Source of the DNA: Anaerolineae bacterium
Lineage (GTDB): Bacteria; Chloroflexota; Anaerolineae; Promineifilales; Promineifilaceae
NCBI GenBank assembly: GCA_023954475.1
Contig: JAMLHW010000007.1
Coordinates: 1-64,000 of the forward strand
Direction: 5' to 3'
Length of the DNA: 64,000 bases
Shown here: one piece after another, positions 1-64,000 of the stretch
How positions within the stretch are numbered: position 1 is the first letter of the stretch
How the letters are laid out: the number at the start of each line of letters is the position of its first letter
The notes under the pieces: model-generated
Seen by the model: the letters and a program-made list of their open reading frames with translations, nothing else
Database searches by the model: none
Told to the model about the DNA's origin: nothing
Made by a program: the position numbers and the translations under genes

Positions 1-214
1 TGGCAGCGACGACGATGCCCTCGTCGAGTTCCGGCGAGATGGCATTGTAGATGTCACAGCCGATACCGGCGTGAGTCACCCGCACCGGCGCAGCCAGCAT
101 CAGCCAGGCTACCAGTGCAATGACTCCATAGCTCACCCGCCGCGCCAGACGGCGACCACGAGTTTGATCAATGGCTGCCAATCTGGTTGTCAATCTCTGT
201 TTCAAATTCTTCAT
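1..214 (-). CDS. N-terminus of a secreted or membrane protein (partial)
   Basis: Minus-strand reading frame that starts at ATG (212-214) and runs off the left edge after 71 codons. An AGGAG ribosome-binding site lies about 9 bases before the ATG. The start is basic (MKNLKQRLTTRL), followed by a hydrophobic stretch of about 18 residues near 32-50 ending in AAPVRVTHA, which suits a signal peptide or anchor. The mature part begins GIGCDIYNAISPELDEG. It is in line with the secretion-like genes downstream on the same strand and is probably their next operon member. I do not recognise the family. Confidence 0.6.
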   Translation of the reverse strand, partial: MKNLKQRLTTRLAAIDQTRGRRLARRVSYGVIALVAWLMLAAPVRVTHAGIGCDIYNAISPELDEGIVVAA

Positions 215-309
215 CAAATAGTTCTCCTCATAAGTGTTGGGCCGGTAAGCTGACCGCGCCCAGGTTTTTAGCCTGCCGACAACTAGGTCCGCAGGAAATG
301 AACGAAACG

Positions 310-345
310 AAAGAAGGGCGGAAGGCGGAAGGCGGAAGGCGGAAA
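310..345. repeat. Short GGCGGAA tandem repeat
   Basis: Four back-to-back copies of a 7-base GGCGGAA unit lie in the gap between the first two genes. The reverse complement (TTCCGCC, CTTCCGCC) recurs in the repeat-rich region near 12.5-12.9 kb, so both belong to one purine/pyrimidine-biased intergenic repeat family. Nothing else is seen in 215-396. Confidence 0.6.
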
Positions 346-396
346 AAGCACATCCTGCGAAGATCGAATGCATCTTTCCCCTATTCCCTTTCCCCT

Positions 397-1857
397 CTAT
401 GGCGGTAAATCAGACAACTCAAGCCAGGCTGCGTCCTCTGTGAGTACGGTGGCCAGGGGTGCAGTCGGCCGGAAACGCAGCACCACGGTTACCGGCGCAT
501 CCGGCGTCACGGCCAGCGGCAGCACCGGGTCGATGCGGACGGCGACATCACCACCTTGCTGCACCACGCGCAGTTCACCGGCTTCGAGCAGCGCCTCCCC
601 GTCACTGCTCACCCGCAGCGTCGTCACGACCTCACGGGCAGCTGCATCCCAGGCGACATCCAACAACTCGTAGCGCTGTTCAGGTGGCACGACGTCAAAC
701 AGCACCAGTGCCGGCAGCGCGTCATTCTCGACAAAGGCCAGGGCTGCACCCGGTTGCGGCTTGTCCGGCAAGACAAACGACCACGTCGCCTGTTGGGGCT
801 GGCCGGGCATGACGCGGACGATGCCGTTGCCTTGCGGGTAAGTGATGATGCCGTCGCTGTCCTGAAAGCGGACGACCAGTTCGACGGGCGTCTCACGGTC
901 GGTGGCGAGCGTTGCCCGGGCCGTGACCAGCAGACTGCCGGTTGGCGCTTCGCCGGTTGTAACGGCGACCTCGCCAATCGCCACGTCGCGGTAGGTGAAC
1001 GGCTGTCCGACCGGATAGACGGCAGGTACAGCGACCTGCTCGTCGAGGACGCCTTCAGCCAGCTGCACCGTAGCGCCGTCGGCCGGCAGGGAGAAGAGCA
1101 GCAAGCCGGGTTGCTGCGCCTGGTCGAGCAGCGTCGCCACCTGACGCCGGTCAACGGCATAGACGACGCTGATGGTATACACCCACGTCCGGTCGCCGGT
1201 GCGAATCGTCACAGTGTCACCGCTTGTGATCGCATCCAGCAACCGGCCCGTGACGCCAAACACCGGGCGCACCCACGTGTCGGCCAGCCAGGCGGCGTGG
1301 TTGGTCAAGGTGTCCGCTTCAGGCAGTTCCTTGAAGTTGCCGTGTTTGTCGCCTTCAATGTTGACGACACAGAACAGGTACGTCGTGTCATGGGCCGCAA
1401 CTTCGACAAACAGGGGCTGACCGGGACGCACACTGCTGCCGTACCCATCGGCCTCGCCCGCGCATTCCCCACTACCCAGAGCCGTTGTCGTGGCGGCTGT
1501 GGTGTCATCGCTGCCAAGCAGGGTAAAGCCGAGCCAGAAGAGCAGGACGGCCGGAATGAGCAGCCAGAGGACGCGCCTGCGCCTGCCGCGTGCCGGGGCA
1601 GCCAGGGCGTTCTCGAGCGCGTCATCGAGTCTGTCCAGCGGCCCGGCATAGGCGTACTGGCCCGCTTCGGTGACGATGTTGCCGGCCAGCAGTTCGGGAA
1701 TGGCGGTCTCTTCCAGATAGCGGATGCGATCGGCAACGGACAACAGGCGATTGTCGGTACAGCGCTGCTGCCATTGCTCGCGCAGGACATCGAGGTACCC
1801 CGGATCTGCCTCTTGCAGCAGCCGGGTGCGTTGTTGCGTCGTCAAAATAGTCTGCAT
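397..1857 (-). CDS. Membrane-anchored protein with a sortase-like domain lacking the catalytic Cys
   Basis: 486 residues from ATG 1855-1857, chosen because AGGAG sits 6-8 bases upstream; the frame stays open further but without a ribosome site. The N-terminal ~95 residues are predicted cytoplasmic and end in a basic RGRRRR patch. A transmembrane helix (VLWLLIPAVLLFWLGFTLL) follows, then a large exterior part. Within that part, FGVTGRLLDAITSGDTVTI and RTWVYTISVVYAVD resemble the beta strands of class C/E sortases, but the position where sortases have TLxTC reads LLLFSL, so the nucleophile appears missing. The C-terminal ~250 residues are beta-rich repeats without a family I can name. It is the last complete gene of the minus-strand secretion-like run. 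The sortase relation is an inference from short motifs. Confidence 0.6.
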   Translation of the reverse strand: MQTILTTQQRTRLLQEADPGYLDVLREQWQQRCTDNRLLSVADRIRYLEETAIPELLAGNIVTEAGQYAYAGPLDRLDDALENALAAPARGRRRRVLWLLIPAVLLFWLGFTLLGSDDTTAATTTALGSGECAGEADGYGSSVRPGQPLFVEVAAHDTTYLFCVVNIEGDKHGNFKELPEADTLTNHAAWLADTWVRPVFGVTGRLLDAITSGDTVTIRTGDRTWVYTISVVYAVDRRQVATLLDQAQQPGLLLFSLPADGATVQLAEGVLDEQVAVPAVYPVGQPFTYRDVAIGEVAVTTGEAPTGSLLVTARATLATDRETPVELVVRFQDSDGIITYPQGNGIVRVMPGQPQQATWSFVLPDKPQPGAALAFVENDALPALVLFDVVPPEQRYELLDVAWDAAAREVVTTLRVSSDGEALLEAGELRVVQQGGDVAVRIDPVLPLAVTPDAPVTVVLRFRPTAPLATVLTEDAAWLELSDLPP

Positions 1858-1957
1858 TGAATCTCCTGCCGGCGCGTCGGTGAGGACGCACGCTGCACTA
1901 CGAAGTAGATGGCGTTCATCCTGATGATCTGCCTGACTCGCCGGGCGTGGCGATGGG

Positions 1958-2060
1958 GTACACAGATGCACACAGAAGACACAGATTGAAACCCTGGGCC
2001 CATGCAACAACTCTCTCTTCTCTTATCCCTGTTTTTCCGTGAAATCCGTGTCCGTTTCAT
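1958..2060. repeat. Intergenic CCGTG / CACAGAT word repeat
   Basis: The gap between two minus-strand genes holds stacked short words: cacagatg, cacacagaagacacagattg, then tttttccgtgaaatccgtgtccgt. The same words recur at 2852-2886 (cgcggataaaacgg, cacagatgg), at 8150-8420 and, in part, at 12.36-12.8 kb. They look like a dispersed quasi-tandem family of unknown function. Confidence 0.5.
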
Positions 2061-2071
2061 CGCACTAACCT

Positions 2072-2827
2072 TCATGGCAAAATGGCCGGTAAAACGGGCA
2101 CCGGCAGCTCGATGTGCAGCGACACATCTTCCCCGGCATCGACGAGCCTGTTCCAGCCGTTATAAGCCGGTGCCAGAATCGTCTTGACGCGCTGGGCCGT
2201 CGCCCAGGTAACGGTGCCGTATTCGTTGGTCGTCAGAAATGCCAGCAGCTCGCCGCGCGGATTGAGGAAGTAGACGCGCATGCCGGGCACGCCTTCGCCC
2301 AGTCCGGCGCGGTTGTCGCTGTTCTTGTCGAGGAAAAACGTCAATTCAAATGTGCGCTCCAGCGGCTGTGGTGCGGCGACCAGGAGCTGGGGCACGATGG
2401 CGACGGTGAGAGCCACCTCTGCGTCCGGCATGGCCCCTGGGTCAGTCGTTGCGACACCGGCTTCCGGTAGGGGTGTGGTACCGGCTGCAACCGGCGCTGT
2501 GGCCGGCGTCGCGGTCATGACGGGCGGTGCCGGTGGCACCAGAACGGGAACCGGTACGGGCGTCTGTGTGGGAACAGGGGTGTAGGTCGGCACCGGGGTA
2601 TAGGTGGGCAGCGGTGTGTAGGTGGGCAGCGGCGTATACGTCGGATAGACAGTCGCCGTCGCTGTGGGTAGCGGTGTCGATGTCGGCGGCGGGGTCGGCG
2701 GTAGCGGCGTGTTGGTCGCGGTTGGCGTCAGGTTGATGACCGGCGGCGTGGCCACTGCCTGGCGTGTACTCAAGAACAGACCGAGGCAGACGAGGCCGAC
2801 AGAAAGGAATGGGATTAGACGTCGCAT
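2072..2827 (-). CDS. Secreted protein with Pro/Thr linker and SdrD-B-like C-terminal domain
   Basis: 251 residues from ATG 2825-2827 with a GGGAG about 10 bases upstream. Residues 1-27 form a clear signal peptide (basic start, hydrophobic core, AVA end). Residues ~30-120 are a low-complexity Pro/Thr stalk containing imperfect PTYTPLP repeats, a style common in exported Chloroflexota proteins. The C-terminal part has FFLDKNSDNRAGLGEGVPG, the calcium-binding-like D-x-N-x-D-x-x-x-x-GE-x-G-V-x-G pattern of SdrD B-type repeats, then GTVTW. It is likely a surface or extracellular adhesin-like component of the neighbouring secretion apparatus, but no partner is proven. Confidence 0.65.
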   Translation of the reverse strand: MRRLIPFLSVGLVCLGLFLSTRQAVATPPVINLTPTATNTPLPPTPPPTSTPLPTATATVYPTYTPLPTYTPLPTYTPVPTYTPVPTQTPVPVPVLVPPAPPVMTATPATAPVAAGTTPLPEAGVATTDPGAMPDAEVALTVAIVPQLLVAAPQPLERTFELTFFLDKNSDNRAGLGEGVPGMRVYFLNPRGELLAFLTTNEYGTVTWATAQRVKTILAPAYNGWNRLVDAGEDVSLHIELPVPVLPAILP

Positions 2828-2901
2828 CGCTATGACTCCCTGCAGAAAAAGGTAAATGGAACGCGGATAAAACGGAAATACACAGATGGCATGGCGGTTC
2901 T

Positions 2902-4128
2902 CTACTCTCCGGATTGGGCGGTGACGATGACAGCGGGCAAAAAGGTCAGGCGGCGCACCTCGGTGACGGCGGTACTCCAGAAGAAGTCGGTTGCCGTGCG
3001 GCCGAAAACAGTCGTCTGCACGGCGGCACGGGGATCGGCAGACGCTGTCAGTGCAAACGGCAGCGTCCTATGTGCCGCCGCCGGATCGCCGTAGAAGTGC
3101 GGCTGCCACCGGATCGCGCTGCCGGATGCGGGCAGGTAGCCGACCGGGTCTCCCTCTCCACCGGCGGGCGGGGCGTAAGCCTGCAAGTAGCCGCGCTCGC
3201 CGTCAGTGTCTTCGAGACCGATGGTGTACCCGGCAGCGGCGACGTCGGCGGGGGCGGCAATGTGGTCGTAGACGAAGGTGACGTGACCGGAATCGCCGAG
3301 GTCGATGGCGACGCCGTATGCGGCAATGGCATGGGGTGCATCCCGCAGTCCCACATGCCAATTGACATACAGTGCCTGTGCTGCGGTGGGGGTGAACTGC
3401 TCGATTACCGCCACATACACTCCTTGCTCCCCTGTGACGTCGAGCGTATTGTCACGCCACAGGGGAGCGATAAGTTGGTTGAGTGCATCCAGGGTCGGTA
3501 CCGTCAGATTGATGCCGGTCGTATTACTGATAAATGCAGACGGATCCAGGGCGGCCGCCGGCCCGGCCACAAAGCCGTTGGCGCCGATGAAGACGTAGTC
3601 GAGACGCCGCTCAAACAAGGTGGCGTAGGTGTCGAGTTCGCCGAGGTACGCCGTGACGATGAGATCGTCACACCGTTCGTCGACCGGCAGCGTCTCGCAG
3701 ATGGAGGGGATGCCGTAGTCGGCCAGGTCGATGTAGGGCAAATCGGTGGTGGAAGGGACATAGGCGAGATGGGCACCGGGCACTGTATCCTGCCAGGTCA
3801 ACACATTGTCGCCTACCGAGAAAGGGCCGGCATCGGCCAGTGATGCATTGGCCGGCAAGGGTGCCGTCACCGTGACCACCTGCGCTGTTTTGCCGTAGTT
3901 GGTGAGCTGGACGGCGTAGGGCACAGTCCCGCCCGGCAGTACAGCCCCGGCCGGCGCATCCAGAGTCAGATACGGCGACGAAGATGCGGACGCCACCCCG
4001 CGTGGGACGACCGGATACGTGGTGAGCGGATGCACTGTGAACGGTGTCGCCTGCAGCGTCCAGTGCGTGACGGCAACCAATGTTGTCACCAGGGTGACGA
4101 GCAGCATGAGCAGAAAAATGCGTTTCAC
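2902..4128 (-). CDS. Secreted protein with DUF11-like beta-sandwich region
   Basis: 408 residues. The N-terminus (MKRIFLLMLLVTLVTTLVAV) is a signal peptide or anchor. Residues ~50-110 contain LTLDAPAGAVLPGGTVPYAV and a following TNYGKTAQVVTVTAPLPANA, the pattern of DUF11/CARDB-type extracellular beta-sandwich domains that carry conserved-repeat proteins. The rest is beta-rich without a known motif. The start codon overlaps the stop of the upstream VirB6-like gene in an ATGA, so the two are translationally coupled and probably work in the same envelope complex. Confidence 0.6.
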   Translation of the reverse strand: MKRIFLLMLLVTLVTTLVAVTHWTLQATPFTVHPLTTYPVVPRGVASASSSPYLTLDAPAGAVLPGGTVPYAVQLTNYGKTAQVVTVTAPLPANASLADAGPFSVGDNVLTWQDTVPGAHLAYVPSTTDLPYIDLADYGIPSICETLPVDERCDDLIVTAYLGELDTYATLFERRLDYVFIGANGFVAGPAAALDPSAFISNTTGINLTVPTLDALNQLIAPLWRDNTLDVTGEQGVYVAVIEQFTPTAAQALYVNWHVGLRDAPHAIAAYGVAIDLGDSGHVTFVYDHIAAPADVAAAGYTIGLEDTDGERGYLQAYAPPAGGEGDPVGYLPASGSAIRWQPHFYGDPAAAHRTLPFALTASADPRAAVQTTVFGRTATDFFWSTAVTEVRRLTFLPAVIVTAQSGE

Positions 4129-7100
4129 AGAGAATCCTCCTCCCCTGTTACCGGTGGTGCGGGTAGCGCTGTTGGCGCCGCTGTCTGCACCGTTACCACC
4201 GCGGGGCGTGTCACCAGAAGGGTTGTGGCAGCCGTACCGGCACCGGTGTCGTCCAGCGGCGGCAAGTCCGGCCCGATGGCGACGTCCCGGTACAGTGGCG
4301 GCAACGTATTGAGCAGCACGCCGACTGCCTGGGCGCTCGTTGGGTCTGCCTGACTGTTTGCTGTAATGACTTGAGCTGCTTCATCCAGTCGACCGTCACG
4401 GGCATAGGCAGCGGCACGCACCAGGGTCTCGCGCGGAATGGCATAGTCCGTCACTGCCTGGCGCAAAGCCGTCGTCTGGTGGGCGGCTTGCTCAGGCGTC
4501 ATCCTGAACCCGGCAGCCTGTAGCTGCGCCGCCAGGGCCGCGTTCGGCTCGGCTGCATCCAGCGTGTCGTAGACGGCATTGACAGTCGTTTCAGCAGGAG
4601 CCGTTGTCCGGGGTCGCATCGCGGCACCGGCCAGCCCGCGAATAGCATCCGGCTGCGTGCGGTAGGGATTGTCGGCTGCCAGACGACCGGTTACAGCAGC
4701 TATCCCAGCAGCGGTGCGTAGCCGTTCGACGATCTGCCGGTTGCCGTAGCCCGCTTCCTGCAATGCCCGCGTCTCGCTCTGCAGGGCAGCGACCGTCGCC
4801 CGCGTCGCATCCGGTACAGCGCCGACTGTGTCAGCATCAGCCGCAGCCAGAATCCGGCGCACAGCACGCGCTGCCTGTCGCCGTTGGGGCGGCAACCCGT
4901 CCGGCAGGGACGGCACTGTCCCTGTCTCCCGGAAAGCGGCAGTTGTGCGGTCGGCATAGGTGCCGGCAAACGGTGCCGGGCTGGTTGAGAGCATGACCGG
5001 CGTGTCGTCGAGATAGGCGGGGGCGGCCACCTGCGGCAGGTTGGCGAGGACGACGGCGACGCGGCGTGCCGTTTGGGCATCCAGGTCACTGTTGGCGGTG
5101 ATGTGGGCAGCGGCTCCGGCAAAATCACCGCGCATGGCGGTAGTCTGGGCGGCGTGCAGCACCGGTCGGGACACGGCGCCTGCCTGTATCTGCTCGCGCA
5201 GCATACGTGCCTTGCCGCCCAGTTCACCCAATGCAGTCACGCCGAGCCGGTTGGCCAGTGCCGCGTCAGGTGCCGCTGCTGCGGCCGTCTCGTAGATGGC
5301 AGTGACTGTTTCGGCCGCACCAATGCGGCGTGCCGGCTGCAAGACCGCATCGGCCACAGCCCGCACCGCTGCCGGATGGGAGCGATAGGGATTGTCCGGT
5401 TCCAATCTGTCGACGACGGGCAAGAGACCGCTCTCGCTGCGGTAGCGGGCGGCAATAGCGGCATCGCTGTACCCGGCGTCACGCAGGGCGGCGACATCAT
5501 CGGTGACCGCCTGGGCGACGGCAGCCGTTGCCGCCGCAAACTGCGCCCGGTCGGCAGGCGGCAGGGCAGCGCGAACGGCCCGCAGCCGGCGCCGTGCCCG
5601 CGTTGCCCGTGACTGGACGTGTTGGGGCAAATTGTCGAGCGGGTCGGCTCCACTAGCTTGCGGCGCGACATCAGATGCCAGTGACTGCGCCTGACGGACG
5701 ATGGCGCTGCCGTCTTCTGTCGTAAAACGGATGGCGGGCGCATCGCTCGCACCGGCAGAGGGCGTGGGTGGAACAGTGCGGCTCACAGCACTGTTGCCGC
5801 CACCACCTGACACAGGGCCTGTGCCGTTTCCGTTGGGGCCATTCCCCGATCCATCGCCATTCCTCGATTCATCGCCATTCCCCGATCCATCGCCGTTCCC
5901 CGATCCGTCGCCATTCCCCGATCCGTCGCCATTCCCCGATCCGTCGCCATTCCCCGATCCGTCGCCGGTGACAGGGCCGCCCGAACCGGAGCGCCCAGTT
6001 GCATGTCCGTCTGCTTGAGAGCCCCCGCCGGCATGCCCGTTGCCATTTGCGCGCCGGCGACCGGTCAGCAACACGGCCAACCCCGGATTGCGTGTCACCT
6101 GTGTGCCGATGACGGCACTGCTGAGCACATCCTTGACGCCCTGCGCTACATCCTCGCGCCCTTCGGCAGCCAGATAGCCCAGCGTCAGCCCCGTCGTCGC
6201 CCGGCGGCTGCTGCCCAACAACGCGCCACCAGCAGCGGCGGTCAGCGAAGAGCCGCCCTCGTTGTCGGCAGTGCGGGCAGCATGGGCGATGAGACCGGCA
6301 CCAACGGCTGTGCGTGCCGCTTTCCCACCCGCCCGCACAGCGCCGCTGACCTGCTCATCCACAGCGCCCACTGCGGCAACTCCACGTTGTGCCACCTCAG
6401 AGACACCGGCAGTCGCCAGTGCCACACCACTCCGTGCCGCACTGGCCGTTGCTGCTGCCGCTGCCCCAGACCCCACCGACATACCGCCAATGCTGTGATT
6501 GGTCGTCTTCAGCGCACTGAGGAAACGCCAGCCGACAGGAAACAGGGCGAAAAACGCCAGGCCGACAAAGACGAGGTCGCTGCTGTTGGCGGCGGCGATG
6601 AGAGCGTAGGTGATGATGCCCAGAAAGGCAGCGGTGATGCCCGTCTCGATGAACAACTCGCCGCCGCGCAGCAGGGTATTCACGGCAAAATGCTCGGTGC
6701 GCCGGAAGAATGCCAGCGGCAGGGTGATGGGCAGCGCCAGATAGACGAACAGGAAGGCGAATGTCAAAAACACCCACAGCAGGGCATCGAGACCGCCGAG
6801 GAAATTGGGCAGGATGCCGAGTCCCATGCGGAACATCCCGTCGCGGGCCAAATTGATGGCATCGCTGCGCTCACTGTCACTGAGATTGCCGAAGGTCGTC
6901 GTGTCGCCGTACGGGAAAAAGACAGTGGTAAACGCCGGGGGCAAGGCCGTATCGAGATCTGAGATGGTCTCGACGCCGACAAAGCTGGCGCTGATGTCGC
7001 CAATCTCAATGCACGGCGGTGTCGCCACGATCCACACCGGGCAGCCGTCGATGTCGTAGATGGTAAACACATTCCCCGGCAGCACCGGCAACAGCGGCGT

Positions 7101-7514
7101 TCCCATCGCCGCCGTCGTCGCGTTGCGGATATCCTGACCGAAAGTGATCCGCCACTGGTCGACCTGCTGGATGATGACGATGGGTGCGCCCATCAGGAAG
7201 GAGATGAGAAACCAGCGCGTGGCGAAGTGGAAAAACGGCATCCCCTCAGCGGTGGCGGGGAAGATCGTCTTGACGATGCGCAGTACCAGCAGCCCGACGG
7301 CAGCGAGGACGACAAAGACGACGATGAGCTCATCGACCGCCAGCAAAAACGCCTCGAAAATGTCGGGCAGCGCATCGAGTACCCATTTGTGGAAGTAGTG
7401 GGTGACCTGAATGAAACCGAGTTCGATCAGGTTGATGAGCCACAGCACCGTCGTCACCGCTTCGAGCAGGAAGAAGATGAGGGTGTCAAACGCTTTGTCG
7501 ATTAAGGCGCCCAT
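4125..7514 (-). CDS. VirB6/TrbL-like polytopic protein with long repetitive cytoplasmic tail
   Basis: 1129 residues. The first ~340 contain six to eight hydrophobic helices, including a long extracytoplasmic loop with two close cysteines (GCPVWIVATPPC). This is the arrangement of VirB6/TrbL channel proteins of type IV secretion and of Chloroflexota conjugative elements. Residues ~350-480 are Ala/Gly-rich, and about 500-545 are a GDGSGN repeat (DNA minisatellite). The C-terminal ~500 residues hold two related helical modules of about 215 residues each; compare DNPYRSHPAAVRAVADAV with DNPYRTQPDAIRGLAGAA, and AHITANSDLDAQTARR with AQVITANSQADPTSAQ. It lies 2 bases after the preceding gene and overlaps the next by ATGA. 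The VirB6 assignment is by topology and context rather than clear sequence identity. Confidence 0.6.
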   Translation of the reverse strand: MGALIDKAFDTLIFFLLEAVTTVLWLINLIELGFIQVTHYFHKWVLDALPDIFEAFLLAVDELIVVFVVLAAVGLLVLRIVKTIFPATAEGMPFFHFATRWFLISFLMGAPIVIIQQVDQWRITFGQDIRNATTAAMGTPLLPVLPGNVFTIYDIDGCPVWIVATPPCIEIGDISASFVGVETISDLDTALPPAFTTVFFPYGDTTTFGNLSDSERSDAINLARDGMFRMGLGILPNFLGGLDALLWVFLTFAFLFVYLALPITLPLAFFRRTEHFAVNTLLRGGELFIETGITAAFLGIITYALIAAANSSDLVFVGLAFFALFPVGWRFLSALKTTNHSIGGMSVGSGAAAAATASAARSGVALATAGVSEVAQRGVAAVGAVDEQVSGAVRAGGKAARTAVGAGLIAHAARTADNEGGSSLTAAAGGALLGSSRRATTGLTLGYLAAEGREDVAQGVKDVLSSAVIGTQVTRNPGLAVLLTGRRRANGNGHAGGGSQADGHATGRSGSGGPVTGDGSGNGDGSGNGDGSGNGDGSGNGDGSGNGDESRNGDGSGNGPNGNGTGPVSGGGGNSAVSRTVPPTPSAGASDAPAIRFTTEDGSAIVRQAQSLASDVAPQASGADPLDNLPQHVQSRATRARRRLRAVRAALPPADRAQFAAATAAVAQAVTDDVAALRDAGYSDAAIAARYRSESGLLPVVDRLEPDNPYRSHPAAVRAVADAVLQPARRIGAAETVTAIYETAAAAAPDAALANRLGVTALGELGGKARMLREQIQAGAVSRPVLHAAQTTAMRGDFAGAAAHITANSDLDAQTARRVAVVLANLPQVAAPAYLDDTPVMLSTSPAPFAGTYADRTTAAFRETGTVPSLPDGLPPQRRQAARAVRRILAAADADTVGAVPDATRATVAALQSETRALQEAGYGNRQIVERLRTAAGIAAVTGRLAADNPYRTQPDAIRGLAGAAMRPRTTAPAETTVNAVYDTLDAAEPNAALAAQLQAAGFRMTPEQAAHQTTALRQAVTDYAIPRETLVRAAAYARDGRLDEAAQVITANSQADPTSAQAVGVLLNTLPPLYRDVAIGPDLPPLDDTGAGTAATTLLVTRPAVVTVQTAAPTALPAPPVTGEEDSL
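5840..5969. repeat. 18-bp coding minisatellite (about 7 units)
   Basis: Seven near-identical 18-base units (core ccattccccgatccgtcg on the plus strand) encode repeated Ser-Gly-Asn-Gly-Asp-Gly in the VirB6-like protein. Units differ at a few positions. Length is a multiple of 3, so expansion and contraction keep the frame. Confidence 0.85.
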
Positions 7515-7516
7515 CG

Positions 7517-8128
7517 TTATGTGTTGCCCTCCCCGCGACGGCGTGCGGTGTAGACGACGACAACGGCCAATAACAAGGTGCCCAGCAGCAACGCCAGAGC
7601 CAGACCTGTCCAGTGTCCATTGCCGCTTTGTTCGACCTGTGTCACGGCAACGGCGGCGGCCGGCGGGACAGGCGCAGTCGGCGCTATGATGAGGGTCGGC
7701 GTCACCTGCAAATGGCGCGAGGCTTCACCGGCGTCCGGGATGTAGGGCACGGACGGGTCGGCGGGATCGGCGATGGTGACGTTGCCGTCGCCAATGAACA
7801 GGGTCTGCACATGGTCATCTGTGCCCAGCATGACGCCCAACCCGCGCAGCCCGGCGTCGCCCAGGGCCAGTGCCGTTTCGGCCGACACCCCCTGCCCGGC
7901 AACCACCACCTCGTACAGGCGCAGCCCCGGCACCTGCCAGTGACACCGCCCGTCAGCATCGGTCGTACAGGGCGCGTAGGTCTCGCCGGACGGCTGCTGG
8001 GTCAGGGTCAGGCCGATGCCACTGACGGGCTGGTTGGCGACGGTGCGCAGTTGCACCGTCAAGGTCACCAGCGGTGCCGGCGCGAGCAGGAAACGCATAG
8101 TGAGTACGAGCACGGAGATTAGTACCAT
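7517..8128 (-). CDS. Exported protein with carboxypeptidase-regulatory-like domain and C-terminal anchor
   Basis: 203 residues; ATG 8126-8128 with GGAG nine bases upstream. An N-terminal hydrophobic segment is followed by VTLTVQLRTVANQPVSGIGLTL and PCTTDADGRCHWQVPGLRLYEV, the TDxxGxxxxxxLxPGxY pattern of carboxypeptidase-regulatory-like (transthyretin-fold) domains. Near the C-terminus is a transmembrane helix (WTGLALALLLGTLLLAVVVVY) and a basic RRRGEGNT tail, so the domain faces outside. It sits 2 bases before the VirB6-like gene, in one operon. Likely a small structural envelope subunit; function not known. Confidence 0.6.
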   Translation of the reverse strand: MVLISVLVLTMRFLLAPAPLVTLTVQLRTVANQPVSGIGLTLTQQPSGETYAPCTTDADGRCHWQVPGLRLYEVVVAGQGVSAETALALGDAGLRGLGVMLGTDDHVQTLFIGDGNVTIADPADPSVPYIPDAGEASRHLQVTPTLIIAPTAPVPPAAAVAVTQVEQSGNGHWTGLALALLLGTLLLAVVVVYTARRRGEGNT

Positions 8129-8149
8129 CTCATTTCACTCCACAATAAG

Positions 8150-8417
8150 CCACAGCGTGCGCAGATTGATGCGGACGGAATACGAAGGCAGCGGAAATAG
8201 CCGCGGATAGCGCGGATTGATACAGAGCAAACCGTGTTTTCTTCTCTCTTTGCATCCGTGTTCTTCCTGCCAATCCGTGTCCCATTTTTTTCTTTCCTGA
8301 ACGGGCCACGGATGCACACAGAAAACACGGATAGAAGAAATTTGGAGTCGTGTCATATCCTGTCATGCTGCTCGTCCTTCATCTCAGCGCAATCTGCGCC
8401 AATCTGCGTCCCATTTC
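8150..8417. repeat. Gap filled with CGGATTG / CCGTGTTC word repeats
   Basis: The ~290-base gap is made of short imperfect direct repeats: gcagattgatgcggacgg, ccgcggatagcgcggattg, ccgtgttcttcctgccaatccg, cacggatgcacacagaaaac, and caatctgcgccaatctgcg. They match the words in 1958-2060. No gene or clear promoter is seen. Confidence 0.5.
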
Positions 8418-10205
8418 TCACGGCACCAATAACGCCGGATCGATGTATGCGCCGCCTGTCGCCACACCCCAATGCAGATGCGGTCCTGTCGAGCAGCCGG
8501 TACTGCCCTCGTAGCCGACCACCTGCCCCTGACTGACAATGCCACTCGTGACAGCGAACCCGCTCTGATGCGCCAGCACGTGCAGGTAGCCGCCGGCTGT
8601 CAGCTGCTGGTAATTGCCGTAGCCAAAATGCGGTGGGTCAGAGCCGTCCATCGCGGAGCAATCGACAAAACTATCGGCTCCGGCAAAGGTGATGCGCCCA
8701 GCCATCGGCGCGACAATGCCCGTACCATGCGCCGCAGCCAGGTCGATGCCGTTATGCCACCACGGTGCTGCCGGCGGACAGCCGTATGGTGTGCCGTCGA
8801 TGCCGGTGAAATACGGCTGGCAACCAAAGCCGCGTACCAGACTGCCTGCCAGCGGCCAGACGGCACTGTCACCACCAGGGCCGGGCGTACCGTCGCCACC
8901 AGGCACACCGGCGTAGATGTCGCCGTAGACAGCCGGGGTGGGCAGCGGCGGGATGGGGTCGGCCTGACCATGGGGACAGGTGACGGGATCCGGCTGCAGC
9001 ACGATCCAGACCGGCACCGCACCCTGCAACCCCGCCGGATCGACGAACTCGCGCTGCCAGCCCGTCGTCACACCCAGTTCAGCCACTGCGCCGGTCGGGG
9101 CGATGACGGCAATGGGATAGCTGCGCGTCGCACCGGCAGCAAACACACTCTCCTCCAACGGGACGGCTGCCGGCAGGCCGAGATGTTCCAATCCGGCATC
9201 ATCCCCGCGCCACTGCCCGCGCACCGTGTCACCACTTTGGTCGATGTCGCGGATAAACAGAAAACCCGACAGCGGCAGCAACGTGTCCTCGCCGCTGTAA
9301 TTGGTGACGGTGACATCGAAGCGGTGTGTCGTCCGGTCTGCTCCCGGTCCCGGCACCGTGCTGTGTGCATCGAGGCGCAGCAAGAACACCTGCCCTGCCC
9401 CGTCATTGAGCCACACATCCTGGCCGAGGTAATGCTTGCCCACAGCGTAATACGGCGTTTCAGTCGGCGGAACGGTCGCCGTCGGCAGCATCGTCGGTGT
9501 CGGTACCATTGTCGGCGTCGCACCAGCCGCCACGCTCACGTACACAGTCAACTCACCGACCGCCGTCCACGGCCCACCGTTGACTTCACTCGTCGCCGTC
9601 AAACGCATGTACCGCGCCGTCGTCGGCCACACCGAGATGGGGACGGTCGCCGTCGTATCGGGCAGGAAACCGGTGGCCGCCGTCGCCCAGGAAAACCCGT
9701 CGCTGCTGAAATCGAGGATGAAACCGGCCACACGGCCATTGGCGTCGGCTTGCTTGGGCGTGTAGTCGAGTTGGACGATGGGGCCGTACGCGGCACCGAA
9801 ATCGAGGATGAGCAGGTGCGGGTGGGGCGGCGCACTGCCCGACCACGCCGTATGCCAATTGGTCCACGGACTGCCGTCGAAAACCTGGCTCGCCCAATCG
9901 CCCGGTTCTTCGCTGTCCACATAGGTGACAGACCAGCCGGCTTTGGGAATCTGGGCCAACGTCGCCGGTGGTGGCGTGTAGGTCGGTTGCGGTGTGTAGG
10001 TCGGCTGCGGCGTCGGCGTCGGCACCGGTGTCGCCGTGGCACAGGTGCTGTACGTCTTGCCGTCAAAGGCGGCATACTCACCGACAGTCGCCGTGACGGC
10101 CGGCGTCATGGCCGGGGTCGGCGTCTGGGCGGCAACCGGCAGCAATAGCAACAACAAACCTGCGCAACTGACCACAGCCGTGAATATGAGTAGCCGCCAC
10201 TTCAT
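8418..10205 (-). CDS. Secreted M23 (LytM-type) metallopeptidase with discoidin-like domain
   Basis: 595 residues. Signal peptide at 1-26 (ending AQT), Pro/Thr linker at ~30-85, then an F5/8-type-C (discoidin, carbohydrate-binding) domain at about 90-225: ASQVFDGSPWTNWHTAW, LLILDFGAAYGPIVQL, ARYMRLTATSEVNGGPWTAV. A central beta region follows. The C-terminal ~140 residues are an M23 peptidase with all metal and catalytic landmarks: WHNGIDLAAAHGTGIVAP (HxxxD), YLHVLAHQSG and GPHLHWGV (HxH). It would cut peptidoglycan peptide bridges. In conjugation clusters such an enzyme opens the wall for the channel. The stop overlaps its upstream neighbour in ATGA (10202-10205). Confidence 0.85.
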   Translation of the reverse strand: MKWRLLIFTAVVSCAGLLLLLLPVAAQTPTPAMTPAVTATVGEYAAFDGKTYSTCATATPVPTPTPQPTYTPQPTYTPPPATLAQIPKAGWSVTYVDSEEPGDWASQVFDGSPWTNWHTAWSGSAPPHPHLLILDFGAAYGPIVQLDYTPKQADANGRVAGFILDFSSDGFSWATAATGFLPDTTATVPISVWPTTARYMRLTATSEVNGGPWTAVGELTVYVSVAAGATPTMVPTPTMLPTATVPPTETPYYAVGKHYLGQDVWLNDGAGQVFLLRLDAHSTVPGPGADRTTHRFDVTVTNYSGEDTLLPLSGFLFIRDIDQSGDTVRGQWRGDDAGLEHLGLPAAVPLEESVFAAGATRSYPIAVIAPTGAVAELGVTTGWQREFVDPAGLQGAVPVWIVLQPDPVTCPHGQADPIPPLPTPAVYGDIYAGVPGGDGTPGPGGDSAVWPLAGSLVRGFGCQPYFTGIDGTPYGCPPAAPWWHNGIDLAAAHGTGIVAPMAGRITFAGADSFVDCSAMDGSDPPHFGYGNYQQLTAGGYLHVLAHQSGFAVTSGIVSQGQVVGYEGSTGCSTGPHLHWGVATGGAYIDPALLVP

Positions 10206-12355
10206 ACGCCCTGCCTCCCGCCCGCTGTCTCTCTCCTCTCGCTCCGACCTCTCTCCTCTCCACGCCTCTTGCTCTGCCCCGCGTCCTCTATCTCCATCCT
10301 CCCGTCTCTATCTCCTCCAATCCACGCCAGCGCTTCCTCAAAACGCGTGGCCGGCAATTCCTTGTAACCGGCAATGCCGAAATGGCGGTACAGGCGGCCA
10401 TAGAGACGGCCGAACGGATTGCCTGAACCACCGCTTTCCCCGGCAGCCAGTGCGGCAGCCTCGATTGCCGCACGCAGTTGCTGCGCCTGCCCTGCCGAAA
10501 TGCTGGGGGCGGATTCTGTGTTGCCGATACCGAGGCGCCCCCCACCGGCACCGTTATGGGCAGCGGTTGTTTGCCGGCCCGATCCGGTTGGCGCAGACTG
10601 CCACGGCGTGCGGCTGTAAGGCAGCCTGGCAAAGCGCCAGCGCGGTGGCCGCGGCAAGGTCGCCAGCGCATCCACCGGCCACAGCCGCTGGGCCAGCAAA
10701 CGGTAGCGGCGCTGCAGCTGCACCAGTACCTGGTCATCCGGCAAACCGACGATGTCAGCCGGGCTCAATGCCGCTTTCTCGGTCAGCCGGGCGTGCTGCG
10801 AACGCGACTTGAAGCCGAAATCCAGTTCCAGCCGCTCTTTGCGCCGGCCGCTGGTGAAGCTCGTCTCGGGCGCCAGTTGGGTGCCGTACAACTCCGACAT
10901 GCGCTGCGCCGTCTGATGGTCTGCCGGCGGATACCACACCTGATTCTGGCAATTGGAGAGAATGGTATTGGCCTTGTCCTGCCCATAGCGGTCACGGAGC
11001 TGGCTGAATGTCTGGGCGTAGAGCACCAGCCATAACCCGTAGCCGCCGACCGTCGCCAGATACGTATCGATATTCTCTAGTCCCACTGTCGGCAGCTCAT
11101 CGACCAGCAGCAAGGCCGGTTGGACATAGCCCAGCGCCATCTGCTTGCGCATCAGCGCCGCCAGAATGGCACGCATGGCACCGGATGCCCCGGCGAGGTC
11201 GGCAAAGCTGAAGGTGACGTAAATGGTGGCGTTGCGGGCAATCCAGTCGGTGGGAATGGTCTCCCCCTGCCCGGTCAATGCCTGCCGGTAGGCGACGTAA
11301 TAGCCGATGCGGGTCTGGAACGTCCCCCACGCCGAGGCGGCAAAGCGGTCCAGCGGCTCGGTCGGATCTGCCCCGTTGGTAAACTGGTAAACGGCGTCCC
11401 GGTCTACCGTTGCCAAAGCGGGCAAGGTCGTGCGCGGGTCCATCGTGGCCAGATCCAGCAGTACATTGAGCGGGTGCAACCCAAAGACGCGGGCGTAGCG
11501 GTCGCAGGCGGTAAACAGTGCCAGACTCTTCTCGTAGAAAATCGGGTCGCGTTCGCGCCGCGGCATGACGAGGTGGGTGTGCAGTTCGGCGATGTCGGCA
11601 AATCGGCCGAAGTCGTAGTAAGCGGCGAGGTCGATGCTGTGCCGTGCCGGAATGTTGAAAATGGGGCCGACGTGCCGCTGCCGGTCGGTCGCCGTCCGCT
11701 CCCACAACTCCCGTTTGGGGTCGATGACCAGCGCCGGGCCGGCAAAGGTCAGCAACATCTCGGTCGCCTGCATCCCTTTGCCGCAGCGGGTGGGACCGAC
11801 GACGAGGGTGTGGCCGCCGCTGTGCTGCAATGCGGCCGTCGGCACGCCGATGACGTCAGTGTGACGGTCATGCGCAGTTGTCGCCAACGACGCCAGCGGC
11901 AACCCGCTCGTCTTGAGCACCAGGCCCAAACGGCGCGCTTCGTCCGGAGTCAACCGGTTCTGCCGCCGCCGGTGTTCGGCACGATACACCTGGTACAGCT
12001 TCTCCGGCCGTGCCGGCTGCTGCAGCCACCAGACAAATCCCAGGAGCGGTGTCAGCACACCCCCACAGGCACACAGATGGACGAGAAAGGCAAACACAGG
12101 CAGGGATAATGCAGCCACACGCTGCGTGTTCTGCACGACGGTCAGCAGCGGCACGGCAGGCAGCGTGACAAAGCCGAGCAGTGAAAACAGAATCCGCTGC
12201 GGGTTGTCCAGTTGGCTGGTCAGCGGATGCCACAGATACGCGGCGATGGTACTGGCAGCAAAGACAGCGGCAAACACCAGACGACGACCCCGCCGCCCCT
12301 GCCCACCGCGCAACCGCTTGCGCACCACTCTGTTACTCAACGCCTTCAGTTCCAT
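10202..12355 (-). CDS. Type IV coupling protein (VirD4/TraG family) with C-terminal ORF6C-like domain
   Basis: 717 residues. Two N-terminal hydrophobic regions (about 26-44 and 55-110) anchor it. Walker A GPTRCGKG is at 187-194 and Walker B LLLVDE at 415-420, followed by LPTVGLENIDTYLATVG and VLYAQTFSQL, as in TraG/VirD4 DNA-pumping ATPases that bring DNA or protein to the type IV channel. The last ~75 residues (NPFGRLYGRLYRHFGIAGYKELP, split here as two motifs: FGRLYGRLYRHFG and YKELPATRFEEAL) match the ORF6C domain of phage antirepressors and closely resemble the protein encoded at 21316-21606. ATG 12353-12355 is preceded by GGGA, and this leader is copied in the tandem repeat upstream. Confidence 0.85.
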   Translation of the reverse strand: MELKALSNRVVRKRLRGGQGRRGRRLVFAAVFAASTIAAYLWHPLTSQLDNPQRILFSLLGFVTLPAVPLLTVVQNTQRVAALSLPVFAFLVHLCACGGVLTPLLGFVWWLQQPARPEKLYQVYRAEHRRRQNRLTPDEARRLGLVLKTSGLPLASLATTAHDRHTDVIGVPTAALQHSGGHTLVVGPTRCGKGMQATEMLLTFAGPALVIDPKRELWERTATDRQRHVGPIFNIPARHSIDLAAYYDFGRFADIAELHTHLVMPRRERDPIFYEKSLALFTACDRYARVFGLHPLNVLLDLATMDPRTTLPALATVDRDAVYQFTNGADPTEPLDRFAASAWGTFQTRIGYYVAYRQALTGQGETIPTDWIARNATIYVTFSFADLAGASGAMRAILAALMRKQMALGYVQPALLLVDELPTVGLENIDTYLATVGGYGLWLVLYAQTFSQLRDRYGQDKANTILSNCQNQVWYPPADHQTAQRMSELYGTQLAPETSFTSGRRKERLELDFGFKSRSQHARLTEKAALSPADIVGLPDDQVLVQLQRRYRLLAQRLWPVDALATLPRPPRWRFARLPYSRTPWQSAPTGSGRQTTAAHNGAGGGRLGIGNTESAPSISAGQAQQLRAAIEAAALAAGESGGSGNPFGRLYGRLYRHFGIAGYKELPATRFEEALAWIGGDRDGRMEIEDAGQSKRRGEERGRSERRETAGGRQGV

Positions 12356-12955
12356 CGCTTATCCCACTTCATTCCGTGACAATCCGTGCAATCTGTGGCC
12401 ACTCATTCGGCCGATTACAACGCCGCAGATGTCGCCGATGACACGGCTGCTTATCCTGCTGCTGCATCGCTGCCGTTCGCTGCCCGCTCTTCTCTCTTCA
12501 CCTTCCGCTTTCCGCCTTCATCCTTTGTTCTCCCGCCTTCAGTTCCATCGCTTATCCCACTTCATTCCGTGACAATCCGTGCAATCTGTGGCAACGCATT
12601 CGGCCGATTACAAAATCCCAGATGAGGATGATTCTCCTGTTGCTGCATCGCCGCCGTTCGCTGCCTGCTCTTTTCTCTTCACTTTCCGCCTTCATCCTTC
12701 ATCCTTTGTTCTCCCGCCTTCAGTTCCATCGCTTATCCCACTTCATTCCGTGACAATCCGTGCAATCTGTGGCAACTCATTCGGCCGATTACAACGCCGC
12801 AGATGTCGCTGATGACACGGCTGCTTCTCCTGTTACTGCATCGCTGCCGACATTCGTGTCCTTTCGCATCATTCACTGCCCACGCTTCTCTCTTCACTTT
12901 CCGCCTTCATCCTTCATCCTTCATACTTCATACTTCATACTTCATCCCTCCTCCT
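12344..12955. repeat. Tandem ~180-190 bp repeat duplicating the leader of the coupling-protein gene
   Basis: Three copies start at about 12344, 12537 and 12718 (periods 193 and 181). Each begins with cttcagttccatcgcttatc, the reverse complement of the coupling gene's first codons (ATGGAACTGAAG) and leader, then carries caatccgtgcaatctgtgg, one TCGGCCGA palindrome, and a C/T-rich stretch of TTCCGCCTTCATCC type. The third copy decays into a short (CTTCATA/C)n array at about 12905-12955. No gene lies in this 600-base gap. It probably arose by slippage or unequal exchange and leaves three ribosome-site/start-codon look-alikes ahead of the real one. Confidence 0.8.
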
Positions 12956-14903
12956 TCATTGTCAGCACCGTCGCATAAATCTCCTGCCCTGCCATATCCG
13001 GCTGCCACGCTGACCACATCAGGGTGCAGTAGTGGTGGTAGGTCGCCCCACACTCGGCTGCCACAGCCGTTGCCGGACGGATCGAAGAGCGGGCAATGAC
13101 CAGGTCACCCGGCGCACCCGTGCAATCTGCCAGGTCGGAGCGACAGGCGACCAGGGTCGGCCGGCCGAGCCGTAACAGTCCCGGATTGGCCAGAGTCGGA
13201 TCCCCTTCCTCGTAGAGGGTGACGAACAACACGGCATCCTGGCCGCTAGCGACGACGGGATAGACGGCGTCGGCATAGGCACCGGTGATGCGTCCGGCCA
13301 CGTCGTTGCGACTGACGATGAGCGGATTGCTCCACGTGCTGCCGTTATCGGCCGAAACCGATCCCAGCACCGCATACACGTCACCGGCGCCGGGCGTCAC
13401 CGACTCAACGCGATGCAGCGGCGTCCACCCTGTCCCGATTTCCTGACTCGGATTGCCGCCATAGAGCACAAAGCTGTCAAAGGTCGTCGTGCCCATGAGG
13501 ACGGCACCGGACACCGTCACTGAATCCCACAGCGCCGTATTCTCCGCTTTGGCCGTATCCGGATCGGCTTGCAGAAAGACGGTCACCGTCGTCGTCAACG
13601 CCGTTGTGCTGACAGTCAGAGGCACATATCCGGCTGTCGGTGACTGTGCCGGACTCCATACGACGCTGACTGCTGCCGGGTCATTGCCGCCGTTGGGGTC
13701 AATGCCGACCCGCATGCGCATGTCGGCCGGAGCGCACGACGTACCCGGCGGCACGACGCCGCAACTCGCATCTACTGAAATCCCCCGTCCCTGCACCGTC
13801 ACACTCACTGTTTGACTAATCGCCGTCGTCGCCTGCGTCAGCAGCGTCGTCTCAAAACGGCCATCCGCAATCGTCACCCGTTGTGCCGCGCCGGTCGCCT
13901 GTGGCCATGTCGTCTCTGCTGCCAGGGTCGCTTCCCGCGCCAGTTGCGTCGGGTCGGTGGCGGCAGGCGCATGGGTAATCCAGGCCAGCGCCGCGCTGCG
14001 GGCATGCATGTCGATCCGGGGGCGGCTGCTGATGGATGCGGGGCTGGTGAGCACGGCACGTAAAATCCATGTCCCCCCACCCCCGATTTTCTTGAGTACG
14101 GCCACCTGGGTCGGCGTCTGCTGCACAGCGAGGACGAAGACATCGCTTTCCGGACCCGCGTACGCCAGGTGGGCCTGCGTACCCGGTAAAATAACATGGC
14201 TGACCCATCCGCCCGGCGTCTGCACGTGTTCACGCAAAGCAAGCGCCGTGTCGCTGTGGATGACGGTCGCGAACCCGTCGCGGTCGACCTTCACCTGGGG
14301 TGCGCTGCCAAACCCGAGGGTGCTCTCGCTGCTGCTGCTCTGATCCAGCGGGCGATTGTCGACGCTGTGGCGGTAGCGCAATTCGCCCGACGGCAACTGA
14401 TAGACGAGATGCAGACGCCCCTGCGCATCGTAGGCGATGTCCGCATCGACTCCGGTGAGCGTGCTGGTGACGTAGTAGTCCGGTCTGCCCGCATCCGATT
14501 CGGCAATGTGCAGGGCTGGCCCGGAACGCCAGACAACGGCCGATTGCCCGTCGCCGGCAACAGCGGTGATGAGCTGCTCGTCGCCCGGCGTCACGGTCAG
14601 GTTGTTGACCTGGCCTGCCTGCCACCGGATACCGTCTGCGGTCGCGGGTGGATTTGGGGTTGCTGTCGGCAACGGCGTGACCACAGGTGGTGGACAAAAC
14701 AGACTGCCGACGACGGGGGGTGTACTGCCGGTTGGCGGTGTTGCCGGCGTGCTGCCCGGTCGGGTGGCGGTTGCCGCCACCGCGCCTGGGAATGGCAAAC
14801 ATGTGCCTGGTGCAGGGACCGTCGGCGTGCAGGCTACCAGCGGCAGCCAGCCCACAAGGGCGATGAACGTGGCGGTTACTGTGATAGAGCGCGTTTCTGC
14901 CAT
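12942..14903 (-). CDS. Exported lipoprotein with BNR/sialidase-like repeats
   Basis: 653 residues from ATG 14901-14903, supported by GAGAGG eight bases upstream; an earlier in-frame start lacks this. The N-terminus is a lipoprotein signal with lipobox LVAC (WLPLVACTPTVPAP), so Cys 23 would be lipidated. A Pro/Thr linker follows. The body has repeated beta-propeller-like strands (QLITAVAGDGQSAVVWRSG, DADIAYDAQGRLHLVYQLPSG, SADNGSTWSNPLIVSRNDVAG) of the SxDxGxTW Asp-box type seen in BNR/exo-sialidase folds. Catalytic sialidase residues are not obvious, so a binding role is as likely as an enzymatic one. It may head the minus-strand secretion-like operon or be a separate unit, because the 600-base repeat gap lies between. 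Confidence 0.65.
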   Translation of the reverse strand: MAETRSITVTATFIALVGWLPLVACTPTVPAPGTCLPFPGAVAATATRPGSTPATPPTGSTPPVVGSLFCPPPVVTPLPTATPNPPATADGIRWQAGQVNNLTVTPGDEQLITAVAGDGQSAVVWRSGPALHIAESDAGRPDYYVTSTLTGVDADIAYDAQGRLHLVYQLPSGELRYRHSVDNRPLDQSSSSESTLGFGSAPQVKVDRDGFATVIHSDTALALREHVQTPGGWVSHVILPGTQAHLAYAGPESDVFVLAVQQTPTQVAVLKKIGGGGTWILRAVLTSPASISSRPRIDMHARSAALAWITHAPAATDPTQLAREATLAAETTWPQATGAAQRVTIADGRFETTLLTQATTAISQTVSVTVQGRGISVDASCGVVPPGTSCAPADMRMRVGIDPNGGNDPAAVSVVWSPAQSPTAGYVPLTVSTTALTTTVTVFLQADPDTAKAENTALWDSVTVSGAVLMGTTTFDSFVLYGGNPSQEIGTGWTPLHRVESVTPGAGDVYAVLGSVSADNGSTWSNPLIVSRNDVAGRITGAYADAVYPVVASGQDAVLFVTLYEEGDPTLANPGLLRLGRPTLVACRSDLADCTGAPGDLVIARSSIRPATAVAAECGATYHHYCTLMWSAWQPDMAGQEIYATVLTMKEEG

Positions 14904-15070
14904 GTGGTATCCTCTCTTCGACAAGGCTCAAGGCAAGCACGCAGACGCAATGCATCACCACAGTCCAATCGGGGCAGGAATGGTAGCGTCCAGAGCTATT
15001 TGAGTTTGGGCAGATGGGGGCAGAACGCTATACTTGAAGCTGTCCTGCCCTTATTCCGGGTCAGACATCT

Positions 15071-15100
15071 GGCGAACGTTTGTGGCTGCAAGCGTTCGCC
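15071..15100. terminator. Hairpin GGCGAACG/CGTTCGCC
   Basis: An 8-bp perfect stem with a 14-base loop followed by attctcttattttg on the plus strand. No plus-strand gene ends just upstream, so it may be a leftover terminator of a lost gene or an unrelated dyad. The rest of 14904-15382 holds no gene I can support. Confidence 0.35.
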
Positions 15101-15382
15101 ATTCTCTTATTTTGTCGTTGTCGCTATGTGGTTTTGATTCTACACTCAATAACGGGTAATACAATACTACCGATGCCTACTTCGACATGCGCATAAGTAG
15201 TAGCATGAGCCAATCCCGTTCTCACCTTACGTCATGGTCGGTGACCAGAAATCAATCGCCATCACAGCATTGGACAAAACGCACAACAATTGAAATATGG
15301 TAAGATATTGACTACTGGCCTGCTGCCAGATCAGGAGATTTCGTGGTCATATTGCCGCGCAACCATAGCCAGGAGCACAAGG

Positions 15383-15605
15383 GTGCAGTACCAAGATTTT
15401 GACGTCAGTATAGAATTGATTGCAGGCCGCAGTTACCGGATCGCCGTACTGCACTCACCGGCCGGCGAAGCTGCAGAGGTCGCCGATTTCCCGTTTGATG
15501 CCGTCGCCGTCAAACTGCATCTGACGCAACTGGAAAATGCCCTGCTGAAATCCGGCAACCGGCGACGGCATGTCCCAACCGAAAGTGAACAGGCACAACG
15601 AAGTT
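15383..15605 (+). pseudogene. 5' remnant of a CHAT-domain protein gene
   Basis: A GTG at 15383 preceded by AGGAG (15371-15375, spacing 7) opens a frame VQYQDFDVSIELI...YRIAVLHSPAGEAAE, then FPFDAVAVKLHLTQLENALLKSG. This matches the typical N-terminal leader of Chloroflexota CHAT proteins (YQDFDL..., VxVLxSPAGEA, FxLPF, LENFLLRxG). Similarity stops after about 75 residues, around SEQAQR. The frame then runs through unrelated sequence to 15859, overlapping the convergent kinase gene. The CHAT protease-like domain itself is absent, so I call it a truncated pseudogene with an intact start site. The full 189-residue frame could be expressed, but the tail looks non-coding. Confidence 0.6.
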
Positions 15606-15750
15606 GGCTTCCGCTGCGTAGGCAGTGCTTTCTGAGATGCTGGTTTCTGGAATACTGCGGGGGTGGCGCGTCAGCAACGCGTTGGGTTCTCCCCACCGTC
15701 ATCCCGCGTCAGCGGGTCGCGACAAAATTTCGGCAAATTGGCCGTTTGGA

Positions 15751-18120
15751 CTACGCTAGAGGTACGCGCAATGCAACCGTCGTCCCCTGGCCCTGCGACG
15801 TCACGGCGACCGCCCCACCCACTGAACCGGCCCACGATTTCATCCCGGCAATGCCGTAATGCCGCTGACGCAAGAGGTCGGTCAACGGTAATGTGGCTTC
15901 TGTCCGTTCTTGGCCATCATCAGCCACAATTAATTCGAACTGCTGCTCACAACACGCGGCGCGAATCGCCACCTGCGTCGCCTCGGCGTGTTTGACCACA
16001 TTGTTTAACGCTTCCTGCAATATGCGGTAGACAACCTGAGCCAGCCGGTCATCGTTCGCCGTTTCGACGACTTCTAAATCAGTGAGCTCGGTTTCAATCG
16101 CTAACTTATGCTCGACGCGAAACTGATCGGCGAGCGAGAGGATCGTTGCCTCAATACCGTACTCTACAATACGCGGAAACGCATTTTCATAGACGCTGCG
16201 CAATTCCTGATCGAGATCCGTCAAATGGTCGGATAATTCATCCAGTTGTTGCACTGCAACGGCATCGGTCGTTTCCAGATTGCGCACTGTTTGGCCCAGC
16301 AGCATGCGCACCGCAGCCAGCCGCTGCAGCGGCTGATCGTGCAACTGCGAGGCAAACACACGCCGTTCTTCCTCCTGCACCGTGATGATCTCACGGCTCA
16401 AGGTTTCGGCCGAGTCGAGCAGAACGATGATTTCGCTACCCATCGCCAGCGTCGCGGCGGCGTGCTCGAGGAAGGCGATCGCTTCCTGATTGAAAAACCC
16501 GTCGCGCGGCCGAGACAAAACCCAAAGTCCCAATGTTTGCTCACGCACGCGCAGGGGCAACGCGACTTCGGCCCACGGCAATGCGTGGAAGATAGGATGC
16601 AACGCACCTTGACGCTTTTGCACAGAGCGTATGATGGTTTGATCGAGCAACCACGTTTCATCGGTCGCCTCGCTCCATGGCGGTCGGCCGATGGTGGCGG
16701 TCGGTGCGAGTAGTTTGTTGCCGTTCTTGAGGGAGAGGGTCGCCTTGGGTACATCGAGCAGGGCACACATATTGGTCACGACGCGCTCCAGAGTGTCGAC
16801 ATCAGGTTGGTGGGCCAGTTCGTTGGCAAATCGGGTCAATTGTGTCGCAGATGCCGTTTTTCGGCCGAAGAACAAGCGCTGTATCCAGTTAGTTAACAGA
16901 CGTGTGCAGGTCGGTGCCAGCGCAGCCAGGACGACAAATAGCAGTACGGCAGGCAAGATCAGGCTTAGACCGTCGCCGTAGCGTTGGTTAAGTGTGTACA
17001 ATCCCAACCCATACGCTGCAGCAAATGTGATGATGAGGAGGGCGTAGGGTGTAATTCGGCCGAAGGTGCCATCCAAGTCAAGATAGGCGTGGCGAAATAT
17101 GACGTACAAATAACCGAGTGGAACAGCGATGAGACCGACCATGGCCAGAGGCATCGGCAAGATGACGCTACCCCAGATCGCCAGTGGAATGAATGCAAAC
17201 AGAATGGCCGGCAGGAAACCAATACTGACAAGCACGAGTAAAATGTTGAGCTGCTGGCGCAAATAGGGTGACGCCGCCCTATACCGCCGCGTCACGAGCA
17301 GAACGAGCATCGCGACTCCGCCCATGGCCTGTGCGGCGGCACCGAGTTTGTAAATACTGACACCGATCAACCCTTCTACGCTCGTACCGCGCGGGAATAG
17401 CATTAGCCCTTCCAGAAATGCGACGATGCCTAACAGGGTGGCGACTGAAATTAGCAGTTTGAGCAGTGAGCGTGTTTTTCGGCCGAGAGGTTCATAGTAT
17501 GGCAACAAACCCAGATATACCCACCCTGCGGCAAGTAGAAACAGAAACGGTTGCGAGGTGATCCATGTCAACGGGACACCCATCAATGTCCCGGTCCAGC
17601 TGATGACGACGACGCTGGCTAAAAGAAAAATGTAACCGAGCCAAATCGCCTGTCGATTTTCACGCCATGCATAGTGCAACGCAATTGCGCCAACACCCCA
17701 CGAGATCAAGGCTAATATGGCCGGAGCGACGCGAATAGCAAAGGCGTAAGCATCTGGCGCAGGTAGATATGGAACTGATACAGAAACATCATGCCCATTT
17801 CGGCCGATTGTTAATTCGTAAACATCTTTGCGATCGATTGGTGGAAGAAAGTTAGAGGAACGCTGAACAGGTTGCCCGTTGATCGCAAGAATTTGATCAC
17901 CTGTCTGAAGAAACGGAGCAGCAACCGACTCACCTTCGATCAAAGCCACCTGCATCATGTGATCGGGACGCCATTGTGTTTGGAAAGCACTATACGGTAT
18001 ATACAGCCACCAATAAAGATTGCAGTAGAGCAATATGAGCAGCACTGCAATAATGGCTGCATGACGCAATCGAAACAGTCGATCAGAAAACATAATCGCA
18101 CAATGGAAGCATATTCTCAT
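15751..18120 (-). CDS. ComP-like sensor histidine kinase (PDZ, multi-pass membrane, HisKA_3)
   Basis: About 790 residues. One N-terminal helix (HAAIIAVLLILLYCNLYWWL) is followed by an exterior PDZ domain (FLQTGDQILAINGQPVQ, KDVYELTIGRNGHDV), then about eight or nine more helices, a GAF-like stretch, and the kinase core. The H-box is EEERRVFASQLHDQPLQRL, with the phospho-acceptor His near residue 594. The ATPase part has an N-box (YRILQEALNNVVKHAEA) and a final glycine box (QGQGTTVAL). PDZ in the first exterior loop plus many helices plus HisKA_3 is the layout of Bacillus ComP, the ComX receptor. The start is uncertain: GTG 18150, ATG 18120 and ATG 18093 are all possible, and every one overlaps the end of the synthase gene, implying coupling. 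Confidence 0.8.
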   Translation of the reverse strand: MRICFHCAIMFSDRLFRLRHAAIIAVLLILLYCNLYWWLYIPYSAFQTQWRPDHMMQVALIEGESVAAPFLQTGDQILAINGQPVQRSSNFLPPIDRKDVYELTIGRNGHDVSVSVPYLPAPDAYAFAIRVAPAILALISWGVGAIALHYAWRENRQAIWLGYIFLLASVVVISWTGTLMGVPLTWITSQPFLFLLAAGWVYLGLLPYYEPLGRKTRSLLKLLISVATLLGIVAFLEGLMLFPRGTSVEGLIGVSIYKLGAAAQAMGGVAMLVLLVTRRYRAASPYLRQQLNILLVLVSIGFLPAILFAFIPLAIWGSVILPMPLAMVGLIAVPLGYLYVIFRHAYLDLDGTFGRITPYALLIITFAAAYGLGLYTLNQRYGDGLSLILPAVLLFVVLAALAPTCTRLLTNWIQRLFFGRKTASATQLTRFANELAHQPDVDTLERVVTNMCALLDVPKATLSLKNGNKLLAPTATIGRPPWSEATDETWLLDQTIIRSVQKRQGALHPIFHALPWAEVALPLRVREQTLGLWVLSRPRDGFFNQEAIAFLEHAAATLAMGSEIIVLLDSAETLSREIITVQEEERRVFASQLHDQPLQRLAAVRMLLGQTVRNLETTDAVAVQQLDELSDHLTDLDQELRSVYENAFPRIVEYGIEATILSLADQFRVEHKLAIETELTDLEVVETANDDRLAQVVYRILQEALNNVVKHAEATQVAIRAACCEQQFELIVADDGQERTEATLPLTDLLRQRHYGIAGMKSWAGSVGGAVAVTSQGQGTTVALRVPLA

Positions 18121-19024
18121 CAGTGAATCCGTATAACGCAGCTTTTGCACGCTGTCGATACTCGGCAGCGATGGTTAAAGACCATTCAGTCGCGTGCATT
18201 GACTGCATAATAGCCATCGTATGCTCAACACGACCTGGTTCTTTGCTGCATTGACGCAACAAAGCAGCCATTTCATCATGACGGGGATGCTCATTCAGCG
18301 ACATTGCGTAGATTACCGGCAGTTTGTAGATACCATCAGCAACATCGTCTTGTAGCCCATGGCAATCACTGGTTATGGCAAGGGCAATGCCGGCATTCAA
18401 TCCATATTGCGTGAACGCTTCCAAAACCAATGAATCATCTGTAGCCAAACGCGCACCTGACCATGCTGCAGTCGCAAATGGCTCGGCGGTCGATGCAATG
18501 ATGTTGGCAAAATAGGTTTCAAGTGCCAGATCGTTCTGTGGGTCAATTTGTGACTTTGCGGCTAGCGCCCACGCTCGGCCGAACGCCAACAAAATCTCGG
18601 AAGCTACTTCGCCCTCTGTGAGATATGAGATACTTGAGTTACCAGTGGCTATCAAAGCCAGACCAATCGAAATTGCTCCCTTCGTTCCAGCATCCATCCA
18701 TGGTTGATCGTAGTTTTCATCGTCTTGAATACTGTCAAAGACCTTGCTGGCAAGAAAATAGCAGGACCAAAAAGCCGCAACAGGAACTGCTGCTTCTCCT
18801 GAGCCGCCAGCTGCAACACATGTCAGGCACGGCAGGACATCTATTGCAGCAAGCTGACGATTCCTATGACGTTTGAACCAGTGTTCCAAGACCCGATTCA
18901 ATTCAGGATAGGCAAGTGCAGTCAGGAGCTCATCCGTGATGAAATCGCGAACCAATCGGCCGAAATACTCAACTTGCATAGCTGCTGGCTTATTACCGAT
19001 TAAACTGGGCCAGGTGGAGTCCAC
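18083..19024 (-). CDS. ComQ-like isoprenyl-diphosphate synthase / peptide prenyltransferase
   Basis: 313 residues, about the length of ComQ and short trans-isoprenyl synthases. The fold is all-helical. The first Asp-rich motif reads FDSIQDDEN (D near 96 and 100-101), a variant of DDxxD, and the second reads SDCHGLQDDVADG (DDxxD near 224-228). Both metal-binding motifs are thus present, as in ComQ, which binds GPP or FPP and transfers the chain to a Trp of ComX. The GTG start at 19024 overlaps the end of the small peptide gene by 25 bases; an ATG at 18979 (20 bases after the peptide stop) is the alternative. The next gene is the ComP-like kinase. A carotenoid or quinone role would not explain these neighbours. 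Confidence 0.75.
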   Translation of the reverse strand: MDSTWPSLIGNKPAAMQVEYFGRLVRDFITDELLTALAYPELNRVLEHWFKRHRNRQLAAIDVLPCLTCVAAGGSGEAAVPVAAFWSCYFLASKVFDSIQDDENYDQPWMDAGTKGAISIGLALIATGNSSISYLTEGEVASEILLAFGRAWALAAKSQIDPQNDLALETYFANIIASTAEPFATAAWSGARLATDDSLVLEAFTQYGLNAGIALAITSDCHGLQDDVADGIYKLPVIYAMSLNEHPRHDEMAALLRQCSKEPGRVEHTMAIMQSMHATEWSLTIAAEYRQRAKAALYGFTDENMLPLCDYVF

Positions 19025-19203
19025 AAATCAGTCATCTCACCTATGTGTCCTGCAACCATCGCGCCAGTGACAACGATTGGGCAGATTACGCCAAATCCTC
19101 GTGATTTCACTACCTCAACGACATTCTTTGTAGCTTTCTGGATCTCTTTTTCTGTAAGTGCGGTGGGCTGTCCATCAGAAGGGGTTTTGTACTCTGCAGT
19201 CAT
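19000..19203 (-). CDS. ComX-like pheromone precursor candidate (67 aa)
   Basis: ATG 19201-19203 has a good ribosome site (TGAGGA, about 9 bases upstream). The 67-residue product has a hydrophilic leader, then a hydrophobic middle (VICPIVVTGAMVAGHIG), and ends GEMTDLWTPPGPV. Its only Trp (residue 61) is seven residues from the C-terminus, the region where ComX peptides carry the prenylated Trp. It is directly upstream of, and overlaps, the ComQ-like gene, and the receptor kinase follows. ComX sequences are hypervariable, so identity cannot be expected; assignment rests on position, size and the single C-terminal Trp. It could instead be another prenylated ribosomal peptide. Confidence 0.6.
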   Translation of the reverse strand: MTAEYKTPSDGQPTALTEKEIQKATKNVVEVVKSRGFGVICPIVVTGAMVAGHIGEMTDLWTPPGPV

Positions 19204-19305
19204 TGATCGATTTCCTCATTGTCATTTGCCCCACCTAAAACTTACGACACACAACTATGCAACAATAACTCATCGTGGATATAAAACACGCTGAGTGGCA
19301 ATAAT

Positions 19306-19318
19306 TACTACCGTAGTA
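19306..19318. promoter_or_regulatory. TACTAC-C-GTAGTA dyad upstream of the peptide operon
   Basis: A perfect 6-bp dyad with a 1-base centre lies about 100 bases upstream of the peptide start, between the regulator gene and the peptide-synthase-kinase operon, next to a TCGGCCGA copy (19326). Half-site look-alikes (tactaccg, agtagtag) occur near 15177 and 15202. Position suits an operator for the LuxR-type regulator, but this is an inference. Confidence 0.35.
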
Positions 19319-19348
19319 GTAGTTTTCGGCCGAAGCCTTGCACTGAAT

Positions 19349-19996
19349 TTAGAGCAGCCCTAACCTTTCTGCGTATTTGATGCCGGCTAATTTGTTGTTT
19401 GGGGTTTCCAAACGAGCCAAAGCCAAAGAGAGGTGCTTTTTGAATGTGTGAAGCGAAACGCCAAGATCATCCGCAAGTTCAGAATATTCAGCAGTGGGAT
19501 TTTGATTGATTGCAGCCAGAACCTCAATTTGTCGTTGAGTGAGGCCAACAGCATTCTGACGAACATAGGCACTATTCGCGGCTTCAGACAAATACACGCT
19601 GTTTTTCATGACAAGTTTCAGAGCCTGCGTAATATCCTGCTGTGAGTCTTCTTTGCTGATGAAACCGTTGACTCCAGCTGCCAGTGCCTGACGCACAATT
19701 CCCGGATCTGCCCATGCTGAATGAATTACAATGCGAACAGTTGGACAAATACGTCGAATCATTCTGATTGTTGGGATTGGCCTGAATCGCTCCTTGCGTG
19801 AAGGATCAGCGTATTGGGGCATACGCTGATCAAGCAGCAGAATGTCCGGATGGTATTTCTTAACCAACGGCAACGCTTCTTCACCGACCCGCCCTAAAGC
19901 CACCATTTCTAACTCTGGATCGGCGTTAATAATATTGCTCAATGACAGTAGCATCAATTCATGATCTTCGACAGCAACTACCCGAATTCTTGACAT
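19349..19996 (-). CDS. ComA-like response regulator (receiver + LuxR HTH)
   Basis: 215 residues from ATG 19994-19996 (GGAG 7 bases upstream). The receiver has the acidic pair in VAVEDHELML, the phospho-acceptor Asp in DILLLDQRMP, and ISKED with the conserved Lys. The C-terminus is a LuxR/NarL helix-turn-helix (GLTQRQIEVLAAINQNPT, ELADDLGVSLHTFKKHLS). This is the class of ComA and fits the HisKA_3 kinase. It lies 145 bases upstream of the peptide gene on the same strand and is divergent from the M28 peptidase. Confidence 0.85.
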   Translation of the reverse strand: MSRIRVVAVEDHELMLLSLSNIINADPELEMVALGRVGEEALPLVKKYHPDILLLDQRMPQYADPSRKERFRPIPTIRMIRRICPTVRIVIHSAWADPGIVRQALAAGVNGFISKEDSQQDITQALKLVMKNSVYLSEAANSAYVRQNAVGLTQRQIEVLAAINQNPTAEYSELADDLGVSLHTFKKHLSLALARLETPNNKLAGIKYAERLGLL

Positions 19997-20029
19997 CGTT
20001 TCGCTCCAATACAGTAGAATTAATACACA

Positions 20030-21274
20030 ATGAAACCAATAAAAAAGCGCGAGAACCATAACAACTTCTTCCATTTGATGCAAATACTCTCAGTTCCACG
20101 CCTCAACGGCAGTGAGGCTCTCAAACAGACTCGACAAGCTCTGAGCGACTGGTTAGTAGAACATGAGATCAATCACACCATTCACCGATTTCGTCTCTAT
20201 CCTTACTTCATTGAAATCGGCGGGATATGGCTCGTTGTGACTCAAATCTTGCTGGCCGTTTCTATTTGGTTTCGTTGGGGATGGGTTGCGCTAATCGTAG
20301 CTTTTGCAAGCTTAGTGGTTGTCATTCTGGAAACCATGGGCATCCCGTTGGTTTCGCGTCTATTATCTGATACAGGTGAAAACATTGTAATCGAACTTGA
20401 GCCCCAGGCTTTATCTGAACAAGAAATCATTCTCTCTGCACATTACGATAGCAAAACAGAGTTGTTCAATGATCAGCAACGCATATTTTTTATGGGCAAG
20501 TTACCCTTGGCTATGGGGCTCACGCTGCTGCTAGGCACGCTAGGCATTGTCAACGAACTACTACAGAATTCCACCTCAAAGGGTACAGAAATTTTGTACA
20601 TTGTTTCGATCGCTTTGACTGTGCCACTCTTGGCATTATTTATCCCATTAGGTGTAAATTTCGTTTTCGGTCGATTTGCCTCCCCTAGTCAAGGTGCAAT
20701 TGATAACGGTGCGAGTTGCGCTATTTTGTTAGACATTGCGGATCAAATAAACAAAGGCGTTATAACGTTGAAGCAAACGAAGATTTCTGTCGTGCTATTT
20801 TGTGGCGAAGAAGTGGTTGTTCAGGGATCAAGAGCATTCGTATCGAGTCGCACGTTTCCGCTTCCCACAGCGGCGCTCAATTTAGAGCTAATGGGGCAAA
20901 ATGGTGATTATGTCATCTGGGAGAAGATTGGGAGCCCGATACAATCATATCAGTCAGATTCCAGTCTGAACGTGCTATTGACGGAAATTGTCAATCATCA
21001 TGCCGAAACCAGATTAAAACTTCATGATGGGCCAGCAGGATCAGACTCTTTACCATTCCTGACAGCAGGTATTCCAGCTACGAGCCTTGCGTCTTTGGAT
21101 GGCGAACTGGGGTTTAGCGGATTACACAGTCCACAAGACAATCTAGAACGTATTGCATATGAGAAGCTACCGAACAGCATTGCTCTTGTTGAAAACCTAC
21201 TTTACAAGCTAGACTCAATCGGGGTTAAAAATATCACTCACTCTCCTCGTGATGCTAACTCGGCCGAAGCATGA
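20030..21274 (+). CDS. Membrane-embedded M28-family metallopeptidase
   Basis: 414 residues. M28 landmarks are in order: SAHYDSKTE (first His and catalytic Asp), GAIDNGASCA (bridging Asp), FCGEEVVVQGSRAF (catalytic and zinc Glu), NLELMGQNGD (Glu where most relatives have Asp) and HSPQDN (last His). Four hydrophobic segments interrupt the domain: two at about 60-115 before the HYD motif and two at about 155-215 between HYD and the bridging Asp. So the active site is tethered to the membrane. It is transcribed away from the response-regulator gene with only 33 bases between starts; ATG 20078 is an alternative start giving 81 bases. Proximity suggests processing or degradation of the peptide signal, unproven. 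A TCGGCCGA copy lies in its last codons. Confidence 0.75.
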   Translation: MKPIKKRENHNNFFHLMQILSVPRLNGSEALKQTRQALSDWLVEHEINHTIHRFRLYPYFIEIGGIWLVVTQILLAVSIWFRWGWVALIVAFASLVVVILETMGIPLVSRLLSDTGENIVIELEPQALSEQEIILSAHYDSKTELFNDQQRIFFMGKLPLAMGLTLLLGTLGIVNELLQNSTSKGTEILYIVSIALTVPLLALFIPLGVNFVFGRFASPSQGAIDNGASCAILLDIADQINKGVITLKQTKISVVLFCGEEVVVQGSRAFVSSRTFPLPTAALNLELMGQNGDYVIWEKIGSPIQSYQSDSSLNVLLTEIVNHHAETRLKLHDGPAGSDSLPFLTAGIPATSLASLDGELGFSGLHSPQDNLERIAYEKLPNSIALVENLLYKLDSIGVKNITHSPRDANSAEA

Positions 21275-21315
21275 TTTCCAGAAGAAGAACTTCCTAATTA
21301 GTGATTTCGCAAGCA

Positions 21316-21606
21316 TCAAAAAGGTAACAAGTCATTGTCTACCAAACTACTATACCATTGCGTGAGAAAGTTCATCGCCTCGTCATACTTATTTGCTGGC
21401 AGTTCACGATAGCTAGCAATATCAAAGCGTCGGTACAGTTCCCCATTCACACCTCCAAACTCATTTCGACCGCTGCGCTTGCCCAGCTCTAACCCAATCG
21501 CCTTGACTGCCTGGCTGAGGCGGCTTACTTGAGCGGTGGATACATAGCGCGATGGATTGCCAAGCATAGCTTCGATCTGGTCGAGACGTACCGTGTGGGC
21601 ACTCAA
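21316..21606 (-). CDS. ORF6C-domain protein (detached C-terminus of an antirepressor)
   Basis: 96 residues starting at TTG 21604-21606, which overlaps the stop of the preceding frame (TTGA). Contains GGVNGELYRRFDIASYRELP, the ORF6C signature of phage antirepressors. Adding a single T at the junction would fuse it to the upstream frame as ...GHDQH-LSAHTVRLDQIE, a natural coiled-coil continuation, so this is probably the second half of one gene broken by a 1-base deletion. The same domain ends the coupling protein at 10202-12355. Confidence 0.65.
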   Translation of the reverse strand: MSAHTVRLDQIEAMLGNPSRYVSTAQVSRLSQAVKAIGLELGKRSGRNEFGGVNGELYRRFDIASYRELPANKYDEAMNFLTQWYSSLVDNDLLPF

Positions 21607-22184
21607 TGTTGGTCATGCCCGGCTAGTCGCTGCTCCTGCTCCCCAATCTGGTAGCGCAGCAATAATTGCTGCCGCGCTATATTGGCAATCGCTAATGCCA
21701 TGCGGTAGGCTTGCGCTTCGGGATCCTGCCCGGTGCGCAACAGCTCGTCCACATCAAAACCCACCACACGCGGCGCGGCCGTGACCTGATTATGGGCAAA
21801 TGCTTGTGCTAGCACCGCATAACATTCTCTTTGATACTGCAGCACCCGATCCCGGATTTCCAACTTAACACGATTGGCATCAATGCCAAACAGCCAGCCA
21901 TTCAAATAATCGAGCGGGAGCGCAGTCATCAACGTGCTCCGAGGTGCACGGCTGCTTGGCTCGATGTCTGTTCGTGTGACACGAACAGACATAATTAGCT
22001 CTGACAAAATCGGATTGCGCTGGATACGTTCGTATTGTGCATTCCAGCGCACACCCAGAGCCGTACAAATTGGTCGCAAAGGGACAAAGACCTTGCCTTC
22101 CTCGGAAAGCACAGCCACAATATAATCTCCATAAAAATCAACTTCGCGTTGTTCAACAACAACTAAAGCTTTTTCTTCACTCAT
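21603..22184 (-). CDS. Phage antirepressor N-terminal domain protein (P22_AR_N type)
   Basis: 193 residues from ATG 22182-22184, with AGGG 7 bases upstream. The sequence VDFYGDYIVAVLSEEGKVFVPLRPICTALGVRWNAQYERIQRNPIL matches the P22 AR / BRO-N-like antirepressor entry (shown as motifs FVPLRPICTALGV and WNAQYERIQRN), and PLDYLNGWLFGID follows. Such proteins lift phage repression or regulate accessory genes. The frame ends at the junction described for the ORF6C fragment, so function may be lost unless both parts associate. Confidence 0.7.
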   Translation of the reverse strand: MSEEKALVVVEQREVDFYGDYIVAVLSEEGKVFVPLRPICTALGVRWNAQYERIQRNPILSELIMSVRVTRTDIEPSSRAPRSTLMTALPLDYLNGWLFGIDANRVKLEIRDRVLQYQRECYAVLAQAFAHNQVTAAPRVVGFDVDELLRTGQDPEAQAYRMALAIANIARQQLLLRYQIGEQEQRLAGHDQH

Positions 22185-22192
22185 TATCAACC

Positions 22193-22570
22193 CTATTCTT
22201 CCCAGCGGGGCAACTGGACCTGACGCTGCACCGTCTGCACAAAATCTGGACGTACGCCTTGTTCATAATAGGCCAGCAGACCCTGCCCAATAACCCAACG
22301 CTCAGCATCGGCGATGCTCATGATTTCATCGCCCGCGATCTGTCGAATGAGTTGCAGGTACTCCGGCGGTATCCGAAACGTGCGCTGTGCATATTGACCC
22401 ACCATCGTGCTGCTTTTGGTTGCTTTAGCTGCATCTACGGCTGAGACATTCCGCTTGATGAGATCGTCAAATTCAGCATTCTTGCCGCTCGCAGACTGAC
22501 TCCGCTTTTCTTATAGCTGTTCCTCACGCAATGCGCGCAACTTCGACATGGGATCATCAAATTCAGCCAT
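22193..22570 (-). pseudogene. Ribbon-helix-helix-like small protein gene with in-frame stop
   Basis: A frame starting at ATG 22568-22570 (AGAGG about 9 bases upstream) reads MAEFDDPMSKLRALREEQL, hits TAA at 22511-22513, then continues open for 106 more codons to 22193. The later part (YAQRTFRIPPEYLQLIRQIAG, ERWVIGQGLLAYYEQG) looks like a short DNA-binding or partition-accessory protein. A restart at ATG 22405 would make 70 residues. It sits 8 bases before the antirepressor gene, so the two were one operon. I read it as an inactivated gene of a phage or plasmid relic. Confidence 0.55.
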
Positions 22571-22670
22571 TGTTGTAAATCCTCTCGACCAGATCCCAAT
22601 AAGCGGCTGCAGGCTTGGAATCAGGTGCGGGTAGTGGTTAATATGTGACTGATGAGGGTAGAATCCCGTC

Positions 22671-22934
22671 ATGATCACGAACAAAACAACCTATGAATGT
22701 ACAGATTGTGGCCGCCCTGATATTGTCAAAAACGGGCACACCAGGAAAGGCAAACAGAAGTTTCACTGCAAGACGTGTGGCAAGTATGGAACACTCGACC
22801 CTGAAGTCAAGTATCCACCCGAGCGCAAAGCAGAAATTCTGCGTGCCTACCACGAGCGGTCAAGCCTGCGCGGTTTGGAACGGACGTTTGGTGTCCGTCG
22901 CCAGACGGTGAGCAAATGGCTCAAAAAAAAGTGA
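22671..22934 (+). CDS. insA: IS1-family InsA-like DNA-binding ORF
   Basis: 87 residues with an N-terminal zinc finger (YECTDCG...FHCKTCGKYG, CxxC twice) and a C-terminal helix-turn-helix (SSLRGLERTFGVRRQTVSKWL), as in IS1 InsA. It ends right after an A8 tract (22923-22930) where the frame would have to change to continue into InsB. Confidence 0.85.
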   Translation: MITNKTTYECTDCGRPDIVKNGHTRKGKQKFHCKTCGKYGTLDPEVKYPPERKAEILRAYHERSSLRGLERTFGVRRQTVSKWLKKK

Positions 22935-22947
22935 CCAGCTACCACCA

Positions 22948-23397
22948 TTGGCCGCCACATTGGTGGCGAGTGACCCAGATGATGTGTTGGAATTAGATGA
23001 AATGTGGTCATTTGTTGGTAACAAACAGAACAAACGCTGGATTTGGATTGCGCTCTGTCGTCAAACTCGCCAAGTGGTTTCTTACTTCATTGGTGACCGT
23101 AGCGAGGAAAGTTGTTGGCGTCTTTGGCATTGGATTCCTGCTTCGTACCGTCACTGTCAGACATTCAGTGATTTCTGGGAAACGTACCAAGCTGTGTTTG
23201 GCACATTGGGAACTGACCATCAATCAGTCGGTAAGGAAAGCGGTGAAACCGCACACGTTGAACGATGGAACAACACTTTGCGCCAACGTATCGGCCGCTT
23301 TGTGCGCAAAACACTCTCGTTTTCCAAATCGGATGAATACCATGAAATTGCTCTCAGACTGTACATTCATGAGTACAATAGAGCGGTCATCAGTTAA
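22948..23397 (+). CDS. insB: IS1-family InsB-like transposase ORF
   Basis: 149 residues in the frame offset by +1 from InsA. Catalytic signature LELDEMWSFVGNK, then WIWIALCRQTRQVV, GETAHVERWNNTLRQR and the final SFSKSDEYHEI, characteristic of IS1 transposases. Dropping one A from the A8 tract joins both frames as WLKK-SDQLPPLAATL, which matches single-ORF relatives. So either slippage on A8 makes the fusion or this copy has a one-base insertion that inactivates it. The stop lies inside the right inverted repeat. Confidence 0.8.
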   Translation: MAATLVASDPDDVLELDEMWSFVGNKQNKRWIWIALCRQTRQVVSYFIGDRSEESCWRLWHWIPASYRHCQTFSDFWETYQAVFGTLGTDHQSVGKESGETAHVERWNNTLRQRIGRFVRKTLSFSKSDEYHEIALRLYIHEYNRAVIS

Positions 23398-23526
23398 TAC
23401 TTAACCACTACCCACTACCCGATGTTCATGGGTTTACATACGGTTGAGCAACGTGGTTTCGGCCGAATGCCTGTCAGAAAAAATTGCTCCGGAGATCATC
23501 GTCTGCGGCTGCGCTTGCCACCCGGT

Positions 23527-23973
23527 TTAGCCCAACGCTTTCTTCAGCAGGGCGACGATCCGTTCTTCTTCGACAGCGGATAACTCCTTCAATGCATAAG
23601 CAGTCGGCCACATGGCACCGTCATCGAGATTCGCCACATCACTGAAACCCAATGTTGAGTACCTCGTCTTGAACTTGTCCGCACTTTGAAAGTGGCAGAC
23701 GACCTTACCGTCTTTGGCGTATGCCGGCATTCCATACCAGGTCTTTGGCCAGAGAGTCGGCGCAGCCTGCGTGATGATTGCATGGAGCCGCTCGGCTATG
23801 GTGCGATCCGGCTGCGACATTTCCGCAATCTTCGCCAGCACATCGCTCTCACCCGCAGCCCTATTCTTGGCGGCACGCGCTTCCGCTTTCAACTCTCGGG
23901 AGCGCTCTTGCATCGCAGCTTTTTCCGCATCCGTAAATCCCTTGGTCTGTTGCTTATCCGGCTCTGTACTCAT
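23527..23973 (-). CDS. DUF1801/YdhG-like protein
   Basis: 148 residues from ATG 23971-23973, preceded by GAGG with spacing 5; the longer frame to 24084 lacks a ribosome site. The first ~55 residues are a charged helix ([22 protein letters not shown]). The rest matches the DUF1801/YdhG fold: [25 protein letters not shown] and [11 protein letters not shown], read as motifs WYGMPAYA and LGFSD. Family members are small cytoplasmic proteins with proposed iron-chaperone roles in some bacteria; I make no firm functional claim. It is monocistronic. The gap to the IS (23414-23526) holds one TCGGCCGA copy at 23459. Confidence 0.7.
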
Positions 23974-24267
23974 GGATACCTCTTTAATGTTCATTGATTG
24001 TCGTTGAAGCTGCATTTTAGCAACCCAAATTCGATATGATGCGATTTTAGAATATTTGTTCCATACGGTCAAGTTGTGAAGCACCTATTTTCACCGTTTC
24101 TCGAATCGTAAAACGACCATATCTATTTCCCGTATCGACCCGGCACTCACGTGTATATGCCCTTTGTATGAGCACTACCCTGCATGTGGGGCTTTTGCCC
24201 AGTGCAGCTATAATTGACACAATGTGATTTGTCGGCTTCGGCCGAATGTACACTGTGGAGGCAACTT

Positions 24268-25539
24268 TTGTCTGGAATACAACGCGCAACCGGCATGCAA
24301 GACACCTTGCCCGACGATTGGCCTTACTGGGACCTCGTCATGAACACGGCGACCCGCCTGGCTCGTGACTACGGCTTTGACCGCATCGACATTCCCATTC
24401 TCGAATACACCGAACTGTTCGAGCGCGGTGTCGGCACAGCATCCGATGTCTTTGTGCAAAAAGAAATGTACACCATCGCTGAGCCGAACGGCAAGGACCT
24501 TTCGCTGCGCCCCGAGTTCACAGCCGGAGTCACCCGCGCGTTCCTCGAAAATGGCATGGGCAGTTGGTCGCAGCCGGTAAAGTTGTTCATGTTTGGCCCC
24601 ATATTCCGGCGAGAACGACCGCAGGCAGGGCGTTATCGCCAACACAGCCAGTTCAACGCCGAGATTATGGGCGAAATGGACCCGGCGTCCGACATCGAAG
24701 TAATGATGTTGGCGATGAATCTGTACCGTGAGCTTGGCTACCGTGGTTTAGCCTTCCAGCTCAACAGCACCGGCTGCCGCGCATGTCGTCCGGCCTATGT
24801 CGCGAAGTTGTCCGCCTACCTGCGCCAATTCGAAGATCAACTAGGCGATGTCGATAAAGAACGCCTCGCCAAAAATCCACTGCGTGTCCTAGACAGCAAA
24901 GCGCCGGGTATGGATGAATTACTGGCTGATGCACCGCATCTCGTCGATCACTTGTGTGACGATTGCGCCGATCATTTTGGTGAACTGCGCCAGTTGCTCG
25001 ATGCGCTTGACCAGCGTTATACGGTGAATTTTCGATTGGTGCGTGGTCTCGACTACTACGAAAAAACAGTTTTTGAAGTGTGGGCCGAGGGCATCGGAGC
25101 GCAAGCGGCGCTCTGCGGCGGGGGTCGCTACGATTTGTCACCGGAAATCGGCGGGCATTCCGTTCCCAGCGTCGGTTTCGGTAGCGGTGTAGAGCGCATT
25201 ATTCTCGGCCTGAAAGAAGCTGGTATTGAGCCGCCGGCGGCAGTTGAGCCACCTGTCCTCATCGCCCATTTCGGCGGTGTAACCAAAGTGGCGGCAACCC
25301 AACTGGCGTTTCGTTTGCGTCACGCCGGTATCGGCACATGGGTTGCTTTTGCCAGCGGGCGACGCAGCATGAAAAGTCAGATGCGCGAAGCTGACAAACG
25401 GGCCGTGCGTTATGTGCTGGTACTCGGTGAATCGGAAATCGAAAAAGGCGTCATTGCTGTTCGGCCGATGCAGGGCGGCGAACAAACCATTGTCGATTCA
25501 ACACAGATTGTCACCTGGCTCAAAGAGGCCGGTTGCTAA
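24268..25539 (+). CDS. hisS: Histidyl-tRNA synthetase-type class II aminoacyl-tRNA synthetase
   Basis: 423 residues from TTG 24268-24270, chosen because GGAGG sits 6 bases upstream. Charges tRNA-His with histidine using ATP. Seen in order: TGMQDTLPDDWPYW, motif 2 with FRRERPQAGRYRQHSQFN, histidine-binding LVRGLDYYEKTVFEV and GGGRYD, motif 3 GFGSGVERII, and a C-terminal anticodon-binding alpha/beta domain. Length suits bacterial HisRS. HisZ is unlikely because the signature loops and anticodon domain are intact. The nadK gene begins 3 bases after the stop. No T-box leader is visible in the 24-kb upstream gap, which contains one TCGGCCGA copy just ahead of the ribosome site. Confidence 0.9.
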   Translation: MSGIQRATGMQDTLPDDWPYWDLVMNTATRLARDYGFDRIDIPILEYTELFERGVGTASDVFVQKEMYTIAEPNGKDLSLRPEFTAGVTRAFLENGMGSWSQPVKLFMFGPIFRRERPQAGRYRQHSQFNAEIMGEMDPASDIEVMMLAMNLYRELGYRGLAFQLNSTGCRACRPAYVAKLSAYLRQFEDQLGDVDKERLAKNPLRVLDSKAPGMDELLADAPHLVDHLCDDCADHFGELRQLLDALDQRYTVNFRLVRGLDYYEKTVFEVWAEGIGAQAALCGGGRYDLSPEIGGHSVPSVGFGSGVERIILGLKEAGIEPPAAVEPPVLIAHFGGVTKVAATQLAFRLRHAGIGTWVAFASGRRSMKSQMREADKRAVRYVLVLGESEIEKGVIAVRPMQGGEQTIVDSTQIVTWLKEAGC

Positions 25540-25542
25540 ACG

Positions 25543-26391
25543 ATGATCGGCATCTTGCGCCACCCACACATTCCGGCCTCACACCCGCTGGCTGACGAAA
25601 TCGGCCGATGGCTGACAGAACGCGATTGTGTTGTATGGCACGGATCGGTGTGGGATTCGGCCGATGTCAAAGCACATATCGCCAATCTCTCACTGCTAAT
25701 CGTTTTAGGCGGCGACGGCTCCATTCTGCGCGGCGCACGCATAGCTGCACCATCCGACGTGCCCGTTTTCAGCGTTAATTTGGGCAAAGTCGGCTTTTTA
25801 AGCGAAGCCTCACCAGATGATTGGCAACGTCGGCTCACAGCCTATTTACACGATGAACATTGGCTGGAATCACGCCTGATGCTGCAAGGGCAAATCAATC
25901 GACACAATACAGAGATCGAAGTCCTTGGCGCACTCAACGAAGTCGTCATCGGGCGGGGACGGCAGGCCCGGTTGATCACCACCGATTTGTATATCAACGA
26001 TGATTATGTCACGACGTACACCTGCGACGGCTTGATCATCGCGACCCCAACCGGCTCCACGGCATACTCGCTGGCAGCGGGCGGCCCCATTTTGCCGCCA
26101 CGGCTGGAAAATTTTCTGATCAATCCGGTTGCACCACATCTAAGCCTCAATCGGGCAATCATTTTGCCCGGCGACGCCGTCGTGCGTGTCGTATTGAGCA
26201 TGGATCACGAAGCATCGCTGACCGTAGACGGGCAAGAAGCAGTCTCGTTGGCCGACGGCGATAACATCACAATTATCAAGGCGCCGTTTCAGGCACATTT
26301 CGTACGTGCCGGAGATGACAGCTATTTCTACCGGCGGTTGATGGGTAACCTTGGCCTGGACGGTAAGCGCTCATTTAGAAGCGACTTGTAA
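25543..26391 (+). CDS. nadK: NAD kinase
   Basis: 282 residues. Phosphorylates NAD to NADP. The GGDGS motif (VLGGDGSILRGAR) and the conserved TPTGSTAYSLAAGGPI are both present, followed by PHLSLNRAIILPGD. The length is typical. It starts 3 bases after hisS, so the two are co-transcribed. The N-terminus carries two TCGGCCGA copies (25601, 25657). Confidence 0.93.
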   Translation: MIGILRHPHIPASHPLADEIGRWLTERDCVVWHGSVWDSADVKAHIANLSLLIVLGGDGSILRGARIAAPSDVPVFSVNLGKVGFLSEASPDDWQRRLTAYLHDEHWLESRLMLQGQINRHNTEIEVLGALNEVVIGRGRQARLITTDLYINDDYVTTYTCDGLIIATPTGSTAYSLAAGGPILPPRLENFLINPVAPHLSLNRAIILPGDAVVRVVLSMDHEASLTVDGQEAVSLADGDNITIIKAPFQAHFVRAGDDSYFYRRLMGNLGLDGKRSFRSDL

Positions 26392-26524
26392 CGCATCGCT
26401 GCCGACGCAATGTATATGTCGCTGTGGTATGGTAGACGTTCGCGAAAACCCAAACCAATAGGTTTTCAGCAGGGAATCGGATTATTGGGTAGCAATTTAC
26501 TACCGGGCAAGGATATTAAAATCA

Positions 26525-27568
26525 ATGGCTAGAAAATATACGGCACGCGTGCGCACACAGTTAAGACAGGCGCAACGCGTAGAACGCAACAATAAACTAT
26601 CAGCAGCAGAAGGATTGTACCGTGAGATCTTGCAGGAGAATCCGGAAGTGGCGGAAGCGTGGGTTGGTTTGGGGAATGTGACCAAAGATTCGGCCGAAAA
26701 AGAAATGGCCTATCGCAAGTGCCTCGAAATCGATCCCGATAACAACGTTGCCCGACGTGCACTGGGCATGGAACCGGTCGCCACAAAGGCAGAGCCGCCG
26801 CCCAAAGCAGAGCCGGCTAGCGAACCGGCTACAGTGGACACTAAAACGTCAAAAGCAGCAGTGACGCCCAATAAGGTCAAGGAATCGCGTACAACTTCTG
26901 CGGGAGCAGCAGCAGTCGCTGCCACACAATCAACTGCACCGACAAGTGACAAACAACCGCCCGCTGTCCAGACAAAACAACCCGAAGCAGCAGAGACAAC
27001 ACAAAAAACGACACGTCCCGAGAAATTCGAGGTTGTGTCACCGAATCAGGCAACTGCAGATGTAGCCACTGTCGATGCCGACACGGTTGACGAGATATTG
27101 TTTTGCAAGAATCACGCCGATCGCGAGACAACACTGCGCTGCTACCGTTGTAACGAACCAATTTGCATGTCGTGTGCCAAACGCACCTCGGTCGGCTATC
27201 TCTGCCCACAATGTGTTTACGAAGCTGAAGAAAAATTCTTCTCCGCCACCAAACTCGATTACATCATCGGTGGCGCCATTGCGTTGGTATTGTCCGGCAT
27301 TGCGGCGTGGTTTGCGTCCATTTTGGGCTTTTGGGTTATTTTTGTCGCCGCCGCTGTCGGCACACTGATTGGTACAGCAACATTTTATGCGGTGGGCCGC
27401 AGACGCGGTCGCTATCTGCCACAAACAGTCGCCGCCATGGTCGTTATCGGCGTTGCGCCGGCTATTCTGGGCAGTCTCGTGTTTAGTTTAGGCTCATTCA
27501 GCGCAGTCTGGCTCATCGTCTACGTTGTGCTGGCAACTTCTTCAGCGTATTATCGCATGCGCTATTGA
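26525..27568 (+). CDS. TPR + zinc-binding B-box + membrane protein
   Basis: 347 residues. Residues ~10-80 hold two TPR-like helix pairs (AEGLYREILQENPEVAEAWVGLGNV, seen as AEGLYREIL and AWVGLGNV, and YRKCLEIDPDNNVARRALG). A Pro/Ala/Thr-rich linker spans ~85-185. A cysteine-rich B-box-like zinc domain at about 190-230 reads CKNHADRETTLRCYRC, CMSCAKR and CPQC. Three or four transmembrane helices end the protein. It is alone, upstream of recN, with a 133-base gap on its left. Predicted to display a cytoplasmic scaffold at the membrane; the role is unknown. Confidence 0.6.
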   Translation: MARKYTARVRTQLRQAQRVERNNKLSAAEGLYREILQENPEVAEAWVGLGNVTKDSAEKEMAYRKCLEIDPDNNVARRALGMEPVATKAEPPPKAEPASEPATVDTKTSKAAVTPNKVKESRTTSAGAAAVAATQSTAPTSDKQPPAVQTKQPEAAETTQKTTRPEKFEVVSPNQATADVATVDADTVDEILFCKNHADRETTLRCYRCNEPICMSCAKRTSVGYLCPQCVYEAEEKFFSATKLDYIIGGAIALVLSGIAAWFASILGFWVIFVAAAVGTLIGTATFYAVGRRRGRYLPQTVAAMVVIGVAPAILGSLVFSLGSFSAVWLIVYVVLATSSAYYRMRY

Positions 27569-27614
27569 CAAAATACGCCTCCCGACTGATATTTATGCTA
27601 GGCAAAGGCTTACA

Positions 27615-27646
27615 AACCGAGTTTTTCAGAAAAAACTCGGTTTTTA
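27615..27646 (+). terminator. Intrinsic terminator after the TPR/B-box gene
   Basis: AACCGAGTTTTT and AAAAAACTCGGTT form a long perfect stem with a tiny loop, followed by TTTTT. It lies 47 bases after the stop of the preceding gene and before recN. Confidence 0.8.
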
Positions 27647-27677
27647 GATTCCAACAAGCAACAATTACTGACCAATC

Positions 27678-29420
27678 GTGTTAGCCGAGCTTTATATACG
27701 CAACTTCGCCATCATTGACGATTTACGCCTGACTTTTCACAACGGTTTCAATGTATTGACCGGGGAAACGGGTGCAGGGAAATCGATTATCCTCGACGCT
27801 GTCATGCTGGTCCTGGGTGAGCGTGCCGACAAATCGATGGTGCGCGCCGGGTGTGATCGCGCTTATGTTGAAGCCCAATTTACGCTTTCGGCCGAAATCC
27901 AGCTCGCCATCCAACCGCTCCTCACAGAAGAAGGCCTCGAAGGTGATGAAGACGACATCATTGTCATCGGGCGTGAAATACGAGCCAACGGGCGCAGTCT
28001 GGGACGCATCAACGGCGTTTCCGTCAACACCAAACTGCTACAAGAGATCGGCGACTATCTGGTTGATATTCACGGCCAGGGATCGCACCTGAGCCTGCTC
28101 AAACCCAAATCCCATCTGCCATTGCTCGACGGCTATGCACAACTGGATAGCGTTCGCGACGCATTAGGGCGTGAGGTTGCCGAATTGCGCACATTGCAAC
28201 GCGAGTTGGCCTCACTGCGACAAGACGAACGCGCCATCGCACAGCGCGTCGAGATGCTGACCTATCAAATCGAAGAGATTAGTGCAGCGGCGCTGACGCC
28301 GGGTGAAGATGACGAGTTGCTGGCTGAGCGCAAACGGCTGGCCAATGCGGAGCAACTGATGCGCTATTCGGCCGAAGCAGTAGCCCTGCTGCAAGGATTC
28401 GATGACGATGCCCCATCGGCTGTCGATCTCATCGGACAGGCAGAACGTGCCCTGGCCCAACTGGCCCGTTTCGACGGCACACAAAATGAACTTCTGGCCC
28501 GTTTGCAAGGTCTTGCGTCTGAGCTGGACGAATTAACAGTTGAAGTCGCCAATTACCGCGACGCTCTGGAATTCAACACAGATCGCCTCAACCAAGTTGA
28601 AGAACGCATCGAGCTGATAAACCGGCTCAAGCGCAAATACAATGGGTCTATTGAGGCGATCAATGCGTATGGCGCTGATGCATCGGCCGAATTGCAGTCA
28701 ATTGAAAACAGCGAAGCGCGTATGCTGGTGCTGGAAGCCGAAATCGACAAACGCCTACGCACCATTGGTAAACATGCCGCTGCTTTGTCGCAAAAGCGGC
28801 ACGTTTCGGCCGAAAAACTGGCACGAGCCATCGAACAGGAGTTAGGCGATCTCAACATGACGGCGCGGTTTAGCGTCGATTTTGCCACCGTGCCTGATCC
28901 GGAAGGCGCGTTTGTGGGAGATGAACGGCTCGCTTTTGATGCTACTGGCATCGATCGCGTCGAGTTTTTACTCAGTACCAATCCCGGTGAGCCGCTCAAA
29001 CCGATGGCTAAAGTTGCCAGTGGTGGTGAAACGGCACGGCTCATGCTGGCATTAAAAACGGCGCTGGCGCGTGTCGATGCCACGCCAACCCTCATCTTCG
29101 ACGAGATCGACCAGGGTATCGGCGGTCGTATCGGCGATACAGTTGGGCGCAAATTGTGGCTTTTGGCAACGGTCGGAAACCATCAGGTTGTCGTCGTGAC
29201 CCATTTGCCGCAAATGGCAGGCTACGGCGATGTTCACTACCATGTCAGCAAGCGGGTCGAGGACAACCGCACCAAAACCCATGTCGATCAGCTCGGTTAC
29301 GATGCGCGTGTGACTGAATTGGCAGCAATGCTGGGCACAAAGGGCGAACACGCACGCGGTGGTGCCGCCGATATTTTGCGCAATGCGGATGCGGTCAAGC
29401 AACGCATTGCGGAGAGTTAA
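27678..29420 (+). CDS. recN: DNA repair protein RecN
   Basis: 580 residues from GTG 27678. RecN is an SMC-like ATPase that acts at DNA double-strand breaks. N-terminal MLAELYIRNFAIIDDL and Walker A GETGAGKS, a central coiled-coil region of about 300 residues, then the C-terminal LASGGETARLMLALK-type signature (here VASGGETARLMLALK), Walker B LIFDEIDQGIGG and VVTHLPQMA. Length is typical. Four TCGGCCGA copies lie in the gene, all read as Ser-Ala-Glu. The ribosome site is weak, so an internal start cannot be excluded, but the conserved N-terminus supports this one. Confidence 0.93.
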   Translation: MLAELYIRNFAIIDDLRLTFHNGFNVLTGETGAGKSIILDAVMLVLGERADKSMVRAGCDRAYVEAQFTLSAEIQLAIQPLLTEEGLEGDEDDIIVIGREIRANGRSLGRINGVSVNTKLLQEIGDYLVDIHGQGSHLSLLKPKSHLPLLDGYAQLDSVRDALGREVAELRTLQRELASLRQDERAIAQRVEMLTYQIEEISAAALTPGEDDELLAERKRLANAEQLMRYSAEAVALLQGFDDDAPSAVDLIGQAERALAQLARFDGTQNELLARLQGLASELDELTVEVANYRDALEFNTDRLNQVEERIELINRLKRKYNGSIEAINAYGADASAELQSIENSEARMLVLEAEIDKRLRTIGKHAAALSQKRHVSAEKLARAIEQELGDLNMTARFSVDFATVPDPEGAFVGDERLAFDATGIDRVEFLLSTNPGEPLKPMAKVASGGETARLMLALKTALARVDATPTLIFDEIDQGIGGRIGDTVGRKLWLLATVGNHQVVVVTHLPQMAGYGDVHYHVSKRVEDNRTKTHVDQLGYDARVTELAAMLGTKGEHARGGAADILRNADAVKQRIAES

Positions 29421-29472
29421 TAATCAGGGCGACAGACACCGCTCCAGTGGCTGTCATCTGATTTGTGGTTCG

Positions 29473-30765
29473 TCAATCCCCGAAAATGTCAAATGATTCG
29501 GCCGAAAATGGCGCTTGAGGTACTACCAGCGTCCTCGACATAACGCCGCCTAAAAAGACATGGTCTGCCTTGACAGCGTGCAATACGGTTAACGTGTATT
29601 CGCCTGCTCCGCTCGATGGTATCAACCACTGTACCCGGCCTCTATTATTCGTGACACCGCTTACCGGCAATGACGATCCGTCCGGCAATGTCCATTCGGC
29701 CGAAACAGTTACTCCCGGTGCGGGACTGCCATTTTGTTCCACTATGATTATCCGGCCACCAATATTGGCACCGCCGGAAAGCACGCCCATTTGGATGCGT
29801 GACGAACGCAAGAACAAATCCGTTTCAAACGCGAAATAGAAATCATCGGCAAAAATATATTTGGCGTCTTCCTGCACCCCTTCCATCTCACGGAACTCGA
29901 ACTGATCAAAGCCAGTCGGTGTGATGACGCCGACAAACTGATATTGTGTACCGAGGACAATGCCAAAATCAATGGGGGCGTTCATGTTCCCGTCCAGAAA
30001 CAGGTTAATGCTTGCAAACGGTGTATTGGTTTCAACCCAGCCACCGACTGCTACCATTCTGCCATCCCCAAAGCCACGCCAGCCGTCTCCACAATTCCCC
30101 GGAATGTTACAATTCTCACCAGTCAAATAACTGCCATGAGGCAGCGTAAAAAAGCCCCATTGACCGCGTCGGGCTGGCCCTTCTCCGGTCGTGACCTCGC
30201 CTTGGTCATTATTGGCTGTCCACGTGATGCCCTGATTGAAAACAGTCGGCGCAGTGTATTCGCCGCCGACAATTGTCGTGCGCACATCGCCCCACACGGC
30301 ATCATCCTCAAACCCTTCAGTGAAAGGCGTATACCCTGCCGCCACCAAATCATTCAGGAACGTGGCCTGATCGGTGTACGTGGAAATGCCAAGTGTCCCT
30401 GTGACGATGAACGTAATGGTGGCTTCATTGCTATCGGCCGAACCGTCATTGGCGACATACGTAAACGTATCAGTTCCGATAAACGCCGGAGCCGGCTCGT
30501 ATTCAAACGAACCGTCATCATTGAGCACAAGCAATCCATCAGCTTGCGAACTGTCCACCAAAATAGCTGTCAACGGATCGCCGTCCGGATCGCTGTCGTT
30601 GCCCAACACACCCGGTGCATCGACGCTCAGTGCATCGTCGGGCGCTGTATGATACAAGTCATCAACGGCAACCGGGGGCGCGGCTGCATAGGCCATTGCG
30701 CCAAAAGCGACCAATCCCAATGTGACTAATAACCAACTCAATACGCTTCGTCTATATCTCATCAT
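29473..30765 (-). CDS. Secreted protein with cadherin-like (Big_9/VCBS) domain
   Basis: 430 residues from ATG 30763-30765 (GAGG 9 bases upstream). Signal peptide ends AYAAA. Residues ~30-125 are a cadherin-like domain: PVAVDDLYHTAPDDALSV, LGNDSDPDGDPLTAILV, LNDDGSFEYEPAPAFIGTDTFTYVANDGS (read as DGSFEYEP and DTFTYVAND). The middle (residues 140-330) looks like a jelly-roll with WTANNDQGEV and VGGWVETNTPFASINLF. The C-terminal part resembles an immunoglobulin-like Big_1 unit (VIVEQNGSPAPGVTVSAEWTLPDG in the family manner). It is an exported adhesive or matrix protein. Convergent with recN. Confidence 0.6.
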   Translation of the reverse strand: MMRYRRSVLSWLLVTLGLVAFGAMAYAAAPPVAVDDLYHTAPDDALSVDAPGVLGNDSDPDGDPLTAILVDSSQADGLLVLNDDGSFEYEPAPAFIGTDTFTYVANDGSADSNEATITFIVTGTLGISTYTDQATFLNDLVAAGYTPFTEGFEDDAVWGDVRTTIVGGEYTAPTVFNQGITWTANNDQGEVTTGEGPARRGQWGFFTLPHGSYLTGENCNIPGNCGDGWRGFGDGRMVAVGGWVETNTPFASINLFLDGNMNAPIDFGIVLGTQYQFVGVITPTGFDQFEFREMEGVQEDAKYIFADDFYFAFETDLFLRSSRIQMGVLSGGANIGGRIIIVEQNGSPAPGVTVSAEWTLPDGSSLPVSGVTNNRGRVQWLIPSSGAGEYTLTVLHAVKADHVFLGGVMSRTLVVPQAPFSAESFDIFGD

Positions 30766-30800
30766 GGCTGCATTCCTCAAACCTATACCTATCAATACGC

Positions 30801-30886
30801 CTAGTCGTCTTCGTCCGGCTCGTCGTCCTCATCCGGTTCATCATCGTCATCCGGTTCATCGTTTTCATCCGGCTCGTCGTCACCTG
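30801..30886. repeat. Asp/Glu/Pro-coding tandem repeat
   Basis: Imperfect 15-18 base units (cgtcctcatccggttcat and variants) encode repeated DEPDEDD at the end of the acidic protein. The tract is in frame and likely slippage-prone. Confidence 0.7.
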
Positions 30887-31994
30887 AGTGTGAAGAACTG
30901 TCACTATCGTCTTCGCTGTCGTCGTTCTCATCGGCCGAATCATCGCTGTCCTCGTTGTCGGCGGCGTCATTTTCTTCCTGACTGTCATCGTCACCGGTTG
31001 CGGCTTCGTTGTCCCTGTCATCCCTTGCATCGTGGTCGGCATCTTCTGCTTCAGTCTCATCGGCATCTTCGGTATCATCGGCCGAATCGTTATCTTCAGC
31101 ATCGTCACCACGTCCTGGCCCGGAATGATCATCCGCTTCGTCATCGTCGTCACTCTCGTCCGGCCTGTCAGTGGCGTTACCGGGACCGCTGTTATCACGG
31201 CTGTCATCGGCCGAATCATCGGCTTCGGGCGTGTTTTCGATGAGTGCACCCGGGTCTTCGTCAACGCCATTTACCGGTGTCGGCTGCAACTCACGCAGGG
31301 GTGTGTGGCTGTCTTCATCTTCCTCAGGACCATCTTCGATCTCGACTTTGACTGCAAACAACACATCGTTGCGCGTCACACCTTCGATTTCAGCATGCTG
31401 ACCAACGGATGGCTGCCCTTCGATACGGGTATCGGCCGAAATCACCACTGTGATGCCATCGACAGTCCATTCGCCGTCACGGATCGACTCGATCTCGCCA
31501 ATATACTCCGCCTCTTCCTCGCGCCCGATGCGCAGTAGTTGCTGAACTTCCTTAACCCGTTCCGCCTCCAGCTCCGATTTCAGGGCGGTGGGATTTGCAG
31601 TCAATGATAACCGGACATCTTCTGTCGTGCGTTTGAGACGGTAGAGTGGGTCGCCCGGCAGCGAATCGGCCGAAACTCGCACGACGCCCAATGACGCCAC
31701 CAGCAACACGACAACAATGCCAAATGCAACGGCAAACCGACGCACCCAACTGCCGGTACGTCCTGTCGAGCCATTTTTGAGCACCGCCGCTTGCGCCAGA
31801 AACACATCGGCCGATAATGCTTGTGCGGTTGGTGATGGTTCAGCAGCCAATGTCTGCAATCTGGTTGTCAGCTGCAGAATCGGCCGAATTGCTGCTGCTT
31901 CAGCCGGGTGGCGGGCGATAATCTCTTCCAGCGCGACGCCCGCTTCTAATTCATCGAGACACGCAATGAGAAGCGCTTCCATGTCCACGTTCAT
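30801..31994 (-). CDS. DUF5667-type membrane protein with very acidic C-terminal tail
   Basis: 397 residues. A cytoplasmic N-terminus (LIACLDELEAGVALEEIIARHP) carries the anti-sigma-like helical start usual in this pairing. One transmembrane helix follows (FAVAFGIVVVLLVASLGVV), then a DUF5667 region (DSLPGDPLYRLKRTTEDVRLSLT), a short DUF5666-like beta domain (DGITVVISADTRIEG), and a C-terminal half made almost wholly of Asp, Glu, Ser and Asn ending in EPDEDDEPDEDD. Its start overlaps the ECF sigma stop by ATGA, so the two are coupled. It probably controls the sigma factor and could sense cations or polycations outside; the sensing idea is an inference. Seven TCGGCCGA copies lie in the gene. 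Confidence 0.7.
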   Translation of the reverse strand: MNVDMEALLIACLDELEAGVALEEIIARHPAEAAAIRPILQLTTRLQTLAAEPSPTAQALSADVFLAQAAVLKNGSTGRTGSWVRRFAVAFGIVVVLLVASLGVVRVSADSLPGDPLYRLKRTTEDVRLSLTANPTALKSELEAERVKEVQQLLRIGREEEAEYIGEIESIRDGEWTVDGITVVISADTRIEGQPSVGQHAEIEGVTRNDVLFAVKVEIEDGPEEDEDSHTPLRELQPTPVNGVDEDPGALIENTPEADDSADDSRDNSGPGNATDRPDESDDDDEADDHSGPGRGDDAEDNDSADDTEDADETEAEDADHDARDDRDNEAATGDDDSQEENDAADNEDSDDSADENDDSEDDSDSSSHSGDDEPDENDEPDDDDEPDEDDEPDEDD

Positions 31995-32536
31995 CCGTTC
32001 ACATCCTGTGCAGCGAGTTGTTGTGCCAGTGCCGCCACTGCACGTAATTGCAATTGCTTGACGGCACCTTCACTCTTCTGCAAGAAATCGGCAACCTGTT
32101 TGATGGGCATACCTGCTCCAAAACGCAGCGCCAATACTGTCTGTTGATCGTCGGTCAGGTTGGGTATCACGGCGTGCAATGATTCGGCCGAAAGGTTCTG
32201 CGCTACGATCTCCTCCGGCAACGCATCACTTGAAGTTACCCGTTCATCCAACATGATTTCGTCCGTTTTTCCCATTTTGCGGTAATGATCGACTACCACA
32301 CGCGCTGCGACGCCGTACAACCAACCGCGAATCGTATTTTGCGGCGCATGTTTGTCGCGCAGCGCGTTGAGCAGGCGCAGAAATACCTCACTGGTTAAAT
32401 CCTCCGCAACCATGGAATCCGACACACGGAAACTGATGTAACGGTACAGTGGTGGATAATAAAGTCTGTGTATTTCTGCCAGCGCATCCTGGTCGAGGCG
32501 TCTTGCTCGTGCCAGCAGTTGCAAATCGTCTTGCAC
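31991..32536 (-). CDS. ECF-type RNA polymerase sigma factor
   Basis: 181 residues from GTG 32534-32536. Region 2 reads YPPLYRYISFRVSDSMVAEDLTSEVFLRLL (motifs YRYISFRV and AEDLTSEVFLRLL) and NTIRGWLYGVAARVVVDHYRK. Region 4 reads LTDDQQTVLALRFGAGMPIKQVADFL and SEGAVKQLQLRAVAAL. No extra domains. The sigma factor directs RNA polymerase to stress-type promoters and is probably held by the coupled membrane partner. The divergent gap to 32773 should contain its own promoter, but I do not see a convincing motif. Confidence 0.88.
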   Translation of the reverse strand: MQDDLQLLARARRLDQDALAEIHRLYYPPLYRYISFRVSDSMVAEDLTSEVFLRLLNALRDKHAPQNTIRGWLYGVAARVVVDHYRKMGKTDEIMLDERVTSSDALPEEIVAQNLSAESLHAVIPNLTDDQQTVLALRFGAGMPIKQVADFLQKSEGAVKQLQLRAVAALAQQLAAQDVNG

Positions 32537-32773
32537 AGGTGATTCTCGTTGTTTCGATGTTACAGCCCTTATCTCCCGCCAAGTGTGCCACGATTGTCCA
32601 ACTTATTCCAATGTGACCGATTTCATTCATAAGGTCGTCATGTAGCTCAAAAAGTTACGCGACAGCTTCAGACAGGTTTTCAGAATTATCGCAGATTCCA
32701 CACAACAGTATCCTGAAGAGATACGCATTCTCTCTTTCATAGTTTGTGCCTTTGCGATAAATTACACGGCATT

Positions 32774-33904
32774 ATGTTGTCAGTGGGCATTAACGCACAT
32801 TTACTCTCCGGGCAGGCGGGCTATCGTCGTGCCGGAATTCACACCTACATCGCACAAATTTTACGGCGGTTGCCGTCGGATGGTATCGATTACACTATCT
32901 TTACCGGGCCGGATGTATCATTTTCGGCCGAATCCCCGCTTTCCATTGTCAACAGCCACTGGCCCACACACAAACGCGGCGCACGGATCGCCTGGGAACA
33001 AACAGCATGGCCGCTGGAAAATCTGCGGCGCAAAATCGACCTCCTGCACAGTATGGCGTTTGTCACGCCGCTGCTAAACCGCATCCCCGCCATCATCACC
33101 GTCTACGATCTGAGCTTCATGCATTATCCGGAACGGTTTCCCCGTGCGCAACGGCTCTATTTGCAGACGCAAACGCGACGCTCGGTGCAGCGTGCGCAGC
33201 GCATCGTCACCATTTCAAAGGCGGGACGTGACGATGTTCACCATTTTTTTGGCATACCTCTGGAGCGCATCGAAGTCATCTATCCCGGTGTCGATAAACG
33301 CTTTGATCCCGTTTCGGCCGAAATGCTCGCCGACTTCAAAGCCCGTGTCAATCCACCCAAACGCTTCATCTTGCACGTAGGTACGTTGCAGCCACGCAAA
33401 AACATACCCACCCTGATCGATGCGTTTAGTCAATTACCCGATCAATCAATCCATCTCGTCCTGGTTGGCGGCAAAGGATGGCTCTACGACGATATTTTTG
33501 CCCGCGTAGCTGAGTTGGGGATGAGCAACCGCGTCCATTTTACCGGCTACGTCGCAGATGATGCGTTGCCGTTGTGGTATCAATCAGCCGCCATGCTGGT
33601 CTTTCCGTCTGTCTACGAAGGGTTTGGCCTGCCGGTTGTCGAAGCGATGCGCGGCGGTACACCGGTGATCGCTGCGAATACGTCATCAATCCCGGAAGTT
33701 GCCGGAAACGCCGCCCTGATGTTTAATCCGCACGATTCGGCCGAACTCGCGCATTGTATGCAAAGCGTACTGAACGACCAGGCACTTTGCACTACAATGA
33801 TCCGTAACGGTAAATTACAGGCACAGAAATATACATGGACTTCAGCCGCCAACAACACAGCGGCGCTCTATCGCAGCGTGGCAGCACAAAACAATTTTCG
33901 ATGA
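32774..33904 (+). CDS. GT4-family glycosyltransferase
   Basis: 376 residues from ATG 32774; the frame opens 10 codons earlier without a ribosome site. Typical GT-B layout: N-terminal VGINAHLLSGQAGYRRAGIHTYI, the linker ITVYDLSFMHYPERFP, the C-terminal domain opening RFILHVGTLQPRKNIPTLI, and the nucleotide-sugar site FPSVYEGFGLPVVEAMRGGTPVI with the E-x7-E pair. It transfers a sugar from a nucleotide donor, here likely in exopolysaccharide assembly. The stop overlaps the next gene's start (ATGA). Confidence 0.88.
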   Translation: MLSVGINAHLLSGQAGYRRAGIHTYIAQILRRLPSDGIDYTIFTGPDVSFSAESPLSIVNSHWPTHKRGARIAWEQTAWPLENLRRKIDLLHSMAFVTPLLNRIPAIITVYDLSFMHYPERFPRAQRLYLQTQTRRSVQRAQRIVTISKAGRDDVHHFFGIPLERIEVIYPGVDKRFDPVSAEMLADFKARVNPPKRFILHVGTLQPRKNIPTLIDAFSQLPDQSIHLVLVGGKGWLYDDIFARVAELGMSNRVHFTGYVADDALPLWYQSAAMLVFPSVYEGFGLPVVEAMRGGTPVIAANTSSIPEVAGNAALMFNPHDSAELAHCMQSVLNDQALCTTMIRNGKLQAQKYTWTSAANNTAALYRSVAAQNNFR

Positions 33905-35334
33905 TCAACCGTCGATCCCGTCGCGCGATCCGCACACTGACCATTGTGACGGATATCATGCTGTTCAACATCGCCTTCCTGATGGCATATCTGGCGCGTT
34001 ACGAATGGCAGTGGCTCAGCGAGGTCGAGCCGCAAAACTTCGTCCCCTACGCCAATTATCTCAGCCAGCAACTGCTGCTGACGCTGATCCTGGCGCTGAC
34101 TTTTTCGCAAAGCGGTGTATGGCGACGACGGCGTGGCGAGTTCTGGATCGATGAGGTTGCGCGCATCGGTTATGCAACGGCCGCCGGATTCGTGCTGATG
34201 ATGGCGTACACATTTTTCTTCCGCCCGCTCGCTGTCTCGCGTTTGATGCTGTTCTGGGCAGCGCTTTTCACCATTGTTCTGGTGGCGCTAGCGCGTTTGG
34301 CCCGGCGGTTGCTGCTGCAAATGGCTTACCGGCGCGGTATCGCCACCGATCGGGTGCTGGTAATCGGGTCTGGTGAAGTGGGTCGGGGTCTCATCCGCAC
34401 GCTGTTGGCACGCCCTGACCTCGGCTACGAAACAATCGGATATCTGCACGACGGTCAGTCAGAAAACAATATCGGTTTGGGGCGCATTCCACAGTTGGGG
34501 ACATGGGAAAAGCTGCCACAGTTGTTGGAAAATCGGCCGAAACTGCATTCCATCTTCATCGCCCTGCCCGGCGAACGCCACCGCGACATCACCCACCTCA
34601 TCACCATCTGCCAACAATTCGGCGTCCGTACCCAGGTCGTTCCCGATCTGTTTCAATTGAGCCTGTCGCATGTCGAACTGAGCAACATGGGTGGCATTCC
34701 CATTCTCGGCGTACGCAATATCGGCATCAACCGCGTCGGACGCATTACTAAACGGCTTCTCGATCTGACATTACTTGCCATACTGGCGATTCCCACCCTG
34801 ATTCTGTCGGCCGTCATCGCCGTCGCCATTAAGCTGGACTCCCCTGGCCCAATTCTGTTTGTACAGGAGCGAGTCGGCCAGGGCGGCAAACAGTTCAAGA
34901 TGTTCAAATTCCGGTCAATGGTGGCCGATGCAGACGCGCAGAAAGCGTCTTTAATGGCATACAACGATGTGGACGGCCCGATTTTCAAGATTAAGGAGGA
35001 CCCACGACTGACACGGATCGGCCGAATTATTCGCCGTCTCAGCCTCGACGAGTTACCCCAGTTTTATAATATTCTGATCGGGAATATGAGCTTTGTCGGG
35101 CCGCGACCTCCGCTGGAAAGCGAAGTCATCCAATACCAGGCGTGGCATCAACGGCGCATGGAAGTAAAAGGGGGCTTGACCGGACTATGGCAGGTGAGCG
35201 GACGCTCTGACCTAACATTTGACGAACAATGTCTGCTCGACATCTACTACATCGAAAATTGGTCGCTGGCGTTCGACCTACGCATCATTCTGCAAACAAT
35301 ACCGTATACACTTTTCGGCCGAGGGGCGTATTAA
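33901..35334 (+). CDS. Polyprenyl-phosphate glycosylphosphotransferase (initiating enzyme of exopolysaccharide)
   Basis: 477 residues from ATG 33901, which overlaps the preceding stop. Four or five N-terminal helices, a Rossmann-like middle (RVLVIGSGEVGRGLIRTLL), one more helix near 300, and the C-terminal bacterial sugar-transferase domain: KRLLDLTLLAILAIP, FVQERVGQGGKQFKMFKFRSM, RRLSLDELPQFYNILIG, FVGPRPPLESEV and GLTGLWQVSGRSDLTFD. It loads a sugar-1-phosphate onto undecaprenyl phosphate at the inner face of the membrane. With the GT4 gene it forms a two-gene polysaccharide unit. Confidence 0.9.
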   Translation: MINRRSRRAIRTLTIVTDIMLFNIAFLMAYLARYEWQWLSEVEPQNFVPYANYLSQQLLLTLILALTFSQSGVWRRRRGEFWIDEVARIGYATAAGFVLMMAYTFFFRPLAVSRLMLFWAALFTIVLVALARLARRLLLQMAYRRGIATDRVLVIGSGEVGRGLIRTLLARPDLGYETIGYLHDGQSENNIGLGRIPQLGTWEKLPQLLENRPKLHSIFIALPGERHRDITHLITICQQFGVRTQVVPDLFQLSLSHVELSNMGGIPILGVRNIGINRVGRITKRLLDLTLLAILAIPTLILSAVIAVAIKLDSPGPILFVQERVGQGGKQFKMFKFRSMVADADAQKASLMAYNDVDGPIFKIKEDPRLTRIGRIIRRLSLDELPQFYNILIGNMSFVGPRPPLESEVIQYQAWHQRRMEVKGGLTGLWQVSGRSDLTFDEQCLLDIYYIENWSLAFDLRIILQTIPYTLFGRGAY

Positions 35335-35529
35335 ATGGCTGTTGGGGCGACTTACGCAATTGAAAGAGGCGACAAGCGGAAAGACGAAGTTCAATTTTGC
35401 CCGTTTTTAGATACGTAGATGTTAGCCTTCATCGAAATACTTTGCAGGAATGTCCGCCGTCAACACTTCGCGAACGCGTAGGATTCAACGTGCCCGAGCG
35501 TTGCTCTCAATCGCGAGCTTCGATCTTAA

Positions 35530-36426
35530 ATGGAGAATCTCACTTTGCCCAGTATCGAACATGAACAAGTAGTCGAAATGATGAATGGAGGCCTTGGCCT
35601 GGAAGAGTTGTCAGTAGATGAGCAGCGTGCTGTTATGGAAGCCTCAGCGGACATGTTTCCAGCTGAGGCGGACGTGCTTGCCAGCGAAGTTGATGCAGGC
35701 GGCGTACCCGCAGACTGGGTAACTGTCAACGGAAGCAATGTCGACCGTGTTATCCTCTATCTTCATGGAGGTGGGTACACGATGGGCTCGAGGAACACCC
35801 ACCGTGGACTTGCTGGACGGATCGCACGGGTGGCACGGGCCCGAGTGCTTTTACCGGACTATCGACTTGCGCCCGAACATCCATTTCCCGCAGCGGTTGA
35901 GGACGCCACAACGTGCTGGCGCTGGTTGGTTTCAAAAGACCATGCTCCAGACCGCATGGCTATCGCTGGCGACTCCTCGGGTGGAGGTTTAACATTGGCG
36001 ACACTACTAGCGTTGAAGGCCGCTGGCGATCCTCTACCTGCCTGTGCTATTGGACTATCACCTTGGACTGATCTTGAGGGGCAAGGACCGACTGCCGAAC
36101 CGGGTGCAGTCGACGACCCGATGCTGACTCCTGAAGGTGTGCGCTCAAGTGGCCGACAATACGCAGCCGCCAATCTGCACAATCCGCTTGCGTCACCATT
36201 ACATGGCGATTTGCAGAACCTTCCTCCACTGTTGCTCCAAGTCGGCACCAGAGAAATTCTATTGTCTGACAGCACTCGCTTCGCTGAAAAAGCTGAGGCT
36301 GCGGGTGTAGAGGTGACACTCGAAATCGAGGATGGCCTGATCCACGTCTGGCATATGTTTCCGGACATTCCAGAAGCACAGAGTGCCATCGAACGAATAG
36401 GCGCGTTTATTGAGCAAAACTGCTGA
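35530..36426 (+). CDS. Alpha/beta-hydrolase, hormone-sensitive-lipase-type esterase
   Basis: 298 residues. Oxyanion motif LHGGGYTMGS, then YRLAPEHPFPAAVEDA, nucleophile elbow IAGDSSGGGL (Ser in GDSSG), acid Asp in the segment TREILLSDS, and His in LIHVWHMFP. This is the HSL/acetyl-esterase family that cleaves short esters in the cytoplasm. It has no TCGGCCGA copy in 0.9 kb of gene and flanks (35330-36940 has none), unlike most neighbours, so it may be a later arrival. The 195-base gap upstream shows no other gene. Confidence 0.87.
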   Translation: MENLTLPSIEHEQVVEMMNGGLGLEELSVDEQRAVMEASADMFPAEADVLASEVDAGGVPADWVTVNGSNVDRVILYLHGGGYTMGSRNTHRGLAGRIARVARARVLLPDYRLAPEHPFPAAVEDATTCWRWLVSKDHAPDRMAIAGDSSGGGLTLATLLALKAAGDPLPACAIGLSPWTDLEGQGPTAEPGAVDDPMLTPEGVRSSGRQYAAANLHNPLASPLHGDLQNLPPLLLQVGTREILLSDSTRFAEKAEAAGVEVTLEIEDGLIHVWHMFPDIPEAQSAIERIGAFIEQNC

Positions 36427-36521
36427 TGTTCACTGGAAGCCAGAAACAGACATTGGAGTTTTCGAGTATCCTAAAATTGACTTGAGAACACCGCGCTCCA
36501 AGCAGGCGTTAACTGTTAGCT

Positions 36522-36938
36522 TTATTCCCCCCACCCTTCCGGCAACTGCGGCGGATCAATATTGACCAGTTCGCCACGATAATTGATGATGATGCGGAAG
36601 CCCATCATACCCAACATGTCACGAGCCTGGGGCGGAATACCTTGCGCCAAAATGGCGTCGGCGTCCACATTGCGCAACTGCGCATCGACCGCTGCTTTGG
36701 TAAAGAGGTCGTCTTTGCCCATCATCTGCAGCGCCTGCGCGACAGCCAAATCCTGATTGCCTTCCAACTGACCCAGGAACATATCGAGAATTTCGCGGTC
36801 AACTTGCTCGGCATCGATATGGCGGCGGAATCCAGCATCATCGATCACGTAAAATGCTTCACCACCGACATAGGCAACATCGACTGGTTTTTCCAGTTCA
36901 TCATAGACCAGGTCTTCAAACATTGCTCGAGTAGCCAT
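36522..36938 (-). CDS. Conserved hypothetical protein (138 aa)
   Basis: ATG 36936-36938 with GGAGAA 6 bases upstream; longer in-frame starts to 37022 lack a site. The product has an opening MATRAMFEDLVYDELEKPVDVAYVGGEAFYVIDD read in pieces (MFEDLVYDE, VAYVGGEAFYVIDD), then helical segments, and ends with GFRIIINYRGELVNIDPPQLPEGWGE in the same fashion (FRIIINYRGELVNI). I do not recognise the fold; it looks like a compact cytoplasmic protein. Divergent from mreB, with two TCGGCCGA copies in the shared upstream region. Confidence 0.5.
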   Translation of the reverse strand: MATRAMFEDLVYDELEKPVDVAYVGGEAFYVIDDAGFRRHIDAEQVDREILDMFLGQLEGNQDLAVAQALQMMGKDDLFTKAAVDAQLRNVDADAILAQGIPPQARDMLGMMGFRIIINYRGELVNIDPPQLPEGWGE

Positions 36939-37102
36939 AAAAGTTCTCCTTCGGCCGATTCGAATCACCAGATGAGTGAACTCCATTCGGCCGAATGCAA
37001 CCCTATCGTACCAATTCCACATCGGAAAGCTATAAACACATAATAAGAAACCGGCTATTCCTCATGGAGGCAGACGTACAGAACGCTATACTTTCCCGGT
37101 TG

Positions 37103-37130
37103 TTTTACACCCTCTCGCCTGTGGTATAAT
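37103..37130 (+). promoter_or_regulatory. Sigma-70-like promoter for the mre operon
   Basis: A perfect TATAAT at 37125-37130 is preceded by TGG (extended -10, TGnTATAAT). A weak -35 (TTTTAC, 37103-37108) has spacing 16. The TTG start of mreB follows about 85 bases later with AGGAAGG just ahead. Confidence 0.65.
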
Positions 37131-37215
37131 CGCATATTGATTTTCCACGGTGAGCGATTCAAGCTGGGTTCGCCACTCAGGCATATAGTTATCGTCAAGC
37201 CCAGGAAGGCATTCT

Positions 37216-38277
37216 TTGTTCAGGCCACTTGACTGGTTATTAGGATTATTCTCACTCGATATCGGCATCGACCTCGGCACAGCCAACACGCTGGTCAGTG
37301 TGCGTGACCGCGGTATCGTCATCAACGAACCGTCGTGGGTGGCAATCAATAAACGTTCCCGCAAACCGCTTGCAATCGGTGCCGAGGCACGTGAAATGGT
37401 CGGCCGAACTCCGTCTGACATCGTCGCCATTCGCCCATTGCGCGATGGGGTCATCTCCGAGTTCGAGATCACCGAAGCGATGCTCGACTACTTCATCAAG
37501 AAAGCCCACGAACAGATGATCGTCCCGTTTCCTCGTCCACGCGTCGTCATCGGCGTACCCAGCGGCGTCACAGAGGTTGAAAAACGTGCTGTGTACGATG
37601 CAGCCATATCAGCCGGAGCACGCGAAGCATTCCTCATCGAAGAACCGATGGCGGCAGCAATCGGTGCCGGTCTGCCGATTATTGAGTCACGCGGCAGCAT
37701 GATCGTCGACATCGGCGGCGGCACAACTGAAGTTGCCGTTTTCGCAATGGGTGGCATCGTCGTCAGCCGTTCGATCCGCGTTGCCGGCGATGAAATGGAT
37801 GAAGACATCATTCAATATGCCCGCAACAAATACAACCTGCTCATTGGTGAGCGCATGGCCGAACGGTGCAAAATTGCTATCGGTTCCGCATTTCCGCTGC
37901 CTGAAGAGCAGACGATCACGCTACGTGGGCGCAACCTGATCAACGGCTTGCCGCAATCGGTGGAAATCAGTTCCATCGAATTGCGCGAAGCGATGGCACC
38001 TTCAGTCAATATTATTGTCGATACGGTCCGCGATGCCATCGATGAGACACCGCCGGAATTGGTAGCCGACCTGATGGAAGTCGGCGTCTGTCTGGCAGGT
38101 GGCGGCGCACAAATCAAAGGATTGGCCGAACGCATCGAAGATGTGATCAAAATGCGTGTCTGGGTTGCCGAAGATTCAATGACTTGCGTAGCACGTGGAG
38201 CAGGTCGTGTATTGGAAGATTTGGATAGTTATAGTCGTGTATTGGTGGGATTGCATCGCGGCAGCACGCATCACTGA
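37216..38277 (+). CDS. mreB: Rod-shape actin homologue MreB
   Basis: 353 residues from TTG 37216-37218 with AGGAAGG 6 bases upstream. Filament-forming ATPase that guides wall synthesis. Phosphate-1 loop DIGIDLGTANTLV, connect-1 TEAMLDYFI, phosphate-2 SMIVDIGGGTTEVAVFA, and adenosine loop GVCLAGGGAQIKGL are all clear. N-terminal WLLGLFSL may be an amphipathic membrane helix. First gene of mreB-mreC-mreD-PBP2. Confidence 0.95.
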   Translation: MFRPLDWLLGLFSLDIGIDLGTANTLVSVRDRGIVINEPSWVAINKRSRKPLAIGAEAREMVGRTPSDIVAIRPLRDGVISEFEITEAMLDYFIKKAHEQMIVPFPRPRVVIGVPSGVTEVEKRAVYDAAISAGAREAFLIEEPMAAAIGAGLPIIESRGSMIVDIGGGTTEVAVFAMGGIVVSRSIRVAGDEMDEDIIQYARNKYNLLIGERMAERCKIAIGSAFPLPEEQTITLRGRNLINGLPQSVEISSIELREAMAPSVNIIVDTVRDAIDETPPELVADLMEVGVCLAGGGAQIKGLAERIEDVIKMRVWVAEDSMTCVARGAGRVLEDLDSYSRVLVGLHRGSTHH

Positions 38278-38307
38278 GTCCCCACTGAAGTTGCCCTGAA
38301 ATAAACG

Positions 38308-39189
38308 ATGGATTTGAATAATTCTCGGCCGAAATTGAGCTGGCGGGTATTCGTTATTCTCGCTGCCATCGCAGTGCTGCTGTTTTTGTTTGACGCTACC
38401 GGCAACTCATTTGCCATTGTCACCGATCCGCTGACTGCCCTAATGAACTGGACTGACTTGCGCCGCGATGCTGTCGTCGATTCGATAACCGGCCCCAACG
38501 ACCTCGAAACGGCACTGCAGGAAAATACAGCCCTACAATTTCGCATCGACCAACTGGAACGTGAAAACGAAGAACTACGCAACGTCGAAGGTGAATATCG
38601 CCGTTTGCTCGAATTGTACAATCGCACATTGGAAACACCCGATCTGACCAGGGTATTGGCGTATGTGATTGGCCATGGACCCAACCCATTATTCCGTGAT
38701 GTGATCATTGACCGGGGTGCCGGTGACGCGGTGCGTGTTGGGATGGCCGTAGAAAGTGCCCGCGGCCTGGTAGGTCAGGTGTATCGCACGACACAAAACT
38801 CAGCCCAGGTTGTCCTGCTCACAGATAGCATCAGCCGTGTTCCGGCACGATTAAGCGACTCGCGTGCTACCGGCATAGTGCGCGGTGGCGGCACAGGTGG
38901 CTTCCTGATCATGGATTGGGTCGATCTGGAAACGCAAATTACTGTCGGCGAAATTGTCGTCACATCTGGTCTGGCGGGCGACTCGGTGCAAGAGGAAAGT
39001 GCTGACCGTTTTCCTGCCGGTATTGTCATCGGCCGAGTGATCGAAGTCGAACGCAACGAAGCTGAACTGTTTCAACGCGCCATCATCCAACCGGCAGTCG
39101 ATTTTGACGAACTGGAGCTGGCCTTCGTCATCACCGAGTTTACGCCGGTCGACCCGGGGCCACTGGATGATGCGGAGCTTGCTGAATGA
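38308..39189 (+). CDS. mreC: Rod-shape protein MreC
   Basis: 293 residues: one N-terminal transmembrane helix (VFVILAAIAVLLFLF), a coiled coil at about 65-105 (LQENTALQFRIDQLERENEEL), then two beta domains with the MreC signatures VIIDRGAGDAVRVGMAVES, GLVGQVYRTTQNSAQVVLLTD and GEIVVTSGL. MreC links MreB filaments to the transpeptidase on the outer side of the membrane. Its stop overlaps the mreD start by ATGA. Confidence 0.92.
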   Translation: MDLNNSRPKLSWRVFVILAAIAVLLFLFDATGNSFAIVTDPLTALMNWTDLRRDAVVDSITGPNDLETALQENTALQFRIDQLERENEELRNVEGEYRRLLELYNRTLETPDLTRVLAYVIGHGPNPLFRDVIIDRGAGDAVRVGMAVESARGLVGQVYRTTQNSAQVVLLTDSISRVPARLSDSRATGIVRGGGTGGFLIMDWVDLETQITVGEIVVTSGLAGDSVQEESADRFPAGIVIGRVIEVERNEAELFQRAIIQPAVDFDELELAFVITEFTPVDPGPLDDAELAE

Positions 39190-39689
39190 GTACGGTTTTT
39201 ATCGCGATCCCGGTGCTTTTGCTGCTGACTGTTGTGCAGAGCACTATTCTGGCTCAGGTGACGATACTCGGCGCGACACCGCAACTCTTGCCGTTGTTCG
39301 TTCTGGCGTGGGCGATGGTTCGCGGTTCGGCCGAAGGCCTGATATGGGCGTTTGTCGCCGGCCTGTTTATCGATCTGTTTTCAGTCAGCCCGCTGGGTAT
39401 CAGTTCGCTGGCATTGATGACCGCCGTCCTTCTGGTAACGACATTGCAACAAAACATTGCTCTCAATCGGTTTTTTATCCCGATGATTCTCGGCGGAATC
39501 GGCATGTTTACCTTTTCATTAGTAAGTGTGCTGTTGTTGCGTCTTTCAGGGTATCCTATCGTCTGGTCAAGTGTGGCTACTGTCCCGGTAACAGTTGTTT
39601 TGCACGCTTTTATGATTTTACCGATTTACTGGATTATTGACAGTTTGAACAACAGATTTATGGCGCGTCGGCGGATCCCGACGACATAG
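39186..39689 (+). CDS. mreD: Rod-shape protein MreD
   Basis: 167 residues, five or six transmembrane helices, with the MreD-like segment AEGLIWAFVAGLFIDLFSVSPLG (AEGLIWAFVAGLFIDLF) and a final helix near ILPIYWIID. Small integral membrane partner of MreC. Start codon in ATGA overlap with mreC. Confidence 0.88.
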   Translation: MSTVFIAIPVLLLLTVVQSTILAQVTILGATPQLLPLFVLAWAMVRGSAEGLIWAFVAGLFIDLFSVSPLGISSLALMTAVLLVTTLQQNIALNRFFIPMILGGIGMFTFSLVSVLLLRLSGYPIVWSSVATVPVTVVLHAFMILPIYWIIDSLNNRFMARRRIPTT

Positions 39690-39739
39690 ATTGTGGCAAG
39701 TTGTGGGCCGGATTTCGGCCGAAACGAGGATAAGTAAGC

Positions 39740-42136
39740 ATGTCACGTATGGGGTGGGAACGCCCTGAAGACTGGGAAGAACAAGAGCAATTTGAGAGCG
39801 AAACCGGCCTTCGCGGTCGTCTCTATTTCTTCCGTCTCGTCATTGTGGTCATCATCGGCCTGCTGCTCTTTCGCGTCATTTGGCTACAGCAGACACAGGG
39901 TGAAGAGTTAACCGCTGCTGCCGGAGACAACCAATTTGCAACACTGCAATCAGACGCTCCGCGTGGGGTTATTTTTGACCGCACCGGCCTCCCATTAGCC
40001 GAAAACATTCCCAGCTTTAATGTCACTATCACGCCTGCCTTCCTGCCGGATGACGATGCGGCGCGTCAGGCAATTTTCGAACGTCTTTCGTTTCTGACCG
40101 GTGTGCCCGTCACCAACACGGTCCAACAACGAGAACTTGCCAGACAGGCTAACCCATACAACACCGCCGTCAACAGACAGTTAGCAACGCTGTACAACGA
40201 ACCGATCACAAAAACACTTGATCTCGCCGGTGTCGTGCCGCAATTGCCGGATAGCATCAACACGATTGTCGACCGTTTCAGTTTCGCCGAAAATCTGCCG
40301 GCCGAAATCGTTGCCAATGTTCCCTATACAATAGCGCAGGTCATCGAACAGGAATCTGTCTACATGCCTGGGGTACGTGTCATACCGGAACCAATTCGCA
40401 ATTATCCCAGTGGTGAACTGACTTCACACATTGTCGGGTTTATGGGACCTCTACCGGATGAAAGCTATCTCGATCAGGGCTATGCACGGGATGATCGCGT
40501 CGGACTCTTCGGCGTGGAATCGTCACTCGAAACATTCCTGAAAGGGGTCAAAGGTCAGCGCGAAGTTGAAGTAGACTGGCGCGGTCGGGAAGTGAGGCAA
40601 ATCGGTGTGGAAACACCGCCGCAAGCCGGTTATAACCTGCATTTATCAATCGATATGGCGCTACAACAGGCGGCGTTTGAGATTTTGCAAGCACAGATGG
40701 AACGTCGTGAGGCTACGCGCGATTCCCGTACCGGCGAATTTGTTGAAGTGCAGTCCGGCGCAGTTGTGGCACTAAATGCTAAAACCGGCGAAGTGCTGTC
40801 TATGGTGAGTTTGCCGACGTTTGATAACAATCGGTTTGCCACGGAAATCCCGGTCGAATACTACCTCGGACTGGCACGTAGTGATTACCAACCGTTGTTT
40901 AACCACGCGATCGGCGGCCAGTATCCGCCAGGTTCAGTCTTTAAGGTTGTCACCGGAGCGGCTGCATTGCAGGAAGGTATCGTGTCACCGAATCGCTTTC
41001 TGGATACGCCCGGTTCTATCGTCATCCCCAACCGCTTTGCGCCAAACGATCCTGGTCGCGCCCAACAGTTTGTCTGCTGGATTTGGAACACAATTGACCC
41101 GGAAACGGGTCAACGCGGTGAACACGGCAGCATGAATATGTACCGAGCGCTGGCCGAATCATGTGACATTTACTTTTATAAAGTTGCAGGCGGATTTGAT
41201 CAGGATGGCGAGGTGGTCGATGTGCTGGGTATTGACCGGCTATCGCGTTATGCCAACCAATTTGGCATGGGTCGCGTTCAGGGAGTTGAGTTGCCGGCAG
41301 AGGCGCCGGGCAATATTCCCACCCAGGCTTACAAGCGCACGAATTTTGGTGAGCCGTGGTCGACGGGTGACGATTACAACTCGGCCATTGGGCAGGGATT
41401 TGTGACAGCGACGCCGCTGCAGATAGCGCAAATGGTAGCGGTCATTGCAAATGGCGGCTTTCTTTACAGACCGACTGTAGTCAATCACATGACTAATGAT
41501 AAAGGTGAGGTGGTGTTGTTTGATGAGGCAAATCCGGATCGGCCGATTTTTGCCTCACCTGACGAAAACAACAATCCTGTATTGCGCGATGCAGACGGCA
41601 ATATCATCGATCCTGAAGATGTCAATATCAGTGTATCGTTCGACGAAAACGGCGAATATATCTACCAGCCGGAAGTTCTCAATGTGCTGGAAGTGGATCG
41701 TGAATATCTGGATGTGATTGCCGAAGGGATGTTCCTTGTAAACCAGGAAGGCGGTACGGGCGGATTTATGACATGGCTGGACGAATGGGGAATTACAACA
41801 GCAGGAAAAACCGGAACGGCCGAATTTTGCGACAATATCGCCTTGAAACGGGATTGGTGCAAAGGTCCTGGCGAAATCCAGCCAACACACGCCTGGTATG
41901 TGGGCTACGCACCGTATGATGACCCTGAAATTGTTGTGGCAGCATTTTTGTATCACGGTGGCGAAGGTTCGGAATGGGCCGCACCGGTTGTGCGCGATGT
42001 GATGAAAGCGTATTTTCAGGTAGACCAGTATGCCCCGGTGGAGCCGACGCCTGAAGATAGCTCTGAACCGGTGATTATTCCTGAATTTGTCGAGCCTGCC
42101 ACCGACGAATCTACTTCTGAAACGACCACGCCATAA
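39740..42136 (+). CDS. mrdA: Penicillin-binding protein 2 (elongasome transpeptidase)
   Basis: 798 residues. One N-terminal anchor (FFRLVIVVIIGLLLFRVIW), the PBP dimerization domain (PRGVIFDRTGLPLAEN), then the transpeptidase: SxxK in PGSVFKVVTG near residue 398, SxD in LAESCDIYFYKVA, GQGFVTATPLQIAQM, and KTGTAE near 689. It crosslinks lateral-wall peptidoglycan with MreBCD. It has a ~30-residue acidic Pro/Thr/Glu tail (PTPEDSSEPVIIPEF). No rodA is in the window, so the partner glycosyltransferase must lie elsewhere. Confidence 0.93.
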   Translation: MSRMGWERPEDWEEQEQFESETGLRGRLYFFRLVIVVIIGLLLFRVIWLQQTQGEELTAAAGDNQFATLQSDAPRGVIFDRTGLPLAENIPSFNVTITPAFLPDDDAARQAIFERLSFLTGVPVTNTVQQRELARQANPYNTAVNRQLATLYNEPITKTLDLAGVVPQLPDSINTIVDRFSFAENLPAEIVANVPYTIAQVIEQESVYMPGVRVIPEPIRNYPSGELTSHIVGFMGPLPDESYLDQGYARDDRVGLFGVESSLETFLKGVKGQREVEVDWRGREVRQIGVETPPQAGYNLHLSIDMALQQAAFEILQAQMERREATRDSRTGEFVEVQSGAVVALNAKTGEVLSMVSLPTFDNNRFATEIPVEYYLGLARSDYQPLFNHAIGGQYPPGSVFKVVTGAAALQEGIVSPNRFLDTPGSIVIPNRFAPNDPGRAQQFVCWIWNTIDPETGQRGEHGSMNMYRALAESCDIYFYKVAGGFDQDGEVVDVLGIDRLSRYANQFGMGRVQGVELPAEAPGNIPTQAYKRTNFGEPWSTGDDYNSAIGQGFVTATPLQIAQMVAVIANGGFLYRPTVVNHMTNDKGEVVLFDEANPDRPIFASPDENNNPVLRDADGNIIDPEDVNISVSFDENGEYIYQPEVLNVLEVDREYLDVIAEGMFLVNQEGGTGGFMTWLDEWGITTAGKTGTAEFCDNIALKRDWCKGPGEIQPTHAWYVGYAPYDDPEIVVAAFLYHGGEGSEWAAPVVRDVMKAYFQVDQYAPVEPTPEDSSEPVIIPEFVEPATDESTSETTTP

Positions 42137-42185
42137 GTGCGTTCTACAGGTGACGTAAGCGTATAAAATATGCTATCATCACTTT

Positions 42186-42836
42186 ATGACTACAATCCTG
42201 CTCGTACGCCACGCACAGAATGATTGGGTAGACAAAAATCGATTGGCCGGTTGGACGCCTGGTGTTCATCTGAACGCTGAAGGACGGCAACAAGCCACGT
42301 TGTTGGGCGAACGGCTGGCGCATTTGCCCATTGCAGCGATATACAGCAGCCCATTGGAGCGCTGTATGGAATCGGCCGAATTCATTGCCGCTCATCACAA
42401 TCTGCCCCTGACCCAATTGCCTGAGATCGGAGAAGTCCGCTACGGCAAATGGGAGGGCAAGAAAATTGCCAAGCTGGCCAAAAAGCCGGAGTGGCACGCC
42501 GTACAGTTCTTTCCCAGCCGCTTCGGTTTTCCCAACGGTGAAACCATGCGTGGTGTTCAAGCGCGTGCAGTCACGGCATTGGAACAAGTCGCTGTAAACC
42601 ACCACGATGACATGATCGTCGCCGTTTCCCATGCAGATGTGATCAAGCTGGTTTTGGCCCATTATCTGGGGATGCACATCGATCTGTTTCAGCGGATTGG
42701 ATTAGCCCCGGCATCGGTAAGCGTGGTACATTTAGCGGATAAGGGGTGGGTGCGCATCGGCCGAATTAATGATGCCGGCCCCATTCAGGCGCCCAAACGC
42801 CCGCCACCTGTAGATAACGAAAATACCAAACAATAG
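42186..42836 (+). CDS. Histidine-phosphatase superfamily phosphomutase (MSMEG_4193 type)
   Basis: 216 residues. Catalytic LVRHAQNDW near the N-terminus (RHA variant of RHG), SSPLERCMESAEFI, GEVRYGKWEG, and a second catalytic His in VAVSHADVIKLVL. Members are phosphoglycerate-mutase-like phosphatases; the substrate here is unknown. It opens a cassette with a DUF3090 protein and a SCO1664-type kinase fold protein, an arrangement I know from Actinobacteria. A TATGCT -10-like hexamer lies 12 bases before the ATG and no ribosome site is seen, so the message may be leaderless. Confidence 0.85.
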   Translation: MTTILLVRHAQNDWVDKNRLAGWTPGVHLNAEGRQQATLLGERLAHLPIAAIYSSPLERCMESAEFIAAHHNLPLTQLPEIGEVRYGKWEGKKIAKLAKKPEWHAVQFFPSRFGFPNGETMRGVQARAVTALEQVAVNHHDDMIVAVSHADVIKLVLAHYLGMHIDLFQRIGLAPASVSVVHLADKGWVRIGRINDAGPIQAPKRPPPVDNENTKQ

Positions 42837-42865
42837 GATTTGCATTTACGAGGATTTGTGCAGCT

Positions 42866-43387
42866 ATGCCACAACACATCGAACTCAATCCGGTTTCTCA
42901 TTTGACCGTTGCAACTGTCGGCAAACCTGGCCAACGTACCTTCTACTTGCAAGGAAGCAAAGGCAATGATGTCGTATCCGTCGTGATCGAGAAGTTCCAG
43001 GCCTCGACACTTGCCGACAGCTTTGAGAAATTGATCGCCGTTTTGCGCCGTGAACACCCTGAAATTCAAGATGCGCTGAGCAGATCGGCGAATTTCGATC
43101 TGCGTTTGCGTGAACCAGTCGAAGCATTGTTTCGCGTGGGCAATTTGGGATTGGGCTATAATGAAGACGTGCAAAAGGTCGTTCTCGTCGCATACGAATT
43201 AGTCGATGAAGAAGAGGCGGAAGAGGCCAGTGCTGTCAGTTTTTGGGCAACACCGGAACACATTCTCGCACTGATTGAGCACACGCGTCATGTTGTCAAG
43301 GCTGGGCGGCCAATCTGCGGCAATTGTGGGCAACCTATCGATCCGGAAGGGCATTGGTGTGCGCAGCGCAATGGACACAAAGCATAG
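42866..43387 (+). CDS. DUF3090 family protein
   Basis: 173 residues. Features of DUF3090: TVGKPGQRTFYLQGSKGNDVVSVVIEK (motif PGQRTFYLQG), EALFRVGNLGLGYNE, ATPEHILALIEHTRHVVKAGRP, and a C-terminal zinc-ribbon half (CGNCGQPIDPEGHWC). Its function is not known. It is always near the phosphomutase and the SCO1664-type gene in the organisms where I recall it; here the three are in order with gaps of 30 and 25 bases. Confidence 0.85.
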   Translation: MPQHIELNPVSHLTVATVGKPGQRTFYLQGSKGNDVVSVVIEKFQASTLADSFEKLIAVLRREHPEIQDALSRSANFDLRLREPVEALFRVGNLGLGYNEDVQKVVLVAYELVDEEEAEEASAVSFWATPEHILALIEHTRHVVKAGRPICGNCGQPIDPEGHWCAQRNGHKA

Positions 43388-43411
43388 TTTGTACCGACTG
43401 TTGGGCAGTTG

Positions 43412-44149
43412 ATGGATGATCAAGCCGTCGCAACCTATCTGACGAATTTGAACCGGGGCGAAATCGAGTCGGCCGGTTTGCTGGATTGGGGATCTAACTA
43501 CACGTTTCTCGTCGAAATCTGTCTTTCGGCCGATGACAAGCACACGGGAAATGCCCTGCGTGCTGTCTATAAACCACAACGTGGCGAACGACCTCTGTGG
43601 GATTTTCCGGCAGGCTCCCTCTATTTACGCGAACAGGCCGCTTTTGTTGTCAGCGAATTGTTGGGCTGGCGTTTGGTACCACCGACGATAATTCGTGGCG
43701 GTCCTTACGGTAAAGGGTCTGTGCAACTCTTCATCAATCACGATCCCGATGAGCATTATCTGACTTTCAGCGGTCAATTTGTCGATCAATTACAACGCAT
43801 TGTGCTGTTTGACGCTGTTATCAACAACGCCGACCGCAAGAGTGGTCATGTTTTACTCGACCACACGGACCGGCTTTGGTCAATCGACCACGGCATTTGT
43901 TTTCACAGCGAGTACAAATTGCGCAGTGTCATCTGGGAGTTTGCCGGAAATGACATTCCCGAAGCGCTGGTCGCAGATTTGCTCAAACTGAAATCGGCAC
44001 TGGAAACGGATACGGAATCGGCCGAATTGCGCACACTCCTTTCAGATAGAGAAATGAACGCCTTGCTTGTTCGGACACAACAACTGGCAGACCAGCGCAT
44101 CTTTCCCCTTCCAGGCCCAGGCCGCCATTATCCCTGGCCTCCCGTCTGA
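43412..44149 (+). CDS. SCO1664-type protein with PI3/4-kinase-like fold
   Basis: 245 residues; ATG 43412 is preferred over the TTG just before it, though no strong ribosome site is visible. GLLDWGSNYTFLVEI at the start forms the glycine-rich strand. YKPQRGERPLWDFPAGSLY carries a nucleotide-binding Lys. DAVINNADRKSGHVL and WSIDHGICFH give catalytic-loop-like D-x-x-x-N-x-D-R-K and DHG, as in phosphatidylinositol-kinase-related small kinases. Probably phosphorylates a small molecule or protein. It is the third gene of the cassette. Confidence 0.82.
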   Translation: MDDQAVATYLTNLNRGEIESAGLLDWGSNYTFLVEICLSADDKHTGNALRAVYKPQRGERPLWDFPAGSLYLREQAAFVVSELLGWRLVPPTIIRGGPYGKGSVQLFINHDPDEHYLTFSGQFVDQLQRIVLFDAVINNADRKSGHVLLDHTDRLWSIDHGICFHSEYKLRSVIWEFAGNDIPEALVADLLKLKSALETDTESAELRTLLSDREMNALLVRTQQLADQRIFPLPGPGRHYPWPPV

Positions 44150-44175
44150 TGAAGACAATCTGCTCCTGAGTAAAC

Positions 44176-45234
44176 ATGTCGCAAACGATATTGGTTATAG
44201 ACGATAATCCGGAAACGCTACAGCTTACCGCTCTCATTTTGACCCGCCACGGATACCACGTCCGACAGGCTCTCGACGGTGCCAAAGGTATTGAGATGGC
44301 AGTTGCAGCTCCACCTGATCTGATCTTGCTGGACATCATGATGCCGGGTATGGATGGATTTGAAACGTGCCGCCAGTTACGGAAACACGATCAGCTCAAG
44401 GACGTACCTGTCGTGATGTTCACCGCACGGTCCCAGGCATCAGATCGTCGTGAAGCGTATGCCGCCGGAGCTAACGAGTATATTGTAAAACCACTGCGCC
44501 CCACGGTACTGACGCAATACGTGCAATCGACTTTGGAGACCGCCATTTCAGCGCAGGAGTTGACCACAACGCCCACGAGAGAGAAGGTTGTATTAGGGTT
44601 GATGACCGTACAGGCTGGGATGGAGAGCGGTTTCATTGGTATAAATCTGGCTGCGTGCCTCAGTGAACTGGATTGTAATGTGTTGCTCGTCAATGTCGCG
44701 TCGTCTGAAGCAATCGAAACAGGCGGATGGTCGCGTGTTCAGCCGTTCGGCGCCACTGTGACCGATGTGGCAGGTGTCAGCGCCGTCGAACAGGTCTGTC
44801 AATCATGGGAACACATTTCGGCCGATACCACCAGCCAATCGCCAGTCAAGAAATCCGTCATTATCCTCAATCTAGATCATCTGGATTATCGCGAATTACA
44901 TCAATTATCAATCCCAATCGATCATTTGATTATCTGCTTTCCCCCTCATCTGGCAGCCATGTCAAAAACACAGGCACTGCTCGAAGAATTGCAAAATGCA
45001 CAGCTATTTGTAGCTGGGCTGCATGCGCTGTTGATCAATTTACAAAGCGAACGCCAACTGACCAAAACAACCGTCACCAGTCTGCTGCAATATCCGCTGC
45101 TGGACATTGTTAACATCAACGCAGTTGATTTGGCTGCTGCAGAGACAACACAACAACCATTTGCATTGTTGTATCCACAGCATCAGGCAGCACGGCAATT
45201 GCGACAAATCGCTATCCAACTCATCGAAAACTAA
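44176..45234 (+). CDS. Response-regulator receiver fused to a degenerate CpaE/MinD-like ATPase
   Basis: 352 residues. Residues 1-120 form a receiver: acidic pair VIDDNPETL, phospho-Asp in LILLDIMMPGMDGF, Thr in VVMFTARS, Lys in YIVKPLRP. Residues ~135-350 follow the MinD/CpaE order (VVLGLMTVQAGMESGFIGINLAACL, NVLLVNV, VIILNL, LIICFPPH), but the deviant Walker A KGGxGKT has become AGMESGF, so ATP binding is doubtful. It likely acts as a switchable localisation or scaffold factor, as CpaE does for pili. Follows the SCO1664-type gene by 26 bases. Confidence 0.75.
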   Translation: MSQTILVIDDNPETLQLTALILTRHGYHVRQALDGAKGIEMAVAAPPDLILLDIMMPGMDGFETCRQLRKHDQLKDVPVVMFTARSQASDRREAYAAGANEYIVKPLRPTVLTQYVQSTLETAISAQELTTTPTREKVVLGLMTVQAGMESGFIGINLAACLSELDCNVLLVNVASSEAIETGGWSRVQPFGATVTDVAGVSAVEQVCQSWEHISADTTSQSPVKKSVIILNLDHLDYRELHQLSIPIDHLIICFPPHLAAMSKTQALLEELQNAQLFVAGLHALLINLQSERQLTKTTVTSLLQYPLLDIVNINAVDLAAAETTQQPFALLYPQHQAARQLRQIAIQLIEN

Positions 45235-45271
45235 TGCGCATGCGTGCATAGGAGCACGCCTGGTAAATGTC

Positions 45272-46045
45272 ATGGCAAGTGAGCAGTTGTTGGAACGGGC
45301 CAGGGAATTGCTGGGTGCATCACGCCATACTGTGGCTTTGACTGGTGCCGGCGTCAGTACGCGCTCCGGCATTCCCGATTTTCGTACGCCCAATTCCGGC
45401 TTGTGGCACGATGTTGACCCGTTGGAAGTAGCGAGTATTGCAAGTTTTCGCGCCCATCCCGAACGATTTTATGCCTGGTTACACGCAGTCGCATCCAAGG
45501 CCATTCATGCGTTACCCAATCCCGCACACGTTGCATTGGCACAGTTAAAGCAGTTCGGCCCATTGCAGAGCGTCATCACACAGAATATTGACGCGCTGCA
45601 CACGCGTGCGGGATCGAAAAAGGTTTTTGAACTGCACGGCACACTGCGCCGTGCAACTTGTATGCAGTGCCAGACCAATTACGATGCGCGGGCTTTGTTC
45701 GATCTGTTTCTGGAAACAGGCGCTGTGCCCCATTGTCCGCGTTGTGACGGTGTACTCAAGCCCGATGTCATTTTGTATGGTGAAACGCTACCCTGGCGTG
45801 TATGGGCAGCAGCACGGCAAAGTGTGCGTCTTTGTGATGTTCTGCTGGTGGCAGGATCGTCGCTGGAAGTGGCACCTTCGGCCGATTTGCCTCTGCTCGC
45901 CAAACATACGGGAGCCAAATTGATCATCGTGAACTATACGCCGACATTTGCCGATGCCTATGCCGATGTTGTCATTCACGACGATGTTGCCGACGTGCTG
46001 CCGCTCTTGGCCGTACCATTCCTTCATGCCGACGACATCGCGTAA
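45272..46045 (+). CDS. Sir2-type NAD-dependent protein deacylase
   Basis: 257 residues from ATG 45272; AGGAG lies 17 bases upstream, rather far. NAD-binding GAGVSTRSGIPDFRTPNSGLW (as GAGVSTRSGIPDFR), TQNIDALH, catalytic His in ELHGTLRR, a four-Cys zinc site (CMQC and CPRC), GSSLEVAPSADLPLLA. Removes acyl groups from lysines with NAD. It overlaps no other gene and follows the receiver-ATPase gene after 37 bases. Confidence 0.9.
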   Translation: MASEQLLERARELLGASRHTVALTGAGVSTRSGIPDFRTPNSGLWHDVDPLEVASIASFRAHPERFYAWLHAVASKAIHALPNPAHVALAQLKQFGPLQSVITQNIDALHTRAGSKKVFELHGTLRRATCMQCQTNYDARALFDLFLETGAVPHCPRCDGVLKPDVILYGETLPWRVWAAARQSVRLCDVLLVAGSSLEVAPSADLPLLAKHTGAKLIIVNYTPTFADAYADVVIHDDVADVLPLLAVPFLHADDIA

Positions 46046-46245
46046 AATCTGATTTTCGGCCGATACCTATACATTTCTAATTGCCGCCCCCTCATTCCCC
46101 GTTACAATCGATCTCGACGTAAGAAAAACAAGCATCCGCTCGTCTATTAAGCGGATTCATTGACAGGTTACGATTAAATTCTGATCGGAGTTCCCTCTTT
46201 TCAATAAGCGGCAACTCGATACACAATAGACAAGGGAAAGAAGGC

Positions 46246-47199
46246 ATGCAAAAAGAACGCGTCATTATTATTGGTTCTGGCCCCGCTGGCCTGACCGCAG
46301 CATTGTATACAGCTCGAGCACAAATGGACCCGTTGGTCATCGTCGGCCCTCAAATGGGCGGGCAGGTCGCGATTACACACGAAGTGGAAAACTATCCGGG
46401 ATTTGTCGATGGTATCTCCGGCCCCGATTTGATTGACGTGATGTCAAAGCAGGCGGAACGCTTTGGAACACGCTATGCGTATGAAGAGGTTGTGGAAGTC
46501 GATTTCACCTCCGGCTCGCCGTTTACGGTCAAAACGCACCAGAATGTCTATTCGGCCGATGTCGTTATCGTGACAGCCGGTGCATCCCCCCGCAAGTTAG
46601 GCGTCCCCGGTGAAGACATGTTGACGGGGCAAGGTGTAAGTTACTGCGGCACCTGCGACGGCTTCTTTTTCCGTGGCAAAGACATCGTCGTCATCGGTGG
46701 CGGTGACAGCGCGCTGGAAGAAGGTATTTTCCTGACACGCTTCGCCAACAAAGTCGAAATCATCCATCGGCGCGATGAACTGCGCGGCGGTGCCACACTC
46801 CAGAAACGCGCATTCAACAACGACAAAATCTCATTCATTTGGGATACAGTCGTCACTGAAATTCGCGGCGACGGCATGGTGAACGAAGTCGTTCTGGAAA
46901 ACGTCAAGACAGGGGAGCAAACCGTCCATCCGACCGAAGGGATTTTTATCTTCATTGGCCACTATCCCAATAGCAACTTCCTCGTTGACCAGTTGGAAAT
47001 GGACGAAGAAGGCTATGTTCTCACCGATGAGTTGATGCGCACCAGTGTGCCGGGCGTTTTTGCTGCCGGCGAAATTCAGGATCCGATTTATCGCCAGGTC
47101 GCAACATCAGTCGGCCAGGGTACGGCTGCGGCGATGCAGGCAGAAAAATGGTTATCGGAACACGAAAGTGAACTGCTGGAAGCGGTAACTGCCGATTAG
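46246..47199 (+). CDS. trxB: Thioredoxin reductase
   Basis: 317 residues. FAD motif IIGSGPAGLTAALYTARA, redox pair CGTC in GVSYCGTCDGFF, NADPH motif VVIGGGDSALEEG, and the C-terminal FAD signature GVFAAGEIQDPIYRQVATSVGQGTAA, seen as VFAAGEI. Reduces thioredoxin with NADPH. A ribosome site (AGAAGG) precedes the ATG. The 200-base upstream gap has one TCGGCCGA and a 7-bp hairpin (ATCCGCT/AGCGGAT near 46133) of unknown role. Confidence 0.95.
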   Translation: MQKERVIIIGSGPAGLTAALYTARAQMDPLVIVGPQMGGQVAITHEVENYPGFVDGISGPDLIDVMSKQAERFGTRYAYEEVVEVDFTSGSPFTVKTHQNVYSADVVIVTAGASPRKLGVPGEDMLTGQGVSYCGTCDGFFFRGKDIVVIGGGDSALEEGIFLTRFANKVEIIHRRDELRGGATLQKRAFNNDKISFIWDTVVTEIRGDGMVNEVVLENVKTGEQTVHPTEGIFIFIGHYPNSNFLVDQLEMDEEGYVLTDELMRTSVPGVFAAGEIQDPIYRQVATSVGQGTAAAMQAEKWLSEHESELLEAVTAD

Positions 47200-47226
47200 A
47201 AGCGACAGGCAAATGTCTAGCATTCC

Positions 47227-47260
47227 GGGGCGAACACAACAGTTCGCCCCTATTTGTTTT
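47227..47260. terminator. Bidirectional terminator between trxB and the metalloprotease gene
   Basis: GGGGCGAAC and GTTCGCCCC pair perfectly with a 6-base loop, followed by tatttgtttt. It lies between two convergent genes; the minus-strand gene's stop is inside the right arm. Confidence 0.8.
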
Positions 47261-48530
47261 CTACGGTTTCCTGCAATTGTTCAAACGTCGTAATCGTGCC
47301 AATCGTGTCCATAAAATCACGTAACGAAATGCTATTTTCGCGCAGTTCGACCACGAGCGGCCCGACCGGATCACCACCACTGGCACCCGGTTCGTCAGCG
47401 TATGCACCGTAGAATGCGAAGTAGGCCTGATTCAGTTTGCGAATGTTGTAACCGTTGGCAACAAACAGTTGCCGACGTTGTTCCATGTACGTTTCGGCTT
47501 CTTCGATTTGCCCTGCGGCCAGAAGCTCATCGACACGTTGACGGGTAATGTTCATTTCAGCACGAAAGTCAAAGGTGGGCGGCTCAAATTCGGCCGAATC
47601 CTCCACTTCCACATTCTCTACTGCAACCGGCACCAATGCAGGATAGAAACGTTCAATTACCTGTCGGCCGATCTCACCACCGACAATCGACGCCGTCGTT
47701 TCATTCATTGTCCGTACGCCCCGGCCTAGTTCAGACAACGGCGTCAGAAATTGCAGACCGAGCGGCTTGAACGCCAACCAATGGTGCGCCCATTCGTGAG
47801 CAAAGACATCGGCTAACCAATTGAGATTGGCGCTTTCCTGAATCATCGCGGGGTATATGCCCAGCCCACCGATGGGTACAACCAGTGCCGCATACCCCAA
47901 CTCTTCAAATATAGCCTGCTCTACTACTTCGTGCTCAGCAATGGATAGATCGGCCTTGAGCGGAATCGAGCGCAAAGTGCGAATTTCATCGCGGGGTGAG
48001 ATGATCAACATCGTCGGCAATGGTGTCATCGTAGCGGAAACAGGAGGCCAGGTTCGGCCGAAAACGTCAAACGATTCTTCAGTGAGAATAGTCGAAACTT
48101 GTTGCTCCAACACTGCTTCTGCTAGCGGCTGCAACGCTTCCATCTGCAACCGCAAACGCTCCCATTCGGCCAGGGCGGTTTCGATATGCAACGCATCACT
48201 ATTGGCATAAGCAAGCTCCAATTCATATGTCGCCCACTGCCTTTCTGTTACCAAATCCAGATAATCGAGAACCACGGCTTGTTGAGCGTCACCATCCAGC
48301 AAATGATGCGTTCCGATCAGAGCAGCTTCAGCTTTGTTGAATAATGTTGCTATTTCCCAGCTTACGAAATCATAGCGGCGATCACCGACAATCAGTTGGA
48401 TTTGCAATGACTCATCATTTCGTGCTGACCAGGACGGCACCAGAATCACTAGCATGGCGATGATTACCCCAACCCACACAAATAACCGTCTGTCTATGCG
48501 TATCCTGCGAAATTGATGCATGCTGTTCAT
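47250..48530 (-). CDS. Membrane-anchored putative zinc metalloprotease (HEWAHH)
   Basis: About 427 residues, taking the ATG at 48528-48530 (or the one at 48521); the longer frame to 48602 has no support. One N-terminal anchor (LFVWVGVIIAMLVILVP), a helical region, then NWLADVFAHEWAHHWLAF, an HExxH zinc motif, with a downstream MNETTASIVGGEIG that could give the third ligand Glu. This is gluzincin-like. The C-terminal TPR-like segment (DELLAAGQIEEAETYMEQR) may bind substrate. Faces outside. Three TCGGCCGA copies lie in it. Confidence 0.65.
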   Translation of the reverse strand: MNSMHQFRRIRIDRRLFVWVGVIIAMLVILVPSWSARNDESLQIQLIVGDRRYDFVSWEIATLFNKAEAALIGTHHLLDGDAQQAVVLDYLDLVTERQWATYELELAYANSDALHIETALAEWERLRLQMEALQPLAEAVLEQQVSTILTEESFDVFGRTWPPVSATMTPLPTMLIISPRDEIRTLRSIPLKADLSIAEHEVVEQAIFEELGYAALVVPIGGLGIYPAMIQESANLNWLADVFAHEWAHHWLAFKPLGLQFLTPLSELGRGVRTMNETTASIVGGEIGRQVIERFYPALVPVAVENVEVEDSAEFEPPTFDFRAEMNITRQRVDELLAAGQIEEAETYMEQRRQLFVANGYNIRKLNQAYFAFYGAYADEPGASGGDPVGPLVVELRENSISLRDFMDTIGTITTFEQLQETVENK

Positions 48531-48659
48531 CCGTACATTAAGGCGCTGTCTGCCGATCATAAGACTAAAACAGTCCACACTCCATCGACATGCTGCCATC
48601 ATGAGTCAGGCATGAGCCTCAATGGAAATCCAGCACAAGCAGCACAGGACAATTGCATT

Positions 48660-49640
48660 CTATTTGCCGAAGAGAATTCGCTCCATATAGGCATTGTCCC
48701 AACCAGCCTTCAATCGTTTGATAGCGATACTTGCTTTGACCGAGTCTTCCTGCCGAATAAGATTGAGCGCCCAACGGCGTAAAGCTGCCATGTTTTCTTG
48801 ACCGTTCCCTTGTCGCAACCGGCTTTCATCCTCGCGAAACGCAATATCCAGCACCCAATGCACCTTGTTTTCAACACCCCAGTGCGAGCGTGTGGCCGCT
48901 AAGATACGTCGAGCGTCAGGTTCCAATGAAGTGATGTAGTAGCGTGTATCCGGTCTGCGACGCTTATCATCCGTTGAGCGTTGCCCGACCACTTTGACAA
49001 TGCTCCGTAGTTCGGGCCAATGATGTCTGCGACGCAAGAAAGCTAACCATTCCGGGTCAGCGATCACCCAACAACGACGTGTCTCGACGCGACCATGCCC
49101 TTTGCTTGCCTGAGCAACAAAATCCATATTCGGCTGATTGAAGTTGTCATCGTTGGCAAAACGAAACAGGTGGTCAACATCTTCGAATAGTGTGCCTTGG
49201 TTCTTTTTCAGTGCGAGCACGTAATCTCCCTCGAGGTCAATCACTTGTTGGGCAATCTCACGCTGACAACCCATTGCGTCGAGCGTCACAATACACCCTT
49301 TCAACAGTAACATGTCCAGCAACTGTGGTATTGCCGTGATTTCATTCGACTTGGCATCAACTTTCACCTGACCCAGTACCAATCGATTCGCCTCAGACCA
49401 CGCGTTGACCATATGGATTGCACCCTTTTTGCCACCTTTTGTGAAGGCGCGACGAATTGTCTTGCCATCAATCGCTATGATGTCGCCATCACTCACGTCT
49501 TGGACATCACTGATCCACTGCATGAAGCTATTTTGGAGTTGATCAGGATCGAGTAGCAGGAACACGCGGCGGAACGTGTATTGTGTCGGAACATCATGTG
49601 GCATTTCCAGGAACTGGCGAAACCAACGTTCTTTACTCCT
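48660..49640 (-). pseudogene. ISAs1 transposase, C-terminal part
   Basis: Encodes the catalytic part of an ISAs1-family transposase: KERWFRQFLEMPHDVPTQYTF (split at the insertion; motifs MPHDVPTQYTFRRVF), DIIAIDGKTIRRAF with the first Asp, VTLDAMGCQREIAQ, GDYVLALKKNQGTLF and the final RSHWGVENKVHWVLD with the E. The N-terminal ~60 residues lie beyond the inserted IS110 element, so no full protein can be made. Confidence 0.88.
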
Positions 49641-49644
49641 ATGA

Positions 49645-49860
49645 TGTAGTTGAGCGAGAGACTATTCTCTCGCATATAATTCTCGTAGTAGCTGAGGCCG
49701 ATGTTTTTCTCCTTGAATACAAGATTCGGCACACAGAGTATCGCCTCGGCTCTACGAGGGGTTTCGTATTAGCTGGTTGTGGTCAAGCCGCGCATCACCA
49801 TCTAGGTTGTGAGCCTCGTAGAGTGCAGAGGTCGCCTCAGCAAAGCCGCTGAATGGAGGT
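49645..49860 (+). ncRNA. Candidate bridge RNA region of the IS110-family element
   Basis: The non-coding left end upstream of the recombinase is the place where IS110-group elements encode a bridge RNA that pairs with donor and target. A strong hairpin (GCGAGAG-actatt-CTCTCGC, about 49653-49672) and a second dyad around gcctcggctctacgagg (about 49743-49762) are visible. The exact RNA ends and guide loops are not resolvable by eye. Confidence 0.5.
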
Positions 49861-49865
49861 AACCG

Positions 49866-51032
49866 ATGGTCTACATAGGAATCGATATTGCCAAACGTAG
49901 CCACACAGCGTTGGCACTCACGGCTGACCGCGATATCGTCTGGTCAGATGTGTCAGTCACCAATGATCGCGATGGATTCGAAGCATTGCAGCAACGCCTT
50001 ATTGACCTGGACGCTGATATCCTGGTCGGGCTGGAAGCGACCAGCATTTACTGGTTGGCGCTGTATGCGTTCCTGATAGAGCAGGAGATTGCCGTCGTTG
50101 TTTTCAATCCGTTGCAGATTCATGCTTACCGCAAAAGTGGTATCCGTAAACGCAAAGATGACCGCATTGATGCGTTTTGGATTGCCGACTACATGCGCGT
50201 TGGCCACACTCAGATGCCACCGCAGTTTGAACCACACTTGATGCAATTGCGTGAGTTGACGCGCTTTCGTGCTGGGCTTACCGACCAATTGGGACGTGTG
50301 AAGCGCCAGATTATCGGTGTGCTTGACCGCATCTTTCCCGAGTATGAGACGTTATTTTCCAGCATCTTTATCCAGTCCTCGCGTCGATTACTGGCTGAAG
50401 CCGTCTCGCCTGTTGAGTTTGCTGATTGCGACCTCTCTGAACTGGCTGACCTGCTTCAGCGCAGTAGTCGTGGCCGTTTTGGTTCGGTCAAGGCGGCTGA
50501 GATTCAAGCCACTGCCGCACGCTCTATCGGCGTTACTTTTCTGGTCGATGCCCTCTCTGTTCAGATGCGTTGCCTACTTGGCCAACTCGACCTACTCGAA
50601 GCCCAGTGTGCTGATATCGATGCCGAGATTGCCGCTTTTGTCAACCAGATGGAGCAATTTATCACCACCATCCCTGGCATTGGCCCTGTCACTGGTGCCA
50701 CAATTCTGGCTGAAATTGGTGACATTGAGCGTTTTGCCTCTCCGGCTAAACTTGTCGCTTATGCTGGTATCGACCCTTCCGTCTATCAAAGTGGTCAATT
50801 CAACGCCTGGCACACTCGCATGAGCAAGCGTGGCTCACCCTATTTGCGCCATGCTCTCTGGCAAGCTGCCGTGTCAGCCATCCGGTTTGACCCGCAACTC
50901 AAAGCATACTACGAGCGCCGTCTTGCTGAGGGCAAGCACCGTAATGTCATATTGGGAGCTGTCTGTCGCCAATTGCTCAATCGCATCTTCGTCATTCTCA
51001 AGGAACAACGTCCTTACGAAATACGCAGCTAA
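49866..51032 (+). CDS. IS110-family transposase / RNA-guided recombinase
   Basis: 388 residues; ATG preceded by GGAGGT. N-terminal RuvC-like DEDD domain: YIGIDIAKRSHTALAL (first Asp), LVGLEATSIYWLALY (Glu), RKSGIRKRKDDRIDAFWIADY (Asp pair). C-terminal transposase_20 domain with TIPGIGPVTGATILAEIGDI, LVAYAGIDPSVYQSG and SKRGSPYLRHALWQAA, which holds the serine used in strand transfer. It appears intact. Confidence 0.92.
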   Translation: MVYIGIDIAKRSHTALALTADRDIVWSDVSVTNDRDGFEALQQRLIDLDADILVGLEATSIYWLALYAFLIEQEIAVVVFNPLQIHAYRKSGIRKRKDDRIDAFWIADYMRVGHTQMPPQFEPHLMQLRELTRFRAGLTDQLGRVKRQIIGVLDRIFPEYETLFSSIFIQSSRRLLAEAVSPVEFADCDLSELADLLQRSSRGRFGSVKAAEIQATAARSIGVTFLVDALSVQMRCLLGQLDLLEAQCADIDAEIAAFVNQMEQFITTIPGIGPVTGATILAEIGDIERFASPAKLVAYAGIDPSVYQSGQFNAWHTRMSKRGSPYLRHALWQAAVSAIRFDPQLKAYYERRLAEGKHRNVILGAVCRQLLNRIFVILKEQRPYEIRS

Positions 51033-51083
51033 CTTGTTAAAGTTCGGTCTCTGCTACGTCAAAGTTGGTCTTGACTTTTCATA

Positions 51084-51253
51084 GCAGGTCTGGCATATTC
51101 TTCCACTGCTGGCCAACTATCAGCGTGCGCAATCACCGCACACAACGCCATAGTGATGACCGTGACCAGCGGGTGACGCGTCCCCTCTCGCCGTCTTGGA
51201 TCCTCCACTTCTTCAAAATAATCTGTGATTGGAGCAGTTCTGTTTGGAAACAT
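51084..51253 (-). pseudogene. ISAs1 transposase, N-terminal part
   Basis: ATG 51251-51253 with GAGGG about 9 bases upstream begins MFPNRTAPITDYFEEVEDPRRREG, then HPLVTVITMALCAVIAHADSWPAVEEYAR, the ISAs1 N-terminal domain (motifs FEEVEDPRR and MALCAVIAHADSW). The frame then enters IS110 sequence and stops. Confidence 0.85.
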
Positions 51254-51468
51254 CGGCACATCCCTCGTTTTTCCTAAAACTACTCCGTTATTTTGAGAAT
51301 GCAATTGCCCTGACGAGCAGCACACGTTAACCCGTTTGCACCGCTCGTTGAATCCAGAGACAATTGCCGTAGACAAAAATTTTCCGCATTGTTTACGATG
51401 CACTATGCTACAATGCCCATGCGGAAATCAGGCAAATTTAGATGATCTCACAAAGAAGGTGATTGTTT

Positions 51469-52422
51469 ATGCGTTTCTTGGTTACAGGTGGGGCAGGTTT
51501 TCTGGGTAGCGCATTGGCCAATCAACTGACCAAAGATGGACACGAAGTACGCGTGCTTGATGATTTGAGTAACGGGAACCGGTCGCGCCTTGCGCCTGAA
51601 ATCACATTTATCCAGGGTGACATAAACAATATTCCCCGGCTGTGGTCGATTTTGCAGGGCGTCGATTGTGTCTATCATCTGGCAGCGCGTGTCTCAGTCG
51701 CTGAATCAATCCTTTATCCGCGTGATTACAACGCGACGAATGTCGGCGGAACGGTGAGTTTAATGGAAGCGATGCGTGACGCGGGTGTACGCCGTGTTGT
51801 CTTGACTTCCTCAGGCGCTGTCTATGGTCATCACGAACAGCAACCGGTACACGAACTCGATCCGTTGCGTCCTGACTCGCCTTACGCCGTGAGTAAGTGG
51901 TCGGCCGAACAATACGTCCAGACTATCGGTATGCTGTGGGGCTTGGAAACGGTGGCACTGCGGATTTTCAATGCATATGGGCCGGGTCAGCCGCTGCCCG
52001 TGTCACATGCGCCGGTCATTCCGCGCTTTTTGCAACAAGCAGTGAGCGGCGGTTCGCTGGTGATACATGGTGATGGCACACAATCACGCGATTTTGTCTA
52101 TGTGCAGGATGTAGTCGCCGCACTGGTCGCAGCCGCAACAGCCCGGGATGTGGATCGAACGGTGATCAATGTAGGGAGTGGGATAGAAACGACAATTGCT
52201 GGATTAGTTGAGGTGATCGGATCCGTTATCGGCCGAAAAATCAATCTTATCTATAACAAAAGCAAGCCAGGAGGCGTAAGCCGCCTCGTTGCCGACATCA
52301 GCAGAGCTCGCACTTTACTTGAATTTAGCCCACAAGTCTCGTTGGAAGCAGGATTACGCACGATGCTAGAAGTCGATCCGCGTTTCCAAACGAACCCACA
52401 GTCACTTTCTCCGGCACGCTAA
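51469..52422 (+). CDS. NAD-dependent epimerase/dehydratase (UDP-glucose 4-epimerase-like)
   Basis: 317 residues from ATG 51469 (AAGGTGA 6 bases upstream). Extended short-chain-dehydrogenase fold: LVTGGAGFLGSALANQL (TGxxGxxG), DDLSNGNRSRL, LTSSGAVYGHHEQQPVHE, and catalytic YAVSKWSAEQY (YxxxK). Interconverts nucleotide sugars, probably supplying the glycosyltransferases at 32.8-35.3 kb or the coat of the big exoprotein. TCGGCCGA copies at 51901 and 52229. Confidence 0.87.
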   Translation: MRFLVTGGAGFLGSALANQLTKDGHEVRVLDDLSNGNRSRLAPEITFIQGDINNIPRLWSILQGVDCVYHLAARVSVAESILYPRDYNATNVGGTVSLMEAMRDAGVRRVVLTSSGAVYGHHEQQPVHELDPLRPDSPYAVSKWSAEQYVQTIGMLWGLETVALRIFNAYGPGQPLPVSHAPVIPRFLQQAVSGGSLVIHGDGTQSRDFVYVQDVVAALVAAATARDVDRTVINVGSGIETTIAGLVEVIGSVIGRKINLIYNKSKPGGVSRLVADISRARTLLEFSPQVSLEAGLRTMLEVDPRFQTNPQSLSPAR

Positions 52423-52443
52423 TACACAACACCAAATAACAAA

Positions 52444-52469
52444 GAAGCCGGAGTATAAACTCCGGCTTC
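52444..52469 (-). terminator. Terminator downstream of tRNA-Leu
   Basis: An 11-bp perfect stem GAAGCCGGAGT / ACTCCGGCTTC with a 4-base loop. On the minus strand it is followed by ctttgttattt, so it ends the tRNA transcript. It also sits just after the epimerase stop on the plus strand. Confidence 0.7.
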
Positions 52470-52485
52470 CAAGTCTGCCTCATAG

Positions 52486-52567
52486 TGCCCAGGAGAGGAC
52501 TCGAACCTCCACGCCCATAGGGCATAGGCCCTCAACCTACTGCGTATGCCAATTCCGCCACCTGGGC
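52486..52567 (-). tRNA. tRNA-Leu (anticodon GAG)
   Basis: 82 bases on the minus strand folding as a class II tRNA: acceptor GCCCAGG/CCTGGGC, D arm, anticodon stem GTAGG/CCTAT with loop TTGAGGG (anticodon GAG), long variable arm GCCC-TAT-GGGC, and T arm GGAGG-TTCGAGT-CCTCT. The discriminator is A. The CCA end is not encoded. Confidence 0.95.
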
Positions 52568-53150
52568 ATGTTAACCGCCCAATATTATACATGTCAAGCG
52601 CCAGTTTTCAAAGCAACAATTTGTCAGAAGCAGTGCGCACACACTTACTCTGACGAACACGATCACGCAACACGACAACAGAAAAACAAACCGCCAAACC
52701 CCTATGATGACCCCGGCGGCTCTTTACATTAGTACAACCTGAGATTATAATAAAGCCTAGGGCTACGGGGTAAAGTGATCAAATTCTGGTAAAAAGTTTC
52801 GGCTTCGTTTGCATCCTATTATCAAAAAACTCTGTAGATACATTGATCTTGGTCATGCATTCAGACTCGATCGAATCAATCAGCATTTGATTATCTTTCT
52901 AACTGACGACCTTGATGCAAGGAGTTACGCAATCCTGTTAGATCGTCTCCCGAAACAATACACTCGGTATCGGAAAACTGTCAGGTCTTCAGCCCAACTG
53001 CGTAAATCTCATCACGACAGATTCTCACCACAAAGTGAAAGAGAGGTGCCTATAGAAACGAGATTCAAATTGTTGACACGCAATATCTTACATCCATATC
53101 GGTGCGTCAGAGACGATTCGTTCCCATTGCACCGTCATTTAAGGCGATTT
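52568..53150. other. Long gap without a supported gene
   Basis: The 600 bases between tRNA-Leu and the giant exoprotein contain a 124-codon frame (52809-53183) with no ribosome site and no recognisable product, and a weak 5-bp CCGCC/GGCGG hairpin near 52690. I see no gene or convincing promoter. Confidence 0.4.
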
Positions 53151-53167
53151 GTACAAGGAGGTACAAC

Positions 53168-56100
53168 GTGCGTCGACATATAGTTATTCCAGCTCTTCTG
53201 TTAGTCATGGTATTATCCATGGCACCTGCATTACTGACTACTGGATCAGCAGCCCCTGCTGAAAATGGCCCCGTCGCATCCGGTATTTACCGCGGCGTGA
53301 GTACTGCAGAACGATTCGACATTTCTCCACCTCTCAGTTCGATGGTGACTTCTGAAGCCGTAAAATCCAGTCCCCATCGTGAAATTCCCGAAGGCTTGCC
53401 GACTGACATGATTGGGGAATTTGGTCCCCAAAGTTTCGACACAGTCGTCCAATCAACACTCGGTTCCGGCCGAATTCCCGGACCTACTCAAAGCTTTGAT
53501 GGGCCTTCTAACCTGGCTGGCGTCTCACCGCCTGATCCGGTTGGAGATGTAGGTCCCAATCATTACGTTGCCATGAGCAACCTCTACTCGGCCGTTTACG
53601 ATAAAACCGGCACACTGCTATTAGGCCCATTCCCCAACAATGATTTGTGGAATGGCTTCGGTGGTGACTGTGAGACTGACAATTCTGGCGATCCCATAGT
53701 GCTGCATGATCAGATAGCCGATCGCTGGATGCTGTCACAATTTACAGCCTCAGGCCCAACTTACTTCAACTGTGTCGCTATCTCGACGACCCCGGATCCC
53801 ACAGGCACTTACTACCGTTACGCCTTCAGCACCGGCACCAATTTCCCGGACTACCCCAAGTACGGATTCTGGTCTGATGGCCTGTATATCAGCACGCGTG
53901 AATTCGCTGGTGGCGTAACTTATGTCGGTGTTGGCGCTTACGCGATTAACCGAAATGATCTCATTTCCGGTAATCCTGTGCCGCAAGTGATTTCTTTCCT
54001 GGTCACCAACGCATCAGCCGGTGGTGCCTACAATATCGGTGATGGTTTGTTGCCCACCGACTTTGACGGCTCAACATTACCACCAGCCGGCACACCTAAT
54101 TTCTTTGCCGGAACGATGGATGATGGCGCACAATATGGCGCACCGCAAGATGCTATGACGCTGTGGGAATTTGATGTCGACTGGGCTGTTCCTGCTAATT
54201 CGAGCTTCCTATTGGCACATACACTGACCGTCGCACCATTTGACTCCCAGTTTCCCTGTACTCCCACTTCTCGCAACTGTATTCCGCAGCCTGACACAAG
54301 CAACAAAGTTGACATTCTGTCATATCGTCAGCGTCCGTTGCACCGTCTTGCATACCGCAATTACGGTTCGCATGAATCGTTGGTAACCAATCAATCGGTT
54401 GAAGCTGCGCCTAATATGGCCGGTGTCCGCTGGTATGAAGTCCGCGACCCGAACGGCGCAGCCAACATCTATCAACAAGGAACGTACGCACCTGGTGTCA
54501 CCGATGGCATCTACCGCTGGATGGGTAGTGTTGCTATGGATAACGCAGGTAATATGGCGCTTGGTTATAGTGCCTCGAATGCTACCAGTGTGTATCCCAG
54601 TGTCTGGTATACAGGGCGTCTCGCCAGCGATCCGTTGGGAACAATGCCTCAAGGTGAAGGAAGTATCATTGACGGCACGGGTTCTCAGACTGGCAGTGGG
54701 CGTTGGGGCGACTATACGTCAATGAATATCGACCCATCCGACGATTGTTCATTCTGGTATGTCAATGAATATGTCCCGACCACCAGTTCAGTCGGTTGGC
54801 GTCTGCGCATCGGGTCGTTCCGGTTTGACGAATGCGGTTCGCCGGACTACACGATGTCGACGTCACCGGCATCACAGGATATCTGCGAACCGGACGACGC
54901 CATCTACACCGTGTCCACCGGCTCCATCTCCGGTTACAACACGCCCATCGACCTCTCCACCGTCGGCAACCCCGGCACAGAGAGCTTTGTCCCCAATCCG
55001 GTGACCCCCGGCAACGACAGCACGCTGACAATCAGCGGTGCGACTGCCGGCAACTACACCTTCGATGTCGTCGGCGACAGTGGCGGCAATATGAAGACCA
55101 ATACGGTCTCGCTCAACGTCTTTGACGGCGTACCCGCTGCCCCCACCCTGGTCTCTCCGGCTGACGGCGCTGTCGATGTGCCGGTGCTGCCGACCTTTAC
55201 CTGGAACGCGGTAGCCGACGCCACCGACTACACCATTGAAATCGCCGATGACGCCGGTTTCACCAATATCATTGATTCCGCCACAGTCGCCGGGACGAGC
55301 TACACGCCCGGTGCACCGCTCGACATCCTCACCACCTACTGGTGGCGGGTGACTGCCAACAATATCTGCGGGGTCGGTGCGACTTCGGCCGAATGGAGCT
55401 TCACCACACTCGAAGGCGAAACCATCTCCTGCAACGGACCTGCCGTCGGCTTTGAACTGGGTCTGCCCGACAGTTGGGTCGTCGACACCCCGTTCGGTCC
55501 CGTCTACTGGTCGACAACCGACGACCTGGCAGCCTGCGACAACGGTGGCAACCAAACCCCCGGTAGCGGCGCGGCAGCCTGTGCCGATGCAGACCAAACC
55601 AACCAGGCCGGCGATCCCTACGACACCTCCCTGGTGACCAATTCGTTTGACCTGACCGGCTACAGTACAGTCTCCCTCGATTTCGCGGCAGCATTCCAGA
55701 TTTACATCAATCCGGATGACTACTTTGCCGTTGAAATCTCCACAGACAACGGCGCGACCTGGACCCAGGAACTGTTGTGGGATACAAACCACAACAACGG
55801 CGGCGAAAACGTCTCGCTCGACTTGAGTGCTTACGCCGGTAACGCCGACGTCCAGGCACGCTTCCGCTACTACGGCGAAGGCTGGAACTGGTGGGCACAA
55901 GTCGACGACGTAGCGCTAACCTGTGAAGCGGGTGGCGGCGATCCCATTATCAATGTCAACCCCGGTTCACTGGCCGCGACACAGCCGCCAGACACCACGA
56001 CCATGCAAGACCTCGACATCAGCAACGTCGGCGGTGCCGACCTCGACTGGAGCATTTACGAAGATGCTTCCGTCATGCGCCCCGTCAGCGCGGGTCGTGA

Positions 56101-59092
56101 GATTGCCACCGTAGGTGCCAACGGCGTAGCGGGACTGGCCGCAGCCGGCACCGGCACCGGCGTCCGCGCGACACCGGAAAGCCAGGCCAACCGCGACCTG
56201 GTCACCATCACCCACTCGGCGACCAACAACATCGTCCAGTTCAACTCAGTCTCCTGCAACGCCGGCGGACTGCACACAGACAACAGCTACCTGCGCGTCT
56301 TTGACCTCGATTCGTTCGGCATCACCGACAACTTCGACGTCACCGAAGTGGAGATCGGCATCGAACAGGCACTGGGCGCTACCGGCAGCCAGCCGATCAG
56401 CGTCAACCTGTACACCCTTACCGACCCCAATGCGCCGTTGACCTTCGGCAACCTGACGCCAATCGGCAGCACCGACACCACCGTGAGCGACCAATCCCTC
56501 ACCCTGTGGACAGCGTCTGTCACCGGCACAGCGCCGGCCGGTTCCGTCCTGGTCGTGGAAATCTTCACACCAGACGGCCAGACAACAGGCAACAGCTTCT
56601 TCATCGGTTCCAATCCGGACGGACAGACAGGCCCGAGCTATCTGGCCGCAGCTGCCTGTGGCGTACCGGAACCACTGCCGACCGGCGACCTGGGCTTCCC
56701 GGGTATGCACATCGTCATGAATGTGACCGGTGACACCACCATGGGTGGTGGTGGACAGGCATGTGATGCCCCCGAAGACATCGGCTGGGCCTCTGTAGCC
56801 CCCGACATGGGCACGACGCCACCGGCAGGCACAGACACCGTTTCCGTGACCTTTGACTCGACCGGATTGGCCGACGGCACGTACGAAGGTGCCCTGTGCG
56901 TCGAGAGCAACGACCCGGTCACCCCATTGGTCGAAGTGCCGGTCTCACTGACCGTCGAGACACCGGTTGGTGCCGACCTCGTCTGCAACAACGATCCAAT
57001 CGCGTTCGAAAGCGGTCTGCCGGCAAGCTGGTCGGTTGACACCCCGTTCGGCACCGTCTACTGGTCGACAACCGACGACCTGGCAGCATGCGACAACGGC
57101 GGCAACCAGACATTGGGCAGCGGCGAAGCAGCCTGTGCTGACTCCGACGAGACCAACGTCCCCGGCGATCCGTACGACACCTCGCTGGTGACCAACGCCA
57201 TCGACCTGACTGGTTACAACTCCGTTTCACTCGACTTTGCGGTCAACTACAACGACATCGACGCGTCCGGCGGCGACATGTTCTCGGTGGAAGTCTCCAC
57301 TGACGGCGGTGCCACCTGGACGAGCGAACTGTCGTGGAACAGTGACCACAACGAAATCGCCTCCGTTGACCTGAGCAGCTATGGCGGCAACGCCAACGTC
57401 CTCGTGCGCTTCCGCTATGCCGGCCTGGGCTGGGACTGGTGGGCGCAAGTCGACGACGTGTCGCTGACCTGTGCTGATGCCGGTGTCGGACCGATCATCG
57501 AAGTCGACCCGGACACGGTCCACTCGTCACAACAGACGAACACGACCAACGATGAGACGTTCAACATCAACAACCTGGGTGATGCCGACCTCGACTGGAA
57601 CATCTACGAAGATGCCGCGTTCCCGGCCATTCCGGCCAGCGACGGCAACTTCCCGCGTGGCCCGTACGCTGCGTCGGCCGGTGCACCACCGGCGGCTGCC
57701 AATGCCCCGGTGAGCAAAGGCCCCGGCTTGAACGCGCTGCTCGGCTCGATGGCTTACGGCACGGAAACGCAGACGAATAACTTCGACGGCTTCGACCTGG
57801 ATGTGCCGGAAGTGTTGACGCCTGTGGCGCCGTACGTCTGGACGACGTTCCCCGGCGCGGGTGCGATGGATGACGGCACGGACAACGTTTACTTCTTCGA
57901 CGGACAGGTGGCGTATGAAGCCAATGTGATGACGGGTGTCATCACCCCGTTGGGCCCTGTGGCCGGCTTTGCGCAAGACCCCAGTGGTATGTCGCAAGAC
58001 CCGAACACCGGTGTCTTCTACGTGGTGACGACCGATGTCGCGTCGTCAAACCTGTACACGGTTGACTTTGGCAGTCTGACGGCGACACCGGTGGGTACGG
58101 TGACCAATGCGCCGGCGGCGATCGCGCTGGCGTTTACGGATGCCGGTGATTTGTACACCTATGACATCGTCAATGACGTGCTGCTGTCGGTCAATCCGGC
58201 GACGGGTGCGGGCACGGTGATCGGCTCGATTGGGTTCGATGCCAACTTCGGTCAGGGGATGGATTACGATTCAGCCTCCGGCACGATGTACATGGCAGCC
58301 TTCAACAGTGGTACGTTCCAGGCTGAGCTGCGCTCGGTGAATCTGGGCAACGGCAATACGCAGTTTGAGGGTATCCTCGGCTCAGCGGTACCGGGCGGTT
58401 TGACGCAGCTTTCGTTCCTGGCTATCGAGGGTGGCACGCCGCCACCGCCGGAGGTCTGTGACGTGGCTTCGGACATCAGCTGGGCTTCGGTTGCGCCGGA
58501 TATGGGCACGACGCCGGCGATGGGCAGTGACACGGTGACGGTGACGTTTGACTCGACCGGTTTGCTGCCGGGTGAGTATGAAGGCACGTTGTGTGTCGAG
58601 AGCAATGACCCCCAGAATCCGTTGGTGACGGTCTTGCTGCAACTGTGGGTTGAGGAACCGCCGACGGCTGTCGAGATGGCGGACCTGAGCGCGACGGTGA
58701 ATGCGGACGGGTCGGTGACGGTGGCCTGGGAGACGGCTGCGGAAGTGGCGAATGCGGGCTTCAATGTCTATCGCAGTGTGTCGGCCGATGCGCTGGGTGA
58801 GATGGTGAACGGTGCGTTGATTGCGAGTACGGCGTCGGCTGGTGCCGGTGCGTCGTACAGCTTCACGGACAGTGCGGTCGGTGCCGGTATCTTCTACTAC
58901 TGGGTAGAAGCGGTGGCGACGGATGGCACGACGTTTGCCCATGGCCCGGTGGAAGCGGTGACGCAAGCGCCGACTTCGGCTGGTTTGTCCGGCTTTGGTG
59001 GTGGCAGCAGCACGGCGTTGCCGTTGGTGTTGGTCGCTGTCCTGGCTGTGGCCCTGCTTGGTGGTGCGTTTGTCTCGCGTCGTAAGGCGTAG
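53168..59092 (+). CDS. Giant C-terminally anchored exoprotein with duplicated modules
   Basis: 1974 residues from GTG 53168-53170, which has AAGGAGGT 6 bases upstream. Signal peptide to about residue 30 (ending GSAAPA). Residues ~80-560 look like a propeller or lectin-like head (PPDPVGDVGPNHYVAMSNL, WGDYTSMNIDPSDDCSFW). A fibronectin-III-like unit is at ~650-750 (PAAPTLVSPADGAVDVPVL). A module of about 515 residues then occurs twice, starting near 752 and 1270: a jelly-roll with YWSTTDDLAACDNGGNQT and WWAQVDDV, then a choice-of-anchor-type beta unit with WASVAPDMGTT and CVESNDP. It ends GFGGGSSTALPLVL, a transmembrane helix and SRRKA, a Gly-rich sorting-tail pattern. DNA copies of the module are near-identical over stretches. 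Only two TCGGCCGA copies occur in 5.9 kb. Likely a cell-surface adhesin or matrix protein. Confidence 0.8.
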   Translation: MRRHIVIPALLLVMVLSMAPALLTTGSAAPAENGPVASGIYRGVSTAERFDISPPLSSMVTSEAVKSSPHREIPEGLPTDMIGEFGPQSFDTVVQSTLGSGRIPGPTQSFDGPSNLAGVSPPDPVGDVGPNHYVAMSNLYSAVYDKTGTLLLGPFPNNDLWNGFGGDCETDNSGDPIVLHDQIADRWMLSQFTASGPTYFNCVAISTTPDPTGTYYRYAFSTGTNFPDYPKYGFWSDGLYISTREFAGGVTYVGVGAYAINRNDLISGNPVPQVISFLVTNASAGGAYNIGDGLLPTDFDGSTLPPAGTPNFFAGTMDDGAQYGAPQDAMTLWEFDVDWAVPANSSFLLAHTLTVAPFDSQFPCTPTSRNCIPQPDTSNKVDILSYRQRPLHRLAYRNYGSHESLVTNQSVEAAPNMAGVRWYEVRDPNGAANIYQQGTYAPGVTDGIYRWMGSVAMDNAGNMALGYSASNATSVYPSVWYTGRLASDPLGTMPQGEGSIIDGTGSQTGSGRWGDYTSMNIDPSDDCSFWYVNEYVPTTSSVGWRLRIGSFRFDECGSPDYTMSTSPASQDICEPDDAIYTVSTGSISGYNTPIDLSTVGNPGTESFVPNPVTPGNDSTLTISGATAGNYTFDVVGDSGGNMKTNTVSLNVFDGVPAAPTLVSPADGAVDVPVLPTFTWNAVADATDYTIEIADDAGFTNIIDSATVAGTSYTPGAPLDILTTYWWRVTANNICGVGATSAEWSFTTLEGETISCNGPAVGFELGLPDSWVVDTPFGPVYWSTTDDLAACDNGGNQTPGSGAAACADADQTNQAGDPYDTSLVTNSFDLTGYSTVSLDFAAAFQIYINPDDYFAVEISTDNGATWTQELLWDTNHNNGGENVSLDLSAYAGNADVQARFRYYGEGWNWWAQVDDVALTCEAGGGDPIINVNPGSLAATQPPDTTTMQDLDISNVGGADLDWSIYEDASVMRPVSAGREIATVGANGVAGLAAAGTGTGVRATPESQANRDLVTITHSATNNIVQFNSVSCNAGGLHTDNSYLRVFDLDSFGITDNFDVTEVEIGIEQALGATGSQPISVNLYTLTDPNAPLTFGNLTPIGSTDTTVSDQSLTLWTASVTGTAPAGSVLVVEIFTPDGQTTGNSFFIGSNPDGQTGPSYLAAAACGVPEPLPTGDLGFPGMHIVMNVTGDTTMGGGGQACDAPEDIGWASVAPDMGTTPPAGTDTVSVTFDSTGLADGTYEGALCVESNDPVTPLVEVPVSLTVETPVGADLVCNNDPIAFESGLPASWSVDTPFGTVYWSTTDDLAACDNGGNQTLGSGEAACADSDETNVPGDPYDTSLVTNAIDLTGYNSVSLDFAVNYNDIDASGGDMFSVEVSTDGGATWTSELSWNSDHNEIASVDLSSYGGNANVLVRFRYAGLGWDWWAQVDDVSLTCADAGVGPIIEVDPDTVHSSQQTNTTNDETFNINNLGDADLDWNIYEDAAFPAIPASDGNFPRGPYAASAGAPPAAANAPVSKGPGLNALLGSMAYGTETQTNNFDGFDLDVPEVLTPVAPYVWTTFPGAGAMDDGTDNVYFFDGQVAYEANVMTGVITPLGPVAGFAQDPSGMSQDPNTGVFYVVTTDVASSNLYTVDFGSLTATPVGTVTNAPAAIALAFTDAGDLYTYDIVNDVLLSVNPATGAGTVIGSIGFDANFGQGMDYDSASGTMYMAAFNSGTFQAELRSVNLGNGNTQFEGILGSAVPGGLTQLSFLAIEGGTPPPPEVCDVASDISWASVAPDMGTTPAMGSDTVTVTFDSTGLLPGEYEGTLCVESNDPQNPLVTVLLQLWVEEPPTAVEMADLSATVNADGSVTVAWETAAEVANAGFNVYRSVSADALGEMVNGALIASTASAGAGASYSFTDSAVGAGIFYYWVEAVATDGTTFAHGPVEAVTQAPTSAGLSGFGGGSSTALPLVLVAVLAVALLGGAFVSRRKA

Positions 59093-59143
59093 TATCTGAT
59101 GAGGTGGGCAGGGTTTCGGCCGATATCCTGCTCATTCACCTAT

Positions 59144-59180
59144 AAAAAAGGCGGTACGGGAAAGCCCGTACCGCCTTTTT
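59144..59180. terminator. Strong bidirectional terminator
   Basis: AAAAAAGGCGGTACGGG and CCCGTACCGCCTTTTT pair over 16 bases with a 4-base loop. It separates the giant exoprotein gene from the convergent small membrane-protein gene. Confidence 0.9.
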
Positions 59181-59211
59181 GTTTGCACTGAGGGGAGAGA
59201 GAACCCAAGTA

Positions 59212-59661
59212 TCAACGCAATGTGTTGTTGATGATGACGCGCAAACCTAAACCAACCACCAGAACCGGCCAAAATACATTCCAACTCAATCCAAACAGAA
59301 ACAGACCAGCAACCAATAGCAAAATCACGCCCCATCCCAATGCTTCACGCGCTTCCTTGGGATAGTGGCCGGTTCTATCGCGAATGGCGAAGGCTTTTTT
59401 GATGCTGCCGCTGGCTGGAAGCAAAATAAACAATGCCCACCAATTCATAATCTGCCAACCAATTGTGTTGGACGCGAGCAACGCGATGCCAACTGCGATC
59501 AGGATCAAGCCGAATCCCCATTGCGAGTGACTGTTGTGGGTGTGGTGGCGACCCGTGTAGCATGATTGCCTTGACTTGACTGCAACTATATCAGCATCAT
59601 CAAATTCGCGTAACAGCTTTTCTTTCTCAGCAGCTTTCAAATCATCTACACTGGCGCTCAT
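59212..59661 (-). CDS. Small polytopic membrane protein (LiaI/LiaF-like hydrophobic core)
   Basis: 149 residues from ATG 59659-59661 (AAGGAA 7 bases upstream). A charged N-terminus with a His/Ser-rich stretch (RHHTHNSHSQ) precedes two helices (GFGLILIAVGIALLASNTIG, WWALFILLPA), an interior loop, and two more (GWGVILLLVAGLFLFGL, FWPVLVVGLGLRVII). This helical spacing recalls LiaI/LiaF-type and DUF5668 proteins of envelope-stress systems. Function not known. Confidence 0.55.
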   Translation of the reverse strand: MSASVDDLKAAEKEKLLREFDDADIVAVKSRQSCYTGRHHTHNSHSQWGFGLILIAVGIALLASNTIGWQIMNWWALFILLPASGSIKKAFAIRDRTGHYPKEAREALGWGVILLLVAGLFLFGLSWNVFWPVLVVGLGLRVIINNTLR

Positions 59662-59865
59662 GTTATTTCCTTGTGTACTATTGCACATCTTCCATGCATA
59701 GTGGAGCCTTGATTCGGCCGAAACCACACAGCATACTCAATATCGGTTAAAATCAATACGCTGTAACGTGACAAAAGTTGCAGGAGCACGCTGAATGCGT
59801 TAGATTTCGTCGTTTTAGAATGCAGTGTCCTGCATCTGCACGGCGCTTTAAGCTTGGAGCACCTG

Positions 59866-60732
59866 TTGTTTATTGGCTTGATTAAAACCATGCGGCCACG
59901 GCAGTGGCCCAAAAACGGCTTTGTCTTCGTCCCTCTGCTATTCGACGGCAATTTCACCACCGAACGCGCCATGCGGACAGTTTTCGCTTTTGTGTTGTTA
60001 TGCCTGATGTCGAGTGCCGTCTACATCATGAATGACCTGGCCGATATCGAAAGCGATCGTCGCCACCCCACCAAACGCAATCGCCCTCTACCTGCCGGTG
60101 AACTCAACCCGACTGTAGCAGCGATTGCTGCCGTGCTGTTCGCTGTGGGCAGTTTGCTGGCCGGCGCAGTATTGGCACCTGAATTTGCTGCCGTCCTGCT
60201 CGCTTATCTCATCGTACAAGTTGCCTATACTTTTTGGCTGAAAAACGTCGTCCTGCTCGATGTGCTTGTGGTGGCGACCGGATTTGTGCTGCGTATCGCA
60301 GCCGGCGTCACGGTAATTGAAGTGCAACGATTTTCCCCATGGCTATATGTATTCGGTGGCTTTCTGGCGCTATTCATGGTTTTGGGCAAGCGACGGCATG
60401 AATTGGTATTATTAGGCAGTGAGGCATCTAATCATCGGCCGATTCTCACAGAGTACAACCTCGATCTCGTCGACAGACTGATTACCATTGTGACGACAAG
60501 CGCCATTGCGTCATACAGTCTGTATACGTTTTTGGCTGAAGGTATTCCGGCCAACCATCTGATGATGGCGACAATTCCCTTCGTTCTCTACGGCATATTC
60601 CGCTATATGTATCTGGTATTGGTCAAAGAGCAAGGGGGCGCGCCGGAAGAGATTTTGCTTACCGACCGCGCGATGCAACTCGATCTGGTTCTGTGGCTGA
60701 TCCTGGTAATTTTGTCGCGACACGTCTTGTGA
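59866..60732 (+). CDS. UbiA-family decaprenyl-phosphate phosphoribosyltransferase-like enzyme
   Basis: 288 residues if TTG 59866 is the start (GGAG 7 bases upstream); TTG 59854 and ATG 59890 are alternatives. About eight helices. Asp-rich motif NDLADIESDRRHPTKRNRPLP (read as NDLADIESDRRHP) is the signature of DPPR synthase (Rv3806c type), which joins phosphoribosyl diphosphate to polyprenyl phosphate. A second motif lies in YNLDLVDRLITIVT. In Actinobacteria the product feeds arabinan synthesis; the downstream use here is not known. Mevalonate kinase follows after 13 bases, so both sit in lipid-carrier metabolism. Confidence 0.82.
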   Translation: MFIGLIKTMRPRQWPKNGFVFVPLLFDGNFTTERAMRTVFAFVLLCLMSSAVYIMNDLADIESDRRHPTKRNRPLPAGELNPTVAAIAAVLFAVGSLLAGAVLAPEFAAVLLAYLIVQVAYTFWLKNVVLLDVLVVATGFVLRIAAGVTVIEVQRFSPWLYVFGGFLALFMVLGKRRHELVLLGSEASNHRPILTEYNLDLVDRLITIVTTSAIASYSLYTFLAEGIPANHLMMATIPFVLYGIFRYMYLVLVKEQGGAPEEILLTDRAMQLDLVLWLILVILSRHVL

Positions 60733-60745
60733 GCGAGAGCGTTAT

Positions 60746-61696
60746 ATGACCACAGCAACAGCTCCAGGCAAAATCATCTTGTTTGGCGAACATGCAGCCG
60801 TTTATGGGCAGCCGGCCATCGCACTTCCGCTTTCAGACAAGCAAGCAACGGTCAAAGTTGAAGATGCGGCGGATCGGATCACACTGTTGTTACCCAATCT
60901 CGCCACTTCCTATGTGCTTGAATCGGAACCCAATTCGGCCGATGGCGATGTGCCCTTGGTTGCTGCTTTGCGCCTGGCTCAGGCAGCCGCTAATGTCGCC
61001 CAGTTGCCACCGCTGACCATTACGGTGGACAGCACCATTCCCATCGCCGGCGGCATGGGTAGCGGCGCGGCAACGGCAGCCGCCCTCATCCGCGCCGTGC
61101 TGCAACATCTGGGCATTTCGGCCGATAATCAGCTGATTTCGTCATTAACATACGAAGTCGAACGGCTCCATCACGGCACACCCAGCGGAATCGATAATAC
61201 TGTTGTCAGCACCAATCAAGCGGTCTGGTTTGTCAAGCAAGCGCCGGAAAACCTCATCGAACCCATTGTCATCGGCGCACCGTTTCGCCTGCTCATCGCT
61301 GACACCGGGATACGCAGTGCCACAAAAGATGTCGTCGGCGATGTGCGCCGACAATGGCAAGCGAACTCTGAATATTTTGACTCACTTTTCGGCCGATGTG
61401 GTCGGCTGGCGCGGCGGGCACGCGTTGCGTTGAACGCGGGCAATCTGCTCGAATTGGGAGCCTTGATGACACTCAATCACGTACAACTGCGCCGCATGAG
61501 CGTCTCCAGCCGGGAACTGGATGACCTCGTCGACAACGCCTTGAAAGCCGGGGCACTCGGCGCAAAACTCAGCGGAGCGGGACGCGGCGGCATTATGCTG
61601 GCTTTGGTGGACAGCGAAAAGGAAGAGACCGTGCGCGAAGCGCTGGAAGAAACAGGAGCGACATCAATCTGGCACAGCGAAGTCGCCGCCGGTTGA
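60746..61696 (+). CDS. mvk: Mevalonate kinase
   Basis: 316 residues. GHMP kinase with APGKIILFGEHAAVYGQPAIA (motif 1), the ATP loop PIAGGMGSGAATAAALI (motif 2), HHGTPSGIDNTVVS, and motif 3 GAKLSGAGRGGIMLAL. Phosphorylates mevalonate in the mevalonate route to isopentenyl diphosphate, which implies this bacterium uses that route rather than, or besides, the MEP route. It is co-transcribed with the UbiA-type gene. Four TCGGCCGA copies lie in or just before it. Confidence 0.92.
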   Translation: MTTATAPGKIILFGEHAAVYGQPAIALPLSDKQATVKVEDAADRITLLLPNLATSYVLESEPNSADGDVPLVAALRLAQAAANVAQLPPLTITVDSTIPIAGGMGSGAATAAALIRAVLQHLGISADNQLISSLTYEVERLHHGTPSGIDNTVVSTNQAVWFVKQAPENLIEPIVIGAPFRLLIADTGIRSATKDVVGDVRRQWQANSEYFDSLFGRCGRLARRARVALNAGNLLELGALMTLNHVQLRRMSVSSRELDDLVDNALKAGALGAKLSGAGRGGIMLALVDSEKEETVREALEETGATSIWHSEVAAG

Positions 61697-61774
61697 AAAT
61701 GTCAGTAATGTCGCATTTTCTCCAATTGACTCAAAGCAATCGTCCAAAGATCGATACTGCGGCACCATGGCAAA

Positions 61775-61797
61775 GAAAAAGCCGACTCATGTCGGCT
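61775..61797 (-). terminator. Terminator of rpmB
   Basis: AGCCGAC / GTCGGCT stem with a TCAT loop. On the minus strand it is followed by tttttctttg, about 80 bases after the rpmB stop. Confidence 0.75.
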
Positions 61798-61877
61798 ATC
61801 AACTACAAAAGTTTGGTGAAATAAAACAGAAGCGAATCCGCTATCTCATTTCAAACACAAAAGTAACAACTAAACGT

Positions 61878-62057
61878 CTATACTTTGACCGATGTGCGCA
61901 AGCAGCGCGTACAAACGTGTTTGCGAACCATGCGACCATCTTCATAAAAAGTTGCGCGCTGAATGTTGGGCTTGAATTGACGCTTGGTCTTTTTCTGCGA
62001 GAAACTGACATTGTTGCCCGACATCGGTTTCTTGCCACAAATTTCACATTTAGCCAT
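61878..62057 (-). CDS. rpmB: Ribosomal protein bL28
   Basis: 59 residues from ATG 62055-62057 (AAGGTGG 5 bases upstream). MAKCEICGKKPMSGNNVSFS and FKPNIQRATFYEDGR then VCTRCLRT match bL28. Both CxxC pairs are present, so this is the zinc-binding form. Transcribed away from the Asp23/FakA pair; in Bacillus the three genes are also adjacent. Confidence 0.93.
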   Translation of the reverse strand: MAKCEICGKKPMSGNNVSFSQKKTKRQFKPNIQRATFYEDGRMVRKHVCTRCLRTSVKV

Positions 62058-62307
62058 AATAACCACCTTAACCTTGCAAATTAAAAGCGACCTTTCTGGT
62101 CGCAGCGAGTTAGAATTATAGGGTTGTCAAATCGATTTTGCAAGCACCTTGACAGATGAACGCAAAAATCAGAAATAGCCCTAATATTTTGGTATTTTGA
62201 CGCTTGTCTGGCTTTGTTGCAAAGGAATCGGCCGAATTCAGACACCGTTCGGCAACCTGCAACAGCGACACAGACAACGCAAACAGGACAAAGCGACGGA
62301 TGAGATC

Positions 62308-62661
62308 ATGACAGAAGAGAAAGAATTTCTGGGAACGATCGATATTGCACCGACAGCAGTTGAGACCATCGCCGGGCATGCCATCAACCAATGCTACGGC
62401 GTTGTCGCCATGGCCGGCAAAAGCAGGCTCGACGACCTGGCTCAGCGCTTTTCACGAGACAACCATCCCGGCATAGAAGTCAAAGTGGAAGATGACGGCG
62501 TCACAATCGATGCCTATGTCATCATTCAGTACGGAACCCGCATCCGGGCTGTCGCCGAAAGCATACAAAACACGGTCAAATTTCACGTCGAGAAGGCCAT
62601 CGGTATGCCGGTCAAAAAAGTCAATGTCTATGTACAGGGGCTACGACAACACAAAGATTAA
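62308..62661 (+). CDS. Asp23/Gls24 (DUF322) family protein
   Basis: 117 residues from ATG 62308. LGTIDIAPTAVETIAGHAINQCYGVVAMAG then DDGVTIDAYVIIQYGTRI and MPVKKVNVYVQGLR follow the Asp23/YloU pattern. Small envelope-linked protein of unknown biochemistry. The FakA-like gene follows after 146 bases, the order seen as yloU-yloV in Firmicutes. Confidence 0.87.
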   Translation: MTEEKEFLGTIDIAPTAVETIAGHAINQCYGVVAMAGKSRLDDLAQRFSRDNHPGIEVKVEDDGVTIDAYVIIQYGTRIRAVAESIQNTVKFHVEKAIGMPVKKVNVYVQGLRQHKD

Positions 62662-62807
62662 TAGAATCAATTTCTTCAAGCTCAACGACCCGGATACCGG
62701 CAAGTTTCATATGCCGCCATTTTTTGCCCAAGGAACATGTTCGGATTGATACCATGCCGGAATCATCTGTCAGGCACAACGACATTATGCGTTGAGGAGC
62801 AGGCCTA

Positions 62808-64000
62808 GTGAGTCAGGAACACCTATTAGAAATGCCGCCCACCACTGAAAAATGGTTTACTTGTGACGGGCAAAATCTGCGCAATTTGGCGTTGGCGGGC
62901 ATGTTATGGCTGGATCACAACCGGCAACATGTCAATGAACTCAATGTCTTCCCTGTACCGGATGGCGATACGGGCACGAACATGTTATTGACTATGCGTT
63001 CAGCTTACAAACGCATCGACAACATGACTGACGAGGACCATGCCGGCAGAATGGCCGGCGAAATTGCACGTGGAGCGCTGATGGGCGCACGCGGCAACTC
63101 CGGTGTGATTCTCAGCCAAATCTGGCGCGGTCTTGCCCATTCTCTGAAAGACAAACCTGTTTTCAACACGCGCGATTTGGCAGCCGCTATTCAGGAAGCT
63201 TCTGATACAGCTTATCGCGGTGTCATGCGTCCCGTAGAAGGCACGATTTTGACTGTAATCCGCGACAGCGCTGAAGCTGCTCATGATGCCGCGCGCAAAA
63301 GTCCTGATCTGCGCTTTGTACTCGAACGCGTTGTGGAACGCGGTCGTCAATCGTTGGCGCGTACACCGGAGTTGTTGCCGATTCTCAAACAGGCAGGGGT
63401 CGTCGATTCCGGCGGTCAAGGATTGCTTTATATCTGGGAAGGGATGTTGCGTTGGGTCAACGGTGACATGGGCGATTTGACCGTGGCACAGCATTCGGCC
63501 GAAACAGCGCCAACATACGGCGGTGTAACAGCCCAGGAACTGGCGCGTCCATCCGACGGCACTATCGAAAATCCGTACGATGTACAATTCATTCTCATGG
63601 GCCAAAATCTCGATGTTAACGCCGTGCGTGAGCGCATCGATGCCATGGGCGATTCGACCGTCGTCGTCGGTGATGAAACGACGATCAAAGTGCATATCCA
63701 TGTCAAAGACCCGGGTGAACCGCTATCCTACGGCATTTCGTTGGGACATATCACTGATGTCGTCGTTGAAAATATGCAGGAGCAAATGGAGGAAATGATC
63801 GCGATGGGCGGTGTCAGTCGCGATGAATTATCGGCCGAAATAGCTCCCGAAGCGACAGTCGAACCCGGTCAGATTGCCGTTATCACCGTCGCACCGGGTG
63901 CCGGCTTGGCCAACATCTTCCGCAGCCTGGGTGTCGCACGCGTCGTCGACGGCGGACAGACCAACAACCCCAGCACAGAAGAATTGTTTGAAGCGTTGCA
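62808..64000 (+). CDS. FakA/YloV-like DAK2-domain kinase (partial, cut by window end)
   Basis: Starts at GTG 62808-62810 with GAGGAG 8 bases upstream; about 397 codons are inside, roughly 70 percent of the usual ~550. The DAK2 (Dha kinase L-like) domain is complete: LNVFPVPDGDTGTNMLLTM (Asp residues for Mg-ATP), GARGNSGVILSQI, RPVEGTILTVIRDSAEAA, and VVDSGGQGLLYIWEG. The second domain (VIVGDETTIKVHIHV, read as TTIKVHIHVKDPGEPL) is the FakA middle part. Such proteins phosphorylate fatty acids carried by FakB/DegV proteins. The C-terminus is missing. Confidence 0.88.
   Translation, partial: MSQEHLLEMPPTTEKWFTCDGQNLRNLALAGMLWLDHNRQHVNELNVFPVPDGDTGTNMLLTMRSAYKRIDNMTDEDHAGRMAGEIARGALMGARGNSGVILSQIWRGLAHSLKDKPVFNTRDLAAAIQEASDTAYRGVMRPVEGTILTVIRDSAEAAHDAARKSPDLRFVLERVVERGRQSLARTPELLPILKQAGVVDSGGQGLLYIWEGMLRWVNGDMGDLTVAQHSAETAPTYGGVTAQELARPSDGTIENPYDVQFILMGQNLDVNAVRERIDAMGDSTVVVGDETTIKVHIHVKDPGEPLSYGISLGHITDVVVENMQEQMEEMIAMGGVSRDELSAEIAPEATVEPGQIAVITVAPGAGLANIFRSLGVARVVDGGQTNNPSTEELFEAL

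Follow-up and report, generated by a model that had tools for sequence, protein, structure and literature searches.

On the minus strand of the window (the whole 64,000-nucleotide stretch of Anaerolineae DNA that was analysed), four genes lie together at 15751-19996: a response regulator, a 67-residue peptide with a tryptophan, an isoprenyl-synthase homologue, and a PDZ-bearing HisKA_3 kinase. The features of this locus are:

19349-19996, minus strand: response regulator, ComA-like in position and type; best start ATG 19996, not TTG 20083
19306-19321: inverted repeat TACTA-N6-TAGTA (also TACTAC-C-GTAGTA), candidate operator between the regulator and peptide genes
19000-19203, minus strand: 67-residue precursor peptide, candidate prenyl-peptide signal; one Trp (W61), then TPPGPV
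18083-19024, minus strand: ComQ-like isoprenyl-synthase homologue, putative peptide prenyltransferase; start GTG 19024 or ATG 18979
15751-18093, minus strand: ComP-like sensor kinase with one transmembrane helix (TM), an exterior PDZ-like domain, eight TMs, GAF, HisKA_3 and HATPase_c

The initial annotation had claimed a four-part locus ordered regulator first, then peptide, synthase and kinase; by open reading frames and Pfam profiles all four components are present, and their order on the one strand is indeed A-X-Q-P, which does not match the Q-X-P-A of ComQXPA. The extent it gave, 15751-21274, holds for the four genes but not for the remaining stretch, where an M28 peptidase (20030-21274) has no homologue in the scanned loci of relatives; because it is not conserved, the peptidase was also dropped as a processing enzyme. 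The gene overlaps are real but smaller than described: kinase and synthase share 11 nt with the kinase at its likeliest start (ATG 18093; the longest reading frame, 15751-18150 on the minus strand, encodes 799 residues), and peptide and synthase overlap only if the synthase starts at GTG 19024.

Regulator and candidate operator

The expected LuxR-type response regulator is present (Response_reg, 57.8 bits), though its LuxR/GerE match, at 16.3 bits, is below the cut-off. As a NarL/LuxR-type regulator it adjoins the other three genes in the manner of ComA, to which its sequence match is weak. In the loci of five relatives, the gap between regulator and peptide genes carries the motif ATAGYR-N6-YRCTAT, and across 682 kb this motif occurs exactly 5 times, each time in that gap. 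This motif was not found in the window, and because the window's own repeat differs from it, we only infer an operator role for the repeat at 19306-19321.

The precursor peptide

W61 is the sole Trp of the peptide and is followed by six residues, as the initial annotation had it in describing 67 residues with one Trp near the C-terminus, and the gene has a good Shine-Dalgarno sequence (GAGGAA). The peptide has the size and Trp position of ComX-type precursors (50-73 residues, Trp within the last 5-10). The Pfam ComX model (PF05952) matched neither the window peptide nor anything else in its own genome, and its sensitivity is low, since control genomes too stayed below the cut-off. A leader motif, (T/S)xKxI..A....GFG, is common to the window peptide and two precursor peptides each in loci L023 and L105.

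Trp-tailed peptides recur under purifying selection. In 26 of 35 loci the upstream region encodes a small peptide whose last 8 residues include Trp, against 2 on the reverse strand and a mean of 6.2 in shuffles (maximum 12), and pN/pS is 0.30-0.66 in seven peptide pairs. A lack of the small reading frame in relatives, which the initial annotation had named as refuting its claim, was not seen: Trp-bearing frames recur. In four close relatives (L024, L106, L130 and L033), the small frame at the same position does not encode a Trp near its C-terminus.

The synthase

Against PF00348 the synthase scores 27.2 bits, just at the cut-off. Two Asp-rich motifs had been described in it, of which the FARM, DSIQD, stands; the other, QDDVAD, is not the SARM but matches the D..G.YTLP segment farther downstream. 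The alignment puts SDCHG, a degenerate sequence keeping only the second Asp, at the SARM position, and places GLQDDVAD outside it, so that the Gln of GLQDDVAD was rejected as a Trp-recognition Gln. A Gln upstream of the SARM, conserved in PalQ, ChrPC and Ord1, helps Trp recognition (PMC13290415); three residues before the SARM there is Ala in the window, L023 and L105, and Gln in the other members. ComQ has a pseudo-SARM in which the second Asp alone is retained, with N/G-D as the published rule (PMC5331326); the window has S-D rather than this strict form. Several relatives' synthases retain DDxxD at the SARM. The IPP-binding motifs GKxxRP and RRG are absent from the window synthase and the whole peptide-locus group, as in ComQ. 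With all hallmarks of chain elongation (GKxxRP, DDxxD with RRG, a DDxxD SARM) absent or degenerate, the window synthase is judged from its motifs not to be a chain-elongating synthase.

In maximum-likelihood trees the window synthase, ComQ (Bacillales and Desulfosporosinus) and about 30 Chloroflexota homologues form one clade, and a single branch with support of 100/100 parts ComQ and the peptide-locus enzymes from canonical synthases, whether 9 or 26 of the latter are included; the trees covered ComQ, the Chloroflexota homologues and canonical synthases, and the ComQ sequences used as evidence are database records. A grouping with quinone- or carotenoid-chain synthases, named at the outset as counting against a ComQ-like role, was not seen. 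A phylum-wide search with a broad profile was left out of the family counts because it recovered mostly canonical synthases. Profile comparisons with ComQ and ComP had also been proposed, and for the synthase hhalign gave a probability of 99.7 and E 7.8e-27 against ComQ. The AlphaFold model (pLDDT 87.6) has a trans-isoprenyl synthase fold whose closest structural matches are GGPP/polyprenyl synthases; it superimposes on the tryptophan farnesyltransferase Ord1 (PDB 9v4g-9v4j) with Z 28.9 and rmsd 2.6 over 281 residues.

The sensor kinase

Pfam finds HisKA_3 (27.9 bits), HATPase_c (39.4 bits) and GAF (26.4 bits) in the kinase, and hydropathy resolves 9 segments, arranged as one TM, an exterior domain of about 80 residues and eight TMs. 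HisKA_3 and HATPase_c thus lie behind TM helices and an exterior domain, within the 8-10 helices of ComP-type kinases; the ComP layout initially assigned is that of a real ComP, with PDZ models matching the window kinase at E 0.004-0.012 and Pfam PDZ scores for the window alone below cut-off. The same models match 7 of 12 sensors, and also a real ComP, and AlphaFold predicts a beta domain at 56-127. An alignment of the sensor half with ComP extends over 396 columns (E 1.8e-15), and one with Desulfosporosinus kinases gives E 9.9e-13. Support for the ComP link in a kinase-core tree is moderate (90/87); a structure search with the whole kinase model matched the catalytic part alone, the exterior domain having no match.

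Relatives' loci

Relatives' synthases normally have a PDZ-type kinase and a regulator as neighbours, the latter adjoining the synthase/kinase pair in most loci, so that the layout whose survey had been suggested does recur in Chloroflexota genomes. Because of this recurrence, and because the Trp-peptide signal exceeds that of shuffles, the layout is beyond chance. Desulfosporosinus, which earlier work had listed among the comQXPA-bearing genera (PMC4008528), has loci with the order X-Q-P-A and the same peptide-synthase-kinase overlap pattern as the window.

A type IV secretion cluster

A conjugation-like type IV secretion (T4SS) cluster follows the locus, in the same orientation, in five genomes including the window's, which is a new observation. 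Its genes in the window are:

12942-14924, minus strand: lipoprotein-like 660-residue protein, first gene of the cluster; mostly 1-3 copies per genome
10202-12355, minus strand: coupling protein, TraG/VirD4-like (PF02534, 99.0 bits; PF12696, 79.1 bits)
8418-10205, minus strand: M23 peptidase with F5/8 type C domain; syntenic in genomes G307, G404 and G406
4125-7514, minus strand: 1129-residue polytopic protein, putatively in VirB6-like position; homologues in L151 and L154

Homologues of the 660-residue protein lie downstream of the kinase, in the same orientation, in G307, G398, G404 and G406. The family to which the L151 and L154 homologues belong also has a member in L148, and it occurs on contigs that carry VirB4-like P-loop_TraG genes. 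Since the cluster follows the locus in the same orientation in five genomes, the system may plausibly control the transfer of DNA. More tentatively, a Chloroflexota prenyl-peptide quorum-sensing system with a membrane ComP-type receptor might gate conjugation, so that neighbours would be counted before DNA is transferred. We do not favour reading the locus as the cargo of a newly acquired mobile element, because the host TTCGGCCGAA palindrome occurs at genome density in the locus; it is absent from the secretion region.

Interpretation

We conclude that the locus, from an Ardenticatenaceae-like member of the Anaerolineae, is likely a prenyl-peptide signalling system of the ComQXPA type beyond the Firmicutes, homologous to ComQXPA but with its genes rearranged. 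The initial annotation had left homology and convergence side by side; the ComQ clade, the profile match, the ComP sensor alignment and the Desulfosporosinus overlaps favour homology. The ComQ-like enzyme would bind the 67-residue precursor and most likely transfer to W61, near the C-terminus, the chain of a farnesyl- or geranyl-type diphosphate; the leader would be cut off and the lipidated tail exported, although the ABC-2 transporter operon that follows the kinase in most close relatives is absent from the window. From what is known of the family, the extracellular peptide would be sensed, in a quorum-dependent manner, by the PDZ-like/multi-TM half of the kinase, which would phosphorylate the neighbouring regulator. 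Positive feedback would probably arise from the regulator acting at the palindrome ahead of the peptide gene; the regulator probably also acts on linked genes, for which the downstream secretion cluster is the best candidate.

The locus could instead make an autoregulated, bacteriocin-like lipopeptide RiPP, in which the prenylated peptide is antimicrobial, ABC-2 proteins provide export or immunity, and kinase and regulator are self-inducing, with cell-to-cell signalling secondary as in lantibiotic autoinduction. Leader types vary widely among the loci, so antimicrobial RiPPs also fit: some relatives have NHLP/Os1348-type leaders (NF038399, 42.5 bits, above cut-off), some have precursors with several cores in tandem (3-5 GPWGWQF or GPWDWQF repeats), and most close relatives have an ABC-2 transporter operon 3' of the kinase, LanFEG-like in some. 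The window leader, however, is not NHLP, the surroundings of the window locus contain neither an ABC transporter nor further biosynthetic genes, and the nearest characterised relatives of enzyme and kinase, ComQ and ComP, are signalling proteins; we consider an antimicrobial product unlikely. Far less probable still is that the kinase senses a small isoprenoid made or modified by the synthase, the small reading frame being incidental. The fold and its best structural matches, the relatives that keep DDxxD and the four close relatives without a Trp tail would suit such a role, but IPP-binding motifs are missing in all members, the synthase is placed on the ComQ side of the tree, and the small reading frames are enriched in Trp and under purifying selection.

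ComQXPA-type signalling with a prenylated tryptophan has so far been treated as a Firmicutes speciality: comQXPA was found in no genome outside that phylum (Dogsa et al. 2014, PMC4008528), and a 2022 survey reported chloroflexi with the ComP-ComA pair only (PMC8895600). If the signalling reading is true, the existence of a conserved Chloroflexota branch, whose peptide families and gene order are its own, would mean that the system is ancient or has spread horizontally. The branch would also contribute dozens of Trp/peptide prenyltransferases that can be tested, some with multi-core substrates, and a phylum of little-known social biology would gain a candidate peptide quorum-sensing system, with the T4SS link as a concrete hypothesis for its regulated target.

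Comparison with known systems

With ComQXPA of Bacillus and Desulfosporosinus the locus shares four functions, a ComQ-clade enzyme with FARM and pseudo-SARM but without IPP motifs, a peptide of 50-70 residues with a C-terminal Trp, overlapping genes, a TM-PDZ-8TM HisKA_3 kinase, and a NarL/LuxR-type regulator. It differs in phylum, in order (the X-Q-P-A of Desulfosporosinus being intermediate), in a peptide outside PF05952, and in its link to a T4SS-like cluster. PalQ/PalX/PalP of Paenibacillus alvei (PMC10853753) likewise combines a trans-IDS-like Trp prenyltransferase, a precursor peptide and a histidine kinase, with NHLP-type leaders as in several Anaerolineae relatives but not the window; the Trp on which PalQ acts is C-terminal, that of the window peptide seventh from the end, and a regulator, present in the window, has not been described for the Pal cluster. 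Ord1 has the same fold as the window synthase but acts on free Trp; where it has the Gln and the first SARM Asp, the window synthase has Ala and Ser.

In pCF10 and ICEBs1, conjugation is under the control of peptide pheromones with cytoplasmic receptors (Rap/PrgX) and without prenylation. The peptides, the receptors and the lack of prenylation set these elements apart from the window locus, which shares with them the linkage of peptide signalling genes to transfer genes, a link that in the window is genomic only.

Organization of the putative signalling locus

The four signalling genes are arranged on one strand as regulator, then peptide, synthase and kinase, the order proposed in the initial annotation and borne out by their ORF coordinates in the window:

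19996-19349, minus strand: response regulator, first in transcription order
19203-19000, minus strand: 67-aa ORF (peptide), second
start 19024 or 18979, end 18083, minus strand: isoprenyl-synthase homologue, third
most likely 18093-15751, minus strand: sensor kinase (799-aa ORF), fourth
20030-21274, strand opposite to the signalling genes: M28 peptidase

Of the unit originally delimited (15751-21274), the four signalling parts stand, while the M28 peptidase stretch drops out, being unconserved at the relatives' loci scanned. Between the regulator and peptide genes lies an inverted repeat (19306-19321), which would fit a regulator feeding back on the peptide operon. ATAGYR-N6-YRCTAT occurs in the same gap of five other loci, and nowhere else in the 682 kb of locus sequence is there an exact copy; the count is descriptive, given that the motif was derived from part of the same loci.

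The window also contains TTCGGCCGAA, a highly iterated palindrome similar to HIP1 of cyanobacteria: 23 copies were counted versus 0.12 expected, from 16860 to 63494 (e.g. 16860, 17055, 19325), and the whole genome (5.1 Mb) has 3,215 versus 17 for the reversed control. It was not found in window positions 1-16859, nor in most relatives' loci.

Distribution among relatives

Relatives' loci were gathered by a class survey (396 genomes), a family search and a profile scan of genome contigs. Within the class, 17 genomes, including the window's own, carry a close synthase homologue. Relatives identified by name in the contig scan comprise MAGs of Ardenticatenaceae, Anaerolineae and further Chloroflexota, and also Desulfosporosinus and Peptococcaceae. 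In most relatives a HisKA_3 kinase adjoins the synthase, usually overlapping or abutting it, and one or two regulators are present. Desulfosporosinus, counted among comQXPA-bearing genera (PMC4008528), has the order peptide-synthase-kinase-regulator with overlaps as in the window, and so bridges Q-X-P-A and the window's A-X-Q-P.

Synthase and kinase

The synthase matches PF00348 at 27.2 bits only. Two elements that the canonical synthases compared retain are missing from it: the GKxxRP segment, which binds IPP, and the RRG that follows the first Asp-rich motif (FARM, here DSIQD). The position of the second motif (SARM) reads SDCHG, the segment previously taken for it being a separate one further downstream. 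Only the second Asp is left there, as in ComQ, where mutational work found N or G to be required as the first residue (PMC5331326). The ComQ-like assignment held up: a Chloroflexota profile of 19 homologues matches four annotated ComQ-type proteins, from plasmid loci L042-L045, with E 7.8e-27, and in a tree succeeding an earlier first one, 44 peptide-locus enzymes including ComQ are separated from 26 clean canonical synthases by a branch of length 0.99 (100/100). ComQ and the Desulfosporosinus enzymes join (95/75), and nearest to them is one enzyme of another Chloroflexota lineage (98/88). The AlphaFold model (pLDDT 87.6) has a trans-isoprenyl synthase fold. Its top structural matches are GGPP/polyprenyl synthases (Z 31-33), and Ord1, a Trp farnesyltransferase, scores Z 28.9; the fold does not by itself decide function.

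Other features count against the proposed system. Three residues upstream of SARM, the window synthase and its two sisters have Ala in place of the conserved Gln that helps Trp recognition in Ord1 and PalQ (PMC13290415), despite the Trp peptides there. Many Chloroflexota members retain DDxxD at SARM, reported unsuitable in ComQ (PMC5331326), although Asp also occupies this position in PalQ, a double mutant of which is still active (PMC10853753).

The kinase comprises one TM segment, an exterior domain of ~80 residues, eight further TM segments, GAF, HisKA_3 and HATPase_c. Its ComP-like layout was correctly recognized, real ComP proteins having the same hydropathy layout; PDZ matches of the exterior domain are weak in the window; 7/12 members of the kinase family match a PDZ model, as does one ComP. 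A further point against is that kinase-core phylogeny gives only moderate support for kinship with ComP.

The peptide and its counterparts

The predicted ComX-like peptide, MTAEYKTPSDGQPTALTEKEIQKATKNVVEVVKSRGFGVICPIVVTGAMVAGHIGEMTDLWTPPGPV, is present behind a good ribosome-binding site; its only Trp precedes the last six residues. Small-ORF conservation was likewise upheld: upstream of the synthase, an ORF of 40-120 aa that starts with ATG and has Trp within the last 8 residues lies in 26/35 loci, versus 2 on the reverse strand and a mean of 6.2 (maximum 12) after dinucleotide shuffling. Seven homologous pairs retain the reading frame and a Trp near the C-terminus (pN/pS 0.30-0.66), and two sister genomes each have two precursors with the window's leader motif (GFG after an A-rich helix). 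Several relatives' precursors have NHLP/Os1348 RiPP-type leaders, and in some a core of GPWGWQF or GPWDWQF type is repeated in tandem three to five times. Those of L031, L034, L029 and L028 (NHLP-type, with Trp cores such as GPWGWQF, GPWDWQF and GPFPGWQ in tandem runs of 3-5 or more), beside ComQ-like enzymes, are candidate multi-core prenyl-peptides.

Also counting against the proposed system, the small ORF at the peptide position lacks a C-terminal Trp in four relatives from the subclade to which the window belongs (L024, L106, L130, L033). Given these ORFs, the Gln-to-Ala replacement and the DDxxD of many members, the acceptor may not be Trp in every case. Paired cysteines occur in the L033 and L130 tails and in some Trp-bearing ones (CWPRC, CWYGGGC).

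Downstream genes

Behind the kinase, close relatives L024, L108, L109 and L023 have genes for an ABC ATPase and a pair of ABC-2 permeases, and L105 and L106 for ABC-2 permeases, as candidate exporter or immunity genes; none of these lies behind the window kinase. The window and genomes G307, G398, G404 and G406 share a lipoprotein-like gene further downstream of the kinase in the same orientation and, in part, an M23 peptidase, a ~1000-residue polytopic protein and others. The window's downstream cluster, which is type IV secretion (T4SS)-like, includes a TraG/VirD4-type coupling protein (10202-12355), and G404 and G406 have VirB4-like P-loop_TraG genes. Most genomes with the lipoprotein homologue have one to three copies of it, so chance proximity is an unlikely explanation for five linkages in four genera; a sixth copy (G405:C46) follows a contig-edge kinase of the window kinase's family. 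As a few longer contigs have the cluster without the signalling locus, the link is frequent, not obligatory. We hypothesize that conjugation or secretion is under control of the signalling locus.

Three Ardenticatenales relatives (L148, L151, L154) have a T4SS-like cluster with the lipoprotein, M23 peptidase, ~1000-residue polytopic protein and a VirB4-like ATPase; a Prim-Pol gene is also present in L151. The C-terminal stretch of the window's coupling protein (10202-12355) is similar to an ORF6C-type protein beside a P22_AR-type antirepressor (21316-22190), and several other loci have an antirepressor gene of this sort at a distance of up to ~20 kb. An IS1-like element (22629-23413) has two consecutive transposase-like ORFs and 27-nt imperfect terminal inverted repeats.

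Relation to known systems

That such systems were described from Firmicutes only agrees with a 2014 census, which found no comQXPA-like loci outside that phylum (PMC4008528); for chloroflexi, a 2022 KEGG-based survey reports nothing but the kinase-regulator pair (PMC8895600), and text searches of open-licence literature turned up no article about ComX/ComQ-type genes in Chloroflexota. Between the homologous and convergent origins initially left side by side, sequence comparison favours the former. With putative prenylation and quorum dependence, the locus appears to be of the ComQXPA kind, its enzyme and sensor homologous to those of ComQXPA, but its order A-X-Q-P instead of Q-X-P-A, its peptide families different and its phylum, Chloroflexota, new.
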